Shown here: positions 1-64,000 of the stretch, in pieces | Layout of the letters: each line of letters opens with the position of its first letter | Position numbering within the stretch: the first letter of the stretch is position 1 | Assembly (NCBI GenBank): GCA_009761415.1 | Contig: QUOL01000014.1 | Location: 806,001 to 870,000, forward strand | Direction of reading: 5' to 3' | Length of the DNA: 64,000 nt | Source of the DNA: Sarcomyxa edulis | Taxonomy: Eukaryota; Basidiomycota; Agaricomycetes; Agaricales; Mycenaceae | Notes under the pieces: generated by a model | What the model was told of the DNA's origin: nothing | What the model saw: the letters and a program-made list of their open reading frames with translations, nothing else | Database searches by the model: none | Position numbers and translations under genes: made by a program

Positions 1-411
1 CGGTGGCGGACAATAAGACGCGGAGGCTTACTGATATTGAGATGTTCACTATCATCACCATTCTTCAGGTACCCCAAAACGATTTTGCCTTTCGGCTGGG
101 TGATGTGTTTGGGCATATCGTGAAGGTCCCTTGAGCGCGATGAAGACAGGTAAGAAGTCGCTCAGGGGAAAGAGCGGAATAGCTTACCACGTAACAGTAA
201 CTTCAGTCCCGATGGCCCAAGTAGTGGAATTTGTAGGGCTAGTGATCTTTGGGCTGTAAACCTCCCTAGTAGCGAAGGGGCTCCAGATAGCAGACTTTCG
301 TATGAGGCTTTCGTCACGTTCCAGTACCTGACAAGGCAAGCACCTGGCTTGGACGAGACAGGACAGGACGCTGCATAGCAGTACAGAACACGTAAAAAGG
401 TTGAACATCAT
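1..411 (-). CDS. Secreted Kre9/Knh1-like N-terminal domain protein, partial
   Basis: Exon 1 is 411-188, the intron 187-131 (GTAAGC donor, CAAG acceptor), and exon 2 runs from 130 off the left edge, so the C-terminus is missing. The product starts with a hydrophobic signal peptide (about 22 residues ending VQA). It then has the segment SPKITSPTNSTTW followed by VTVTWD, PKGKIVLGYL and EHLNI, which is the pattern of the Kre9/Knh1-type N-terminal domain of Ser/Thr-rich GPI-anchored fungal wall proteins. Splicing restores the conserved TWD core in frame, which supports the intron. Family members are secreted and linked to beta-1,6-glucan or wall organisation; a precise role here is inference. The Ser/Thr-rich stalk and GPI signal would lie outside the window. 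Confidence 0.82.
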
Positions 412-982
412 GGCCTGCGACGAGTTCCGGTAGAAGTATTGGGGTAGGAGAGAAGTATGAATTGATAGGGGGTGCGGAGGTGAGGTAAATCGAAAGCAAA
501 GGGAGAAGGAGGTGGGCTGACAACACGAGGAGATAAGATTTTATAGGGCTAGCACATCCTTTCGATGTGGACCGGGCTTAAATGCAGTTCCTAGAAGATG
601 AACAGTACTAGTGAGTACACTCGGTCGGATGCCTAGGTCAATACATTGAAGTAGTTGTTGTATTCGTAGCCTGTGATCATGGCCGATTGCAAAGGACTCC
701 GAGGAACGTGTCACTGGTGAATATTTTCAAGTTTTGGGTCGTTTGCGTCTGAGACTGGCTATCCAAAGTTTCATTCTATCCATACGATCGCGAACGATGA
801 GCCAAGCCTGCAGGGTCTCGGGAGGCGTCGATTATGGAGAGAAGTTGAGTGAGCCTGACGAGATGATGGACGTTCGACTTCAAGTTCGTTTTGCTCGCGT
901 CTCGTTCAGCATTTCACTCACTGAGTTCCGTCTTCCTCCACAGACAATCGTCCATTATCTTCTCTAGAGCTCTCTGGATTTG
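412..982. other. Divergent intergenic region
   Basis: About 570 bases lie between the minus-strand wall-protein gene and the plus-strand EMC8/9 gene. I see only short ORFs without family resemblance. It presumably holds both promoters, but no specific element can be assigned. Confidence 0.5.
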
Positions 983-1817
983 ATGGCAGCCTATACTATA
1001 TCGCATCAAGCATATCTCAAAATATTCTTCCATGCAGCGAAACATCCTCATAAGCCAGTCAACGGTGTTCTCGTCGGGAAAGCTGACGGCAGCGATGTAC
1101 TCATCACGGATGCCATTCCACTGCTTCATCATTGGACAAGTTTGAGTCCCATGATGGAAATCGGCCTTGACTTGGTGAGCATTATTCTCCATTCCGAAAG
1201 TTACTATGGTTCATATTGACCTGTTCCAACAAGGCCACAAGCCATGCTGAAATGGCAGGTCTGACATTAGTCGGGTACTACCAAGCATGCGAGAGACTAG
1301 ACGACACGGCTTTAGCACCTGTCGGTGAAAAGGTGGCAGGGAAAGTCAAAGAACAATTCAAGGATGCTGTCGCTTTTGTCGTACGTCGCTCAGAGTTCTG
1401 TCAATAGTTGCTTTGCCTCACGAGAGGTATGCAGATCGACGGAGACAAGCTAGGGTCTGGCGAAGCAGCACTGATCGTACGTTTGAGTTACCATTTCCAC
1501 CGTCAACGAGATATTGACCCCTTTCACAGCCTTACTTGTCGCAGTCTTCGTCAACGTCTTGGCGGCCATATTCTGGAGAGACTGCTCCTTTTACCCCTGG
1601 GTCTTCCTTCAGATTGTCTTCAAATGACTCGCCCAGTATCGCAGTTACCTTTGTTCGCGATCAACAGCTGCATCAAAAGTTTGGGGATTTCGATGACCAC
1701 CTGGAGGACGTCACGATAGGCACGTTCAGATCTTTATTTCTTTAGAAGAGACACTAACAACCCTTCTCTCCGGTAGATTGGCTACGGAATACAGCATGCA
1801 TACCCGCGGGAGTATAG
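983..1817 (+). CDS. ER membrane protein complex subunit 8/9 (EMC8/EMC9 family)
   Basis: Five exons are inferred: 983-1174, 1234-1380, 1435-1476, 1530-1719 and 1777-1814, with stop TAG at 1815-1817 (203 residues). The start MAAYTISHQAYLKIFFHAAK, the core VNGVLVGK, MAGLTLVGYYQACERLDD and the end FDDHLEDVTIDWLRN match the MPN-like EMC8/9 (UPF0172) family. The family is part of the ER complex that inserts tail-anchored and multispanning membrane proteins. The protein has the family length and no transmembrane segment, as expected for a cytosolic subunit. The last intron (1720-1776) appears to be GC-AG: only this join gives the expected DWLRN ending, and it contains a good CTAAC branch site. Reading straight through would instead stop at 1745 with an unrelated tail. 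Function is confident; the last splice is an inference. Confidence 0.88.
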
Positions 1818-2059
1818 GCTGACGGTAATACGACGAATCCCACAATGTACCATTGACTTGTTTCCAGTTCATTCCATGAATGCTATCATACGACACCGAT
1901 CCAATAAAATGTCCTGACCCGTTGACGGTATCGAAAGGGAACAACCTTCAATGTATGAAATCGAAGCCTTTCCTTGACACGTGGTAAGAATTATCATCTG
2001 GTACGATGTGCTTGTTAGGCGCCTCAGCTTGCTCCTTCCTTTGATTCTTTCAACTCGAT

Positions 2060-3783
2060 ATGGGTGGCGATACTCAAGGAGCACAACTTTTCAGAGGAGA
2101 TCTCGTTCACTGCCCTACTTTGGGGCAATTAGAGATCTTACACGACTATCTTATCGGTGAGTGCTTCAACAATGATACAGTCAAGCGCTCACGAACACTC
2201 GGAATGTAGTGATCAATCCTCTTGGTTTTATTGAATATGTCGACCAAGCTGAATCGCCAGATTCCATTAACCTGATGAGCACATCCCTGCCAGTGACCAC
2301 AATTCCGCTGGGTAGTTTCCTAATGCCGACGTTCTGTGACCTCCACTTGCATGCTCCTCAATTTCTGTACCAAGGCACCGGCCTTCATCTTCCTTTGATG
2401 GAATGGCTGAACGAATACGCATTTAAAGCAGAGGAAAGGATGGATGCCGATGCCGATTTGGCGCGTAGAGTATATACTCGCCTTGCGGAGCGACTCATCG
2501 AAAATGGTACAGGGGCAGTGTTGCTTTTTGGGACCATCAAGGAAGAAACCAAGTGCGTTCTTTGCGTCATTGATATTATACGTGTCCGTTGAACAAGATT
2601 TGCAGTCTCATACTGACAGACGTGATGCAAAACGCTGGAATCCGAGCCTTCATCGGGAAGTTGTCCATGGATATCTCGTCTCGTCCATCTTACGTCGAAG
2701 AATCTCCTGAAGCATCCATATCCGCCGCTCATGCCTTTGTAGAAAAGTGCCGTCACCATGTTTCTCATTTGCCTGAGCATCGACGACTCGTCGAACCTGT
2801 CCTCACCCCGCGGTTCGTGCCGACGTGCTCGGATGAACTCCTAGATGGCTTAGGGAGGCTTTCAAATGATGAGAATATCCGGGTCCAAAGCCATATGGCA
2901 GAAGCTCACGACCAAATGGAATGGGTGAAGCGGGAGCGAGGTGTCGAGGATATCGAGGTATTTGATCGTGTAAGTCCTTTATATAATTTACGTTCAAGGA
3001 TCCTGATGATGGAACATCATATTTCTTGCCATCTGTAGCATAAGCTATTGACACCACGAACCGTACACGCCCACTGCACGTTTCTGGATACGCCATCCTT
3101 CTCTCGTCTCCATCACAAAGGCACCAGTATCGCTCACTGTCCACTATCAAACGCGTACTTCTCTGCTGAGCCCTTTCACCTCCGGGAAGCTCTCACCCAG
3201 AACGTCAAAGTTGGCCTCGGAACGGACGTCGCAGGCGGATATAGCCTTGATATAATGAACAGTATGCGACATGCCGTCACTGTGTCCAAGATGCGCCAAG
3301 GCTCCAAGATCATGGAACGCGCTTCGATCGAGACCTCGGAGACTCAAGAATCAAATTTAGCCGTCGATTGGAAAGAATCTATTTACCTCGCTACTACCGG
3401 TGGTGCTGTTGCATTAGGATTGCCTGCGGGCAGTGGGGTATTTCAACGCAAAGCTCCGTTCGACGCACAGTGCAGTGAGCCATCTAATTTTCCATCTGTC
3501 TTGGGGTGTACCCGGCTCATTTCGAATCTTTTGCGCAGTTCGGCTCTTTGACCCAGATACTGGCGCCGGCATCGGAGGTCTCGATTTCTTCGACCTCGAA
3601 TTCTCAACTGGCAGAGGTAGTCATTTAGATCGCAGAAAGCTGTCCCATGAGATGGTCGAGAAATGGTGGTGTCTCGGTGATGTACGCAATCGAGCAGGAC
3701 TGTGGGTGCAAGGGACCAGATTGTCCCCAAATACTACATCTCAACCAAGATTGCTTCCCTCATTCTCACCTATGGGCGTTTGA
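2060..3783 (+). CDS. Guanine deaminase
   Basis: The exons are 2060-2156, 2210-2552, 2606-2969, 3039-3474 and 3539-3783, and all phases agree. The product hydrolyses guanine to xanthine plus ammonia in purine salvage. It is an amidohydrolase-fold zinc enzyme. Metal and active-site landmarks are visible: FCDLHLHAPQ near residue 75, VHAHCTFL, SIAHCPLSN and GLGTDVAGGYS. The typical fungal C-terminal block EKWWCLGDVRNRAGLWVQG follows. Length (about 490 residues) fits the family. It lies 240 bases downstream of the EMC8/9 gene on the same strand, but nothing suggests a shared function. The C-terminal tail after WVQG (about 17 residues) is not conserved and might be altered by an unrecognised intron. 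Confidence 0.93.
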
Positions 3784-4428
3784 TATTGTCTATTCCCATC
3801 CTCGCGAAGAATCACCACTCAACACGTTGTCTCATTATGTGCAGGCCCTTAATCTTAGTAAAACTCGAACACGACTATGTCTCTGAATCCCTCTGCTCCG
3901 ACACCCTCTATGACTAGTTGGAAACGTCGTTCTTGTGTCTGATCTAGAGAGTTTTCTGACTGCGATACGTGAAGGCCATACGATGTGCGTGTCTTTATAA
4001 TGGTTTATTCCGTTCAGTTATGGGCTCCAGTGACGCCACTATGACAGATGAGACTTCCAAGTTTGCTGACAACCTCTGAGAGTAGCAATGGACCCTTTAG
4101 AAGCTTATTCTAAGTATAAGGGATCTAAATGTGGATATGATAGTCGTTCCCCAAATTTTCTCCTCCATCTCTTTGACTTACTGGTATACTTCAGACCTCC
4201 AATATATTACACGTCTTGCTGCTGATTGACATCATGTTACTACGCGTCAAACTATATAAACGCGTCTGTATACCATTTGGAGTTGAGGACGGTGAAGCTA
4301 TTTACAGTACGTAAAATCAAAAAGACCGGCAAGAGCCTCTCTAACCGAATGGCTTCGACACTCGAAGGATATGATATTCTGATTCTACGTGACCCCACCA
4401 CCCTGAACGTTGTCCATTGCTCATGATC
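3784..4428. other. Intergenic region
   Basis: About 640 bases lie between the guanine deaminase gene and the DUF202 gene. Only short ORFs are present. It probably holds the 3' end of one gene and the promoter of the next; I can assign no specific element. Confidence 0.5.
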
Positions 4429-5503
4429 ATGTCCTCTACCTTACGACGAAGCTCCAGTCCCGAACGAATTACGACTCATTCAGCACCCTCGGAGTCCTCA
4501 CCTCTATGTTCATATGGCAGGAAACCAAGATCGTACACGTCTGTTACAGTCGCATCCCCAAAACACTGCATCCGGTCCAAAATACGGGGTCAGTCAAAAT
4601 TGCTGTATAGACGGAAGCAAATTTCTGCGTCGTCGAGTCTACGCACAGTTGGCTGTTCAAAGCTCCAGTCCATTGCAGCTGAAGATTGCGAATTCAGTGA
4701 TCCCACTGTTAACGCCGCGTTCCCTGATGAGAACGACAGCGGTACATGCACCGATTCTCCAGAGATAGAGAGTCGCGCGTGGGTCGTACTGGACGAGACC
4801 CAGAGAGGGGGGGAACAACCTTGCGAACCGCCAAGATCCCAAGGCTCCGCGCGCTCTGTACTTATCCCATCAGTGAGCCTGACCTTGGAGAACTCTGGGA
4901 GCGTCGCTAGAGACCACCTGGCCTCGGAGCGGACATTCCTGGCGTACATGCGAACCAGTTTGGCGATCGCCTCTTCCGGTGTGGGTACGTCCTCTGTTCC
5001 TTCTCGCTCTTCATGCTCCAAGCTTCCTAGGTCTTGGGTCTTGGAGTCTTCCATCGGTATCTGTTGAGTTGAGAGCATAACTTAGCCTTTCGCTATCACC
5101 TTTTGACTCCATTTCACGATCGTTCCGAGAGGCTATATTTTACTTATCGCATTATGGTTATAGCACTTGTTCAACTATTCACAGTCGCGGCGATGGGGTC
5201 AGACCCTGCTATAAACGCACGGAAGATGCATGCATTCGCTCGACCTCTCGGTGCGGTCACGGTTACAATGGGACTTGTGGTTCTTGTCATTGGTATGTAC
5301 GCATTGGTTAAGGGTACAAAGACGTACTCAGGTTCCTTTCAGGCGTGTTGAGATACTTTACAGTCCAGACAGCCTTGACAAAAGGAATGTTTCCCGTGGC
5401 GCGTATCGCTATCAGCGTCATTGCTCTCGCGCTCGGGGTATTGATCGTATTGACATTTGGGATCCTGGTTGCGGGGAGGCTTAGTGGATCGCGACTCATT
5501 TGA
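4429..5503 (+). CDS. DUF202 / VTC1-like three-span membrane protein
   Basis: Exons 4429-4984, 5164-5292 and 5343-5503 join in phase. A long polar N-terminal region (about 160 residues, no recognised domain) leads into ARDHLASERTFLAYMRTSLA, the DUF202 hallmark. Three membrane spans follow: SSGVALVQLFTVAAM, LGAVTVTMGLVVLVIG, and the last exon with IAISVIALALGVLIVLTFG. The C-terminus is short and basic. DUF202 is the transmembrane module of vacuolar transporter chaperone subunits such as Vtc1 and of bacterial YidH-like proteins. SPX and VTC catalytic domains are absent, so a polyphosphate-synthesis role is not established. The start is the least certain part: another ATG lies six bases upstream, and the N-terminal frame could contain an unrecognised intron. 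Confidence 0.75.
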
Positions 5504-5841
5504 GGTTTGGCGTAGGACTAGTTGTCACGAATTGATACGTCCGTCATGAGCCCTAAGAATTCAAAACCAATTGAAGTGCGAACGATAGCCATTCGAGATC
5601 TAGAAATACAACATTTGAGTAATCACGGTAAAGCTGTATCGAATTCAAGTTATTAGCCGATAACGATGCCAATGAGATTACTATGCGCACCTCTACCAGC
5701 GTCTACTGCAGCAGGCATGGATGGTGGGTAACATGGATGGTGGTCGTGAGTGGCAGTGAGACCGTGGCTTGTGGCGTTGAAGGACTTTGAAATTATGAAC
5801 CTTGTAAAACTGTAAAGCAGCTGTAAAGCAGCACCGGAAGG
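5504..5841. other. Intergenic region
   Basis: About 340 bases separate the DUF202 gene from the next start. I see no coding signal. A short direct repeat (ctgtaaagcagc, about 5811-5832) lies just upstream of the next gene and has no assigned role. Confidence 0.4.
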
Positions 5842-7691
5842 ATGCAGGCAAGCACATCTGCTTTCTCTTCTACTCCTCTTCCTCTTCCTCTTCAAAATGT
5901 TCTCCAATCTCATCCTTCAGGTATATCTTACCTACTTCCTTCTTTCCAGATCTTTCACTGACCAAAATTTCATACAGTGCTCAACGACCACGAGCTCAAG
6001 AAAAAATACCTGGGTCTCTTGCCTCCTCAACATATAATCGAGATATGTCTGGCATTTGAAGCCCATGCACCTATCTATCTCAAAAATACGGTATGGCCAG
6101 GAGATTTTGGCGCTGCAATAGCGGCATTGCAGTCGCAGCAGGCTCCTGCACCTCCCACGGCAGATACACCCCAAAATGAGCCTCCCATCATGGATTCTTT
6201 GGTCGACGATACCCAGTCCCCTTCACCTTCGCATCCTTCACCTACGACAGATCCTCCAGAGCAGCCATCGACGGGGGAACCGTCATCGATGCAACTACCT
6301 CCTCAAACCTCGAATGTCCCAGTCAATATCGAGCCTCCACCACAACCACAGCCGCCTCCACAACCACCTCAGCAACAGCAGCAACTACCCCCACCACAAC
6401 CACAGCAGCAGCAGCAGCCTATGTATGCTCAACAGCCATACGGTTATGGTCGTCCCCAAACTGCCGCATACCCGCATACACCATATTACCCACCACCAGC
6501 ATACGCTTCATATCCTCCGCTACCTGGTGCTTATCCTCCTAGTGGCTACCCACCTCCGCAACAAGCTGTCTACCCTGTATACAATCATGCGCAAGAACCT
6601 TATAACCCAAGCTCAGGCGAGGATCTACCCAGTTACGAAGAAATGATATGTGAAGCTCTTGCGGGCTGCCCTGATCCAGATGGATGTGCTCCCAAGGAAG
6701 TGTTTGCATGGATGGCATCTCGTTACCCGTTGCAGTCAAATTTTAGGCCATCAGCTAGTCAGGCATTGCAGAAGGCGTTTAAGAGGGGTCGGCTGATTAA
6801 AGTCGGCGGTGGAAAATATAAACAGAACCCATCATGGGAAGGCGGGAATGTAAGTATTTTCAACGTTCTACTCTCCGCTTAACCTACTTATTGTTTCCAA
6901 AGACGTCCCGCAGAACGACTCGACGACCACAAACTCAGAGTCAAACGGCATTACCAAATCTACCGCATGGAGGACCCGGAAATTCACCGTTTACTCATGC
7001 CCCACTCGTACATCATCCGCCGCCGCCGCCGAGTTCTACACAGACACCCTACTCTGGTTCTGGGTATACGTATTCTTACCCTACGGGCTATCTTGCGTAT
7101 CCTCCTCAACAGCAGCAGCAGCAGCAGCAAACACAACAACAGCACCCACCGCCAGAGCAACAGCAACAGCAGTCGCAGCAGGCTAATGAACAGGAAGAAG
7201 ATACCAGCGAGGGTAGTGGTGCATGGGAAGCGGCGCAAAACATCCTTAGGGCTATCAATTTCGGAGACTTACTACAAATTACCACGGAAAACGACGAGAC
7301 GTCCACTGCCCCACCTCCAGCCAGTGTCGCCCAACCGCCATCAACGCATCCTCTTCCCATATTCGCCGGTGCAGGCGTGAATGTCTCCACGCCCACGGTC
7401 GGACCGATCATTACACCGGTAACGGTAGATGGAACCAGTGCAGCTGTCATTCCAGATGCCCGAGCAGGCCTACAAGCCCAGTTGGCTTTGTTGGCGGCAC
7501 AATTAGCGGAGATCGCGCAAGCCGGAGAAGATGTTCTTGCGGCGAGCGCTGGCTCGTCTCCTGGAAGTGACGATGACGATGTGGATGATATGGACATGGA
7601 CGTTGATGAGCTGGACGAGCTGGACGACTCTGAAGAGGACGAGGACGACATGGAAGAGGTAGATGTAACGCCACTGTCAATACGGACTTGA
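5842..7691 (+). CDS. Linker histone H1/H5 (H15) domain protein with Pro/Gln-rich arms
   Basis: Exons are 5842-5920, 5978-6849 and 6903-7691. The start at 5842 is chosen because it is the only ATG whose phase joins exon 2 (VLNDHELKKKYLGLLPP). The middle (SYEEMICEALAG, CAPKEVFAWMASRYPL, SASQALQKAFKRGRLIKVG, GGKYKQNPSW) is a winged-helix H15 domain at about residues 245-315. Before it lies a long Pro/Gln/Tyr-rich stretch. After it come further poly-Gln tracts (from CAG/CAA runs near 7105-7180), a predicted helix AQLALLAAQLAEIAQAGEDVLA and a strongly acidic tail (DDDDVDDMDMDVDELDEL). H15 domains bind nucleosomal linker DNA. The low-complexity arms suggest a nuclear regulator rather than a core histone H1. 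The exact function is unknown. Confidence 0.85.
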
Positions 7692-8361
7692 TACATTTCA
7701 TCTCGGGTACTTGTACTATTGTTGTCGATATGTCGGAATGTGGATAAATTGGAATTTTCTGGCACGCGCATCAAAGTTGATCAGACCATCTGTCGAAATG
7801 AGACTTGATTGACATTCCTGTCAATTCTCTCTTGTCTCTCCTCCTGATTCACCCAAAAATGGTCCCGTCCACGCTTGCCAGCTTTCGCCGGCCGAGGGGG
7901 TACCTGGGTTGCCTATCAACACAAGGCTTTTTGTCTATTTTTCTAACGTCGTGAGATGTCGCGGAACCGATGGCTTCTAGACAATACTATGCGCTGACAT
8001 CTGTCGTACTTATACACGCTCACTCAATCTCCCCAAATTCGGTCAGATATGGCTTGTCTATCCCGTCCATCATCTCACTGCCCGTTGCATTTGCCTGGAT
8101 CGCTTTGATCACGACGACCACGACGACCCCCACAGCTAAAGGTGTCCAGGAGCCCGTACTGCTGATTTCGCGACTGCTATCCTAGAAGCTACCTAGCTTC
8201 CTTTTCGGTACTCTTCTTGATCGCATCCTCATCGGTATGTACCTGATGCTCTTAGAGTTATTTTCTCCACGAGGCTGATCCCAAAGCTGTCTGGTGCTGT
8301 CTGGTTTTGCAGGTCGAACCCATTCCTGTATTTTTTCTCTTCTTTTTTCTCTTCTCCTTCA
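7692..8361. other. Intergenic region
   Basis: About 670 bases lie between the H15-domain gene and the DUF6533 gene. A 71-codon ORF at 7970-8185 has no family resemblance. I see nothing else. Confidence 0.45.
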
Positions 8362-10321
8362 ATGGTCACCATTTCGACTCTCCCGTTGAGCGAGGTTGCA
8401 GCGATTGGAGCTCGTTCACTAGTCGCGTACGTTACACGCGTTGTCTTTTGTGTATGTTCTGCTAACTCCGCCATAGAGGTCGTTATTCTTCCCTTGGTAA
8501 GCGTTATCTGCACCGTTTTTTCTGAACCCATCTCGCGTGTCTCATTCGAAAATAGCGGTGTATGTTCTGCAGGTCTACGAATGGTTCTTGACGTACGTGA
8601 AAATGGCTTCATCTCGACTATTGAACTTGCCTTGCTCATCTTTTACATCAGCCTTGATGATGAAATCGAATTGGTATGTCTCTCATGAGTACAGCAGTGC
8701 CACAAAATACGTCACTAACCAATCCCTAGATTCACAAGTCAAGGTGGACGTCTATTAAAGGTATTCACGCGCAGTACAGTCACACCGCATCCCGTGAAAT
8801 TCACGCGTTTCTAGCGGCCTATCTCGTGTGCCGATATTACCCTATAATCGTATACCCCGTATGCCTATGGGCTTGGCTGGGTGACCATACACCAGAACTG
8901 TGCGCGCGTCTCGTGCATCCCCTCTATTCCTTGCTTGTCCCCTTCGTATGTCTTCTTTTCGCCCGTCGTTCGATCTAAAAAAAGGTCTTGACCGCGTATG
9001 TACAGCAACTTTCTGCCCAGGGTGAGTGTCATCTCCGAAATATGGTCTCTGTCTTCGAGCTTACCGTCATTCTGACAGCCGTGATTCTTATCCGAACGCA
9101 CGCCTTCACGGGTCGAAACAAAATTGTGCTTGCCATATTATGTGGCTGCTACCTTATACTTCTGTCAGCCGAGGTGTGGTTATTTGGGACGCGGTTTATC
9201 GGTCCGTCCATTCCTCTTAACATTTCTCTCTCTCTCTCTTGTCACGAGTGGCTTATTCCTTCCTTTTCTTGAAAAGTCGTTGATATACTGTACAAACTGC
9301 TGGGCGATAGGTGAGCATTTTTACCTCCGTGTAACATCTACTGGTTGACTTACCCGATCGTGTCTTCAGCGGCTGTTTTGCAAACGACGCAGAAGTCGAA
9401 CTTGGTAGACCTTTACAGTATACCAGAGCTACGGAAACAGGGGTGAGTCATTCGCTCATTCTAAAATATCGTCTGTCAGTTTTTTTGACCTCTTTGCGGG
9501 TGACTCGTAGGCTGTGATGGTATGTCATCGACCCGAACACGATGAAGGCACCTAGACCTCTGACCCGCACAAAAACACGTTTTTAGATGGGCGCCTTCGG
9601 ACTGGATTTAATAATGACACTCACGGTTATTCTGGTAAGCAAATAGGCATGGCGGTATATTAACTGATATAGTACAACTGACCCGAACCGAACAACGGCA
9701 ACTTTTCATTTAGCATTGTTTTCGAATACGTACGACACAGGGGGAGTTGGGCAGAACCTTCATGACTCAGGGTATGTTGACGCCTCTCACCATCACCGTG
9801 GGTCGTTCCCTCGAGGTACTGACAGACAGGTGGTATTCTTGTTTTCAGGTTTCTTTGCTTTCCTGGTGGTTTCAGGTGTTAACCTCCTTACGGCCATATT
9901 ATACCTAGGGTGCGTTGATCGATCCGTCAATGGGAACCTCGCATTTATTCTTATCTTTCGTCCGTTGAAGACCGAACCGACAATATGACGGTGTCGGCCT
10001 TCCTTTTGCTTTGGTATTATCTGATGTTCTGGTGAGCACGCAACACTGCCTACACTCAAAGCCACTACTAACCAGAATTTGTGCAGGCTTGTCGACTGTC
10101 CGTATCCACACCTATTAATCTCAATTCAATCTCGTTTGCGCTGCTGACTCAACTATCATTTCCCTAGAATACTCCTCCTACGACGAAAAGTATCACCCAC
10201 ACCTTCCCTCGAGCTAGAAATGCATTCACGCATAGTAAGAGAGGGTCTACGATCACCTAATCCTGATATAGAGGAAGCCTCGGACACTGATAGTGATAGC
10301 GTTGATCATTGGGTTTGCTAA
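8362..10321 (+). CDS. DUF6533-domain multispanning membrane protein (about 16 exons)
   Basis: This gene is broken into many small exons, which I joined by phase and family pattern. The start is MVTISTLPLSEVAAIGARSL. Next comes the DUF6533 core VYEWFLT-LDDEIEL-IHKSRWTSIK. Later segments are YYPIIVYPVCLWAW, VILIRTHAFTGRNKIVLAIL, GCYLILLSAEVWLFG, GAFGLDLIMTLTVIL, GFFAFLVVSGVNLLTAILYL and GLPFALVLSDVLACRLS. It ends ILLLRRKVSPTPSLELEM plus an acidic Ser/Asp tail, stopping TAA at 10319-10321. About seven hydrophobic spans resemble this large, basidiomycete-expanded family, whose function is unknown. Several exons are only 16-22 nt (for example QLSAQ near 9004-9019). The first donor (after SLVAY) and a possible 9-nt exon near 9510 are uncertain. 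Confidence 0.83.
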
Positions 10322-10528
10322 CATTCGGCTTATGCATATGTAGTATGAGGGAGCGGGGAGTGGGAAGTGAGTGTTGGGTGCACGGACTTACCATCATCGC
10401 ATATGTATATTTTACACGCCAGCAATAGACGGTATATACACAATTTTGTACATTATTAAATATGTAACTTTACTTGGTCTGTTTTGTACTTACGAACTCT
10501 GCTTTTGATATCGATATCGATATTCACG

Positions 10529-10997
10529 ATGGATCCAGGATCTATGGATGATGTTAACGATAAAGATATTGGTGGGAGTGATCAGCCCGTGCATGTTGCG
10601 TCCATCGATAAGCAAATTGCGGGTATACAAGGTTTACTTCGAGGGGGATTGGAGAAGTGTCGAAAGGAACTGGCTGAGAGTCAGACCCGAGATGAAGAGC
10701 GAGACAAGAGGAGAGTAGAGAAGAGCGAGCAATATGCGGCGTTGCGAGAAAGTCTAGAGAGTGCGAAAGCGAGTTTGGAGAGGCGCCGAAGTGAGCAACA
10801 GGAGGACAAGACGGCTGGTGCGTGTTCACATCATCGTGCTCGATATGCCGAGGATATCATAGAGATTAGGATTCGTAGATGTGGCGGAGAATTTACTTCG
10901 CATTATCAAGGAAAATCGTCGAGAGCAACTTGGTAGGATTGAGGCTTTTGTCAATGGTCTGTTGCATATGATTTCGAACGAGAACAAATTCGACTGA
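10529..10997 (+). CDS. Small coiled-coil protein, unrecognised
   Basis: The start ATG at 10529 opens MDPGSMDDVNDKDIGGSD. A charged heptad-like helix follows (IDKQIAGIQGLLRGGLEKC, KRRVEKSEQYAALRESLE, AKASLERRRSEQQED). An intron from 10819 (GTGCGT) to the ATTAG acceptor near 10868 joins GFVDVAENLLRIIKENRREQ, giving about 140 residues to TGA at 10995-10997. A coiled coil is the only structure I can see. Past the stop, the next frame stays coding-like to TAG at 11095 (QIRLKCPAEESRILAKEHHD). This suggests a one-base indel or a very short intron near 10960-10990. Function is unknown. Confidence 0.45.
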
Positions 10998-11218
10998 AGT
11001 GTCCCGCTGAAGAGTCTAGGATCCTTGCCAAAGAGCATCACGATGAACTGTTAGCTGCGATTGTTAACAAGGGCTCAGGATCGAGAGGGGAATAGATTAT
11101 GTCCAAGAAGTTTGTCCAGACATCCTCGAAAGAGTCACGAAAGGCAGAACCTAAAGAAGGGAGAAAGTGCGATAGACGATCCGCCGTCATTCATCATATC
11201 TTGCTTCGAGATATAGAA

Positions 11219-11872
11219 TCATCCAAAGATAACATTCAATTTCCGTAGATGTTGTACAACTCCACAAACGCGTTCATGTACAGGAGACCAATCTAATCAT
11301 CCCAAGAAGTCAGAATATATCTCGCGAAAGTCAAGTCATTGAAGATGTCAGTCTTACCTTTCATCTGACAATCCGCATTACAATACGGGACTTGACACGC
11401 TGCACAATGACTTGGTGCTGTTTCCGCATAACAGTTCGTGCATCTGGTTCTCTCATCTGACTGTAGGAAGTCGTTCAATTGCTTTAGCTCTCCGAGGCCA
11501 CAGTTCAATATCTGACGAGGGAAAGTTATAGACGAGCGCAGAGAGAAATGGTGAATATAGGTGACGTACCGTCAGATCAGAACCTTCCTGCAACCTCAAC
11601 CCTCGATGCCCACCCAAGGAGTAATCTTGGTCGGCTCTGTTGACAGATATCGTGGTGCCGTATGGCAAGTCTGTATACGCAGAAGCATCCTCGTGGAAGA
11701 ACCCAACCCAAATGGTTGTCCCAGCGAGGTCCTTCGCTAGGTAGGTAGGGTTGGCAGTGCTGACATTTTCGGTGATTTCACAGAGGAAGCAACGAGTAGG
11801 CTCTGGGAGTTCTGCGAAGGTTGGGAAGTCGGTAGTTTGGATGTCGAGGGAATATGTTTGTGTCGGAGACAT
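11219..11872 (-). CDS. MYND-type zinc-finger protein, copy 1
   Basis: Exons 11872-11570, 11511-11358 and 11292-11219 are 303, 154 and 74 nt and encode 176 residues. The N-terminal half (DFPTFAELPEP, CFLCEITENV, YLAKDLAGTTIWVGFFHED) is a domain shared with the downstream paralogue. The C-terminal half is a MYND finger: CTNC, CAAC, YCNADCQMKDW, HERVC. All expected Cys/His ligands are present, and the last intron splits the finger at K|DW. MYND fingers bind proline-rich peptides; a function for this short fungal architecture is not known. It lies next to a paralogue of identical exon layout on the same strand, which points to tandem duplication. Confidence 0.88.
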
Positions 11873-12197
11873 GGTCCTGGTAGAGTGGGTCCAAGAAGTT
11901 TATGTGGGAGATGAGCAGGAGAAGAAGAGGTGCGGCCAGTGCTTCGACATTTGAGCCTAGGATCCGGGACGTCAATTTGAGATTCGAAAATAAATCACAG
12001 GAGGTTGTTGTTGGGTGTTAGATTTGAGTGCGATCACCTTCCCGATCATAGAACAGAGGGAGGCAAGTCAAAGGCAAGTCTGGCAAGATCAAGGCAAGAT
12101 GCAAGCAAGATGTCGAAATATCATAACTCTAGTCCTCCTAGATGTGTGATTTTCATACTCGTACACAAGTGGCTATCGTCAGTAGAGTCCCTCGCTC

Positions 12198-12846
12198 CTA
12201 ACCGAAGCTTTCGTTCAACTTTCGTAAATGTTGGACAACTTTGCATAGTCGTTTATGAGCAGACCTCCAATCTACACAGCAGTGCACTTGGTAAGCCAAT
12301 GATATGCGAGGTTGTGAATACAATCCACGTACCCTTCCTTTCGCAGTCGACATTGCAGTACGGAACTTTGCAGGCTATACATTTTTTGGGAGCCGCAAGC
12401 GCGTGACATTGTGTACACTTGGTCCTATCATTTGACTGGAGGAAATCGCTCAGTCTCTTGAGCTCATCGAGACCACAGTTCAGTATCTTCGAGAGGGAAA
12501 AAGTTTGAATGAAGTAGCTTCAAAAATGATGAGACCGACGCACCGTTACATCCGATCCTTCTTCCAATCTCAAACCTCTTTGCCCGTCGATAAAGAAGTG
12601 TGGTTTGGCCTGATTGACACAAACAGTAGTTCCGCGAGGCAACTGTGCATACTCAGAAGCATTGTCATGATAAAATGCGACACAGATCGTTCTTCCTGCA
12701 AGGTCCTTTGCCTCATAAACGGGTCTGCCCCTGCTGACATTACGGGTGATCTCGCAGATGAAGCAACATCGAAGAGGTTCTGGAAGTTCTGCAAAGGTTG
12801 GGAAGTCTGGATACTCGATGTCGAGAAGGAAAGGACGAGCATGCAT
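12198..12846 (-). CDS. MYND-type zinc-finger protein, copy 2 (tandem paralogue)
   Basis: Exons 12846-12544, 12486-12333 and 12271-12198 have exactly the same lengths (303/154/74 nt) and phases as the copy downstream at 11219-11872. The start MHARPFLLDIEYPDFPTFAE matches the N-terminus of copy 1. The second exon gives ILNCGLDELKRLSDFLQSN, then CTQC, CIAC and YCNVDCERK. The last exon completes the finger (DWRSAHKRLC) and ends VVQHLRKLNESFG. All MYND ligands are kept. The two proteins have clearly diverged in sequence while intron positions are preserved, so the duplication is not very recent. Function is unknown. Confidence 0.88.
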
Positions 12847-14030
12847 GTTGTAGATGCGACAAGTTGAAAGAGCCGTCGCCGCGTCGGTACCGACAACTTA
12901 GGGGCGTTTCTCAGGGCACGCGACTCAAATTTTCCTTCCGAGTAATCTAGGGTGGCGGGTTTAAGTCAACTGTTATTAACACCTGTTATTAACACGTCAC
13001 GTTTCGGGGTTATTAACAGTTGTTAACTCGACGGGCAAAATTTTGGTGTTATTAACACCTAGACGTACTGCACGTGATAAGTACAGTAAGCCGGAGGGTA
13101 TATGGATGAAGGTGGGATCAAGATAAGATGAATGACAACTGCAAGGGTCTTGTTCGAATTTTCCGTCGGTATTTCTTACTGTCGAATGCTTCCCCGTGTC
13201 AGAAAAAAGCTGAGAAAAATCTTGGAAAATCACCGCGAATTGGCCACAAGTGTGGCTGTGCCAATACGAGACGCGTCAAATCTTTGTCAAATTCGCCTCA
13301 GTTTCTTCGAAAGAGCTACAAGTCTTGTTGAGCTCGGTGTCCTCCTAGTATTCTGAACAATGAATTTTTTTTGCGCAAGAACGGACGTTGCTATAGCTCT
13401 CCTGGGTGTGTCACGTGCCTGTTTACCCTAGGTGTTAAAAACGGTTATAAACATGGCCGAAAAAAAAAATCCGGCCTGCGGCGCGTTTATAAGCAGTGAA
13501 TAACTCCTGAGGAGTTAATCCCCGTACCCTAGAGTAATCCGGGACCAACTTGGTGCCTCAAGGCCTCATGCCCATTGCTCCAGTCGCCTCGACGTTCTTG
13601 CTTTGAGTAAGAGAGTCTTCCATGGAATAAGTACGGCTGCATGGATATTCGCCAATCATCCACCTTTCTTACCGGCCTTTGTGCGCTGACCATTATTACG
13701 CTCAGTATTTCGGGTAAACTTCGCGATATCATGTATCTGAGAACCAACCTCCCAGCTCGTGGAATATACCTGTCTGACTAACCATTTATGTGAGGATGTA
13801 AGGAGGCTGAAGTGAGTCTGACCCCGGGATGATGAATATGATGAAATTCGGCCATGGCCAAGTTTTTTTGTCATCTCGATCGTGTCCGTTATTTTCGACC
13901 GTGTTCGAGCGTTCCGACATGCTTCGACAGCAATCCCTCCTTGCTCCCAATCACCCATCTCTCTCCCACTAACTCATCTATACCAGCATCAACGAAGACT
14001 GAAGCCATCCCAGTTCCAGAGTTATCATCC
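12847..14030. other. Intergenic region with TTAACA-rich palindromes
   Basis: This 1.2-kb gap separates the MYND genes from the wax-synthase-domain gene. No ORF resembles a known family. It holds the cluster of short palindromes described at 12960-13065 and a weak inverted match near 13428. It may be a degenerate small transposable element plus the promoters of both flanking genes. Confidence 0.4.
12960..13065. repeat. Cluster of GTTATTAACA repeats
   Basis: Four copies of GTTATTAACA or a one-base variant occur within about 95 bases (near 12972, 12985, 13009 and 13048). The last forms the palindrome GGTGTTATTAACACC. About 370 bases further on, at 13428-13442, ctaggtgttaaaaac is an imperfect inverted match to gttattaacacctag at 13049-13063. 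It could be an operator-like cluster or the ends of a decayed MITE; I cannot decide. Confidence 0.45.
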
Positions 14031-15525
14031 ATGGAAGACCTATATTACGAGTTCGCACAAATACCTCTTTCTTCTACTTTATCCGACCTAACGTTCGTTT
14101 TCTCAGGATAAGCTTCGGCGCACACAAAGCCTTCCGGGCTGTAATACCAGAGCCACAGGACCGCATTCCTGTATCATGGAATATCGTCCCAGTACTCGCC
14201 TTGTCTCCCGCGCCGTTTATCTTTCTGGCCTACTTGAGCCGGAGACCAGACACCCATCTCATTCGCATGCTTCTTCTTCCGATAGTCATTCTGACATCAT
14301 TGGCACCGGCGTATGGATATAGATGGATGGTCCCTGAGCTCAATGTATACAACTGGGGTCAGAGTGAGTAATCTGCATTCTCGAAACCATGCGTACAGGA
14401 GGTTGATTGTATCACTTTCGCAGGTCTATTCGCTATCGTCTACATCGGGAAGGCACTACAGTTCGCCTTCGTAAAACAAGGAATGTTGAAGGTCGGGGAG
14501 ATCCGACCAGGCGAGATGAAGTTGAAGATGAAGGAAAAACAAGGCATGAACGGCGAGGCCGTCGCTACTACCACCCCGGAGAGCAACGCCGCACAACCTG
14601 GCCACCCATGGATTGCATCATGGTTATACGACGCGGTCGAGGTTTCCTGTGCGATGCGTGGATATGGATGGAAATTCGGTCGAGGCGTCCACCTCCCAAA
14701 AGACCCACGGCCCATGGAACGCACCTTGTTCCTCCGCGCCACATCCCTCGCATTCCTAAAGAACTTCCTGCTTCTGGACTTGTACGACTCCGCCCTAAAA
14801 TTCTTCCCGGGCGTCGGCTCCCCCCTCGGTGGGAGTATGTTCTACCCGAACTTGCCGCCCCTGCAGCGTTACCTGGTCTCCACCACTATACACATGATCA
14901 GCGGTAGCGCTCTCATGGCAGGGTTCAGCATGGTGTACGATCTCGTTACCATCATCTGCGTTGGCCTCTTGGACAACTCACCTTCATCGTGGCCTCCCAT
15001 CATAGATAACCCATGGCACTCAGACTCCATGCACGTATTCTGGTCGAAGAGATGGCACCAGCTACTTCGCCAGACGTTCTTGGTATACGGAGGATACCCC
15101 GGTCGTTGGTTGGCAGGAGACGCGGGGATGGTGTTGGGTGCTTTCATCGCTTCGGCAATGTATCATGAACTATCGATATATACTATGGGAAGAGGCTTTG
15201 ATTTCACTGTGCCGATGGTCTTCTTGTTGCAGCCTGTACTGCTGATTCTCGAGAGACTATGGAGAATAGTGACTGGCCGAAGGGTGGGAGGATGGATCGG
15301 AAGACTTTGGGTTTACTTTTTGGTCTTCATCGCTGCTCAGCCATTAGGTTCGTCATAATTTCCTCTTTTTGTCACACCACAAATCATTGATTTGGTATTT
15401 TTACAGTGGATTCTTGGCATAAACGAGGATTGGGAGGGGGGATGCTCATCCCCCCATTCATATCACCTACACGACTTGTATTGGTACCCCTCATCCAGTT
15501 AATTCTGCATAGGATCCAAGGTTGA
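14031..15525 (+). CDS. Wax-synthase-domain membrane acyltransferase
   Basis: Exons are 14031-14050, 14107-14363, 14424-15347 and 15407-15525. The first exon is only 20 nt (MEDLYYE). It is supported by a 56-nt intron with a CTAAC branch site and correct phase, although the donor GTTCGC is weak and an upstream ATG at 13854 is in the same frame. The product has eight or so hydrophobic spans and the signature FWSKRWHQLLRQTF followed by AMYHELSIY. These are the conserved blocks with the catalytic His of the wax-synthase/MBOAT-like domain. Fungal members include acyltransferases of secondary metabolism (Tri7-like) and many of unknown substrate. No biosynthetic cluster surrounds it, so the substrate is not predictable. 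Confidence 0.86.
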
Positions 15526-15653
15526 CGGGATATACGATGCGCATATAATATACTGAATACATCTTGTAATCCATCTCAACATAATATGTATCACAGTATA
15601 ATGTACAAGGGGATGATGACGATACCAATATTCCAAGCCATATCCAAGTCAAG

Positions 15654-17175
15654 TCAAACACCATGTCCCACCACACCAGCAGGCCCAAACAAAAACCTAA
15701 CAGTCCCCTCATTCCGCCCAACCAACGCAACATCAGCACCACTGTACAACGCACTAGGATCTGCACTCCCCAGCGGTTGTCTTTTCCGTGCTTCGTGCTC
15801 CGTTTCACGCATCACGATCTTTAACCGGATGAGCTGGTCCGCTTTGTATGGAACAGGGGGGAGTTGAGAGGTGGATGAGGATAGGTGTTGGTTGCGTGGG
15901 GATGGGTGGGGTGATGGAGATGATGGGGTGCTCGGAGACGTGTTTGCGGATGGGTTTTGGGCTCCTTGGATGAGGAGGTCGAGGACTACGTGGGCTATTT
16001 CTGAAAAGTACGCATCGAATCAGAAGACCCTTCGTATATATATATTCGGACGCCATCGAAACGAGCACGCACCCTCGAGATCTTCGACCTGAGCTTGAAA
16101 CTTGACCTCCCATCTTCCGTGCTTGCTTAATGTAGCGGCTATTTCGTGACTCGTGTGATATCCGGATCGGTCTGGGGATGTGGGTTGTTCGAAGGATGAG
16201 AGGAGGGAAGCGACGTAGAGGCTTCCTAGTGCCACTACGTGTGGTGGGTATTGGATTGGGACGAGTGTTCGATGGCTGTCGATGTCGTATGAAAAAAAGT
16301 TTGAGATATAGGAAGGTACAACTATACGCACCAATCTATAGCTAGTCGCCAGGCCATTTTCGTAAGCTTTTTTGTAGCTGGAAACCAATTAGTACAAAGA
16401 CGCCAGGATAGACTTGTTTGATCACATACCACCGAATGCTCTTCCGATCTTGATAACATACGGAAACGGCATTTTCGACGTGAAATTGAAGCAAATGGTT
16501 TCGAGTATGAGCCGTTCGATAGCTAAAAGCCGCTGACGATCATGTTCTACCATCTACTATCATTCTCAGTAACGCACAGCAGGCATCAATCGAAAGGGAA
16601 GCACCCACCACCTGGTCCATATTATCTACATCGATTTCTCCTCCTGGATGCTTCGACTTGGCCACCAGGTCCGGGTATCTGACTGCATAAGAAGCGGCAA
16701 GTAGTTCTCGTGGTTTCTTCAGTGTGTCGTGCATCTTCGTAGAGACGTATAAAGCAGCGAGAGATACGTCCTTGAGTAGAGCAAAGTCAGAAATCGATTC
16801 AAGAAACAGCATCGAAAGAGAACACACATAGTAGTGAAAGTCTTTCCGAGGAAAGAACAAATGGAATCGGTGGTATAAGTTCTCTGCGGTTGCAATGGTT
16901 CGTCTAGGGCTGTATATATGAGCATCATTATGAGTTCTCAGGATGAAATGAAGGAAAAGATGAGAGTGAACGTACAATCCAACTCTCGCTCCCAAAGCTT
17001 CTAGGAATCCACAAGCGTTTTGTCTGACCCTTTCTTCTTGCGTGACAGATAGTTTTCCCCGTTGTTTTTCGGAGAGATACTCGACTTCTGCGGGTGTGAA
17101 ATATGGATGGTGGTATTTCGAGGAAGAGGCGGGGAGTTGAGAAGGTGATTGTGCTCTGAGCTGGTTTGGGTCCAT
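15654..17175 (-). CDS. Cyclin, Ctk2/cyclin-K-like (CTD kinase subunit)
   Basis: The gene starts at 17175 (MDPNQLRAQSPSQLP) and ends at 15654. Joined exons give YHHPYFTPAEVEYLSEKQRG, ARVGFPRRTIATAENLYHRF, DVSLAALYVSTKMHDTLKKP, PGGEIDVDNMDQ, HDRQRLLAIERLILETICFN, AWRLAID and YPPHVVALGSLYVASLLSSF. These form two cyclin folds of the transcriptional cyclin type (Ctk2, cyclin K, cyclin L/T relatives). Such cyclins activate kinases that phosphorylate the RNA polymerase II CTD. A Pro/Ser-rich linker and a C-terminal block ending FLFGPAGVVGHGV follow. There are about seven exons. Assignment to Ctk2 rather than another transcriptional cyclin is inferred from the RRTIATAENLYHRFHLFFPR block. Confidence 0.87.
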
Positions 17176-17471
17176 GTTGTGTAGCAATTTCTAGTAGTAT
17201 GTGATAGTCCAGGCTTAACAGGTTTCTGGCTATCGCTGTGGTTAGTGGTTAGTGAGCAAGACGTGAAAGTAATTTCGATGCGCCGGTTAGAGGGTCACGT
17301 GATTCAAGTCGCGACTTCGAAAGACTATTCGCGTCGCAGCCGATAAAGTAGGTGGCGAGTACTTGAAGCAAAGTGACAAACATCATGTATGTGCAAGAGT
17401 GATACAGGAGAGGTATATTTGTAGGTATGATACAAACAGATAATTGACTGGGCTGGAAACCGAATCCTCGT

Positions 17472-19349
17472 CTACACGATACAGCGATCTGCGGGTTTAT
17501 CTTTCCATGGACAGCTTGGACCTTCCTCAGTCACAACTGTAGCTTCATCAAGATCAGTAGCCGAAAGAGATTCGACGTGGATGAAGACTTCTGGCCGTGA
17601 AAAATTGAGGTCATTCTAAAGAGATACCGGGTTGGCCATATGAGCGTAAATACGCAACTTGCATCCGATTTGGAGTAGCTCACCATCCTGACAGCAGGGT
17701 CACTTCCCTGAGCGGTACGCCGCTGTATTATAGTGTCACTGCACTGAGTTATACCGTAATTCCATCCTTTTCGTGAGTTTAGGCTTGACATCAGACTGCG
17801 CGTGAAGGAGTTAGTATGAGATGATACTAGTTCGGATAGAGGGCAGATCGTACGAGTTTGTGTATAACTTTGAGAGCGGGAAATTGAAGATCAGATGCCT
17901 GTATCCAAATTGAATTGAGCTCATGGAGTGAGGTTCAGGTATAAGTATACTCACGTCCCAGTAGGCTATATTGACATTCGTCAGAAGGGACATAATGAGG
18001 ATCACTGATGGTACTCACATCAGCGAGGAAGACTATTAGATCGACGATAGCACAGATGGCGGTCAGCATTCCGGTTTGTACGGTCACTGTATATAGACAA
18101 GGAGGTGATCAGTACAAAAAACGCGCGAGATTCTCAAGGTGTGGCGTACTTCGAATAATTCGGTCTATCAGTTCGTCGGATCCTTGAAAGCCAGTTTTGT
18201 GTTTTCTCTTAATTACAAGTCAGCGTACAAAGTCGGACGGCAAACGAGGAAAGGGTACACACAAGATAAGTTACAAGTGACGCGGTGATAATAATATCAC
18301 CGACACATTCTGCTGCTAGCCATACGATTACGACGGCCTATAGAAGTGATGAGTTGAATGGATGTAGGCTTGAGGGATATCGACATCGTATGCTTACTTT
18401 AAAATTTCGGAAGTTCACAAACAATGGGGTTTTCATGACCTCGATGGCCGTCGTTATCCCACCGACTGTTACGATGCAATGAGATGGAACATCGATGGTG
18501 ATAGATGCAGCATTAAACTCACCTCCTCCAGCGAGGGCCGAAAGCACCACAAGTCCCAGAAGCCAATTGTTGGTGGTTAGAACCTTGACGCGCCACGCAA
18601 AGAACAGCTGTACAAGGCTTGCGATGATGCCCTAGATATGATAGGTCAAAATCAATGTTCGGGTCGGTTTTTACATATGGAAAGCTTACCGTCATGGCAG
18701 GGTCTGATTTTTCACTAGCGTCAGAAAAGGCACGGTAGGATCACAAATAAATTATATGCGCACCAGTAGCAAAAACTGGCAGATATTTCGAGATCAGAGG
18801 TTATTACGGGAACAAATAGATAGACCAACTTACCCCAGTTGGCTTTGGAAAGAAACACAGCATCGTCTACGGAAAGATACAAAGTCAAAAATGAACATGA
18901 GAAGATAATGAGTTTTAGAATCCTAAAGCATACCAAAATGAGTGATGAGCGAGTCATACAGATATATCCAATCGAAAATGGTGTTCACAGTGTCAGCCAA
19001 TAGAAGTAGGAAAACCTGTATCACAGTCAGAATGCGAGGTGCGGGATGTGAGTGGCTCATAGTCTACGCACGAAGCATTTCATCCAAACTTTATCCCTAC
19101 CAATCCAGAACAGAGTCAAAATCAGCTTGGCAAGTTCGAGACAAACTAGGACAGACAGAAACATACCCTTTGAACGTCGTGAAGTACAAGTACACCTGCG
19201 TCACCATTACACCGTATAGCATGACATTGAATACGAAACCGATGAACATCGGTCCATGGCTGCATGCATCGTCAAAGTTGATTTGGTCATTCATGAACGC
19301 GGAAAGTAAGGAAGAAGTCGACGTACGCGATTTCAGCAGGTCCCTTCAT
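17472..19349 (-). CDS. DUF6534-domain membrane protein
   Basis: The first ATG is at 19349 (MKGPAEIA) and TAG is at 17472-17474. Small exons joined by phase give the family pattern: HGPMFIGFVFNVMLYGVMVT, QVYLYFTTFK, LADTVNTIFDWIYLYDSLIT, FLSKANW and IIDRIIR-like segments. Next come LIFNFPLSKLYTNS, MSSLNSRKGW and a soluble tail FSRPEVFIHVESLSATD. About seven membrane spans are expected. DUF6534 proteins are abundant in agaricomycetes and uncharacterised. A second, distantly similar family (DUF6533) sits 7 kb away on the other strand. Exact borders of the central exons (18000-18900) are only approximate. Confidence 0.82.
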
Positions 19350-22300
19350 GGGACGACGAGAAGACAGTGAGGATCGAGGCTGACAGAACTTTTGAGTGCA
19401 AGACCAAAGAGGGGCGGGGGTGATCATGAACGATCGATGGGGTCGACTTTTATATCACCTAGGGGTGTACTAGGCAGGGGCTTGCTATAACGATACCTAG
19501 GCTACAGTGACCTAGTTCTGGGCAGCAGTCTTCGAAATCTGATCGACCTTCTGACCACTAGAGGTCAATCGACTGAAGTGGCATCTAATAGCAGTGGCAA
19601 TAAAATTGTAAGAAGGAGCTCGAGCCTTGCATTCTGACAGCCATGCCCTTCCTCGGTACGCTTCATCCGAGTCGGAGAAGCTGGGGTATATGCTCGGCAG
19701 CATGTGATCCAGAGACAACAGTGAAGTAGAACGTGTATGCCCAGGTGGAGCTTTAAATGGGGGGAGGGGTGTGACTATAGGCTTTGCGGCTGGCCCAATG
19801 ACCATCGAGGATACTCGATCGCTGCTCACCTCGTCACTAGATCGTTGCCGGCGGCGCTTGCGGATGCTTACTCGCGCGAGAGTCAGTGAGGAATCCGAAA
19901 TATGATGTTAGCGGCGCGAACGCCAGTCCCCGACTTCCAACGTTCCGCAAGTCATCAGCCTGAGGTTCTCTCGGCTCTAGATCTCAGTCAGGACGACCAC
20001 GAGTGATAGGAATGGTACTGTCAACGGGTCCGACGTTATAATGGCTCTGGATTTTCGAACAATTCTCGAGGACCAAGCAATGGCCACTGGCCAGAAGCAA
20101 TCCCACAATTACCATTGAGGTGACCGCAAGGCCTCAGCGCCTCAACATCAAATGTTCATCAGTCAATGTCCACGAAGCCCCGCGAGTCTCATTCACGACG
20201 TCAAAGACAAAGGACGATGCGCGGAGCCCCTAAGGCCACACAGTCCACAAACAACCGGTCCAATGTTGGTCCAATGCAGATGGAATTCGAAAGAGTCCCA
20301 TAGAACGATTACATAAGAGCATCTGAAAAACCGCGCCCTCGACGGTAACTCTGCGATAAAACCCTCCTAGAGACTGCGTCTCATAGTCGGGGATCTTCCT
20401 CGAGCGATGTATAAACACAGTGATGATAGAATGACCAGTGGCTCGTAGACAAAAACAGAAGCAAAGAGGAGCCCCGGGTCCACATCAATCGCATCCAGTC
20501 AAAGCACAGTCCGACCTCCGTACGTAGAATGGTATACGCAGTCCAATCTGAAGTCGTTCTCCTTTCGCCACAAAGCCCGGAACGGTCAAGCCCTCTCCGT
20601 CGTGATGATCGGGATTATTCTTCGTGCACAATGGGATAGTGATGCGCGCGCCAGACTGTGTCATTAGCATGAAGCCAGATACGACTGCTACCTCTTCAGG
20701 AACCTTGGTTATCTTGCGGTCTGCCGTTAAGCTATGACGTAGCGTCCAAAGGCACTGTCAGTCTCCTCGTCATTGTCTGGGAATTGTCTTAGAGCTATCG
20801 TGAAAAAGTCCACGGAGAATGAAGTCCAGATGCCGACGTAGTGAGAGCTTTAGGCCTTCTGTAGGACACACAAACTGGGCGTTCTAGTAATTTAGAGTCA
20901 CCGCTTAGGATATGTTCAGTCCAGTCAGAATCTAAAATGCAAATGGGAACTTGACGGGAGCAAACTCACCGATACAGAGGCAAGTGAACGCCACCCAACA
21001 CGACTTACACGAATCGTTGCCGTCTTCTCGTCACCTGAGACCTGTCCAAAGCCTAGTCAGTGGGTCTTTGAACGACAAGATGAACTAAACCAAATGATGC
21101 TCAGAGTCAGCAACCGTTCATCTTGAGAAATCGACATAGAACTTCCTGAAGTACCTGGCTGGGTCGTAGAAGATGTATTGAAAATATAGGGTTCAACGGA
21201 GCGCGTTCAACGAATAGGCTTTGTAGCGGCTAGTGGCTGATGTCATTCCACTATCAGAAGGACAGGTATTTTCTTTGCGTTCCTCTTCGTGCTTGAACAA
21301 TAACAGCGCGAAATCCTGAGAAGTCTTGATAGGTCTCGTGTTGATAGGTCGACATTCTGCTGCCCCATTTGAGGTGAATGGTGGTGATAGCCTGAGTATG
21401 ATAGGAATGATATGAGGAGGCAGAATTCCAGGGCAGAAAACGTCAAGTCTCTATAGAAGGAGGGAGAGTGGCGTAGCTGAAGCTGAAGCGGGGCATCTGT
21501 CTGTTGCTGTGGCACAGTCATAACGCATGCTATCGAGGCGATGGTCTCCCCATGATCTAGCAACAGCTCGTCAAAGTGGGGAACTCGGAGAAAACGGCAC
21601 ACATAGATAGTTTGATACTTACGAATGATAGAAGCGGGAGAACCAGATGTGTATGAACTCTTTGTTATCTCTATCTGATAAATGAGATACGGCACCCTTG
21701 GATGTTCTCAACCCGAATGTCTGGGCTGGGTAAGAGAATGTGAATATGTGGGTTCAAGGAGATAGAAAAAGAAGTGTACCGGTCACCATCATGATCGTTG
21801 GCGGCCCTGTGATCTCCGTTGATTCAGTCCTTCGAATACTTATCGCAGCTGCGATGCAATACGTTGTAACCCCTGCATCGCTGGTAACGTTAAGAGAACA
21901 AGTCGGTGGCCAACGTGCGCAACTGAAACGGCGCATGAAGTTGGCAGATTCAACTGAACGTGGTGATCAAAGGCGGATTGCATTCAAAGGACGGCAACAA
22001 ATAGACAGATAGTAAAGATCCTGTCGCATAGAAATGCGATAGCTTCGTAGTTGTATGATTTGCGTTTAAACTAGAGTGAAGAAGTCAATGACGTTAACAA
22101 AAAACATGGAACATGGAAGTACCCTCAAGTAGCGTAGTCAACGATGGCCAGCTGTCGTGCTATGGTGAACCCGTGATACCCGGACCAGTAGACATTGCGA
22201 TGAAACTAGGCGTGTTGGGCGGAGGAAGAAAGGGCGTGGAGGGTCGTGGAGGACTGGTTCATGGTGAGATCAGCATGCGGCCCCGTATAAGACTAAAGTT

Positions 22301-23649
22301 GAAAAGTAGGGTTTTTAGAAGCAGCTGTTATTCGGTCCGATGAGAAGTCGGTGTCCAAGTCGCTCTCTTTCAGACTACCATACATGGAACACGATATGAC
22401 ATATCACGCGTTCCTTCGCGTGAATACGCGTAATTAGTATAACGCTGCGTGGATAACTAGCCAACAGCAAGGACAATCCTGAGGCCTAGCGAGGAGATTG
22501 GAGAGGAGTTGTATGACCGAAGCATGCGAGCTTCATGATAGATCTGTCAAGATAATCGATGGGGATACGGCATAGGAGCTACAGAGAATCATTGATCCTT
22601 TATTCTCAAAGACAGCGACGTCGGTGAAATAGACAATGCCTTCTTCGGCGACGAAAGGATGCTTGGACTGAAACTGATCAGGGTATCGGGAATGATCTTT
22701 CAGAAACGTTCCGCGTGCCAGAAATATTTCCTAGCGTGGATAATGAACGTACCATAGGCCCGTCTTGTTCTCTGTAACCGCCCAGGTGCCCCAATACGAA
22801 TATGAAAAAGAAGTCAGACTACTGGTTTGCCATAGCGAAGAGACCCAAAAATAATTGAATATAGGGCGGTGTTGGCTGGTATTGGTGCGACGGGGATAGA
22901 TAGCTAGCAGTCTTGAGATAGATAGCCATCGTCTGCTATCGTGTTATCGATCTCGAGGAAGAAAAGCCGGAGAGTGTCGGAGGTGGGGGGATCTGGGGAA
23001 ATATGTCCTGCCAGCTGAGTCGCGAGTTGGTTTGATGGACGAAGTTGAAATTGGTCCGATCATCGTTTTTACCATCTCGAATATACGCATCCCCAGCAGG
23101 TACTACTCTTCGCTTCTTTCTAGTTCTTTCTCCATTATTTCCCTGCGGCCTTTTCTTCAGCCTGAACTAGAGACATCCATTATTTCATTTAGTTCGACGA
23201 TAACAGCATCCTCCAACTTTCCCCGGAACTTGTTTCGCCCTCGACGCTCACTTGTATCCATATCGCTGCACGCCTGCCTATCTACAGCGTCAACGCCCGC
23301 GTCTGTCATTTATATCTGTACAACACCCCCCTCGGAGGTCTTACAATTGTGCTGGTCGAGCGCCATCTGATTTACTGCAATCGAAATACGTCCGTTCCGG
23401 CGTAAACACACCCGCAACGAAGGCTGTTACTCTCCACCGCCGATTGTCTCGTTTAACTTCCGGTCTTTACCTGGAAGCATTCTGCAGCTTGGCTATCTGA
23501 TTGATCTATACCCAGTCAACTGATCGCTTTCTACTGTATGTGATCATTACGCTTTCACCGCGCCTCACCGGCTACCGTTGACTCAAGACACGTTATTTAC
23601 TCAACAGGCATTATACCAAGCGCGTCAAATTTGTTGACCTACGATATCC
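19350..23649. other. Gene-poor 4.3-kb region
   Basis: No supported gene was found here. Minus-strand ORFs of 60-150 codons exist (19512-19829, 20230-20418, 20485-20670, 21243-21695) but none resembles a family and none could be joined convincingly. One stretch at about 20450-20720 (minus) stays open for more than 90 codons with reasonable composition. The last 700 bases are pyrimidine-rich and probably are the promoter and 5' leader of the downstream Cdc25 gene. The rest could be decayed gene or repeat sequence. Confidence 0.4.
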
Positions 23650-26600
23650 ATGTATTCTTCGCAACTTAAAATCGACACCTCCGTCGGGGGATCCCATGCT
23701 GCGCCGTACTCCAAGGGCTCTCTTCGCGATCGAAGTAATACACCTGCGTCGAGTCGTAACAGATCACCAGCTGGTTCTAGCATGACAAAACGAATGCGTA
23801 GTGCTTCGAATGCTTCTACCTCTTCATCCCTGTCAGTCATAACCCCCGCAACCTCTTCGACAAATGCATCTACATCGTCACTCCAGATACCCTCAAATCA
23901 CTATTCAGAATCTTCAGCCGACACTCTACCAAGCCCCCGGAGTCCGCTACTCGAAGACTCTAAAACGGTTAGATTGGGTGGCGAGTATGTTCTGGCAATG
24001 CACGACTTTGCTCCGCAGCAACAGAACGCTACATGTCTCTCGTTTAGAGCTGGTCAAGTTATACACGTCTTCAATCGTGATACGAGTGGATGGTGGGATG
24101 GTGAACTGGAGGGAAGAAGAGGGTGGTTCCCAAGTAACTATGTCAATGCGGACTTGAATTCTCTTACAGAGGAAGAACCACTGGAATTACCTCTTGTAAG
24201 TAAACTTCATTCTTATCACGCTCTCACTGTGGACTGACATGAAGGAATCAGCGTAAACGAGTGGGACATGCACACCACACGTCTGTCGCGTCTACAACTT
24301 CATGGGCCAGTACTCCATCACCGCGAAATGCCACATTCCCTCGGCGGCGTCCTTCTATACCCGAGACACCAGGATCAGATGTCGATTCGTATTGCCCGCC
24401 CCTTATGGTCTCATTGCTCCATGGTCTCTCCTTATTGCAGAGCGCCGTACGTAGCAATCGAATATCGCATTTTCAGCCCTCCACAGCCTGCATCATCTCC
24501 TGCGTCCGATCCGTCCTTTCTGCTACAGACTGCCTACTACGCGATGCCCCAGTACTGCAACAGTATCCACTCCTAGCTCAAGAACGCAAGCGAATATTAT
24601 CCGTACTCGCTTGTCTTGTCACACAGGCGAAGAAAGCTTCAGAGGAAACGGAGGATGAAGAAGGCCAAGAATTCGAGACTGAGAGTATGTTGCGGCTTGG
24701 CGGTCAAGTTTTCGCTCATGTGCGGCGCTTTCTGGCTATTGCGGTACAGTGCGGTATTGAACTCCCTGAACGGAGACAATCTGCTGGCTCCATTGGGGGT
24801 TCTACGGACACGGAGGGCCAACCTTGGAGTTCTCGAGATGACTCTTTCGAAGGCACTCCAGTTCCCTACAAAGGGAAGTTCGCCATAGAGAAACCGATCA
24901 CTTTTGGACAGACGCCTACACGACCTCGTGAACGCGAAATTCTGGCCACGCCTGGCTCAGCTTTGCGCGCTAAAAGCTTGGGCGACCTCCGAGGACTTCG
25001 TAAAAAAGTCGTGGACCAGGAATCTGAGGCAGTTCCCCTACTTCCAACAACTCACAACTTGCCGCCAAAGTCGAAGAAGGAGCAATATATGCTACGGGAG
25101 CGTGTTATTGTAAGCGGACCCAGGCATAAAGCCGGCGGCGTGTCCGTTAGCAGTACATCTTCTTCCTCCTCATTCTCGTCCGTCGAATCGACAAAAACAC
25201 CCGCTAAACCAGTGTTCCCCGTTGGCCCCTCAACCACTGCTCAAGTAATGGAAGCACTTCGCTATACTCACGACCACTATCTATCCACGATCGCTGCTTT
25301 TATCGGTCACGCTCACTCACATTCACGTGCATCTCATGCGTCGAGCACGGGTCATATGTACGATCTCGTTCGAGAGATCGTTGAGATGGTATGCAAATTG
25401 CTTACCATCGTCGAGGCGGTCATGCGGCATCCGGATGTTCACCTAAACAAGTTCGGCAACCTCAAATCTGCCAAGGAGGGGTTATACAACGTCACGAGCT
25501 CCCTTGCAGAATCTGTCCGACTTCTGACTATACCACTATCTCCTGATACGACCGATGAGGAAGAAAAGCAGACCCTGTTGCGGTCCGCGACGGGTGCGCT
25601 GAAAGCCGGGGCAGATTGCGTAGCAGCAGTCAAGATGTGTTTGAACCGGTCAGTCGGTGAGAGACCCTTCATTATCCAATTGCCAATGATCGGGGAGTCT
25701 GGGCCGGAAGCCTTCACCCCCAGCAAATTCTCGAGGCCACAGATGGCTCGATCTAGCAGCACGGGAAATCTGAACGAGGCACGTTTCGGTGACGTCGACG
25801 AAGAGGATTTGACGATACAAGCCCAGACGCCTTCTCCAATCAGAGTGAAGACAAGAGAGGCATCCTCTGGATCGGAGAACAGTGACCTGTCCAAGTTGTC
25901 TTCTCGTAAATCTGAGGAGACGACTGCCACATCACCCAACGAGAGCAAAGCAATGCTCACGCTGAAACTTCCAGCGTCTCCGATCGAACCTGATCTTCCT
26001 TCACCGACGTCATTCTCGCGCACCGACGATGGTACTACCTGGGAAGGTAGCACTCGTGGGCTTCCCTTTGGTAAATCTCTCGAGGCAAAGATCTATAATG
26101 GAGACCTTCCCTCGGTGCCCCTCGACCCTATCCCCGAATTCATACAGGATCCAGGTGCATGGATGCTCTCGCATGATTATTCGTTGGACGACGTTGCATA
26201 CAACAGCGAAGGTCATCTTGTCGGAGCCACTCTGGAAGTCTTGGTCGAGAAAATGACACCGCATGATGTCATCGTTGATCCTGCATTTGCTGCAGTATTT
26301 TTCCTTACATTCAGGCTATTTTCTTCGCCACTGGAACTCGTGGATGCAGTAATTACACGGTATAATCTCTCTCCTCCGCAAGGCATTTCGCTCGAGGACA
26401 CTCAGATTTGGCAACAGCGGAAAGGCATACCTGTTCGTCTACGAGTCTCCAATTTCATCAAGCTCTGGGTAGAGATGTATTGGCGACCAACTGTCGACGA
26501 TCCAGTATTACCCATATTGACAACCTTCAGTCAGGACGGCTTGGGCGCTATGTTTCCCAGTACTGCCGACCGGATTCTGGAGCTTCTCGCTCTACGGAGA

Positions 26601-27879
26601 CAGACCACGGACGTATTGATCAGTCAGAAAGGCGATCGTATCCGTGATCCTGGAATGTCTATTAATCCTCCTTCTGCCGTATCACCTACTTCAGAAATTC
26701 CTCGGCCGACGATGACGAAAACCTTGCTTGCGGCACTAAGGGCCAGGAACTTCACAGCGATAGCCATTACGGACTTTGATGCTCTAGAATTGGCAAGACA
26801 GTTGACCATCATGGAATGTACTCTCTACTGCGCCATCCGACCGGAGGAGGTCTTGGAGACGGGTCAAGAAGGTGCCAAACCTCCGGTCAACGTGAGAGCT
26901 GTATCCTCCCTCAGTACAGTCATCACGGGCTGGGTCGCTGAAAGCATACTGAACGAGCATGACACGAAGAAACGGACAGGCCTGATCAAGTTCTTCATCA
27001 AGGTTGCTGATGTGAGTTAATCTAGAAGCTGTACCGTCCAGACACATTACTGATCCGACTCATAGCGCTGTACATCGCTACACAATTATAGTACTCCTCG
27101 CTCTATGCTGGCAGCTTTGGATTCATCTACCATCTCAAGATTACACCAAACTTGGGCCGTAAGTCATCATGCGTCTCTAGCGATATATTTCAGTCACTGA
27201 TGTCATTCTCTTACAGGGTCTCCCACAAAAGAATCGGTCACAATTAGAATCATTGCGGAGGCTTGCAGACCATGGACGAAATTACCACGAATACCGGTCA
27301 AAGCTTCGCAACACTGCTCCTCCTGCGGTGCCATTCCTCGGTATGTCTCGCTGATTCAATGATGAGGACACACTATTTACTTTTACTCCTAGGGCTATAT
27401 TTGACGGATGTCACCTTCTGCCGAGAAGGAAACCCATCCAATCGGGCGTCTCCGATGAATCCTGACAAGAAGCTGCTGAACTTCAACAAGTATCATAAAT
27501 TAGCTAGAATCGTGCAAGGTGAGTTCTTACGAAGCTGTTAGTAAGACGTTACTGACGCCTCGAATTCTATTAGATATGCAGCGATTCCAAGTACCTTATA
27601 ACTTGAAGGCAATCCCAGAGGTCCAAGAATACCTTAACGTTGCTTTCAAGAACTCTAGACATCATGGTGACCTACAAGACCTCTACCGTCGAAGGTGCGT
27701 TGCACTTGTTGCCGGTCCTTCCTTCTGCAAACTGAGTGGCTCTGACACTTTGAATATTCTGCAGTTTGCTGGTCGAACCTAAACAGCCTGCTGACCTTCC
27801 GCCTACGAGCGATATGCGACAACTTTTTAGTTGGGCAACCCGCTCACAGTCACAACCCGGCCCTCAATCAGCTTCGTGA
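23650..27879 (+). CDS. cdc25: Ras guanine-nucleotide exchange factor Cdc25 (SH3-RasGEF)
   Basis: Seven exons join in phase: 23650-24195, 24252-27011, 27066-27158, 27217-27340, 27393-27518, 27574-27695 and 27765-27879. The product (about 1,290 residues) has an N-terminal Ser-rich leader. An SH3 domain (EYVLAMHDFAP, ATCLSFRAGQVIHVF, GWWDGELEGRRGWFPSNYV) lies near residues 115-175. A long central region follows, then a RasGEF N-terminal domain (LEVLVEKMTPHDVIVDP, FFLTFRLFSSPLELVDA) and the catalytic RasGEF domain (ALELARQLTIMECTLYCAI, STVITGWVAESIL, PAVPFLGLYLTDVTF, LLNFNKYHKLARIVQDMQRF, NSRHHGDLQDLYRRS). It loads GTP onto Ras upstream of adenylate cyclase or MAPK signalling. Domain order matches fungal Cdc25. 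Confidence 0.93.
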
Positions 27880-28193
27880 TCTTTTACCTCTCGTATCGCC
27901 CACTCTCAGGACATCATATTAAACTATATACCTTCTTGTATTACCCCGGCTCTCCATTTCCTTTTCTGTCATTCTGGGCTTATTTTTTTGATCTATAACC
28001 CATCTGTTCTCTCTATCATTCATTGATCCATTGCATCATTTGTCAACTACACTTATCGCTGTCCTCTCGTCTGTTTGTCTGTAACCAATACATTCTAATC
28101 GTACCAAGACTATTACTTTAAGTCGTAAAATAGCAAAGATAACAAACACAGCAAGAAATAACTAAAGCTATAAAAGAAACCGACTAGCGAGGC

Positions 28194-29773
28194 CTATGTG
28201 ATGTACTTACAACTCCTGTGGCTATAATGTGTTACATAGTAACTGATCCCGTCCCAGTTTTTCTTGTGCTTGAGACCATCGACGCGGCCTTGAGGAAGAC
28301 TGGGGTAGGTATCGGTGGTAAGCCCAGGCCCAAAGTCGTAGACGAAAGGCCGGCTCTGCGTTGTGCCAAACATTCGCGAACTTTCCAAGATGACGTGATA
28401 GACTAGAAGAGAGGATTAGCGGATGCAATATAATGAAATTGCTATAGAGAAGGAACATACCTGGAGACAAATCATTTCCAGGTGCGTGGACGCTCCACCC
28501 AAGCATTGGAGAACGTACGTCCCAGAAGGATACCACACTGTGGCGCGCCGAACCAGCTGCGACGTGACTGGCCGAGCCGCCACCGCAAGAGACGTCGTAA
28601 ATAGGTTCGTATGATGTTGGATCGCACATCGATAGTACTGGAAGAAGAGGCGCTGGGTCCTGATGACCCGATGTGGTTGCGCGAGAAGAGGAGCGGAGGT
28701 CGTGGACGCGCACAAAGCCATCGTACCAGCCTGAGACGATGATTTGTGGAGAAAATCCCCACGGGGAAGAGGGAGGGCCGTTAGTTATCCCATAAACGGC
28801 GGAATGCAGTGAGTTGTGGGCGAGATGATCATTGTTGGCGTATAGGATGGCGGAAGGATTTGTGGAGAACGCGTCTGCTGATATATGGTGCAATTTTAAG
28901 GGGGTAGCCGAGGATGTTCCGAAAGCTGCGTAAGGCGTCGGAGCTCGCATGGAGAGGTGTGTAGTCCAACTTCGTGTCTGCAAGTTGATTAAGGCCGGTG
29001 GAAGGAAGGGTGAAGAGGTGTCGCTGAGGGACGCCACGCCATTAGAGGACAGTGCGAGTAGGTGATTGCCATCTGACGAGAAGGACTCGACAAGATCGTG
29101 CTGCTTCAGTTCTCCTTCGATAATGCAACGTTTTGTCATGATGGGGATAGAAGCATTTTTTGATGGATGCATGGACAGACGCTCCAATGCCCCGTTCTGA
29201 AATCCGACACAGATTGTCAGATCTAACCCACCATCTGGAATAAATGCAACGGCTGTAACGTCTCGTCTAGGTTGACCAGGTTCAGACAAGTTGCATACGC
29301 CTTCGAATTGAATTGGAGGGGCGTCATTGGCTGTTGCAGGGATATCAAATCTGTATGAGTAAATATTGCTTCCTGCAGCGACGATCAAACGCGAAGGACT
29401 GATAGCCATTGCTGGTTGCAATTTGCCCCTCCATGGAGCAGAAAGTGGCCGCGCCACGAAGCGAGAGCGAGACCAAGATCTGTCTGCCTGAGCGTCATAA
29501 CGCACTCGCATATGAGGAGTCCAATGCGCTTGAGCTTTTGACAAACTGAATGAAGGCCGACGATTAGCTCGAAGATAGCTTGTCCAGCCGTAATGGGTGA
29601 CCTGTGTGAAACATGGGATCGAACGGTTATTTTTGAGAAAGAAAACAAAGCCGACAAACCAGTTCATCGAGAAACTTGCACGTCCTTGAAAATGCAGACA
29701 ATTCTGCGACAGGGAGGTACAGAAGCACTAGGATAAGGACGTCGGTTGGGAGGGCAAGGATGGGCATGGCCAT
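28194..29773 (-). CDS. F-box and WD40-repeat protein
   Basis: Exons are 29773-29660, 29601-28461 and 28402-28194. Exon 1 encodes an F-box: MAMPILALPTDVLILVLLYL, then AELSAFSRTCKFLDEL. The rest is a beta-propeller-like region with WD-type blades, for example LIVAAGSNIYSYRFD, IIVSGWYDGFVRVHDLRSS and SVVSFWDVRSP. F-box/WD40 proteins recruit substrates to SCF (Skp1-cullin-F-box) ubiquitin ligases; the substrate is unknown. Many repeats are degenerate, so the blade number is not certain. The gene converges on cdc25 with about 310 bases between stops, and it diverges from the Miro gene, sharing a 540-base promoter region. Confidence 0.85.
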
Positions 29774-30312
29774 CTTCGATGGGATCCTTTCTAGCTGGGA
29801 ACCGGCTTATATAGAAATTTCTAGGAAGATGCTTGTTCCGGAACAGATTTCGAGTTAAAAAAATAAGGTGGAGATCCGGTCAAAGGGTGTCCAAAAGAAT
29901 GTGGTCAATTAGTATCATTTATGGTCAATCAATAACATACGGCGGGCGGGGGGGAATAAGCTCTTCTACGGTTCCGTACGGGGTTGTTCAACAGTCAAAT
30001 AGACAAATTCTGCAGTAAAAGAACAGAAAAGTCAAGTAGAGTTAGTTCGTTGGAAGCAAGAAGTGGGCGGCCATTTCAAATCGCAATCGTTGTGGACCCG
30101 ATTAGGTCTGTGGCTAGCCGGGGTCGCGCGTATAAGCTTGCCTGCAGGTCCGTCCCTATATAATTCAACCGCAAATCTCGACAATCCTTCGACTTTGGAG
30201 ACCTCTTCATATACAGGAGCTATAGCAATATACACTCGACTCTAGTCGGCTTTCGTTCGATACGCAACGCCGGCAATTCGTCGAGAAAATACACGAGGAT
30301 TGCGACTCGATT
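29774..30312. promoter_or_regulatory. Divergent promoter region of F-box and Miro genes
   Basis: This 540-base gap separates the starts of two divergently transcribed genes, so it must contain both promoters. No coding signal is seen and no specific site can be named. Confidence 0.4.
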
Positions 30313-33033
<2,721 letters not shown>

Positions 33034-33381
33034 AAATATATCTGATGAAATATACGGATGATATATCTGATAACATCGAGATCAATGAGTCAGTTCGCCA
33101 GGCGGCATCGAGATCCGAATCTTCTTTTGCCACACCACTTTTGTGCTTTGAACTGGCTGCAAGTTGACTTTATGAGCCTTTGAACGCAGCTTGAACGTTT
33201 GGATACTTGTCGACTCGGTTTCAAGTTCAGACATTGCATCCATCGATTATCAGCATCATCTAAACACCCGTCCCAGACAGCCTAGCGCTAGCCCGAAGTT
33301 GCGTCCCAGTACCTGCCCACTTTTTTCCAACTTGAACCACATAACTCACCAGCGAATTGTACTTTTGAGTCGACTATCATC

Positions 33382-35116
33382 ATGGATGAAGACATGGATT
33401 TCGAATCAACCCCTTCAAGTCTATCCCACTTGTCTGAACAACCCCTCGGCATGAATGGCGGCGATGACGGACGCAAAATGCTGTCAGTCTCTACTCTTCT
33501 CTAGTTCGTATACTGAACACTACTAATCTAGCTTTATATTCAATAGGGATCTTGTTTTCATCCAGGATTGTACCGGCAGCCAGGGCAGTTACATTTCCTC
33601 TGCCACAAAGAATATCGAGCAAATTTGTGCGCACATTTTTGAGTCTGGAAAGCTGCAAAGCAAGGAAGATCTTCGCGTTGGACTGGTTGCATTTCGCGAT
33701 CATCCACCTCAGGACCATACCTATGTCACCAAGAACTTTGGATTTTCATCCGACATCAGCAAGGTGCACAAAGATCTATCCAGTTTGTACGCCTCGGGGG
33801 GAGGGGATGGGCCAGAAGCCGTTACAGCCGCCATGGCCGAAGCCTTGAACATGGATTGGCGGGAGTACGCCAGCAAAATGATTGTCCTAATCGCAGATGC
33901 GCCTCCGCATGGTATTGGAGAGTACGGGGATGGTGAGTCTATCCACCTCTGTTGAACTTAAATGATACTTATAACTGGAACAGGCTTCGACGACGGTTCA
34001 CCAGATGGTCAAGATCCATTACAACTTGCACGAATGATGGCTACTCGCGGGATTACGTTGGTGAGTGGAAGTCCTCTCATCAAAACATACCAATCCGTCT
34101 GATCGATTCCCCAGTTCTTTGTAGCTTGCGAACCCGCTCTAAGTGGCTATTCGGTACGTTTTCAAGTCTTTCACATTCCGAATAGATGTTCTGACGTCAT
34201 GAATCACCAGTATGCTACCGACTTTTACCAAGCTATAACCAACATTACATCCGGACTCATGCTTCCCCTGACGACGGCTGACCTGCTCGCGAATGCCATT
34301 GTGGGCAGCGTTCTCGAGAATCTTGATATGGAGCGTCTAGTCCGCGAAGTGGGGCATGCCGTAGCCCAACGGATACTCGGCAATAACGAAAGTGTAGACG
34401 ATGTAGCACGAGAGCTACATGAAAAGCTCCTTCTTCGTAACGAGAGTACGAAGAAGGTAGTAATCGAATCTATCTACAAAGATTCCGCAGAGGCGCTACA
34501 TAATGTTGCCGTTTTCACACAAGCGGCCAGCTTGAGCGAGGCTCGACCTCTATTACAGAGGGTGAGTCAGTTCGTTGATCTATCCGATCTATTCACAATT
34601 GTCAACCCTATTTCAAGGTCCACGGAACTCGGTTTACCGACAAGTACCTGCTTGCTCGATCAACGTTCACTCGTAGCTCGTATTCATATGCCGCCCCTTC
34701 AACGCCTCCTCGCCCCACGGTGAAGCCTAGAGTACAGCCTTCTCCTGGTTCTCCGCCACGCAAAGTCGTTCAAGACTTTGCCGCATTCGGTGCCCCCAAG
34801 AATGTCAGTGTCTTCGGGACTGCTGTTGCTTCGACGCCTTTCTCGCTAGCGGGCGGAAAAGCTGCCTTTGGGGGCATGAGAAATCCTGGGGGGCGGGGAA
34901 TCTTCGATCCAGAGGAGGATGAAGAAGAGGAAGACGACGGAAGACAGAAGGTGGAATTGAGAGACGATTCGATTACTCTTGATCAGGTTCGTTGACTGGT
35001 CTCGCTGCTTTGGCCTCTCAACATTATATCTAACGTCATCGACCGATGTTCTACTATCTATCACAGGCTAGACGAATTGCCATACAGAGTGCATGGAGGA
35101 GCAGTCCACGCGTTTG
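33382..35116 (+). CDS. VWA-domain protein
   Basis: The start MDEDMDFESTPSSLSHLSEQ is followed, after the first intron, by a von Willebrand A domain. DLVFIQDCTGSQGSYISSAT carries the MIDAS-type DxTGS motif, then LRVGLVAFRDHPPQD, SGGGDGPEAVTAAMAEAL and KMIVLIADAPPHGIGEYGDG. The second half is an alpha-helical region, then a Pro/Ser-rich segment and an acidic stretch (FDPEEDEEEEDDG), ending IAIQSAWRSSPRV. Similar VWA domains occur in fungal cytosolic proteins and in Dictyostelium-type alpha-kinases, but no kinase domain is present. The function is unknown. The gene converges on the Tma23-like gene with about 270 bases between stops. Confidence 0.83.
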
Positions 35117-35390
35117 ATTTATTGCACGTTCACAGTGGGCAGGTACTCCCCCTCTTCATCTCGATTCTTTCCTTTTCTGCTTGCATCAATTTCCTTCAAT
35201 CCCTCGCTTTCTGTTCATGAACATGCACATCCCATTGCGTCGCGTCGCCTGTATCATCTACTCATGACAGCCGCAAACCCGCACTTTGTCATCATCTCTC
35301 ACCGATTATCTACTTCCACCTGGAATTTGTAAACCGATACCAAATATAATCCATTCATTAGCCACAGCGGATATATAGACAGAAGTAAGA

Positions 35391-36564
35391 TCAAGCCAAC
35401 GAGTCTTTCCTCTTCCGTTTCTTTTTCTTCTTCAGTTCGTCGTCTAGTTCAAGGTCGACATCTTCGTTCCTTGGAGATTTCAAAGATTCCGCTTCAATAC
35501 CTTCCTCGTCCTGCTCTGCAACTGGGGCACGTGTCCTTGACCTTTTCTCCTTCTTGCTATCCTTCTCCTCCTTTCTTGTTTTCTCTCGATCAGCCTCTCC
35601 CTTAGCCAACCTCTGCGCTTCCTTCAGCTCTTTCTTCCGTCTTTTTCTCTCCTTCTTGTCCAAATCCGACTCCTTCTCCAACGAATCACCATCCGTATGA
35701 GCGACCGCCTTCCCTTTCTTGAGCGACCGCCTCTCCTCTCGATCCTCCGATTTCTTCGACTCTCTCTTCTGCCTCTTCTGCTTCTTCTCGTCTACATCAG
35801 AACCCTCCGCTTTGTCGTCTGATTTTCTCTTCTTTCTCTTCTTCTTCTCCGTCTCTTCAATCTGTGGGACCTCAGTCTCCACAACCTGGATTTGTGTCAC
35901 GATCGTAACGATCGTAGATGTCGAGGCTGACATCGAAGCTTCACTCTGTGCCTCCGCCTTAGGGCTCCTTGCCTCGATAGTATCGTCAGGGCCTAACACA
36001 GGTCCACGGAAGAATTTTGCATAGAGCCCTTTTTTGGCGGCAGCACGTTTGGCAGTAGCAAGTAGACCAAGACGGCTTTCGGATGGGGTATCTGCGGTCG
36101 GGGTGCTCGTGCCCGAAGTAGTAGCAGGTGTTCCAGTGGGGGGTCGACGGTTAGAGAGTATTCCTGTACTTGTGCGGTTCAACGCAGGACCCGAATTCGA
36201 GTCTGTGTCCTACAATATAAATGTGTGTAAGTACAAACTGTTGGTTCTGCCGAGGGCAAGGTAAGATTTACGGTATCGTCGTCGTCAGAGATCTTGACAG
36301 TAATTGATTGTGATGCAGCTGAGAATAGGCTACATTGCAGATACGAGAAAGGATATTTAGCCCTTACGTTCTTTTGCGTTATGAGATCTAGGAGGATGCT
36401 CACTGGTCCCAGAAGGGAAAAGCCTCATCACGATCTTTGCCCAGTCCAGCGAGTGTTTTTTTCTGGGGTATAGCGAGTGGTCGACTGATAGCTCCTTTAC
36501 GAAGACCAGTTCCTTTTCCCGACCATCCTTGTGCTACCAAGTAGGAGTGTCCGTCTAGAGGCAT
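35391..36564 (-). CDS. G-patch protein, Tma23/GPATCH4-like
   Basis: Exon 1 (36564-36404) starts MPLDGHSYLVAQGWSGKGTG and has KGAISRPLAIP and KTLAGLGKDRDEAFPFWDH. This is the degenerate G-patch layout of yeast Tma23 and animal GPATCH4. Exon 2 adds LFSAASQSITVKISDDDDT. Exon 3 is a long Lys/Glu-rich tail with clusters such as EKKKRKKRKSDDK and a terminal KKKKKRKRKDSLA, typical of nucleolar proteins. Family members act in ribosome biogenesis and some activate DEAH helicases through the G-patch. Nuclear or nucleolar location is inferred from the basic clusters. Confidence 0.84.
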
Positions 36565-37003
36565 TCAGGAAAACGAGGAAGAGATGGTGGAAAGAATTTT
36601 GTCTCCGCTTTCATATTTTGGGATTCGAAGTTCCGCTTTGGGAAAGATACTTTTCTTCACCGCTCTTTCCATGTTTTCCATCATCTGGCTTTCTTCCAAG
36701 GAATGCATTAGTCGATGGTTTTTCAAGAAATTTTGATTACCAGTCAACCGTACGAATGATCCATGCGTTGGTCTCCGTCAAGACTTCAAAACTGGTCACG
36801 GTCACTTCACGGAGGACATGGCCTTCGGCGACTACATGTATTCGTGGAGAGCGGAACAAAACTACAATTTTACTTTGCTTGTACAGAGCGGAAACCCAGG
36901 CATGACATGCATAACAATCGAAAAGCGGACCGAACGGCGAAGGAATATGTTCTGGAAGTGTAGGAAACGCAGCAGTGTAGCAATAATCTGATGGACGGCA
37001 CAC

Positions 37004-39020
37004 CTACTCGTCACTGCCTTCCTCGTCGCTTTCCTCGTCCTCCATGTTTACGTTTGCATCGTTGCCGTCTTGATCATCTTGATCATCCTCTTCGCTAACA
37101 TCTTCATCAGTATCGTCTCTATTATGTCCTCGTCCTCTTCGTCGATCTCGTTGTCATCCGAAGCGTCCTCCTCGAAAACCATTCCAGGATACATCGGTCT
37201 AGCGCAGACTCCTCTGTACGGACCCCATCTCTGTCTTCTCTCTAGTCCCAGCATCCTTCTGACGATATCGAATTCCAAATCGTTCTTGCATGTAGGAAGA
37301 TTACGCCACTCATCGATGGTCTCGCATATGTCGTCGAACATCTCGTCCTCCTTTGCTTGTCCGGTGATAGAATCCAGTGCGAAGTCGATACGACCGCCCT
37401 TGGCGAAAAAGTGGTCCGCTGAACATTTATCAAAATGTCCGATAATCCCGCTGTTGCGCAATTCCGCCATAACATTAGAATGGGTCGGTGCAGACGTCGA
37501 TCCGGGGCTTTCAAGTACATTCTGGATGGCTTTGATGACCGTTCTATAACCCACCACGAATGTCTTGTAGATCTCCGTTCCTACACTGTCAGGAATATAA
37601 TTCATCGCTTGACCTAAGAAATGACCACTCTGCAAGGTCTGCGGCTGGCGCGTGACGCTGTAGAACAGGTCTATGGTCGTTCCTAGGAACTCGTAGTCCG
37701 TGTCTGCGGCACCTATACAAAAAGTGTCACAGTCATGTTCTGGAAAGGATACTCGATGACTGACTTGACAATCGGTATTTCATCCTAGCAGAAAGCCAAC
37801 CGTCGACACACTTGCCACATGTACAGCCCCACTTACTCTGAGCAATGACCTTTTCGTCGGTTTCCGGAATCGACTCGCCCATCGCTCGCTGCAGCGCCAA
37901 TTTGACTCGCAATTTCTCTTCTGGGTAGCCGGTCCAATCGCTGAACATCTCCCTTAAACGTCTCCCGGACTCTAAGCTCTCGATGCACGCTTCTAGAGGG
38001 GTTGAATGGTCTTTGTTGTCCCGTAGGAGAAGATCCTTCTGGACACCTAGAGCGATGAGTTTCACCACAGCTGCTACATTGGCCACCTCAGCGGCAATGT
38101 AAATGGGCCGAAATCCCATTTGGTCTTGCTGATGGATCACGGACGGGTCCTTGTTGTATGCATCTTGGATATATGCGGCTATACTGTTCTCATTTCCGTC
38201 GAGAATGGCTGTATGAAGCGGAAAGCGTTCCCTAGGAGGTACAGGACAAGCTTCGTTGTCGGTCGTAGTTGAAGGGTAATCATCAGTAGGATCAAGATCG
38301 TCTCCTGGTTGTATGCGGCGTGATGGGTGCTGAGCATCCGGAGACCGAGCGAAGAAGTCCGTCCTTCCGACTCTTCTAAAGTTATTCTATATTTTTTCGA
38401 AAGGTCAATACCCAAAATTTGATGCCAGATTCTCGCTTTCTAACCTTGCGGAAGAATTTCAAGATGTTGATTTGTTGCGTGTCCCATTCTTGACCCTCGA
38501 CAGGATAACACGGGCAAGGCCAGCAATACACCGTGTCCTCTTTCCCGACATGCTCAGAATCCATGAGCTGTTGAAGCATCCACGAACCTACGCCCTTGTT
38601 CCTTGCCTTCAAAAAGAGTCAGTCACGTATTTCTCATAATCAACAAAAAAAACTCACGTTTTCCTCAACCCATACAGTGTCTATATAGACCATATCACCT
38701 TCATTCAGCTCTTCATTCCAACAGCCTGTCCCTTTGTGAAACTCATGCTGAAAAAGCTGGGGTTTGAATTTCGCATACTTGTCGAAGAGCTGGGAACCAA
38801 ATTCCCACATCATCTCGTCGCTTTCTTCGTCCATTATACTGTAAAATTGATCTTCACATCTGAACCGATGTATTTTCAGGGCGTAAAGGGTAGCAAGCTT
38901 GGTCTTGTTCGGATGGGTGACAGTAACTTCAACGTCTTGCAATTGTCTCGGGTTCGTGTGGTGTTTTTTGACCGTGATTTTGACCTTGCAGTCGGCGAGA
39001 TTGATGGAAAGAGTTGACAT
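37004..39020 (-). CDS. GNAT-like / ankyrin-repeat protein with probable C-terminal frameshift
   Basis: Exon 1 (39020-38658) starts MSTLSINLADCKVKITVKKH. The next exons give ARNKGVGSWMLQQLMDS, which fits the GNAT motif R/Q-x-x-G-x-G/A, and KFFRKNNFRRVGRTDFFA, the usual C-terminal acetyltransferase block. An ankyrin-like stretch follows (FPLHTAILDGNENSIAAYI, GFRPIYIAAEVANVAAVVKL, DHSTPLEACIES), then a Cys motif WGCTCGKCVDGWLSARMK and a helical C-domain. Near 37110-37125 the open frame turns basic and stops at 37048. The frame two bases over continues an acidic tail (DDTDEDVSEEDDQDDQDG) to TAG at 37004. A one-base deletion or a sequence error is likely. Acetylation of a substrate is not demonstrated. 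Confidence 0.78.
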
Positions 39021-39581
39021 ATCTCAAGTAGTTGAGCTGTTGGATGTTAAAGTAAGAGTCGCTCGAGCTTGTTGAACTTTTTGAAGATCGACGCGACTCG
39101 GAGCCAAAGAACGCGTCCTTGAACATACCTGTGACGTGCGCGTGACTCGTGACTATATGCTGAGGTCGTGTATCAAAAAGTCCATATGTTTCGGGCCTGT
39201 AGCGATATCGGATCGCTATTCGGATCACCTTCCTCTTTCGGAAGGCTATCCTTCTCTCTCCCCAATTCTCGATACATTCACGTTCGTTCCATCGCTTTCC
39301 ACCAGCCCGTGTCGACACGCACTCTAGGCTCTCTGGAAAGCTATCTTACTCACTACTACTTACTCTACCTAATATTCCGGACGCCGTACGGAGCACCCAG
39401 AACCAGGTCTTTCTTACTTACATTCAGTTCACTCGATCACTTGGTCTTGGTACGTCCGTAGGCCTTCTAAAAATAGCTACCTCATCCTAGTATAAAGGAC
39501 AGGCTCTTTGTACTAGATACGGTAGCTTTAACCCGAACGACGAACACTTAAACCAGTTACTCCTTGTTCCAACCTAAGCCC

Positions 39582-39616
39582 CATCAGGAAAACCCTCCCG
39601 CCTTAATTTTGTTCAA
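39582..39616. repeat. Left arm of inverted repeat
   Basis: The sequence catcaggaaaaccctccc at 39582-39599 is the exact reverse complement of 41258-41275. Similarity continues inward with a few mismatches for at least 16 more bases (cttaat..tgt), and weaker similarity (for example around a shared aattatcct) continues further. It is either a terminal inverted repeat of a DNA transposon or part of an oppositely oriented LTR remnant. Confidence 0.6.
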
Positions 39617-41240
39617 TTTTGTACAGATTAGGATAATTTCGCAAATTCTGGCAAATCGCCAAAAAAATCGCCACATTACAACAACATTCAGGAAACATTG
39701 GCCTTAATACTGCAACATCTAGTACAATTGCTGCCTATATATCTACTTAGAGAGAAAATGCAGCCCATCTTGACCTTCTAAGTATTTCAATCATTGATAT
39801 GAGAGAGGGGAAATTGAAACGAGAGGGATGCATTCACAAGTGTTGAGTAGGTACAAGCGAAGGGAGTGAGTATTGCCTAAGCGCGTATCATCAGACAGTC
39901 AAAGAAAGATTTAGGAACTCATAGATTTCACAACATTTTCCGTCTACTTGTTTTGCGTGAGGTAGGTACGTTCGGCGCTGCAGGTGAGTCGAATCTTGAC
40001 ATTTGAGTCATGTCGAAATCTGACTTGAACAGTGCACGGAGGTTGGTGGCCTTGGGCTGAAGCTTGAGAACAAGGCAATTTGGTGTGTGTTTGGTGGTCA
40101 ACGTTGAGACATAGATTGACAGCAGCAGGCCAGCGCGTATGGCGATGAGAATGAAGTCCATGTTCAAGTTCGCGCGCAAGGTTCCTGGCGATCATTTGAA
40201 ACTCCGCCTCAAATGTCGCCACGTCGCCACGTCACCGCTTGCCATAGCTCTCATCCTCGCCATATCACTCAGACTGGCTTCCTCCACAGCTCCTCCAATA
40301 TATCTGTCACCTGCATGTTTGACAACTTCTACAGTATACATTGTGGCCCTGGTCATGTACAGGAACACAAAGCCTTTCACTCGCAGTAGTAAGAACTACG
40401 AGACTTCGGTATGTTTCCCCCCCATATTCCTCAGTCCCTCTATTGACATAGTAAGACTCGAAAGACCCGGATACTTGCTCTCAGACCTTCAGCCCTAGCT
40501 AAGCCAAGTCTCAGGAGGATTTTCGGTCCGATGTGAGTACAGTGCCAATCTGTTCTCTGGTTCCCATTGATCCGTGACCCCACGAGCTACAGGCTATAGC
40601 TCGGGCATCGTGTCGTCTTATCATCAATCATGGACACCACCATTCATTCTTCCTTCGCTATATCTCACTGCATTAGACCCTCCGACTTCTCTGTATAAAC
40701 CAAACCGTCTCATAGCACGTCCGGTAAGCATAATTTTGGAATTTAGGTTTGTTTTTGCTGACTGACCACATGTCTTATCGAAGTTAGGAATACCTCTCAT
40801 CGAGTCACCATATTCAAGTGTCCCGTAGGTTGTCAGTCTTCTCCTCAGCCCAGTCATCTCTAATTGCAGTTTCGGCCTGTTTTTTTTTGTCAGTCTTAAC
40901 TACCAAGACTCGAGACTCAGATGTGGCATATAGTAGATAGGGAGATGCAGCTCGTATAGGAATACATTACCTGCTAGACTTAGGCTTACACCTGTATTTA
41001 AATACTTTGCAATAAATCTTTTCTCCCTTCTTTTGTTCGCTTTGCCAAAATGAATCCAAATGAGCAGAAAATGGCTTCGAACTTTGTCCTAATATCGCGC
41101 AATTTGCTCTTAATGTCGAAACATTTGACAACATTAAGAAACATTATCAGGGGACCCAGATAATCGCAAAACATTGAGATCTGCCCAAATTATCCTTAAT
41201 TATGACAATATTCGACAATATTCGACACATTTCGCTTAAA

Positions 41241-41275
41241 TACCACAATATTAAGAGGGGAGGGTTTTCCTGATG
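41241..41275. repeat. Right arm of inverted repeat
   Basis: The sequence gggagggttttcctgatg at 41258-41275 is the partner of 39582-39599. It lies only about 140 bases before the presumed primer-binding site of the gypsy element, so it may be part of that element's 5' LTR rather than a separate transposon end. Confidence 0.6.
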
Positions 41276-41413
41276 CCGTGTGCGTTACCGTGACTTGTCA
41301 CTCTACCGTCACATATTTTTAACTCTAAAAAGTTCGTCTTTATTTTTTCTACATAACTAAAGCCCCGGTCGTCTAGGAATTATCTTGGTCTGATCAACCG
41401 AGACTTACCACAC

Positions 41414-44400
41414 TGGTGCTTATTCTTAAAATCTTTTCTATTATTGTCAAATGTCTTCTTCGATTCCTCGCTATACGCTACGGAGCCGGGCGGGCAACCA
41501 GGCTGCTGTAGGCAGCCAAAACCAAAATGGTACGTCAGTATCTGCTTCTCATGTCAGGAACTCACGCCTGTTGGGTCAAACCAATGGGGTGGCCGTAGTG
41601 CCGACCAGTGACGCTAGTCTTCCCATGGGAGACGGAGCAGATCTGAGAGTTCCGTTGCCTGGCTCTGTTGATGATGAGTCGGGTGATGAGTTAGATGGGG
41701 GGAGAGTCGCCGAGGTGGCGGATCCTCTTGTAGTAGATTCTGTTGTACTTGAGCATCAGGAGGATAGTTCAATATTAACAAGTGTTGAGAATGAACCTGA
41801 TGAGATTGACGAGTCAGTGGGAGGGCTGGGTGCACCGCCTTCAAACAAGCCTGATTCAGAATCTGAGCGTGAAAATATTGAAAGTGAAGATGAGGGGGAA
41901 TACCCTTACCTTACAGCTGAACAAGAAACAGCAATTCGCAGGGCGGAACGTGGCTTGTCCGCAGGAGAGAAAACTCGTTTGGCCGCGAGGATAATGGCAA
42001 TGTTGAATGCCAAGACAGAGGGGTCTGGTCTGTCGGATCAGTCTCAGCCCAGTTTTGCCTCCGATGACAAATTGGGGGTGAAGATTGAGGAAGTCGATAC
42101 AGAGGTGCAGCAGGTACTGCTTGATGAGGCTAGGGGGCGCAAGAAGTGGAACCCGCTTGCGTCCGGAGCTGTGACTTCAATTGAAAATTTGTCGAGTCAG
42201 GCAGATGATGGGTATTTTGGTCCCTCTTTATTATCGGTGGGCTCAGATAGTAAGCAGGATCATTATGTCTTTTCGGACGCACCTGGGCCTGAACGAGGCC
42301 GAGAGTCTAGGAAGACAAACAATGTCCGAGTCAGCAGTAAGGAGCTTTCGGCGACGCCGGGGGCAGGAGCTCCGACTTTTGGCGGAAGGCGTAGACAAAT
42401 AGCTGCAAACAGCCTCCCGCAAGGGGCAGAAATGAGGGCTACAAGTCAAGTAGCCCCCGAAAGCTTCTTAGGGCGAGTCCTGAGGGGTTTAACTGGAGGG
42501 AATTTGGGTTCTGATCCCTCAGATAATAGTAACAGTGATGGCTCGTCTTCGAGCGACTCAGATGAGGCGGAAAGTGGGGGTTGGGGAGACCACCGCCCTC
42601 ACCGAGCTTACAACCCATATCGGAAATCTAAGCGTGGAGGGAGATCACGGAAGAAACACCAGAAGTGTATATTGAAACCAATTGCACCTTTGGCATACAG
42701 TGGGTCCAGCGATAGCAGGGCTTTCCACCGTTTTGTCCGTGAGAGTGCGCAGTATTTAAAGGCAGGACATGTGCCCGCAATGGATAGAATTATGACGTTG
42801 TCGCACTACTTGACTGATATTGCGTATGATTTCTACGTACAGAAGGTCTCGATGAACGAGTCAGAATGGTCGCTAGAGCAATTTTTCTTGGAGTTATTTG
42901 ATTATTGCTTCCCGGTGAACTACAGAACTATCCAACGCGATAAGTTACGACGATCCTATCAGAACGACCGAAAGGTGTCTGAATATGTCCATGAGTTAGA
43001 AGAACTCGCCAATATGATAGGATTAACTGACGAGCGGGAGATGGTGTTGAAACTCTGGCATGGTCTCCGGGCTGGAATCCAGAAAGGTCTTTGGCGCGAC
43101 GGGTATAACCCTGAGGTGTCGGATTGGCGATCGGTCAAGAACCAGGCCTTGATAATCGAAATTGCCGATGGCATTCCAGACCCTGCTGTAAGACAGGGTA
43201 AGCAGAACGACCAACAGAAAAGGGTGGGACAGTCGGTCAAACCTTTTTCGGGGAGGTATGAAAGAAGGGAGACTACCTATAAATCTAGTGATAAACCTAG
43301 GGATGAACGCCCTGGTACAAATGGTACGAATAGTCTGAGGACCGAGAAAAAGGGTGACACACGTGGTCGCACTGAGAAACCTGCGAGAAAAGAACTTTCC
43401 GAGGTTGAGAAGTCAGAATTGTCCGCCGCAGGGAAGTGTTTCCGCTGTAAAGAAGTGGGGCATATCTCGCGTAACTGTCCTCAGGGCAATACAGTCCGCG
43501 GGACACGATCTGGAGGTCCTCCGGGAATGGGAAGTTTCAATGTCGAGATGGACCTAGAAGAGACTGAGCGCCTGCGGGACTTGGCAGATAATACCGCCGA
43601 CTTACATGAGATTAGTCTCAGCGTAATGGGGTTTGATAATGAATGTGCTGACATGGATGATATTTCCGATATGTTGGTTCGGGATCTGGACTTCCCCGAG
43701 GGGTATTATGCTTTTGCAACAAGCAGACCGGATATCAATTCGTGGAATCCACGGTTCAACAGGGAACAGATTCGATATTCGGGTCGGTTTGGAGCTCTAG
43801 GTGACCTACCTGCGCAAACCGCAATGCAGGTGTTACAGTTCATGATGCCATATCCAGGAGATCACGTACTTCGATACTGGTCTTCAGAGTCAGTTGATGA
43901 TAAGGTGACCGAGAGGTTCTTCGTCTATGCAATTTCGGATACAGAGCATGTTATCTGTGATGAGGTTGAAGATGTTGAGGTTAGGATACAATCGAACCGT
44001 CTTTGTGATCCATTATTTCGCTTACCACAGTGGTGGGCGGAAAAACGAGCGGAAGAGTTGGGTATCACCTTAGAGGTGGAGACCCCTTGGATGTTGAGTC
44101 CGCGCATGGGTAATGTGTGGGTGGATGGTGCAGTAGCGGCCTTACAGGAAGGGGGGTATATGTATCCTTTCGACGAGACGTCTGACTTGGACAGCAGATT
44201 TATCGTTGACGAAATTCAAAAGGGGGAATTTTGTGTGTACGACTTACGAGTGAAGCTAAAAGCGAGGATCCCGCAAGGGAGACTAACAGAAGAACACTTT
44301 GAGTTACGCCGGTGGTGGGCTGCGGAGATTGTCAGTCATTGCGCGGACCTGATTGATGATGTGAATTATCATATCAGAGGCATTGAACCTGATTTTGTTA

Positions 44401-46161
44401 ACGTACCATCAGCTACTTTTTGGGATAAGATGCGCCGCTTGAAGGACAAGGCGAGACAGCTCCCTATCGAGGAGGAATGGCTCGGTTGGCCACAGGAAGG
44501 GCTCCGTGAAGGTTGCACTTTGGTGAGGACACTGGAGGTGTGCGGAGTACAGGTGCCTCGGGGCTCTCTTGCGGCTGTTCAACGAAATGCGGCTAGCATT
44601 AAAGATGCGAACCGCGTGGTACCTAAACCTATAGTAGTGGTGGTAAACATTAATGGACACCCTGCTCGGGCGTTGGTAGACTCGGGCTCACTTGGTGATT
44701 TTATGTCTACGAGCTTGGCGGATCAGCTGAAGCTAGGACGTATTGTCTTACCTTCGCCGTTACCTCTTCAATTGGCAGTTCAGGGATCTAAAGGAAAAAT
44801 CAACTGTGGTGTGTTAGCCAAGTTCAAATATGGTCCTATCAATGAGGAACGTTACTTTGATGTTATCAATTTATCGAATTACGATGTAATACTAGGGACA
44901 CCGTGGTTGTTTCAGCATCAGGTCACGATGGCCTTCAATACATCACGACTGGTGGTGGGATGCTCGGTGTCAATGGCTATGAAGGGAGCGGCAGTTGCGA
45001 AGGTTGCCTCGCGTGCGATGGTGTTGTACCAGGACAATCTGGACAGTGCTCGCGCAATGTTGAGGGAGTACGCTGGGCCGCTGTGTCAGAAAGCGAGTGA
45101 TACGGAGCTGCCTCCATTGCGGGCTATAAATCATACTATACCTTTGATTGACGAGGCCATGATATATCCATGGCGTCCGTCTAGATGTCCTGAGGCACTA
45201 CGTGCTCTGTGGACTGAGAAGAAAGCGGCGTACTTAAAGTCGGGGCGATGGAAAGTCACGAGTGCGGGCAACACGGTGCCCATGTTGTTGATTCCTAAAC
45301 CTGCAAAAAATGGTGAGCCTGTTAAACTACGTACAGCGGTGGATTTACGAGCACGGAATCAGAATACTCACAAGTTAGCGTCGCCGCTTCCTGATATAGA
45401 GGGGATCTTGCGTCGAGCTGCGCGGGCACGCTATAGATCAATCATTGATGGTCAAGACGCTTACGAGCAAATTCGGATTGTACCTGAACATGTGCATAGA
45501 AGCACGGTGGCAACTCCTGATGGGAATATGGTGAGTGAAGTAATTCAGATCGGAGACTGTAATGCTCCGGCGACATACCAGGGACTGATGAATTTTCTGT
45601 TTTCAGGATTCATAGGCGTCTTCATGGATGTGTACCTGGATGACATTGTGGTATATTCGGAGACGTTAGCGGACCACATTAAACATATTAAACAGATTGT
45701 GGATATTTTGCGGAGGGAGCGACTTTACCTTAGCGAATCAAAACTACATTTTTTATGTTCAGAAATGAAGGTCCTGGGCCATGTTATCGACAGTGAGGGT
45801 ATCCGCATGGATCCGGATAAAGTTGACTCGGTGGTTGCATGGAAGACACCAACTAATCGTGACCTTTTACGTGGGTTTCTAGGCTCTGTTGGATATCTCG
45901 CAGATGATATCGACGGGGTTCGGGTACCTATGGGAATACTTCACGGGTTAACAGGGGACACGGTGCCATTTTGGTGGGATTTTACTCACCAACGTGCCTT
46001 CGAAGATATCAAACGGCTGACAGGGTTGGCTCGGGATAGACATCGCGTCCCGCTGGATTACAGCGTAGGACGTCTACCTGTTTTTATGATCACGGATGGG
46101 TGTAATACCGGGGTGGCTGGGGTGGTTAGCCAAGGCACTGACTGGAAATCAAGGCGGGTAG
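41414..46161 (+). mobile_element. Layer 0: Ty3/gypsy-type LTR retrotransposon, interrupted
   Basis: A TGG-starting primer-binding site candidate at 41414 (tggtgcttattc; its complement ends in CCA) precedes a long plus-strand ORF encoding Gag, protease and reverse transcriptase. The element is broken at 46161 by the LTR of layer 1. The rest of RNase H, the integrase and the 3' LTR would lie beyond the right edge of the window. The 5' LTR border is not resolved. Confidence 0.85.
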
Positions 46162-46166
46162 TGTAA
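41451..46166 (+). CDS. Gypsy Gag-protease-RT polyprotein, truncated by insertion
   Basis: Starting MSSSIPRYTLRSRAGNQAAV, the frame is open for 1,571 codons. The last codons (TAA at 46164-46166) come from the inserted LTR. In order: an acidic N-terminal region; a retrotransposon Gag domain (about residues 405-545, with RAFHRFVRESAQYLKAGHV and LEQFFLELFDYCFP); a CCHC zinc knuckle CFRCKEVGHISRNC near 662; an unusual 380-residue segment; an aspartic protease with active site ALVDSGSLGDF near 1073; and a reverse transcriptase (TAVDLRARNQN, catalytic YLDDIVVYS near 1396, LGHVIDSEGIRMD). RNase H begins at ITDGCNTGVAGVVSQG and is cut immediately. No internal stop or frameshift is seen before the insertion. 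Confidence 0.93.
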   Translation: MSSSIPRYTLRSRAGNQAAVGSQNQNGTSVSASHVRNSRLLGQTNGVAVVPTSDASLPMGDGADLRVPLPGSVDDESGDELDGGRVAEVADPLVVDSVVLEHQEDSSILTSVENEPDEIDESVGGLGAPPSNKPDSESERENIESEDEGEYPYLTAEQETAIRRAERGLSAGEKTRLAARIMAMLNAKTEGSGLSDQSQPSFASDDKLGVKIEEVDTEVQQVLLDEARGRKKWNPLASGAVTSIENLSSQADDGYFGPSLLSVGSDSKQDHYVFSDAPGPERGRESRKTNNVRVSSKELSATPGAGAPTFGGRRRQIAANSLPQGAEMRATSQVAPESFLGRVLRGLTGGNLGSDPSDNSNSDGSSSSDSDEAESGGWGDHRPHRAYNPYRKSKRGGRSRKKHQKCILKPIAPLAYSGSSDSRAFHRFVRESAQYLKAGHVPAMDRIMTLSHYLTDIAYDFYVQKVSMNESEWSLEQFFLELFDYCFPVNYRTIQRDKLRRSYQNDRKVSEYVHELEELANMIGLTDEREMVLKLWHGLRAGIQKGLWRDGYNPEVSDWRSVKNQALIIEIADGIPDPAVRQGKQNDQQKRVGQSVKPFSGRYERRETTYKSSDKPRDERPGTNGTNSLRTEKKGDTRGRTEKPARKELSEVEKSELSAAGKCFRCKEVGHISRNCPQGNTVRGTRSGGPPGMGSFNVEMDLEETERLRDLADNTADLHEISLSVMGFDNECADMDDISDMLVRDLDFPEGYYAFATSRPDINSWNPRFNREQIRYSGRFGALGDLPAQTAMQVLQFMMPYPGDHVLRYWSSESVDDKVTERFFVYAISDTEHVICDEVEDVEVRIQSNRLCDPLFRLPQWWAEKRAEELGITLEVETPWMLSPRMGNVWVDGAVAALQEGGYMYPFDETSDLDSRFIVDEIQKGEFCVYDLRVKLKARIPQGRLTEEHFELRRWWAAEIVSHCADLIDDVNYHIRGIEPDFVNVPSATFWDKMRRLKDKARQLPIEEEWLGWPQEGLREGCTLVRTLEVCGVQVPRGSLAAVQRNAASIKDANRVVPKPIVVVVNINGHPARALVDSGSLGDFMSTSLADQLKLGRIVLPSPLPLQLAVQGSKGKINCGVLAKFKYGPINEERYFDVINLSNYDVILGTPWLFQHQVTMAFNTSRLVVGCSVSMAMKGAAVAKVASRAMVLYQDNLDSARAMLREYAGPLCQKASDTELPPLRAINHTIPLIDEAMIYPWRPSRCPEALRALWTEKKAAYLKSGRWKVTSAGNTVPMLLIPKPAKNGEPVKLRTAVDLRARNQNTHKLASPLPDIEGILRRAARARYRSIIDGQDAYEQIRIVPEHVHRSTVATPDGNMVSEVIQIGDCNAPATYQGLMNFLFSGFIGVFMDVYLDDIVVYSETLADHIKHIKQIVDILRRERLYLSESKLHFLCSEMKVLGHVIDSEGIRMDPDKVDSVVAWKTPTNRDLLRGFLGSVGYLADDIDGVRVPMGILHGLTGDTVPFWWDFTHQRAFEDIKRLTGLARDRHRVPLDYSVGRLPVFMITDGCNTGVAGVVSQGTDWKSRRVV

Positions 46167-46607
46167 CGACCCTGGGAACGGGGCGAGACAATTATTGATT
46201 CCTTTTCGTTCAATGAGCTGGCGAGTCGGAAGAGCGTAGAATGGTGTACTCCGTTGAGTACTGAGAGTCGATCAGATAAGAAGAGATAAGATGATTGCGG
46301 ATGCCAGGTAGGATTATACACCTCCTGGCAGACGCAGAATATAGATCAAAGTAGCCCCAAGCCCGCTGGCACACTCTATCACTTAAGATGAGATGCCAAA
46401 GGCTTATTGGGGTGTTTGTTTGATGTAGTAAGAAGATGATATTCCATGAAGTACCGAGAGGTGGTAACTACAGCTTGTGATCCAAATAACTGTAAACAAC
46501 TCTGTCACTTCAAGAATATGGAACGAAAAATGTAGGTAAGCCTAGCCAATGCTAGGAACTGAAGAGTAAGTATATAGTAGTAGGGTATGTGCCCGTAACC
46601 CGTTACA
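46162..46607 (-). repeat. Layer 1 3' LTR (446 bp)
   Basis: It runs from TGTAACGACC to CCGTTACA in plus-strand order, with inverted TGTAAC/GTTACA ends. Over the 421 bases available it matches the copy at 63580-64000 with only a small local difference (gaagagtaag here, gaaggataag there). It supplies the stop codon that ends the gypsy ORF. Confidence 0.92.
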
Positions 46608-46622
46608 GAGCCCCCCACTCTT
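46608..46622 (-). other. Polypurine tract of layer 1
   Basis: Read on the minus strand, GAGTGGGGGGCTC lies directly before the LTR start TGTAAC. This is the position of the plus-strand primer of LTR elements, and it sets the element's orientation as minus. Confidence 0.6.
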
Positions 46623-46786
46623 GAGTTGCTAGCAAGATTTTGAGTGGGGTGTCCGACAGGAATGAGAAAAGAAAATGAAATGTTGGAAGTGATGGGCCGA
46701 ATGGCAGAGAAATGTTGAGAAATGACCAAAATGGAAAGAAAAAGTGAAAATGAGAGTGAAGACTTCATACAGCAGACTCAACTTCG

Positions 46787-47176
46787 TCACGGTTGTTCCA
46801 AGGCTCCGCATCGCTCCGCTTTCCACTCCAAGCTCCAACTCTCCATCTTCCACCGGACGAGCACGGTGTAAGAGAAGCCTTGTAGCCTACCTCTAGCTCT
46901 TGGCAGAGATATGACGGGGGATCTGAATTGAGAACCACTCAAGGGATCTCTTCCGTAAACTGCCCAGTATCCTCTTTGAATGTCTATCTTCCGCAGGCTC
47001 CATAGAATAGTCCTTCGTCCTCTGAAGGGGGGTGATATACCTATACCCCCCTTGCCCCCCAGCAAAAAAGTTCGAGAAATTCCGCTGCTATGGAGTAGGG
47101 GATTGAAGTGAGAAAGGGATGTAGTAGCGCCCCCCACTCCCGACAATACAGCATAACTTATCAGCTGGGTTGACGG
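46787..47176 (-). pseudogene. Layer 1 second ORF, 3' part (split by layer 2)
   Basis: Minus-strand coding sequence from the layer 2 border to the TGA at 46787 (about 129 codons, starting PSTQLISYAVLSG and ending RCGALEQP). It is in the same frame as the ORF that enters layer 2 from the other side at 58899. Taking out layer 2 and one ACGG copy makes a single open frame. It contains a Gly-rich part and many aromatic residues, and no family is recognised. Confidence 0.6.
47173..47176. repeat. Target-site duplication ACGG, left copy
   Basis: ACGG directly precedes the TGTGAGG start of the layer 2 LTR. The same four bases follow its last CATCACA at 58899-58902. The in-frame repair of the host ORF when one copy is removed supports this duplication. 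Confidence 0.7.
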
Positions 47177-48924
47177 TGTGAGGATGCCAGCATCCCCAGC
47201 CAAGGAATCGACAACTATACAACGACCTACTCTTATGCGACTCCCCAGACATAGCTAACTACAGAGATACTGGTGATATTACCACAAACGACTTACTTTT
47301 CGAATGACCGGACACTGAAAGACACCAAGTACCCACTACTTGACGGTTCCTCCCCGAAAGCGGCCTCTTCATCCACTCACGAAATGCTAACCCGCCTTCG
47401 GTCACGTCTCAGAACGTTTCGGAATACTTGAAATCACACACGAACAACTTCTCCGAAGGAAATCTACCGCCAGAACCCAATTCCCTATCGTCGTTTCACC
47501 TGACCGAAGGCCCAACGTACTCGATCACCTCTCCGCAGCCCCCTAGATCCTTCGGACAGATCCCAAATCGTTTCAGCAGGTTCCCTTTCGCCTCTAGAAG
47601 ACCTCATCGAGAGATACTTTACCGACAAAACATTGCCACCAGTCGACATACCGCCAACGTGATGCTTGCTGCCCTGAGCTGTTCTTCCTATCAAATCGGA
47701 CATATTCCCTTTACATTGCGATCTCAATTCACACCTTTCCATGCATCTGGACGCCTCGTTAAGACCTCCGTCCACCCTGACCAAGTGGTGCTACGGAATA
47801 TTCTTCCCTCTGTGTTTATCACATGACACAGCACTTGTAAGCGAGGTATCGCCCGCTAACAAAGGCACTACAGGTCTCCGCCTAGCAACCCACATCAAAT
47901 TCACTCTTCTCGGACAACTTTGGCCGTCGCATCTTGGAAAAATCTATCGGAAGCTCCCCATCATCCTGCTCACTCGGACATGTTTCATCCCTTCGCAAAT
48001 TCACCTTGCAACGCTTTCAGAAAACACCTCAGGCCCTAACCTTTCACACTGAGCGAGGTTCGGACACATCAAAACCAATACCGGATCTGTTTCATCATTG
48101 GAGATCTCGGGGACCTTGGGATGGCACTCGGGGTGAAGAATTAGGCAAGGACAGGGAAGGAATTCATATATAAAGTAGGATAGGACATGGAGAACGGTAG
48201 ATAGAACCAGTGTGGACGAGAACCAGAGGAACATACCCGAATCGACCAACTACCCAGTCACTCTCTATAGGAATTCTATCTCTTTCTCATACTTCTGAAA
48301 CCGAGACAAGGAACGATTACAGGAGTCGGTCAAAACAAGAGAAAAAGGACTTGATTCAGTCGGCAGTACCACTCCCGGAACAAAGGAAGCTCCCCGAAAT
48401 CAGTCCAGAGCTGTCCGAAACCCTCGAAGCTCTCCGAAATCAGTTCAGAGCTGTCCGAAACCTTCGATAGCTCTCCAAAGACGTTTTACAGCTATACAAA
48501 GCATCGGTCAGCTCACCAAAAGCTGTCCGAGGCCCTCGTAGGTTCTCCAAGAACGAACTTATAGCTGTCCGAAGCCCTCGATAGCTCTCCGAAGACGTTT
48601 TATAAGCCGTCCAAAGCATCGATCAGCTCTCCGAAAGCTGTCCGAGGCCTTCGTAGGTTTTCCAAGAACGAACCTATAGCTGTCCGAAGCCTCTAAACGG
48701 CCTACCGAGAACGAACCTACAAGTCCGAAGCTTACCTTACACCTCATCATCTCATACCCACCTCACCACCGTTTTACGGACACATTATCCAAACACAAGT
48801 CACTGGGCATTAGGATTTCTCACTACGTAAAATCCCCTCCGAGAAAACGTCACCTTACCCCCTAGAGGCGAACTATAGTTAGGAGTCTAGCACATCTACT
48901 CCTAGCACCGCAGTCCTCATCACA
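47177..48924 (+). repeat. Layer 2 5' LTR (1,748 bp)
   Basis: It begins TGTGAGGATGCC and ends CCTCATCACA. It is repeated at 57151-58898 at a constant offset of 9,974. All open frames inside the two copies translate identically. ORFs up to 132 codons occur in it but are not supported as genes. Its 3' third carries a minisatellite. Confidence 0.95.
48389..48692 (+). repeat. Minisatellite within layer 2 5' LTR
   Basis: Two 40-bp units (48389 and 48429; gctctccgaaatcagt type) are followed by two 114-bp units (from 48465 and 48579) that start cgatagctctcc and contain gacgtttta and agctgtccgagg. All share the submotif agctgtccga. The unit borders are approximate. Confidence 0.8.
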
Positions 48925-48950
48925 ACTGGAGCCCACCGCGAGGGATTTGG
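48925..48950 (+). other. Primer-binding-site candidate of layer 2
   Basis: Two bases after the 5' LTR the sequence tggagcccaccgcgagg begins with TGG, so its complement ends in CCA as a tRNA 3' end does. I cannot identify the tRNA. Confidence 0.5.
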
Positions 48951-49301
48951 ACTAAAATAAATCCTCTTCACAGGCTTTCCGAACGCCGCAATTATCCATC
49001 CATTATCCGAAAAACGACCCCCCCCCCCAAAGGAATCGCTCCATCCGAATCATCGTTACTATCGGATATATCATCAATAAAATCTCGATTGATTTCCATT
49101 CCAGACGTTTCCTTCCAAACATAGACATCACGCATAAAAGAATTACTTCTCAACCCTATCCACAAAAAGGCCACTCCCGACGACTATATTAAGACAAGAT
49201 ATACGTCTCTCGGAGTCCAAAATAAAGAAACAAATCGTGGATTATTCTCTTATAATATTACATAGGAAACGAAAATATTACTTCCGAACCGAACAACTAT
49301 T
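48951..49301. other. Non-coding stretch of layer 2 after the primer site
   Basis: About 350 bases without a supported gene, including a run of C at 49020-49029. It lies downstream of gene F and may hold its 3' untranslated region. Confidence 0.35.
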
Positions 49302-51055
49302 TTACGTGGAATCGGCCTGCTCCTCCTCAAAAATAAAACCGTATTGACCTTCAACTTGCAAAATGGCGGCATCGATAACGCCCGACAATTGATCACGGAT
49401 AACGGGGGCCAGCTTACCAAAAACCTCGACGCCAGCAGCACCGTCAAGTATCCCAACCTTCAATCCGTCGACCACTGACTTCCATTTTTCTCGACGACCT
49501 GCGACCCGTTGACTCTGAGGAACGGACGAGGGATTGATCGAAGAAGGTTCAGGAGCACCGAATGGCTCAACAATACCCGTGTCATCGAAATCTTCGGACC
49601 GACCCGTGGGTCCTTGCTGAAGGATGGTCCTACGGGTTTCGGGCATGTGCATCTCGCCGAAAGAGATTGGAGTTTCGAGGAAGGCACCGCTGGACGCTGG
49701 CTCTGCAGCATAACGATCACCGACGAGCTTGGGTACTACAAAAGACAGCGGTAAAATCAAGGAAAACACGACCCTTAAGGAAAATTGAAAACACACCACG
49801 AATTTTCAAAGGCGCCGACCGAGATCCCTCGACATCGATCGGTGAAACTTCACGAGCTTTTCCCTTTCCTTTGTCCCTCAAAGGCATTTCCTGCCGCCTA
49901 GCTGAAGGACCGGGAAGACTGTCGGAGGTTTCGGATACGGGAGCAACCTTCTTTGGGGCGATAACGATTTCCCCCAGCTCGATGGCGCGGGTGAGATCGA
50001 GAAGACCCTCGTCCTCGTGGATATCGCAGCCGGTCCTCCGAGCGAAGCATCTGTCGCAGGCATGACTACGATGCCCATTACAAGTAACGTTGTGCTTGAT
50101 ACACCTGCTACAACGCCAGTCCTATAAAAACGGGAAATTTAGAGCTAGAAAGAAGAAGGGAAGAGAAGAATGTACCAGGTGACGGATAAGATAAGGCTGC
50201 TGGGCCTTGAGGATACGACCCGCTCTTTTCGAAGAAATACCCGGGGGTTTTTTGATGGGGACCGCGCGAGTCGCTGAAGAAGGAAGGACGACAGGCTTGA
50301 TACGAAGACGGACGATGTCCGCGTCAAACTCGTCCCTTGCGCGTTTAACTCCCCGAGGATGCTTGATTCTTACCTCAGGGGATGGAACATCTCCCTCTGA
50401 ACTCTCGGGATTAACGATGCTCGAAGTACCGGCGGTCACAGGGGGTAGGTCTGCTGCGCGAATGGTGGCAGCACTACTGAAATCAACGTCCACGTCTTCG
50501 GCTGGAAGAAAGGAATCGGAACCGATGAGTAGAAAGCAAGGAGGGACCAGGGACGAACTCACCAAGCTCATCGATTTCATCCTCGGACAAGTTTGGGAAA
50601 TGAGATGTTCCCAGTATTTCTTCGAAACTACCGTACCATGGAACGGGAGTCTCCTCCTTTGTGGGAAGAAAGAGGGGAGTGTGGCGAGGAGGCAAGTTAT
50701 ACTCGAGGGCCTCTAGGAAGAAATCAGGAACGACGACGAGCTGGCGGACGAAGTTAATAATATCGTCATCGAGAGTAGGAAAATCGTCGAAAGCTGGGGG
50801 GAAAGGGGGCGTCCACCCGATGTGTAGGAATGCCACACAGGCTGAATGGAGCTCCTCGCGACTTCTAGCGGTCACTGGTCGGAGTTCTTCGATCAAACCG
50901 TATCCCGAACCAGGAATCCTTCGCGACGATTTCATAGAAGCCATAACCTGCGTTGGGACCCTTGTTGTAGGTAAACCACCGGATAGCGCAAGGTTGAAAG
51001 CCTCGGAAAACGTGAAATCAGGAGCGGCCAGGGGCGCAGACGATGGCAACGACAT
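49302..51055 (-). CDS. Layer 2 gene F: protein with Zn(II)2Cys6-like cluster
   Basis: Four exons (51055-50563, 50501-50176, 50121-49800, 49735-49302) join in phase to give 524 residues; an in-frame ATG at 51184 is an alternative start. The first exon encodes an uncharacterised domain (FTFSEAFNLALSGGLPTTR, LHSACVAFLHIGWTPPFPP, DDFPTLDDDIINFVRQL). Exon 2 has basic, nuclear-signal-like parts (HPRGVKRARDE). Exon 3 starts DWRCSRCIKHNVTCNGHRSH and continues ACDRCFARRTGCDIH. Its six Cys are spaced 2-6-7-2-6, which fits the Zn(II)2Cys6 consensus. Exon 4 is helical and acidic (GKLAPVIRDQLSGVIDAAIL). It may bind nucleic acid. No retroviral domain is seen. It is the last gene of the antisense array. Confidence 0.72.
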
Positions 51056-51184
51056 TGGGATGATCTTCAGAAGAAATGGGGGAGGTGATCGAGGCGCGTT
51101 TGGTGTTGGAAAGATGGTGGGCAGAGGGCGAGAGAGATTTGATCGATAAAGTTCGAAAGTGATTCCATACCTCGGCGATCTCAT

Positions 51185-51871
51185 TTCGGGTATCTCCAGG
51201 CACGTGTCGATCTAATCGCGCTTCGTATCTCGCGACGGCGCCAAACAAAGGGGAAGCCGATGCCAAACATCCACTGGTAACCGAAGGATTGGACAGCCTA
51301 AAGGAGATCGAGCTCGATCACATCGAAGAACGAAGAAAGTTGAGACCGGAGAACGACAAACGAGGAGATAAAAACCGTCGGAGCGAGCATATCCAGGCGA
51401 ACAAGCACGATTGGAAATTAAATAACGGAAGTCATCGAACACAAAAGTTAAGGGTTAAACGGTACCCAGGAAGTCAATAAGAAGAACGAACGATTAAAGC
51501 AAGCACGAAACGGACAAGTTTGCGCCATGGGAGTCATAAACCCATAACGGATAGAGAGCGACGGCTCTCCTGTACACAGTGACGAAATACTGCGAAAAGA
51601 CACGGACGACAAACGATCGAAAGAAATTGGAAGAAAAACGACTATGCGGGGCTCGGAGACGGTAGATCTGGCTGGCCAGCGGATCTACCGACGCAGACCG
51701 AACCCAATTATGCGCTGATATGATAAAAGTATGCAACTCACGACGTTTTACAGATTTACAAGGAGACCGAGACGCTGGGTCTCACACTATGCAAAATTAT
51801 GAACGAATTATGCGCCTGTTATCAGGCATTTATTTTACAAGAGACAGGGAATCGGAAACTCATCGGACGGT
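51185..51871. other. Spacer between layer 2 genes E and F
   Basis: About 690 bases with only short ORFs. It presumably holds the promoter of gene F (minus strand) and the end of gene E. Confidence 0.35.
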
Positions 51872-52807
51872 CTACAGAATGGTAGTATCAGGTACCGCTC
51901 CAGCTCCTCGACGATTAGCCCTTGCCCCTCCGCGACCTCTCCCACGCGTCGCAGCGTTCCGAGGATCTACCTGTCCGAAAGCTCCGGGGCCGAAATGAAC
52001 TTGGTGGAGGCCTCCGAGACGAGGATCGGGAACGTCTCCGTGAAGACGGACCTCTTCAAAGCCCTCTTTCACGGGAAACCTCGCGACGAAGGGGACAAGA
52101 GGATATTGAGGAGCAGGAAGAATAGGATTGGGAACGAAAGCCGCCCGCAATCTGAGCAGGTCGTTAACTTGCTGCTGCTTCATTTCGGGAAGCACGCCGT
52201 ACACGTTGTACGCATCGGACGACTCAAATCCATCGAAATCCAGAGCAGTTCCGACGTATCCGACCTAGAAAAAGACGAAAAGAAATAAATCAACGAAGAA
52301 TGAGAACCAAGAAATATGTAAAACGCGCCTGGGCAACCATCTCGCTCTTCACCGACGATAAAAGATACCCGACGTTCCTAACGTTGACCGCAACATAGTC
52401 CCCCTCGAAACCAAAGTTCTTCAGGAAGAACTCGAGCATGGCGACGGTAGTGGTGGCTTGAGCGGGAATTGGAATGGTATCCCAAGAGCCTGATTTAATG
52501 GCCTCGGAGGCTCGGAGTTTCATAGCTTGATGCTGGACGGACGATGTTGAAAGAGGAACGATGAAGGAAAAACAAGCGAGCCGCTTACTACGTAATTGAC
52601 GATCCGGGTGAGGAGGGTCCTGACCCAGAGCCTTTCCTCGAGAGGAACGTCCGTCGGACACCTCCCATTAACGGAGAGATGAACGATGCCTAGGAGGCTA
52701 CGAATTGACCGAGACCAGATGGTGGTCGGAGACCTCTCATTTTCGAGGTCGGGATCCTGGGGATTTTCGGGAAAGCGATTTGCAGACAAACGGAGAATAA
52801 AGGACAT
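51872..52807 (-). CDS. Layer 2 gene E: array paralogue with RG-rich tail
   Basis: Exons 52807-52589, 52532-52329 and 52264-51872 give 271 residues. The middle (VAMLEFFLKNFGFEGDYVAV, then NVGYLLSSVKSEMVAQ) aligns with gene D (VGLVADFIFRELGPDGYFVA, YYCNAQIVLLLA). The second intron falls at the same point and phase as in genes A-D. That intron seems to be GC-AG (52328-52265), because only this join keeps the frame. The tail ends RGRGRGGARANRRGAG, a typical RGG-type nucleic-acid-binding tail not seen in the other paralogues. No known family is recognised. Confidence 0.68.
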
Positions 52808-52908
52808 CGTTGATGGAACTTTACTGACTTAAGGATCAGAGCAAACAATTCGGGGAGGTTTATATATGCAGACTACAATAAGTGGCATATGATTCTGGGA
52901 GCGTTACT

Positions 52909-53627
52909 TTACTCCGTCGTTTCCTCCTCCGACCCTGGCCAGTCCTCTGCGTCGCTATATCCTGCACCTTCGGACTCCCCCTCGACTACGACAACGCGCT
53001 TAGGTACGACCCTTTCGAGGAGATCGACACGGATCAATCTGGTCATCGCGCTTTCCAACGCGGCAACCCCGGGCTTCTCGTACTCCGGCCAATCGAAGGC
53101 ATCTTCAGCCGACGCGTAAGCTGCCAGGGCGCGTATGCTAAGCTCGGTAAGAGCTCGGACGGCTTCGACCTCCCAATGAATGGGGCTGGCTGGCTGAATT
53201 CGGACAGCCCGACAAATCAAGCGCAAATGGCTGATCGTTCTATTCATCTCGGACGGAATCATGTATAAACGCCTGTCCTGCTTGTTTAGCTCCTGCCACT
53301 GGCTGTGGAAGTGGACCTGTTACCGATCAAGTGAAAACCCGTCAAACGATGAAATCAATAAGGGTCGAGTTTAGACCAACGTACCGCGAGGAGCAACACG
53401 ATTTGCGCATTGCAGTAGTAGGGAACCCTCTCGCGACCAGTTAAAGCTACAAAGTAGCCATCAGGCCCGAGTTCACGGAATATAAAATCGGCAACGAGGC
53501 CGACAGCGGGGCGCAGGAGGCACCTGAGATAGTGAATCATTCCGTCACGATCGAGGATATCGAACGTTGCTGCCTCTTGGGCAAGAGTGTTCAAAAGGAC
53601 TTGGTGTAGGGGTTCCATAATTTTCAT
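52909..53627 (-). CDS. Layer 2 gene D: array paralogue
   Basis: Exons 53627-53385 and 53316-52909 join in phase 0 to give 216 residues. The start MKIMEPLHQVLLNTLAQEAA is followed by the family core MIHYLRCLLRPAVGLVADFI and, after the intron, MIPSEMNRTISHLRLICRAV. The C-terminus is acidic (YSDAEDWPGSEEETTE). It resembles genes B and C in having an I/VPSE helix and a late EFPE/EYPE/WPEYE motif. Function is unknown. Confidence 0.68.
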
Positions 53628-53712
53628 GGGCTCTGCGGTGACCTGTACGGAGGAATTGATTCACCCTCTTTATACTAAAAATATCGCGCTATTCAGCTAT
53701 TGGACACCCCTT

Positions 53713-54308
53713 CTACTTGCCCGTACCCTCCCCTGCCAACCGTATCACGAACTCCGGAAATTCCACGGCAACTGCCTCTCGGTGCATTACAGGGACGATA
53801 GACCAAAGGAACTCCTTCGTTAAATCCTTCCTCTTCACAAGTACATCTTCATCGTACCCGAGCTCAACTCCGTGATGGATAAGGAATAGCTGCACCATGC
53901 TTGCGAGGCGCAACGCTTCTGACGGAACCACGGCCTCGTCTCCTCGGCCAATTGCCGTCACTCTATCCCTAAACCGTAGAATGGCATCCTAGAAGACGTA
54001 AGGTTAACACTCCGAAGCTCACCGAGTGAAACACGGACGCCTACCAAATGATCCAACACGATGCGGAACCAGCCTTTCGTCTCGCTCCATATGATTGGTT
54101 CAACAGTGTCTCTTGGGGAACTCGTTATAAGATAAGCCGCGTACCCCCGCTCGACGATCTCCACCATAGGGCGGAGGCGGAATCGAAGGAAGTTTGTAAA
54201 GCCCTCGGTAGGAGCGAAATCCCCGGCAAGAACTTCAGGAGGATGAGCGTACGACAAAAACTCGTCTCGGAGAGCTTGAGTAAACGATGAACTAACGACA
54301 TGCGACAT
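53713..54308 (-). CDS. Layer 2 gene C: array paralogue
   Basis: Exons 54308-54045 and 53988-53713 give 179 residues. The start is MSHVVSSSFTQALRDEFLSY. The core FTNFLRFRLRPMVEIVERGY matches the FLRxxLRPMV pattern of A and D. After the phase-0 intron, DAILRFRDRVTAIGRGDEAV and VPSEALRLASMVQLFLIHHG align with B (ELIVAYRQRARTDANAAEF, IPSEVSRMMEFSLIVYDKVG). It ends VEFPEFVIRLAGEGTGK. No known domain is recognised. Confidence 0.72.
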
Positions 54309-55370
54309 TTTGGCTGGAATAACGATGGCTATCCTGCGCCAGCTGGCGTTCTTTATACCTCATCGGACTTAGGACTGACGTCTCGGACCGATAAGAGGTG
54401 TCCGAACGGACTCCGTGCAGCCACTGTTAGCCGTTGGATTTTCCGGACCGTGCCTTATCAGAAGCAGTAAAGACGCCTGTTCTTCGGTATAGATGCTCAC
54501 GGAACGATTGCGAATGCCACATGCAAAAGAACACGAGCTGGCCGCCACGTCGCGCCGCTACCCTGGGACCATCTTTTCGACTATTGTCGCAGGTCCTTGC
54601 CTCACCTGATACACTTCGCCGTGTCTCGTTCCTTCGCAAAGATTTCGCAAGATCGCGGTCACATCACCCGCACACGTATTAACACGCACAGTCTCAACTG
54701 CGCCGTAAGAACAACGACGATCAGGACGCAAGCCACCTCGATCTAAACGGCCATGACTTCATGAAGCCACTGGCGCTTGACGGCTGTCGGCTTTGAGCGC
54801 TGTAGAAATGCAACTGCATCATCTTGAAGAAGAGAACAGCATCTTGCGCCGGCCGAGTTATTGAACGGGACGAGAAGATCATCCTGACATCGTATAACGG
54901 CGAGGCTACGGAAGAACGAAATGATGACCAGGCCACTGAGCGATATAGCGAAATTGTAAAGGAGAAAAGCTCTGAAAGCATTGATAACCTCTCTCCGTTC
55001 TCATCTCGCTCGCCTCCCTTCTGAACTTTCCTCTCATCAAGAGCCGCTGACGGAGTTACGAACTGTCCGCGATTCAAATGTCTGCGCACAGCGGGTGGAA
55101 TCATCGGACATCGATACCCTTTGTAAAGGAGGTTGGGCGGCTGCCCGAGACCGTTGTTGCCCTCCGGACTGACAGTGCATTCCATAAACTACAAGATCTC
55201 TGATCACGGCACGCGAAAGGAGTGTTTACCCATTAAAGTACCAACGACGACAAAAACCCCCTCGGTCACATCCAGGAAAGCTTCCCCGCTACGCGTGCGT
55301 TCTGAAATGCGAATTTCCGACTATTAGTATCCCTCTGAGGGGCCCAAAGAACGAGACCGACGGCGCCTGC
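54309..55370. other. Long spacer in layer 2, no supported gene
   Basis: About 1 kb between genes C and B. Opposing ORFs of 60-150 codons overlap here (minus 54721-55185, plus 54824-55024) and neither resembles the array family. It might hold a degenerate array member or a promoter. Confidence 0.35.
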
Positions 55371-55957
55371 TTACCAGAACACCAGGTCCTCAAATTCGGG
55401 ATACTCCTTTGCCCCGCCAGTCAATGAAGCGTTAACGTCGGCCTCATCTTTTAGTGACTGAAGCATTTCCCTCCTCTGACCGACGCTGCTGAGGGCCCAG
55501 TCCCCATGAAATCCGACCTTGTCATAAACGATAAGACTAAACTCCATCATACGGGATACCTCTGAAGGAATTTTAAATTCGGCGGCGTTGGCATCGGTCC
55601 TGGCCCGCTGACGGTATGCAACGATGAGTTCCTGCGCAGAAGGATTTTTTTTAGTATCTCTGCGTTGCCCCGCTGAAAAACGGTGGAAGCCCGTACAACG
55701 TTCTCGACGAAAAACCGCATAAGCCGCCTCGACAGCGTATACTGCCCGATAACGCTATCGGTGTCATCGGGAAATGCTGTCACCCTATGGGGAAGCGTCG
55801 CCTGGATGACACCGAACATCATACGAAGGCGTTTGCGGAAGAATCCATCGAAGCCCTCGTGCGGATAGAAGACGGGTCGAATAAAGGATGGGACGTTCAG
55901 CGTCATGAAGTAGTCGCAGAGCCTCTCGCGAGCCATTTGCATACTGCGGGCAGGCAT
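55371..55957 (-). CDS. Layer 2 gene B: array paralogue
   Basis: Exons 55957-55697 and 55631-55371 (both 87 codons) give 173 residues. The start is MPARSMQMARERLCDYFMTL. The core FDGFFRKRLRMMFGVIQATL matches the family, and so does the part after the 65-nt phase-0 intron: ELIVAYRQRARTDANAAEF, IPSEVSRMMEFSLIVYDKVG and a final EYPEFEDLVFW. Without splicing the frame would run into an unrelated tail, so homology to gene C supports the intron. Function is unknown. Confidence 0.7.
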
Positions 55958-56052
55958 TTCGATTTTCAACACGAAAGGACTCGTCGTTTATATGTACATG
56001 ATGACTGCATGCCCTCGATCACCTCTCCGAACCCTTCCCTCTTCTTGCCGCC

Positions 56053-56991
56053 TCATGCCCCCGACAAATTGTTTAGTCCCTGTTCGATAATCGCCGCCCC
56101 GCCAATCAAACCGTTCCTCTCCTCTTCGGATAACGTCTCCAAAAGCAGGCGAAATGCCCCGTGTGTTGCCAAGCTCGCGAGTGGCTGGACTGTACCTCTC
56201 CGATCAGCTCGCTGCCGCACCGCTAAAGTGTCAGAACTCTTACCGGACAAGGCCCTTTCTACCTCGGCCACCTCCATTTCTTCGTCCTCGTCGTCCGTTG
56301 CAATACTTATGACGGATATGCCTTCGTCTTCGTTGTTAGCCGGATTCTCTTCTCCTTCGAGGCCGTTGCCCCTGTCCGTACTAATCGTACCATCTCGATG
56401 TACCCTGGGACCGCTGTATGGATGCTTCTTCAACACGGCATGTGCATGGAACCGACCACGCGGGTCCGCCTCGATGTAATCGAAAGCAACGCCAAATGTC
56501 GATCGGCGGGCATATTCTTCTATGAAGTACAAGATAACGTCGATCTTATGTGCCTCGTCCTCGTCCTGATTCCCGGAAAACCCTACGACGTGGACACATC
56601 GCTGCACCTGGTAAACGGCGGTCACTGCTTCCTTGGGAAACGGCTCCGTGGTATCGTCCATGCACCTCCCCTTCAGTACCCATCTAAGTCTGAGCATGAA
56701 TACCTTAACCTTCGCAATTAGCACGGACCCCCTGAAAGGCGCACACGCACTCACCATGTGCTGGCACAAGATTTTAACGTGCTTTCTCAACGTGTATACA
56801 CCGTGACTCGAGAACTCCGGAAGGAGAACGTCCGCCACTGCATCCTGAAAAATGCAGCTAACAACTAGGTGAACCATGGGACGGATATTGTTACGCAGGT
56901 ATCCGAGGAAAGTTGCCATCGTAATATCGCCATCTATCCCGTCTAGATCGAGGCAGCGCGTAAAGAAGAGTTCTTTTGCTATGGGATCCAT
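56053..56991 (-). CDS. Layer 2 gene A: array paralogue with extended C-terminus
   Basis: Exons 56991-56755 and 56709-56053 give 297 residues. The start is MDPIAKELFFTRCLDLDGI. The core FLGYLRNNIRPMVHLVVSCI is the family motif. The 45-nt intron (GTGAGT, with a GCTAATT branch) is a multiple of three and has no stop, so read-through is also possible, but its place matches the phase-0 intron of the other copies. A longer C-terminal part follows (KIDVILYFIEEYARRSTFGV), then an acidic segment DDEDEEMEVAEVERALSG. It is the first gene of the antisense array, next to the right LTR. Confidence 0.7.
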   Translation of the reverse strand: MDPIAKELFFTRCLDLDGIDGDITMATFLGYLRNNIRPMVHLVVSCIFQDAVADVLLPEFSSHGVYTLRKHVKILCQHMVSACAPFRGSVLIAKVKVFMLRLRWVLKGRCMDDTTEPFPKEAVTAVYQVQRCVHVVGFSGNQDEDEAHKIDVILYFIEEYARRSTFGVAFDYIEADPRGRFHAHAVLKKHPYSGPRVHRDGTISTDRGNGLEGEENPANNEDEGISVISIATDDEDEEMEVAEVERALSGKSSDTLAVRQRADRRGTVQPLASLATHGAFRLLLETLSEEERNGLIGGAAIIEQGLNNLSGA

Positions 56992-57131
56992 TTGGCTTGT
57001 TGCTTTCAGGAAAGCTCTGGCTGTCTTCACCTTGGGATTTATAGGTCCTCGGCCGGTCGTCCTTGCCCTGTTTTGGTCGTGGACACGTTGTTGTGTTTGC
57101 CCTCCGGATGATCGACCGGGGACGGTCGATA

Positions 57132-57150
57132 TTTAAAAGTTAGGAGGAAG
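57132..57150 (+). other. Polypurine tract of layer 2
   Basis: The purine-rich aaaagttaggaggaag ends immediately before the TGTGAGG start of the right LTR. This is the expected place of the plus-strand primer and sets the element's orientation as plus. Confidence 0.65.
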
Positions 57151-58898
57151 TGTGAGGATGCCAGCATCCCCAGCCAAGGAATCGACAACTATACAACGAC
57201 CTACTCTTATGCGACTCCCCAGACATAGCTAACTACAGAGATACTGGTGATATTACCACAAACGACTTACTTTTCGAATGACCGGACACTGAAAGACACC
57301 AAGTACCCACTACTTGACGGTTCCTCCCCGAAAGCGGCCTCTTCATCCACTCACGAAATGCTAACCCGCCTTCGGTCACGTCTCAGAACGTTTCGGAATA
57401 CTTGAAATCACACACGAACAACTTCTCCGAAGGAAATCTACCGCCAGAACCCAATTCCCTATCGTCGTTTCACCTGACCGAAGGCCCAACGTACTCGATC
57501 ACCTCTCCGCAGCCCCCTAGATCCTTCGGACAGATCCCAAATCGTTTCAGCAGGTTCCCTTTCGCCTCTAGAAGACCTCATCGAGAGATACTTTACCGAC
57601 AAAACATTGCCACCAGTCGACATACCGCCAACGTGATGCTTGCTGCCCTGAGCTGTTCTTCCTATCAAATCGGACATATTCCCTTTACATTGCGATCTCA
57701 ATTCACACCTTTCCATGCATCTGGACGCCTCGTTAAGACCTCCGTCCACCCTGACCAAGTGGTGCTACGGAATATTCTTCCCTCTGTGTTTATCACATGA
57801 CACAGCACTTGTAAGCGAGGTATCGCCCGCTAACAAAGGCACTACAGGTCTCCGCCTAGCAACCCACATCAAATTCACTCTTCTCGGACAACTTTGGCCG
57901 TCGCATCTTGGAAAAATCTATCGGAAGCTCCCCATCATCCTGCTCACTCGGACATGTTTCATCCCTTCGCAAATTCACCTTGCAACGCTTTCAGAAAACA
58001 CCTCAGGCCCTAACCTTTCACACTGAGCGAGGTTCGGACACATCAAAACCAATACCGGATCTGTTTCATCATTGGAGATCTCGGGGACCTTGGGATGGCA
58101 CTCGGGGTGAAGAATTAGGCAAGGACAGGGAAGGAATTCATATATAAAGTAGGATAGGACATGGAGAACGGTAGATAGAACCAGTGTGGACGAGAACCAG
58201 AGGAACATACCCGAATCGACCAACTACCCAGTCACTCTCTATAGGAATTCTATCTCTTTCTCATACTTCTGAAACCGAGACAAGGAACGATTACAGGAGT
58301 CGGTCAAAACAAGAGAAAAAGGACTTGATTCAGTCGGCAGTACCACTCCCGGAACAAAGGAAGCTCCCCGAAATCAGTCCAGAGCTGTCCGAAACCCTCG
58401 AAGCTCTCCGAAATCAGTTCAGAGCTGTCCGAAACCTTCGATAGCTCTCCAAAGACGTTTTACAGCTATACAAAGCATCGGTCAGCTCACCAAAAGCTGT
58501 CCGAGGCCCTCGTAGGTTCTCCAAGAACGAACTTATAGCTGTCCGAAGCCCTCGATAGCTCTCCGAAGACGTTTTATAAGCCGTCCAAAGCATCGATCAG
58601 CTCTCCGAAAGCTGTCCGAGGCCTTCGTAGGTTTTCCAAGAACGAACCTATAGCTGTCCGAAGCCTCTAAACGGCCTACCGAGAACGAACCTACAAGTCC
58701 GAAGCTTACCTTACACCTCATCATCTCATACCCACCTCACCACCGTTTTACGGACACATTATCCAAACACAAGTCACTGGGCATTAGGATTTCTCACTAC
58801 GTAAAATCCCCTCCGAGAAAACGTCACCTTACCCCCTAGAGGCGAACTATAGTTAGGAGTCTAGCACATCTACTCCTAGCACCGCAGTCCTCATCACA
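57151..58898 (+). repeat. Layer 2 3' LTR (1,748 bp)
   Basis: Second copy of the sequence at 47177-48924, with the same length and no difference in the translated frames I compared. Its end CATCACA is followed by ACGG, the right copy of the target-site duplication (58899-58902). Confidence 0.95.
58363..58666 (+). repeat. Minisatellite within layer 2 3' LTR
   Basis: Second copy of the 40-bp and 114-bp unit array described for the 5' LTR, at the same relative place. Confidence 0.8.
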
Positions 58899-59589
58899 AC
58901 GGGAGTGCCCATATACCATCCATGAGCGGTAGTAACACCGTACACATAGCACAAAGCAGGAGGAAGTGCGACCGGTCAATAGATCCAAGATCGAGTTCCG
59001 TAAAGAGATGAGGGAGAAGCGTTAGGGCCACGTGTCCATCTCCAGCACCATCAAACCCGTTTAGCGCTTTGTGTACTCCGCCGTTCCAATCAGCGCAAGA
59101 GACCAATGAGAATGAAGGGGAAGGTCCAGGATTGAGGAGAGGAGGCACACTCGTTGAGGATGGCGATAGAAGGGACGAGAAGCTCAATGAATGAATAAAT
59201 GGAGGAGGTCCCGGGTCGAGTAAAAGCGGTCGAAGTCCTCGATTCGCTGAACAAAGACGGCGCTCGACATCCTGGAGACGACGAGATACTAATTCATTTG
59301 CCGTAAGACCGTCACCATCATATATCACTAGTGCTGAACTCTGGACCCCGTGCACACTCCTTTCTAAATCCCCAATTAGGTCCCATTTCTCCAACACGCT
59401 CAAAGGCGGCGTGACAAGATTCTGAGTTCGAACAGTTTGCGATGACAGTGGCCGCCTCAAGACATCGACAACGATCCGAGCAAAGTCCACATAGGTAAGC
59501 AAAAGGTAACGCACTAAGAACAGATTGAGAACAGAAAGGCGCCCAGACGCTGGACGTTGAACGATGGACGACAATGCGACTGTTGGCAC
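58899..59589 (-). pseudogene. Layer 1 second ORF, 5' part (split by layer 2)
   Basis: It opens MPTVALSSIVQRPASGRLSV and runs to the layer 2 border (GIWALP). There it would continue into 47176-46787 if layer 2 were absent. It repeats modules of the large upstream ORF: LLLDPGPPPF, PPLLNPGPSPSF and a DWNGGVHKALNGFDGAGDG segment. It is interrupted, so it is not functional here. Function is unknown. Confidence 0.6.
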
Positions 59590-59679
59590 TGGGACGTCGC
59601 CAATAACAACGACTAACGTGTTGGTGAAGGCGGATAAGATTGGAGACGAGAGGGCTGCGAATGAGTGAGGCGGAGCAGA

Positions 59680-62600
59680 TCAAAAGCCCCGCATTGGATC
59701 GAGGAGAGGCAGTTGAAGTGGGAGCAGGAGGGGCAAACCAGCGATTGAAGAATCGAACTCCTGCTCGACTAGTATAGGGCCTCGGGAAGAGGCTTTGCTC
59801 AATCTATATATATTCTCCCTGTTATGAGAACCCACTAATTCCCATCTGTTGTCAGTCTTTTCCTTCCGACCATAGTCTACATCCAGTTTCTCGAGACAAC
59901 GCGCCCTTGGTGGTTCCGAGAGCTGGTAAGCTCGAACAAACGACGACGACATTCTAGATGGCCCAAATTTGAGAAGCTGGGCCCTCAGCGCGTTGTCTAG
60001 TTGGTTATCCGGAAAAGACGCGGCATGTCCACGAACCGGGGCAAATCGGTTATCCGCACATGCTGCATCGTTCGCATCACGAACGCAGAAGCGACCGTGG
60101 GGCCTTGAAGGGAAAAACGAGTTCAGTTCAAATCTACCCACCGAATTCCCTTTGCCCCTATCGTAATATGACAGGGCGCCTTGCATCGCGAGATAATGGT
60201 TTCGATTGTGGCTGGTCCGTGAAGTCTTCGTCCTCGATTGAAAACTACAGCGCGTGCGAAATATGGAGTCAATGTGTGTCTCAGATTCGCATCCGTCGAC
60301 TAGCGACCATCTTGAGCCAGATTGGGGGGATCGCGAGCCGAACAAGGTCGCAAATACCGTATGACTGTCACCGCAAGGACTAGACCGAGTATTGTAACTC
60401 GTTACTTCGTTGACGTAGTCTCCTTTGACTCGGTAACGTAGAAGAAAAGGAGATAGGTCGACGTTGTTTGTACGTAGGAACGTCGAGATGCCGAGACCTA
60501 CGACTGCATGGGGAGTCTTGCTCTTTGGAGGCAATCGAGACGAAGGATTGGATGGAAGAATCGAAAGAGAGAGAGAGCCTAAGCTTGGGTAACGACGATG
60601 CAAGACGACTAACGATCCCCGTTCAAACCGTTCTTGCCCGACGTTTTGCCGCGCGGAACGTTGCGAGTCCGATAGAATCGAGAGTTTGGAGAATGGGAGA
60701 GCTGGGGAAGGACAGTTATCTGGTCCCGGATCGAGGAGAGGCGGCCTATGACAATTTTCCTTAGAATGAGAACCTCGAACAGCCAACGACGACTTTCTAA
60801 ATGGATCGATCCCGAGAGCCTGTGCACTCAGAGCGTTGCCTAGTCGGTATTCCGGAAAAGACGCGGCGTGCCCACGAGCAGGGGCGAGTCGGTTATCCGG
60901 AAACACTATCCTGCTCGCTTTAAGGACCTGAGGGGTAGGACTGGTCTGGGACGAGAAGTAACAGCGATACGAAGGAATCGCGCATGGATGGGATGAAGAG
61001 AAGGAACTTGGTAGGGGTAGACGAAGGAGAGTGGAAGTGGAGTGAGAGACTCGAAGTCCACCATACGCAAAGCTGGGATAGCGCTCGTCGGCGAGAAAGC
61101 GACTGAATCGTACCTTACTCACCGGGTGTCCATCTCCACCATCATCTAGCCCATCTAACACTTCCTGCATCTCTGCTTTCCAATCAGCAGTTGAGGCCAT
61201 CTCCTCGAAATCCAGCGTCCGCGAAACGTTAATGATGTGATCAAGGGGAAGATTCCGGGAAGTTGGATGACGTCGATAAGAGGGTACGGTGAACACAAAG
61301 GGTGGACGAGCGGTGTCACTCGGTCCTGGGTCGAATAGTGGAGGTAGATGACGTGACGTAAGGTCCCGCGCTCGAACGATTATCGTCGATGCTTCCAGTG
61401 ACTTCAGAACGTTGTTAATGCTGATTGAAGTGTGAAATCCGCCTAATCGAGACAAATCGACGGCGAATAAGATAGATGTATAGGAACAGGAGGTAGGCCC
61501 TGATATTGATCTTGTTGCAGGTAAATCCAACGAATTTGAGTAGAGTAAGGTCGACGAGAGTGAGTTCGGAGATGGACGAGATGGAGAGGAGCTTGGTACA
61601 AGTAGACGGTGGGAGGTGGAGACGAGACGAGAGGCTCGAAGCCCCCAATTTGCAAGACCGACACGACACTCAACGACGTCGAGACCGCCAAATCGTAACT
61701 TACTCACCGGGTACCCGTCTCCATCGTCACATAGCCCATCTAATGCTTCGCATGTCTCTCTCCTCCCACCCTTGGCTGAATCTGCCATCAACGTCCACGA
61801 AACGTCAACGAGATAGCCAGAAGGACCATCCCGAGAATTTGGATTAGGTCGATAGAAGGGAACGGCGAACGAAAGGAGTGGAAGGGGAATAAGACTCGTC
61901 CGCGAGGCGTATACCGCAGTGGGTGGCCCGAGATCGAGGAGAGGAGGAGGGGACACCGTAGACAAGCGCGTGATCTCGACCAAGTTCAGCTCAAGATTGC
62001 TCACCGAATTCCCTTCGCCCCTATTGTAAAATCCCACTAAATCTAATTTATCAGACTTGTCACTCAGAGGATTGCACGCTAAGTCTTGTTTCTCCAATCC
62101 CCGCGAACACGACGAACTCGACTGCGCGGTAGGAGCAAGTACGCCGAGCTGATGTAACATGAAGACTCGATTATCTGGCAAATCCGTCCAACGTTCGGAA
62201 AAAGGAGGAGGTCGTGGCAAACTCGAAGCTACCCACGTCGATGTTTTCCCAAGCTTCCCAGTATCAAAAGTAGTTTCTCCCTCAATGTTGTATCCACTCG
62301 GTTGATTTTGATTGTGGTTCCAGTTGAGGAATTCGAGTAGAATCGGTGCTTCACCCAGTCGGTTATCCGGAAAGGGCTCAGCTTGTCCACGAACAGGTTC
62401 AGGTCGGTTATCCGGAAGTGAAGCACTGCTCGCTGTAAGGACCCGATTGATGTCAGACGAGGAGAGATCTGCTAGAAGAAGAGAATTGCGAGGTAGCAAT
62501 TCCGGCAAAGGGCGAGGAAATGATATCGGCCCAGGATCGAGAAGAGGTGGTAATGCTGTCAAGCAGGAGACTTCAAGAGAATCTCTATCCGAGCGCCTAC

Positions 62601-63579
62601 GAGGGCTACTCCCAGCATTTCCTTCACCCCCATCACTCGTTCCTAAGACTCCCACAGCCGTTATGGGTCCAGCCAGACAACTGATCTTGTTGTCGAAAAA
62701 CAGGTCGTGGTGTTGAAACTTCGCTTGAGGATTTGGTGAGAGCTCGGATGTTGACGACAGCGTGTCACTTCGGGAGCGTGTTTGGAATGACGGAACCACT
62801 AAAGGAGATGAATTCCGTGAATCGTCCAGTATTGGAGGTGTAAGCACTGAAGTGTGCAAGGGATTTCGAGGCGATGGGCGGGTAGACATTGTTTTTGAGT
62901 CAGGCCTATGTCCAACCTTGATTTCCGGTGATTCGTCTGCCAGGCAATCCGTGGCAAGCGAGTCGTGTCTGTGAGAGGACGCACCCAGGCAATCCATGAG
63001 TGCGTTGGGCCCTCTCACGGTGACCCGGGTAGGTGTAGCTGAGAACATGGCCTGTCGTGAGGATTCAAGTTGGATTTCCGACATTACCTGGACTTGAAGA
63101 CCAGTGTCGGCGACGAATTCTCTATCCGACAAAGAGAAGCATCTGACATCAAACCATTCTCTGGCTAGATGTAACCGACGCGAAAGCAAGTCCCAAACAG
63201 CTTTGAGTTCTTCAAACGTGCCTACACAACGTAAGGTGGATGTTAACAAAAGAGCAGGGTCGATGATGAAAAGTGGCCTCGGTTGAAGGCTAACTGTCTT
63301 CTCGAGTAGGTCTTGAAAGGCATCGACAGCCTCCTCGAGTTCGAGAAGTAGGAGAGGGTGTAATGACTGATAGTGATGTTCCAGATGAGTGATGGTATCT
63401 CGAGAATCTGTCAAAATGAGCTCGGAAAGTCCGAGAATGATATCAGATATTGAATAATCATCAATGAAGGGTTCGTGGTATTGGTACCACAATTCTAGCA
63501 TGGGGTTCTCCATGTTAGATGGAGAGAATGCTCTTGTGCGACCAGCCAGGTTGAAACGAAGTCCGGATTTGTCCACCAT
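59680..63579 (-). CDS. Layer 1 large ORF, 1,299 residues, repeat-modular, unknown function
   Basis: The ATG (63579) is the first base after the 5' LTR, and the frame is open for 1,300 codons. An N-terminal helical domain of about 160 residues (LELWYQYHEPFIDDYSISDI, HHYQSLHPLLLLELEEAVDA, LKAVWDLLSRRLHLAREW) could be Gag-like, but this is inference. The rest is Ser/Pro/Arg-rich and built of diverged modules: PPLLDPGP-type (near 62530, 61926, 61323, 60723), FPDNRLAPARGHAASFP-type (near 62400, 60880, 60030), YNRGEGNSVSNLELN-type, and ALDGLxDDGDGxPVSKxRF-type. No RT, protease, zinc knuckle or known domain is seen. A frame this long is unlikely by chance. Confidence 0.65.
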   Translation of the reverse strand: MVDKSGLRFNLAGRTRAFSPSNMENPMLELWYQYHEPFIDDYSISDIILGLSELILTDSRDTITHLEHHYQSLHPLLLLELEEAVDAFQDLLEKTVSLQPRPLFIIDPALLLTSTLRCVGTFEELKAVWDLLSRRLHLAREWFDVRCFSLSDREFVADTGLQVQVMSEIQLESSRQAMFSATPTRVTVRGPNALMDCLGASSHRHDSLATDCLADESPEIKVGHRPDSKTMSTRPSPRNPLHTSVLTPPILDDSRNSSPLVVPSFQTRSRSDTLSSTSELSPNPQAKFQHHDLFFDNKISCLAGPITAVGVLGTSDGGEGNAGSSPRRRSDRDSLEVSCLTALPPLLDPGPISFPRPLPELLPRNSLLLADLSSSDINRVLTASSASLPDNRPEPVRGQAEPFPDNRLGEAPILLEFLNWNHNQNQPSGYNIEGETTFDTGKLGKTSTWVASSLPRPPPFSERWTDLPDNRVFMLHQLGVLAPTAQSSSSCSRGLEKQDLACNPLSDKSDKLDLVGFYNRGEGNSVSNLELNLVEITRLSTVSPPPLLDLGPPTAVYASRTSLIPLPLLSFAVPFYRPNPNSRDGPSGYLVDVSWTLMADSAKGGRRETCEALDGLCDDGDGYPVSKLRFGGLDVVECRVGLANWGLRASRLVSTSHRLLVPSSSPSRPSPNSLSSTLLYSNSLDLPATRSISGPTSCSYTSILFAVDLSRLGGFHTSISINNVLKSLEASTIIVRARDLTSRHLPPLFDPGPSDTARPPFVFTVPSYRRHPTSRNLPLDHIINVSRTLDFEEMASTADWKAEMQEVLDGLDDGGDGHPVSKVRFSRFLADERYPSFAYGGLRVSHSTSTLLRLPLPSSFSSSHPCAIPSYRCYFSSQTSPTPQVLKASRIVFPDNRLAPARGHAASFPEYRLGNALSAQALGIDPFRKSSLAVRGSHSKENCHRPPLLDPGPDNCPSPALPFSKLSILSDSQRSARQNVGQERFERGSLVVLHRRYPSLGSLSLSILPSNPSSRLPPKSKTPHAVVGLGISTFLRTNNVDLSPFLLRYRVKGDYVNEVTSYNTRSSPCGDSHTVFATLFGSRSPQSGSRWSLVDGCESETHIDSIFRTRCSFQSRTKTSRTSHNRNHYLAMQGALSYYDRGKGNSVGRFELNSFFPSRPHGRFCVRDANDAACADNRFAPVRGHAASFPDNQLDNALRAQLLKFGPSRMSSSFVRAYQLSEPPRARCLEKLDVDYGRKEKTDNRWELVGSHNRENIYRLSKASSRGPILVEQEFDSSIAGLPLLLPLQLPLLDPMRGF
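63560..63579 (-). other. Primer-binding-site candidate of layer 1
   Basis: Read on the minus strand, the LTR end GTTACA is followed by A and then TGGTGGACAAATCCGG. Its complement ends GGATTTGTCCACCA, which looks like a tRNA 3' end with CCA. The site overlaps the ATG of the large ORF. The tRNA is not identified. Confidence 0.6.
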
Positions 63580-64000
63580 TGTAACGACCCTGGGAACGGG
63601 GCGAGACAATTATTGATTCCTTTTCGTTCAATGAGCTGGCGAGTCGGAAGAGCGTAGAATGGTGTACTCCGTTGAGTACTGAGAGTCGATCAGATAAGAA
63701 GAGATAAGATGATTGCGGATGCCAGGTAGGATTATACACCTCCTGGCAGACGCAGAATATAGATCAAAGTAGCCCCAAGCCCGCTGGCACACTCTATCAC
63801 TTAAGATGAGATGCCAAAGGCTTATTGGGGTGTTTGTTTGATGTAGTAAGAAGATGATATTCCATGAAGTACCGAGAGGTGGTAACTACAGCTTGTGATC
63901 CAAATAACTGTAAACAACTCTGTCACTTCAAGAATATGGAACGAAAAATGTAGGTAAGCCTAGCCAATGCTAGGAACTGAAGGATAAGTATATAGTAGTA
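63580..64000 (-). repeat. Layer 1 5' LTR, cut by window edge
   Basis: The first 421 bases (plus-strand order) of the same LTR as 46162-46607. About 25 bases remain outside the window. Confidence 0.92.

Follow-up and report, generated by a model that had tools for sequence, protein, structure and literature searches.

The window, a stretch of 64,000 nt of Sarcomyxa edulis DNA (GCA_009761415.1, contig QUOL01000014.1, 806,001 to 870,000, forward strand), contains an LTR retrotransposon with the features collected in Table 1. Direct LTRs with TG..CA ends, a target site duplication (TSD), a primer binding site and a polypurine tract are all present, as in LTR retrotransposons generally, and the details of the initial annotation were borne out, with LTRs identical at 1748/1748 positions, ACGG/ACGG as the TSD and a primer site matching tRNA-Lys. 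Complementarity of this site extends over 18 nt of the CCA-tailed 3' end of tRNA-Lys genes in the same genome. A search of the genome with the tRNA-Lys 3'-end pattern gave 6 matches versus 0 for the control; when four of these stretches were submitted to ARAGORN, 3/4 were called with introns allowed, all as tRNA-Lys, and 0/4 without introns. A paralogous unoccupied site at C4:286402-286586, with 85% identity to the joined flanks and reaching 28 bases beyond the junction, supports the insertion of the window element.

Table 1. Features of the window element and the gag-pol form of its family
Feature	Position	Strand	Description
Left TSD ACGG	47173..47176	.	4 bp, form RCGN in the copies read at both ends
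5' LTR	47177..48924	+	1,748 bp, TGTGAGG...TCATCACA; identical to 3' LTR
Interior between LTRs	48925-57150		
Primer binding site TGGAGCCCACCGCGAGGG	48927..48944	+	18 nt, starts 2 nt inside LTR end
g6 (predicted)	49302..51055	-	4 exons (51055-50563, 50501-50176, 50121-49797, 49735-49302), 525 aa
g5 (predicted)	51872..52807	-	3 exons (52807-52589, 52532-52329, 52264-51872), 271 aa
g4 (predicted)	52909..53618	-	2 exons (53618-53385, 53316-52909), 213 aa
g3 (predicted)	53713..54308	-	2 exons (54308-54045, 53988-53713), 179 aa
Spacer between g2 and g3	54309..55370	.	1,062 bp, without conserved ORF
g2 (predicted)	55371..55957	-	2 exons (55957-55697, 55631-55371), 173 aa; g3 paralogue
g1 (predicted)	56053..56991	-	294 aa with 54-nt intron (56243-56190); 312 aa if unspliced
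TATA box of g1	57038..57043	-	Five in all; the remaining four begin at 55992, 54357, 53674, 52864/52866
Polypurine tract AGGAGGAAG	57142..57150	+	Directly adjoins 3' LTR
3' LTR	57151..58898	+	1,748 bp; TG...CA ends
Right TSD ACGG	58899..58902	.	Perfect repeat of left TSD; unoccupied paralogous site
Gag-pol form of family	C1:2004806-2022287		17.5 kb, sense gag-pol, TSD GCGT

With E up to 1 allowed, the gag and pol proteins of the family had no match in the element interior, and the match of gag-pol DNA to this interior was confined to its first 24 bases, which correspond to the primer site. The window copy is non-autonomous, lacking the gag-pol of its own that defines an autonomous Ty3/Gypsy element. 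Stop-to-stop frames are present on both strands of the interior, those on the plus strand reaching up to 274 aa, and none of the frames assayed against Pfam (12 on the minus strand and 7 on the plus strand) reached the cut-off.

At least six spliced genes opposite to the element had been proposed, and the six predicted models agree with this proposal; g1-g5 are each backed by 19-21 copies and g6 by 11. Frames were intact in 16/19 copies for g1 (broken by frameshifts in 3/19), in 19/19 for g2, in 21/21 each for g3, g4 and g5 and, after splicing, in 11/11 for g6. A short g1 intron after codon 79 was dismissed, as its removal would shift the frame, and so was a 154-155-aa ORF in the spacer (54721-55188), which is missing from the other 18 copies examined. 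The start codon of g6 is uncertain, with 51184 as an alternative.

The ratio dN/dS between copies ranged from 0.009 to 0.174, with values of 0.084, 0.009, 0.083, 0.174, 0.094 and 0.148 for g1 to g6, respectively. In 19 copies, differences at codon positions 1, 2 and 3 were 0.0052, 0.0044 and 0.0359, and those in introns 0.0232. When g6 was divided into 50-codon windows (8 of the 11 copies), the ratio was between 0.02 and 0.34, purifying in all of them, and the window holding five of the six cysteines described below gave 0.02. Together with the intact frames, these ratios dismiss chance as the origin of the antisense ORFs. They also refute, as the sole explanation, the idea of regulation of the element by the antisense RNA itself, with ORFs that are incidental and not genes. 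Part of PMC7264820 discusses a regulatory role of antisense transcripts in other LTR elements, and such RNA may play an additional role here, but the third-position excess, frames of g2-g6 intact in every tested copy, respected intron boundaries and homology in a second family leave the idea hardly tenable.

Retrotransposition usually entails the loss of introns. The introns of the array have ends conserved across copies although their lengths vary; those of g6 measure 53-70 nt with conserved GT-AG ends, the exception being a GC in the first intron of one copy (L014), and intron 2 of g5 was modelled as GC-AG in 21/21 copies. In relatives from other assemblies homology is lost at the predicted donors, as with P0001, whose similarity to g1 stops there, and the exon boundaries of g5 are echoed by P0002-P0004. 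The introns of g2, g3 and g4 lie at homologous positions in a second, deeply diverged family, which fits the initial suggestion that introns could survive through antisense orientation. They are not absolutely stable, since exons 1 and 2 of g5 are within one open frame in family 2.

A TATA box was found 35-59 nt upstream of each of g1-g5, with TATAAA conserved in 19/19 copies for g1 and g2 and in 21/21 for g3-g5. The coding strand of the array has five TATAWA sites in the interior, every one preceding a gene (p about 5e-6); the opposite strand also has four. No TATAWA was detected within 150 nt of g6. Each gene would have a TATA promoter of its own and be transcribed counter to the element, whereas in the genomic RNA, read in sense, the splice signals would not be recognised, in such a way that the introns could pass reverse transcription.

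The array proteins gave no Pfam match above cut-off; the best for g4 was iSirtuin (E 0.02, 14.8 bits, below the cut-off of 27). From sequence comparison, g1-g5 may constitute one divergent gene family, the relationship being clear only for g2-g3 (E 1.3e-11 with phmmer against a database of five sequences), fair for g2-g5 and no more than suggestive for g1 and g4. The g6 protein has the cysteine pattern C-x2-C-x6-C-x7-C-x2-C-x6-C; when tested as Zn2Cys6, Zn_clus scored 13.0 bits against a cut-off of 21, so that the cysteine spacing alone fits. Structure models of g1 and of g6 exon 1 (pLDDT 39.8 and 42.4) were too poor for a fold search. Protein searches with g1 and a g1-g5 profile matched four fragments from other assemblies only, the search with g6 gave no match at E 0.01, and viral contigs scanned with g1 and pol contained no relative.

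The window copy is not unique. In its genome (35.6 Mb), searches with g3 and with g5 each revealed 31 family array loci, 15 with the window-type g6 (complete exon 1), 15 with a distant g6 and one cut by a contig end. Pol was present beside 14/15 distant-g6 loci, always on the strand opposite to the array genes, whereas the copies read with the window-type g6 had no gag-pol. Therefore, the description of the locus as an LTR element without gag-pol was correct for the window copy and not for its class, as array elements with sense gag-pol also exist. Gag-pol copies on C13 and C1 have the same primer site. In the family pol ORF, Pfam recognised RNase H at residues 536-664 and an integrase zinc domain at 839-894; gag has a protease near its end, and the reverse transcriptase, without a Pfam match, would be placed before RNase H. 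Two truncated family pol copies, at C16:13048 and C16:55260, had no family-1 array listed beside them.

For the initial annotation, the sign of a mobile array would be further insertions elsewhere that share the antisense genes and their introns, and such copies were found, dispersed at independent sites as expected of an LTR retrotransposon. Of 91 LTR candidates in the genome, 40 were scored and 40/40 matched the window LTR at 97-100%. Where LTRs were read, which was at retrieved copies only, perfect 4-bp TSDs flanked 9/10 copies read at both ends, the tenth pair being mismatched at the fourth base, and the LTR pairs of the four other loci compared differed by 0-1 base. The element family inserts as a unit. 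This pattern of ongoing spread, at 31 dispersed loci and with 0-1 difference in five LTR pairs including that of the window, goes against a domesticated or host-beneficial cassette in which selection acts on the host and the LTR copies are a by-product. Strong purifying selection and the retention of genes in copies without gag-pol would suit such a cassette, but there are also decayed array copies (C25 and C12:2.61 Mb) and two families carry the array, so we regard it as quite unlikely.

In the second family, 8 loci have g1-g5 with order and strand unchanged and with proteins 27-59% identical to those of the first, whereas its pol is 73-86% identical; thus g1-g5 diverge more between families than pol does. 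A further g5, at the end of a contig (C5:1.09 Mb), has a family-2 pol on the other strand at a distance of some 5 kb. By identity, the g1-g5 matches in the genome fall into the two families plus this g5, and no third, host-like group was detected. This result, together with the order kept at such low identity, makes it very unlikely that the array consists of host genes lately captured by one LTR element (transduction) and passively carried, despite introns like those of host genes and the lack of a known viral or retroelement domain; a capture shared by both families would be ancient.

A tree of the 3' halves interleaved the gag-pol and gag-pol-less forms, which indicates that the two recombine, and diversity among gag-pol-less copies drops from 0.13-0.21 to 0.008-0.029 near 51,400. 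Both forms share and exchange a 3' arm with g1-g5, whereas their left arms are deeply different, one comprising gag-pol and a distant g6 and the other g6 alone. As L011 and L023 share one contig, and likewise L018 and L019, the exchange may have occurred by local gene conversion instead of template switching. In 10 gag-pol-less copies dN/dS was 0.084 and in the 9 with the alternative arm 0.082, and the array genes are held intact by purifying selection in both forms. The low ratio of g1-g5 in the gag-pol-less copies could be partly inherited via exchange with gag-pol copies, and the independent evidence for selection in this form is that of g6 only.

Variants of g6 are far more diverged (dS 0.58) than those of g1-g5 (0.035-0.062). 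This divergence, and the lower similarity of g1-g5 than of pol between families, would be compatible with another selfish payload, such as a module for segregation bias (killer/antidote) or superinfection exclusion in which g6 is the diversifying partner. Nevertheless, selection on g6 was purifying, not positive, in every 50-codon window, and Pfam shows nothing toxin-like, in view of which we consider this payload unlikely. The explanation that we favour, and hold to be probable as a whole, is that the element in the window belongs to a fungal Ty3/Gypsy-type family with a usual cargo of six antisense, intron-bearing genes, and is a recently inserted copy of its gag-pol-less form. This form would be mobilised by the Gag-Pol of its partner form, and the array proteins would have regulatory or accessory roles for the element, with the cysteine cluster of g6 perhaps binding nucleic acid; we infer this function from position, selection and the cysteine pattern. 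More tentatively, the forms may constitute a two-partner system, in which a gag-pol element has a long-lived partner without gag-pol and the two have in common an exchangeable arm with the promoter-bearing, intron-bearing antisense array. The partner would then possess its own diversified, selected g6 and not be a mere decaying deletion copy, and the pair may use the array as a module of specificity or control acting on each other or on the host.

HBZ is a spliced gene. It is described in a passage of PMC11963269 as an antisense accessory gene of a deltaretrovirus, and the likeness is that of an antisense protein acting in the cycle of a reverse-transcribing element, with one gene versus six and no homology claimed. 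Closer in layout are the plant Ty3/Gypsy elements Retand, Grande and RIRE2, for which the relevant parts of PMC7264820 and PMC11963269 describe antisense extra ORFs between pol and the 3' LTR, present in most copies, some copies being non-autonomous, of unknown function and with a suggested nuclear or DNA-binding role. The array differs from these in its fungal host, its six genes, of which two or more are paralogues, and the TATA box of each of g1-g5. The word "intron" is absent from the main texts of both papers, and the Retand marker TRP28 (PF04195) had no Pfam match, either in spliced g2-g6 (E up to 10) or in the antisense ORFs, g1 among them (E up to 1). Boty-like elements of Botrytis cinerea, also fungal LTR elements, have an extra antisense gene, brtn (Zhao et al. 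2011, as cited in PMC8365987; Boty is also mentioned in PMC7264820); they are likened here by description and have one gene according to that title compared to six spliced genes.

No description of a multi-gene, intron-bearing antisense array was found by title or abstract start in the open-licence PMC literature. The initial annotation had noted antisense ORFs in some plant LTR elements and matched the multi-gene, intron-containing array to no described class. Single antisense genes are known in plants and in fungal Boty; what is new is a selected antisense array of several intron-bearing genes, found with two alternative left arms. By this example, an LTR retrotransposon may be able to keep a whole spliced gene set antisense to its own RNA, evading the usual intron loss. 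With six genes, two arm types and two diverged families available for comparison, the role of antisense LTR-element genes, left open in the corresponding parts of the plant papers (PMC7264820, PMC11963269), becomes testable.

As for the gag-pol-less form, its size and lack of gag-pol recall LARD-type elements. These are large LTR elements without gag-pol, thought to be mobilised in trans, whose interiors are described as non-coding. By contrast, the interior here is densely coding and selected, as judged by dN/dS and frames, which sets it apart from LARDs and provides a case of gag-pol-less elements with genes under selection instead of decay.

The initial annotation had placed the element exactly, and its 1,748-bp LTRs and target duplication were borne out, with ACGG on either side of the LTR pair. 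The element inserted as a unit; an empty paralogous place on contig C4 matched the joined outer flanks at 85% identity, reaching 28 bases beyond the junction. The proposed primer site also held: a stretch of 18 nt, beginning 2 nt inside the 5′ LTR, is complementary to the CCA-tailed 3′ end of tRNA-Lys. By pattern search, a 3′ end of this tRNA-Lys type occurs in six genomic places (reversed control, 0), and ARAGORN with introns allowed identified three of four fetched places as tRNA-Lys genes with introns of 30-36 nt, whereas without introns it found no tRNA in the four. The interior gave no match to the gag or pol of its family (tblastn, E up to 1), and the match to gag-pol DNA was confined to the first 24 bases.

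Coordinates of the elements and associated features (C, contigs of the same genome; TSD, target duplication)
Feature	Location	Strand	Details
LTR pair of the window element	window 47177-48924, 57151-58898		identical across 1,748 bp; TG..CA termini
Empty paralogous place	C4:286402-286586
Second gag-pol-less copy	G000:C6:870123-881830	inverted	~5 kb right of window copy; TSD GCGT
Gag-pol element	C1:2004806-2022287		17.5 kb; TSD GCGT
Compound copy	G000:C38:359989-379704		LTR-interior-LTR-interior-LTR; middle LTR common, second interior truncated
Different Gypsy element inside C13 gag-pol copy	G000:C13:460478-467180		frame >2,000 aa; identical 277-bp end repeats
Second intron of g5	window 52265-52328	-	modelled GC-AG in 21/21 copies
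Spacer	window 54309-55370		1,062 bp; no conserved ORF; length 1060-1066 in 19 copies
Further Gypsy-type frame	window 41430-46166	+	zinc knuckle, protease, RT
Open frame	window 59680-63609	-	1,309 aa; short DNA repeats inside
Direct repeat	window 46162-46582, 63580-64000		421 bp; 99.5%; reaches window end

When the host genome (35.6 Mb, 40 contigs) was searched with the element, as the initial annotation had proposed, further copies were found at different sites with their own target duplications. All 40 of the LTR candidates scored, from 91, matched, and at least 21 interior copies were recognised (21 of 37 candidates scored). Twelve of these (the window and copies L010-L018, L028 and L029) align with the window interior, left part included; apart from the window itself they do so at 89-95%, and three are incomplete (L018 without its left end, L028 and L029 without the right end); the remaining nine match the right 5.6 kb only, at 97-98%. 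The 4-bp duplication was perfect in nine of the ten copies read at both outer ends (ACGG, GCGC, GCGT, ACGC), the pair of the C3 copy differing at the last base; two further copies were readable at one end only. In the copies read at their ends the duplications are all RCGN, pointing to integration at preferred 4-bp sites with CG in the middle. Letter-by-letter comparison of five LTR pairs gave differences of 0/1748 (window), 1/1749 (C2), 1/1748 (C12) and 0/1499 compared positions (both C13 and C1). The compound arrangement on C38 is likely a recombination product.

A second form of the family carries gag-pol. In the C1 element, gag and pol lie in sense, in frames of 878 and 1,280 aa, and are followed by an antisense relative of g6, then g5-g1 and the LTR; the C13 copy has the same layout, broken up by another Gypsy element, and both have the same primer site behind the LTR. 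In the C13 copy, Pfam matches were to a protease (gag) and to RNase H and an integrase zinc domain (both pol), with no match for RT in that pol. Among 31 g3 loci (all 78 candidates scored), exon 1 of the window-type g6 was complete in 15 and that of the distant type, 37-39% identical to it, in 15; the last, C11:3014, is cut by the contig end, and g6 pieces without exon 1 lie at C11:668883 and C40:1118518. Pol adjoins 14 of the 15 distant-type loci, always in the orientation opposite to the array; on C8 and C22 it is broken or partial. At the locus C34:23582 none was found among the 36 of 175 pol candidates scored. Truncated family pol copies at C16:13048 and C16:55260 have no array of this family listed nearby, and on C17 a pol accompanied by a g6 piece lies at the end of the contig. 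Copy L015, without gag-pol, retains at 95% the 173-bp start of the gag region (positions 1401-1573), and weak traces of that region occur in L016, L017, L028 and L029, suggesting that gag was formerly part of the gag-pol-less form. The L015 remnant may be a trace of the origin of this form or of exchange.

The two forms have exchanged sequence. A tree of the common 5.6 kb interleaves them, with the cross-form pairs L011/L023, L018/L019, L013/L022 and L012/L024 supported at 0.985-1.0, two of the pairs each lying on a single contig. Near 51,400, not far from the start of homology to the gag-pol form, the diversity of copies without gag-pol decreases from 0.13-0.21 to 0.008-0.029. The interleaving and the drop therefore indicate that the right arm is exchanged and the left arms stay distinct. 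Exchange could proceed by template switching in mixed particles or by gene conversion.

The genes lie on the minus strand, with g1 rightmost, followed leftwards by g2, g3, g4, g5 and g6, and comparison between copies establishes their antisense, spliced structure. Predicted introns in the window are of 54-68 nt, with GT-AG ends across copies except for the second of g5 and one g6 intron in L014 (GC); those of g6 vary between 53 and 70 nt, the protein frame remaining open throughout. After splicing, in copies with at least 90% of a gene, frames were intact in 19/19 for g2, 21/21 each for g3, g4 and g5, 11/11 for g6 and 16/19 for g1 (frameshifts in L014, L016 and L017). In independent fragments from other assemblies, similarity ends at the donor sites predicted for g1 and for intron 1 of g5; one of the fragments starts at g5 exon 3. 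In phmmer comparisons within a database of five sequences the relationship is clear for g2 and g3 (E 1.3e-11) and fair for g2 and g5 (E 1.8e-4); homology of g1 and g4 to other array genes is only suggestive. The introns of g2, g3 and g4 and the first of g5 occupy about the same alignment position. The cysteines of g6 are spaced C-x2-C-x6-C-x7-C-x2-C-x6-C, the spacing of fungal binuclear zinc clusters; against Pfam Zn_clus g6 scored 13.0 bits, below the cut-off of 21.

The array genes are under selection. Mean pairwise dN/dS from g1 to g6 was 0.084, 0.009, 0.083, 0.174, 0.094 and 0.148, and mean differences in 19 copies were 0.0052, 0.0044 and 0.0359 at codon positions 1, 2 and 3 and 0.0232 in introns. 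For g1-g5 the ratio was 0.084 within 10 gag-pol-less copies versus 0.082 within nine other-arm copies (seven with adjoining pol; L023 with the distant g6 and no pol listed; L021 cut by a contig end). The dS of g6 was 0.58 versus 0.035-0.062 for g1-g5; in eight of its 11 copies, one per similar group, every 50-codon window had dN/dS ≤0.34, and that with five of the six cysteines 0.02.

Within the 8.2-kb interior, the coding strand has TATAWA in five places (six matches, two overlapping), one each for g1, g2, g3, g4 and g5 at 35-59 nt before the start codon, a placement with a chance of ~5e-6 (simple binomial); the other strand has four. TATAAA is kept in 19/19 copies for g1 and g2 and in 21/21 for g3-g5, while g6 has no TATAWA closer than 150 nt to its modelled start.

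Relatives of g1-g5, in the same order and strand, were found at eight loci of a second family, on C2, C4, C9, C12, C16 (twice), C23 and C34, and a ninth is probably represented by a g5 at a contig end (C5:1.09 Mb). Identity to the window genes is 38-39% for g1, 33-39% for g2, 27-40% (by exon) for g3, 33-38% for g4 and 39-59% for g5. This family was characterised from array genes and pol rather than LTRs; its pol, 73-86% identical to that of the first family, lies on the opposite strand and expected side, ~5-28 kb off, at six of the eight loci, and ~5 kb from the C5 g5 piece. For C9 and C16:6-11 kb, the 36 scored pol candidates (of 175) include none of this family. In the second family the donor of the g3 intron sits at the homologous codon, the acceptor being uncertain by 3 nt, and matches to g2 and g4 break at the same residues. 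Exons 1 and 2 of g5 form one open frame there; therefore, that intron was lost in the second family or gained in the first. TATAAAA precedes the ATG of its g3 by 58 nt at the one locus read.

In the mechanism that we propose, the array genes would be transcribed from their own promoters, and Gag-Pol would mobilise the gag-pol-less form in trans; introns would survive because the genomic RNA carries them in the unspliceable strand. The array proteins may have a control or accessory role. In the main texts on plant elements with antisense ORFs (PMC7264820, PMC11963269) the word 'intron' does not occur. An antisense gene of Boty-like elements, brtn, is named in the reference list of PMC8365987, and the available part of PMC5408684 describes extra ORFs of rotifer elements, with no 'intron' and a single 'antisense' that concerns small RNAs. 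No multi-gene, intron-bearing array was found among the titles and abstract beginnings listed by searches of the open-licence PMC literature.

Around the element, the 1,309-aa frame on its right had no Pfam match at E 0.1, and a further Gypsy-type frame lies to its left. The 421-bp repeats are probably the LTRs of a further element around the nested region.
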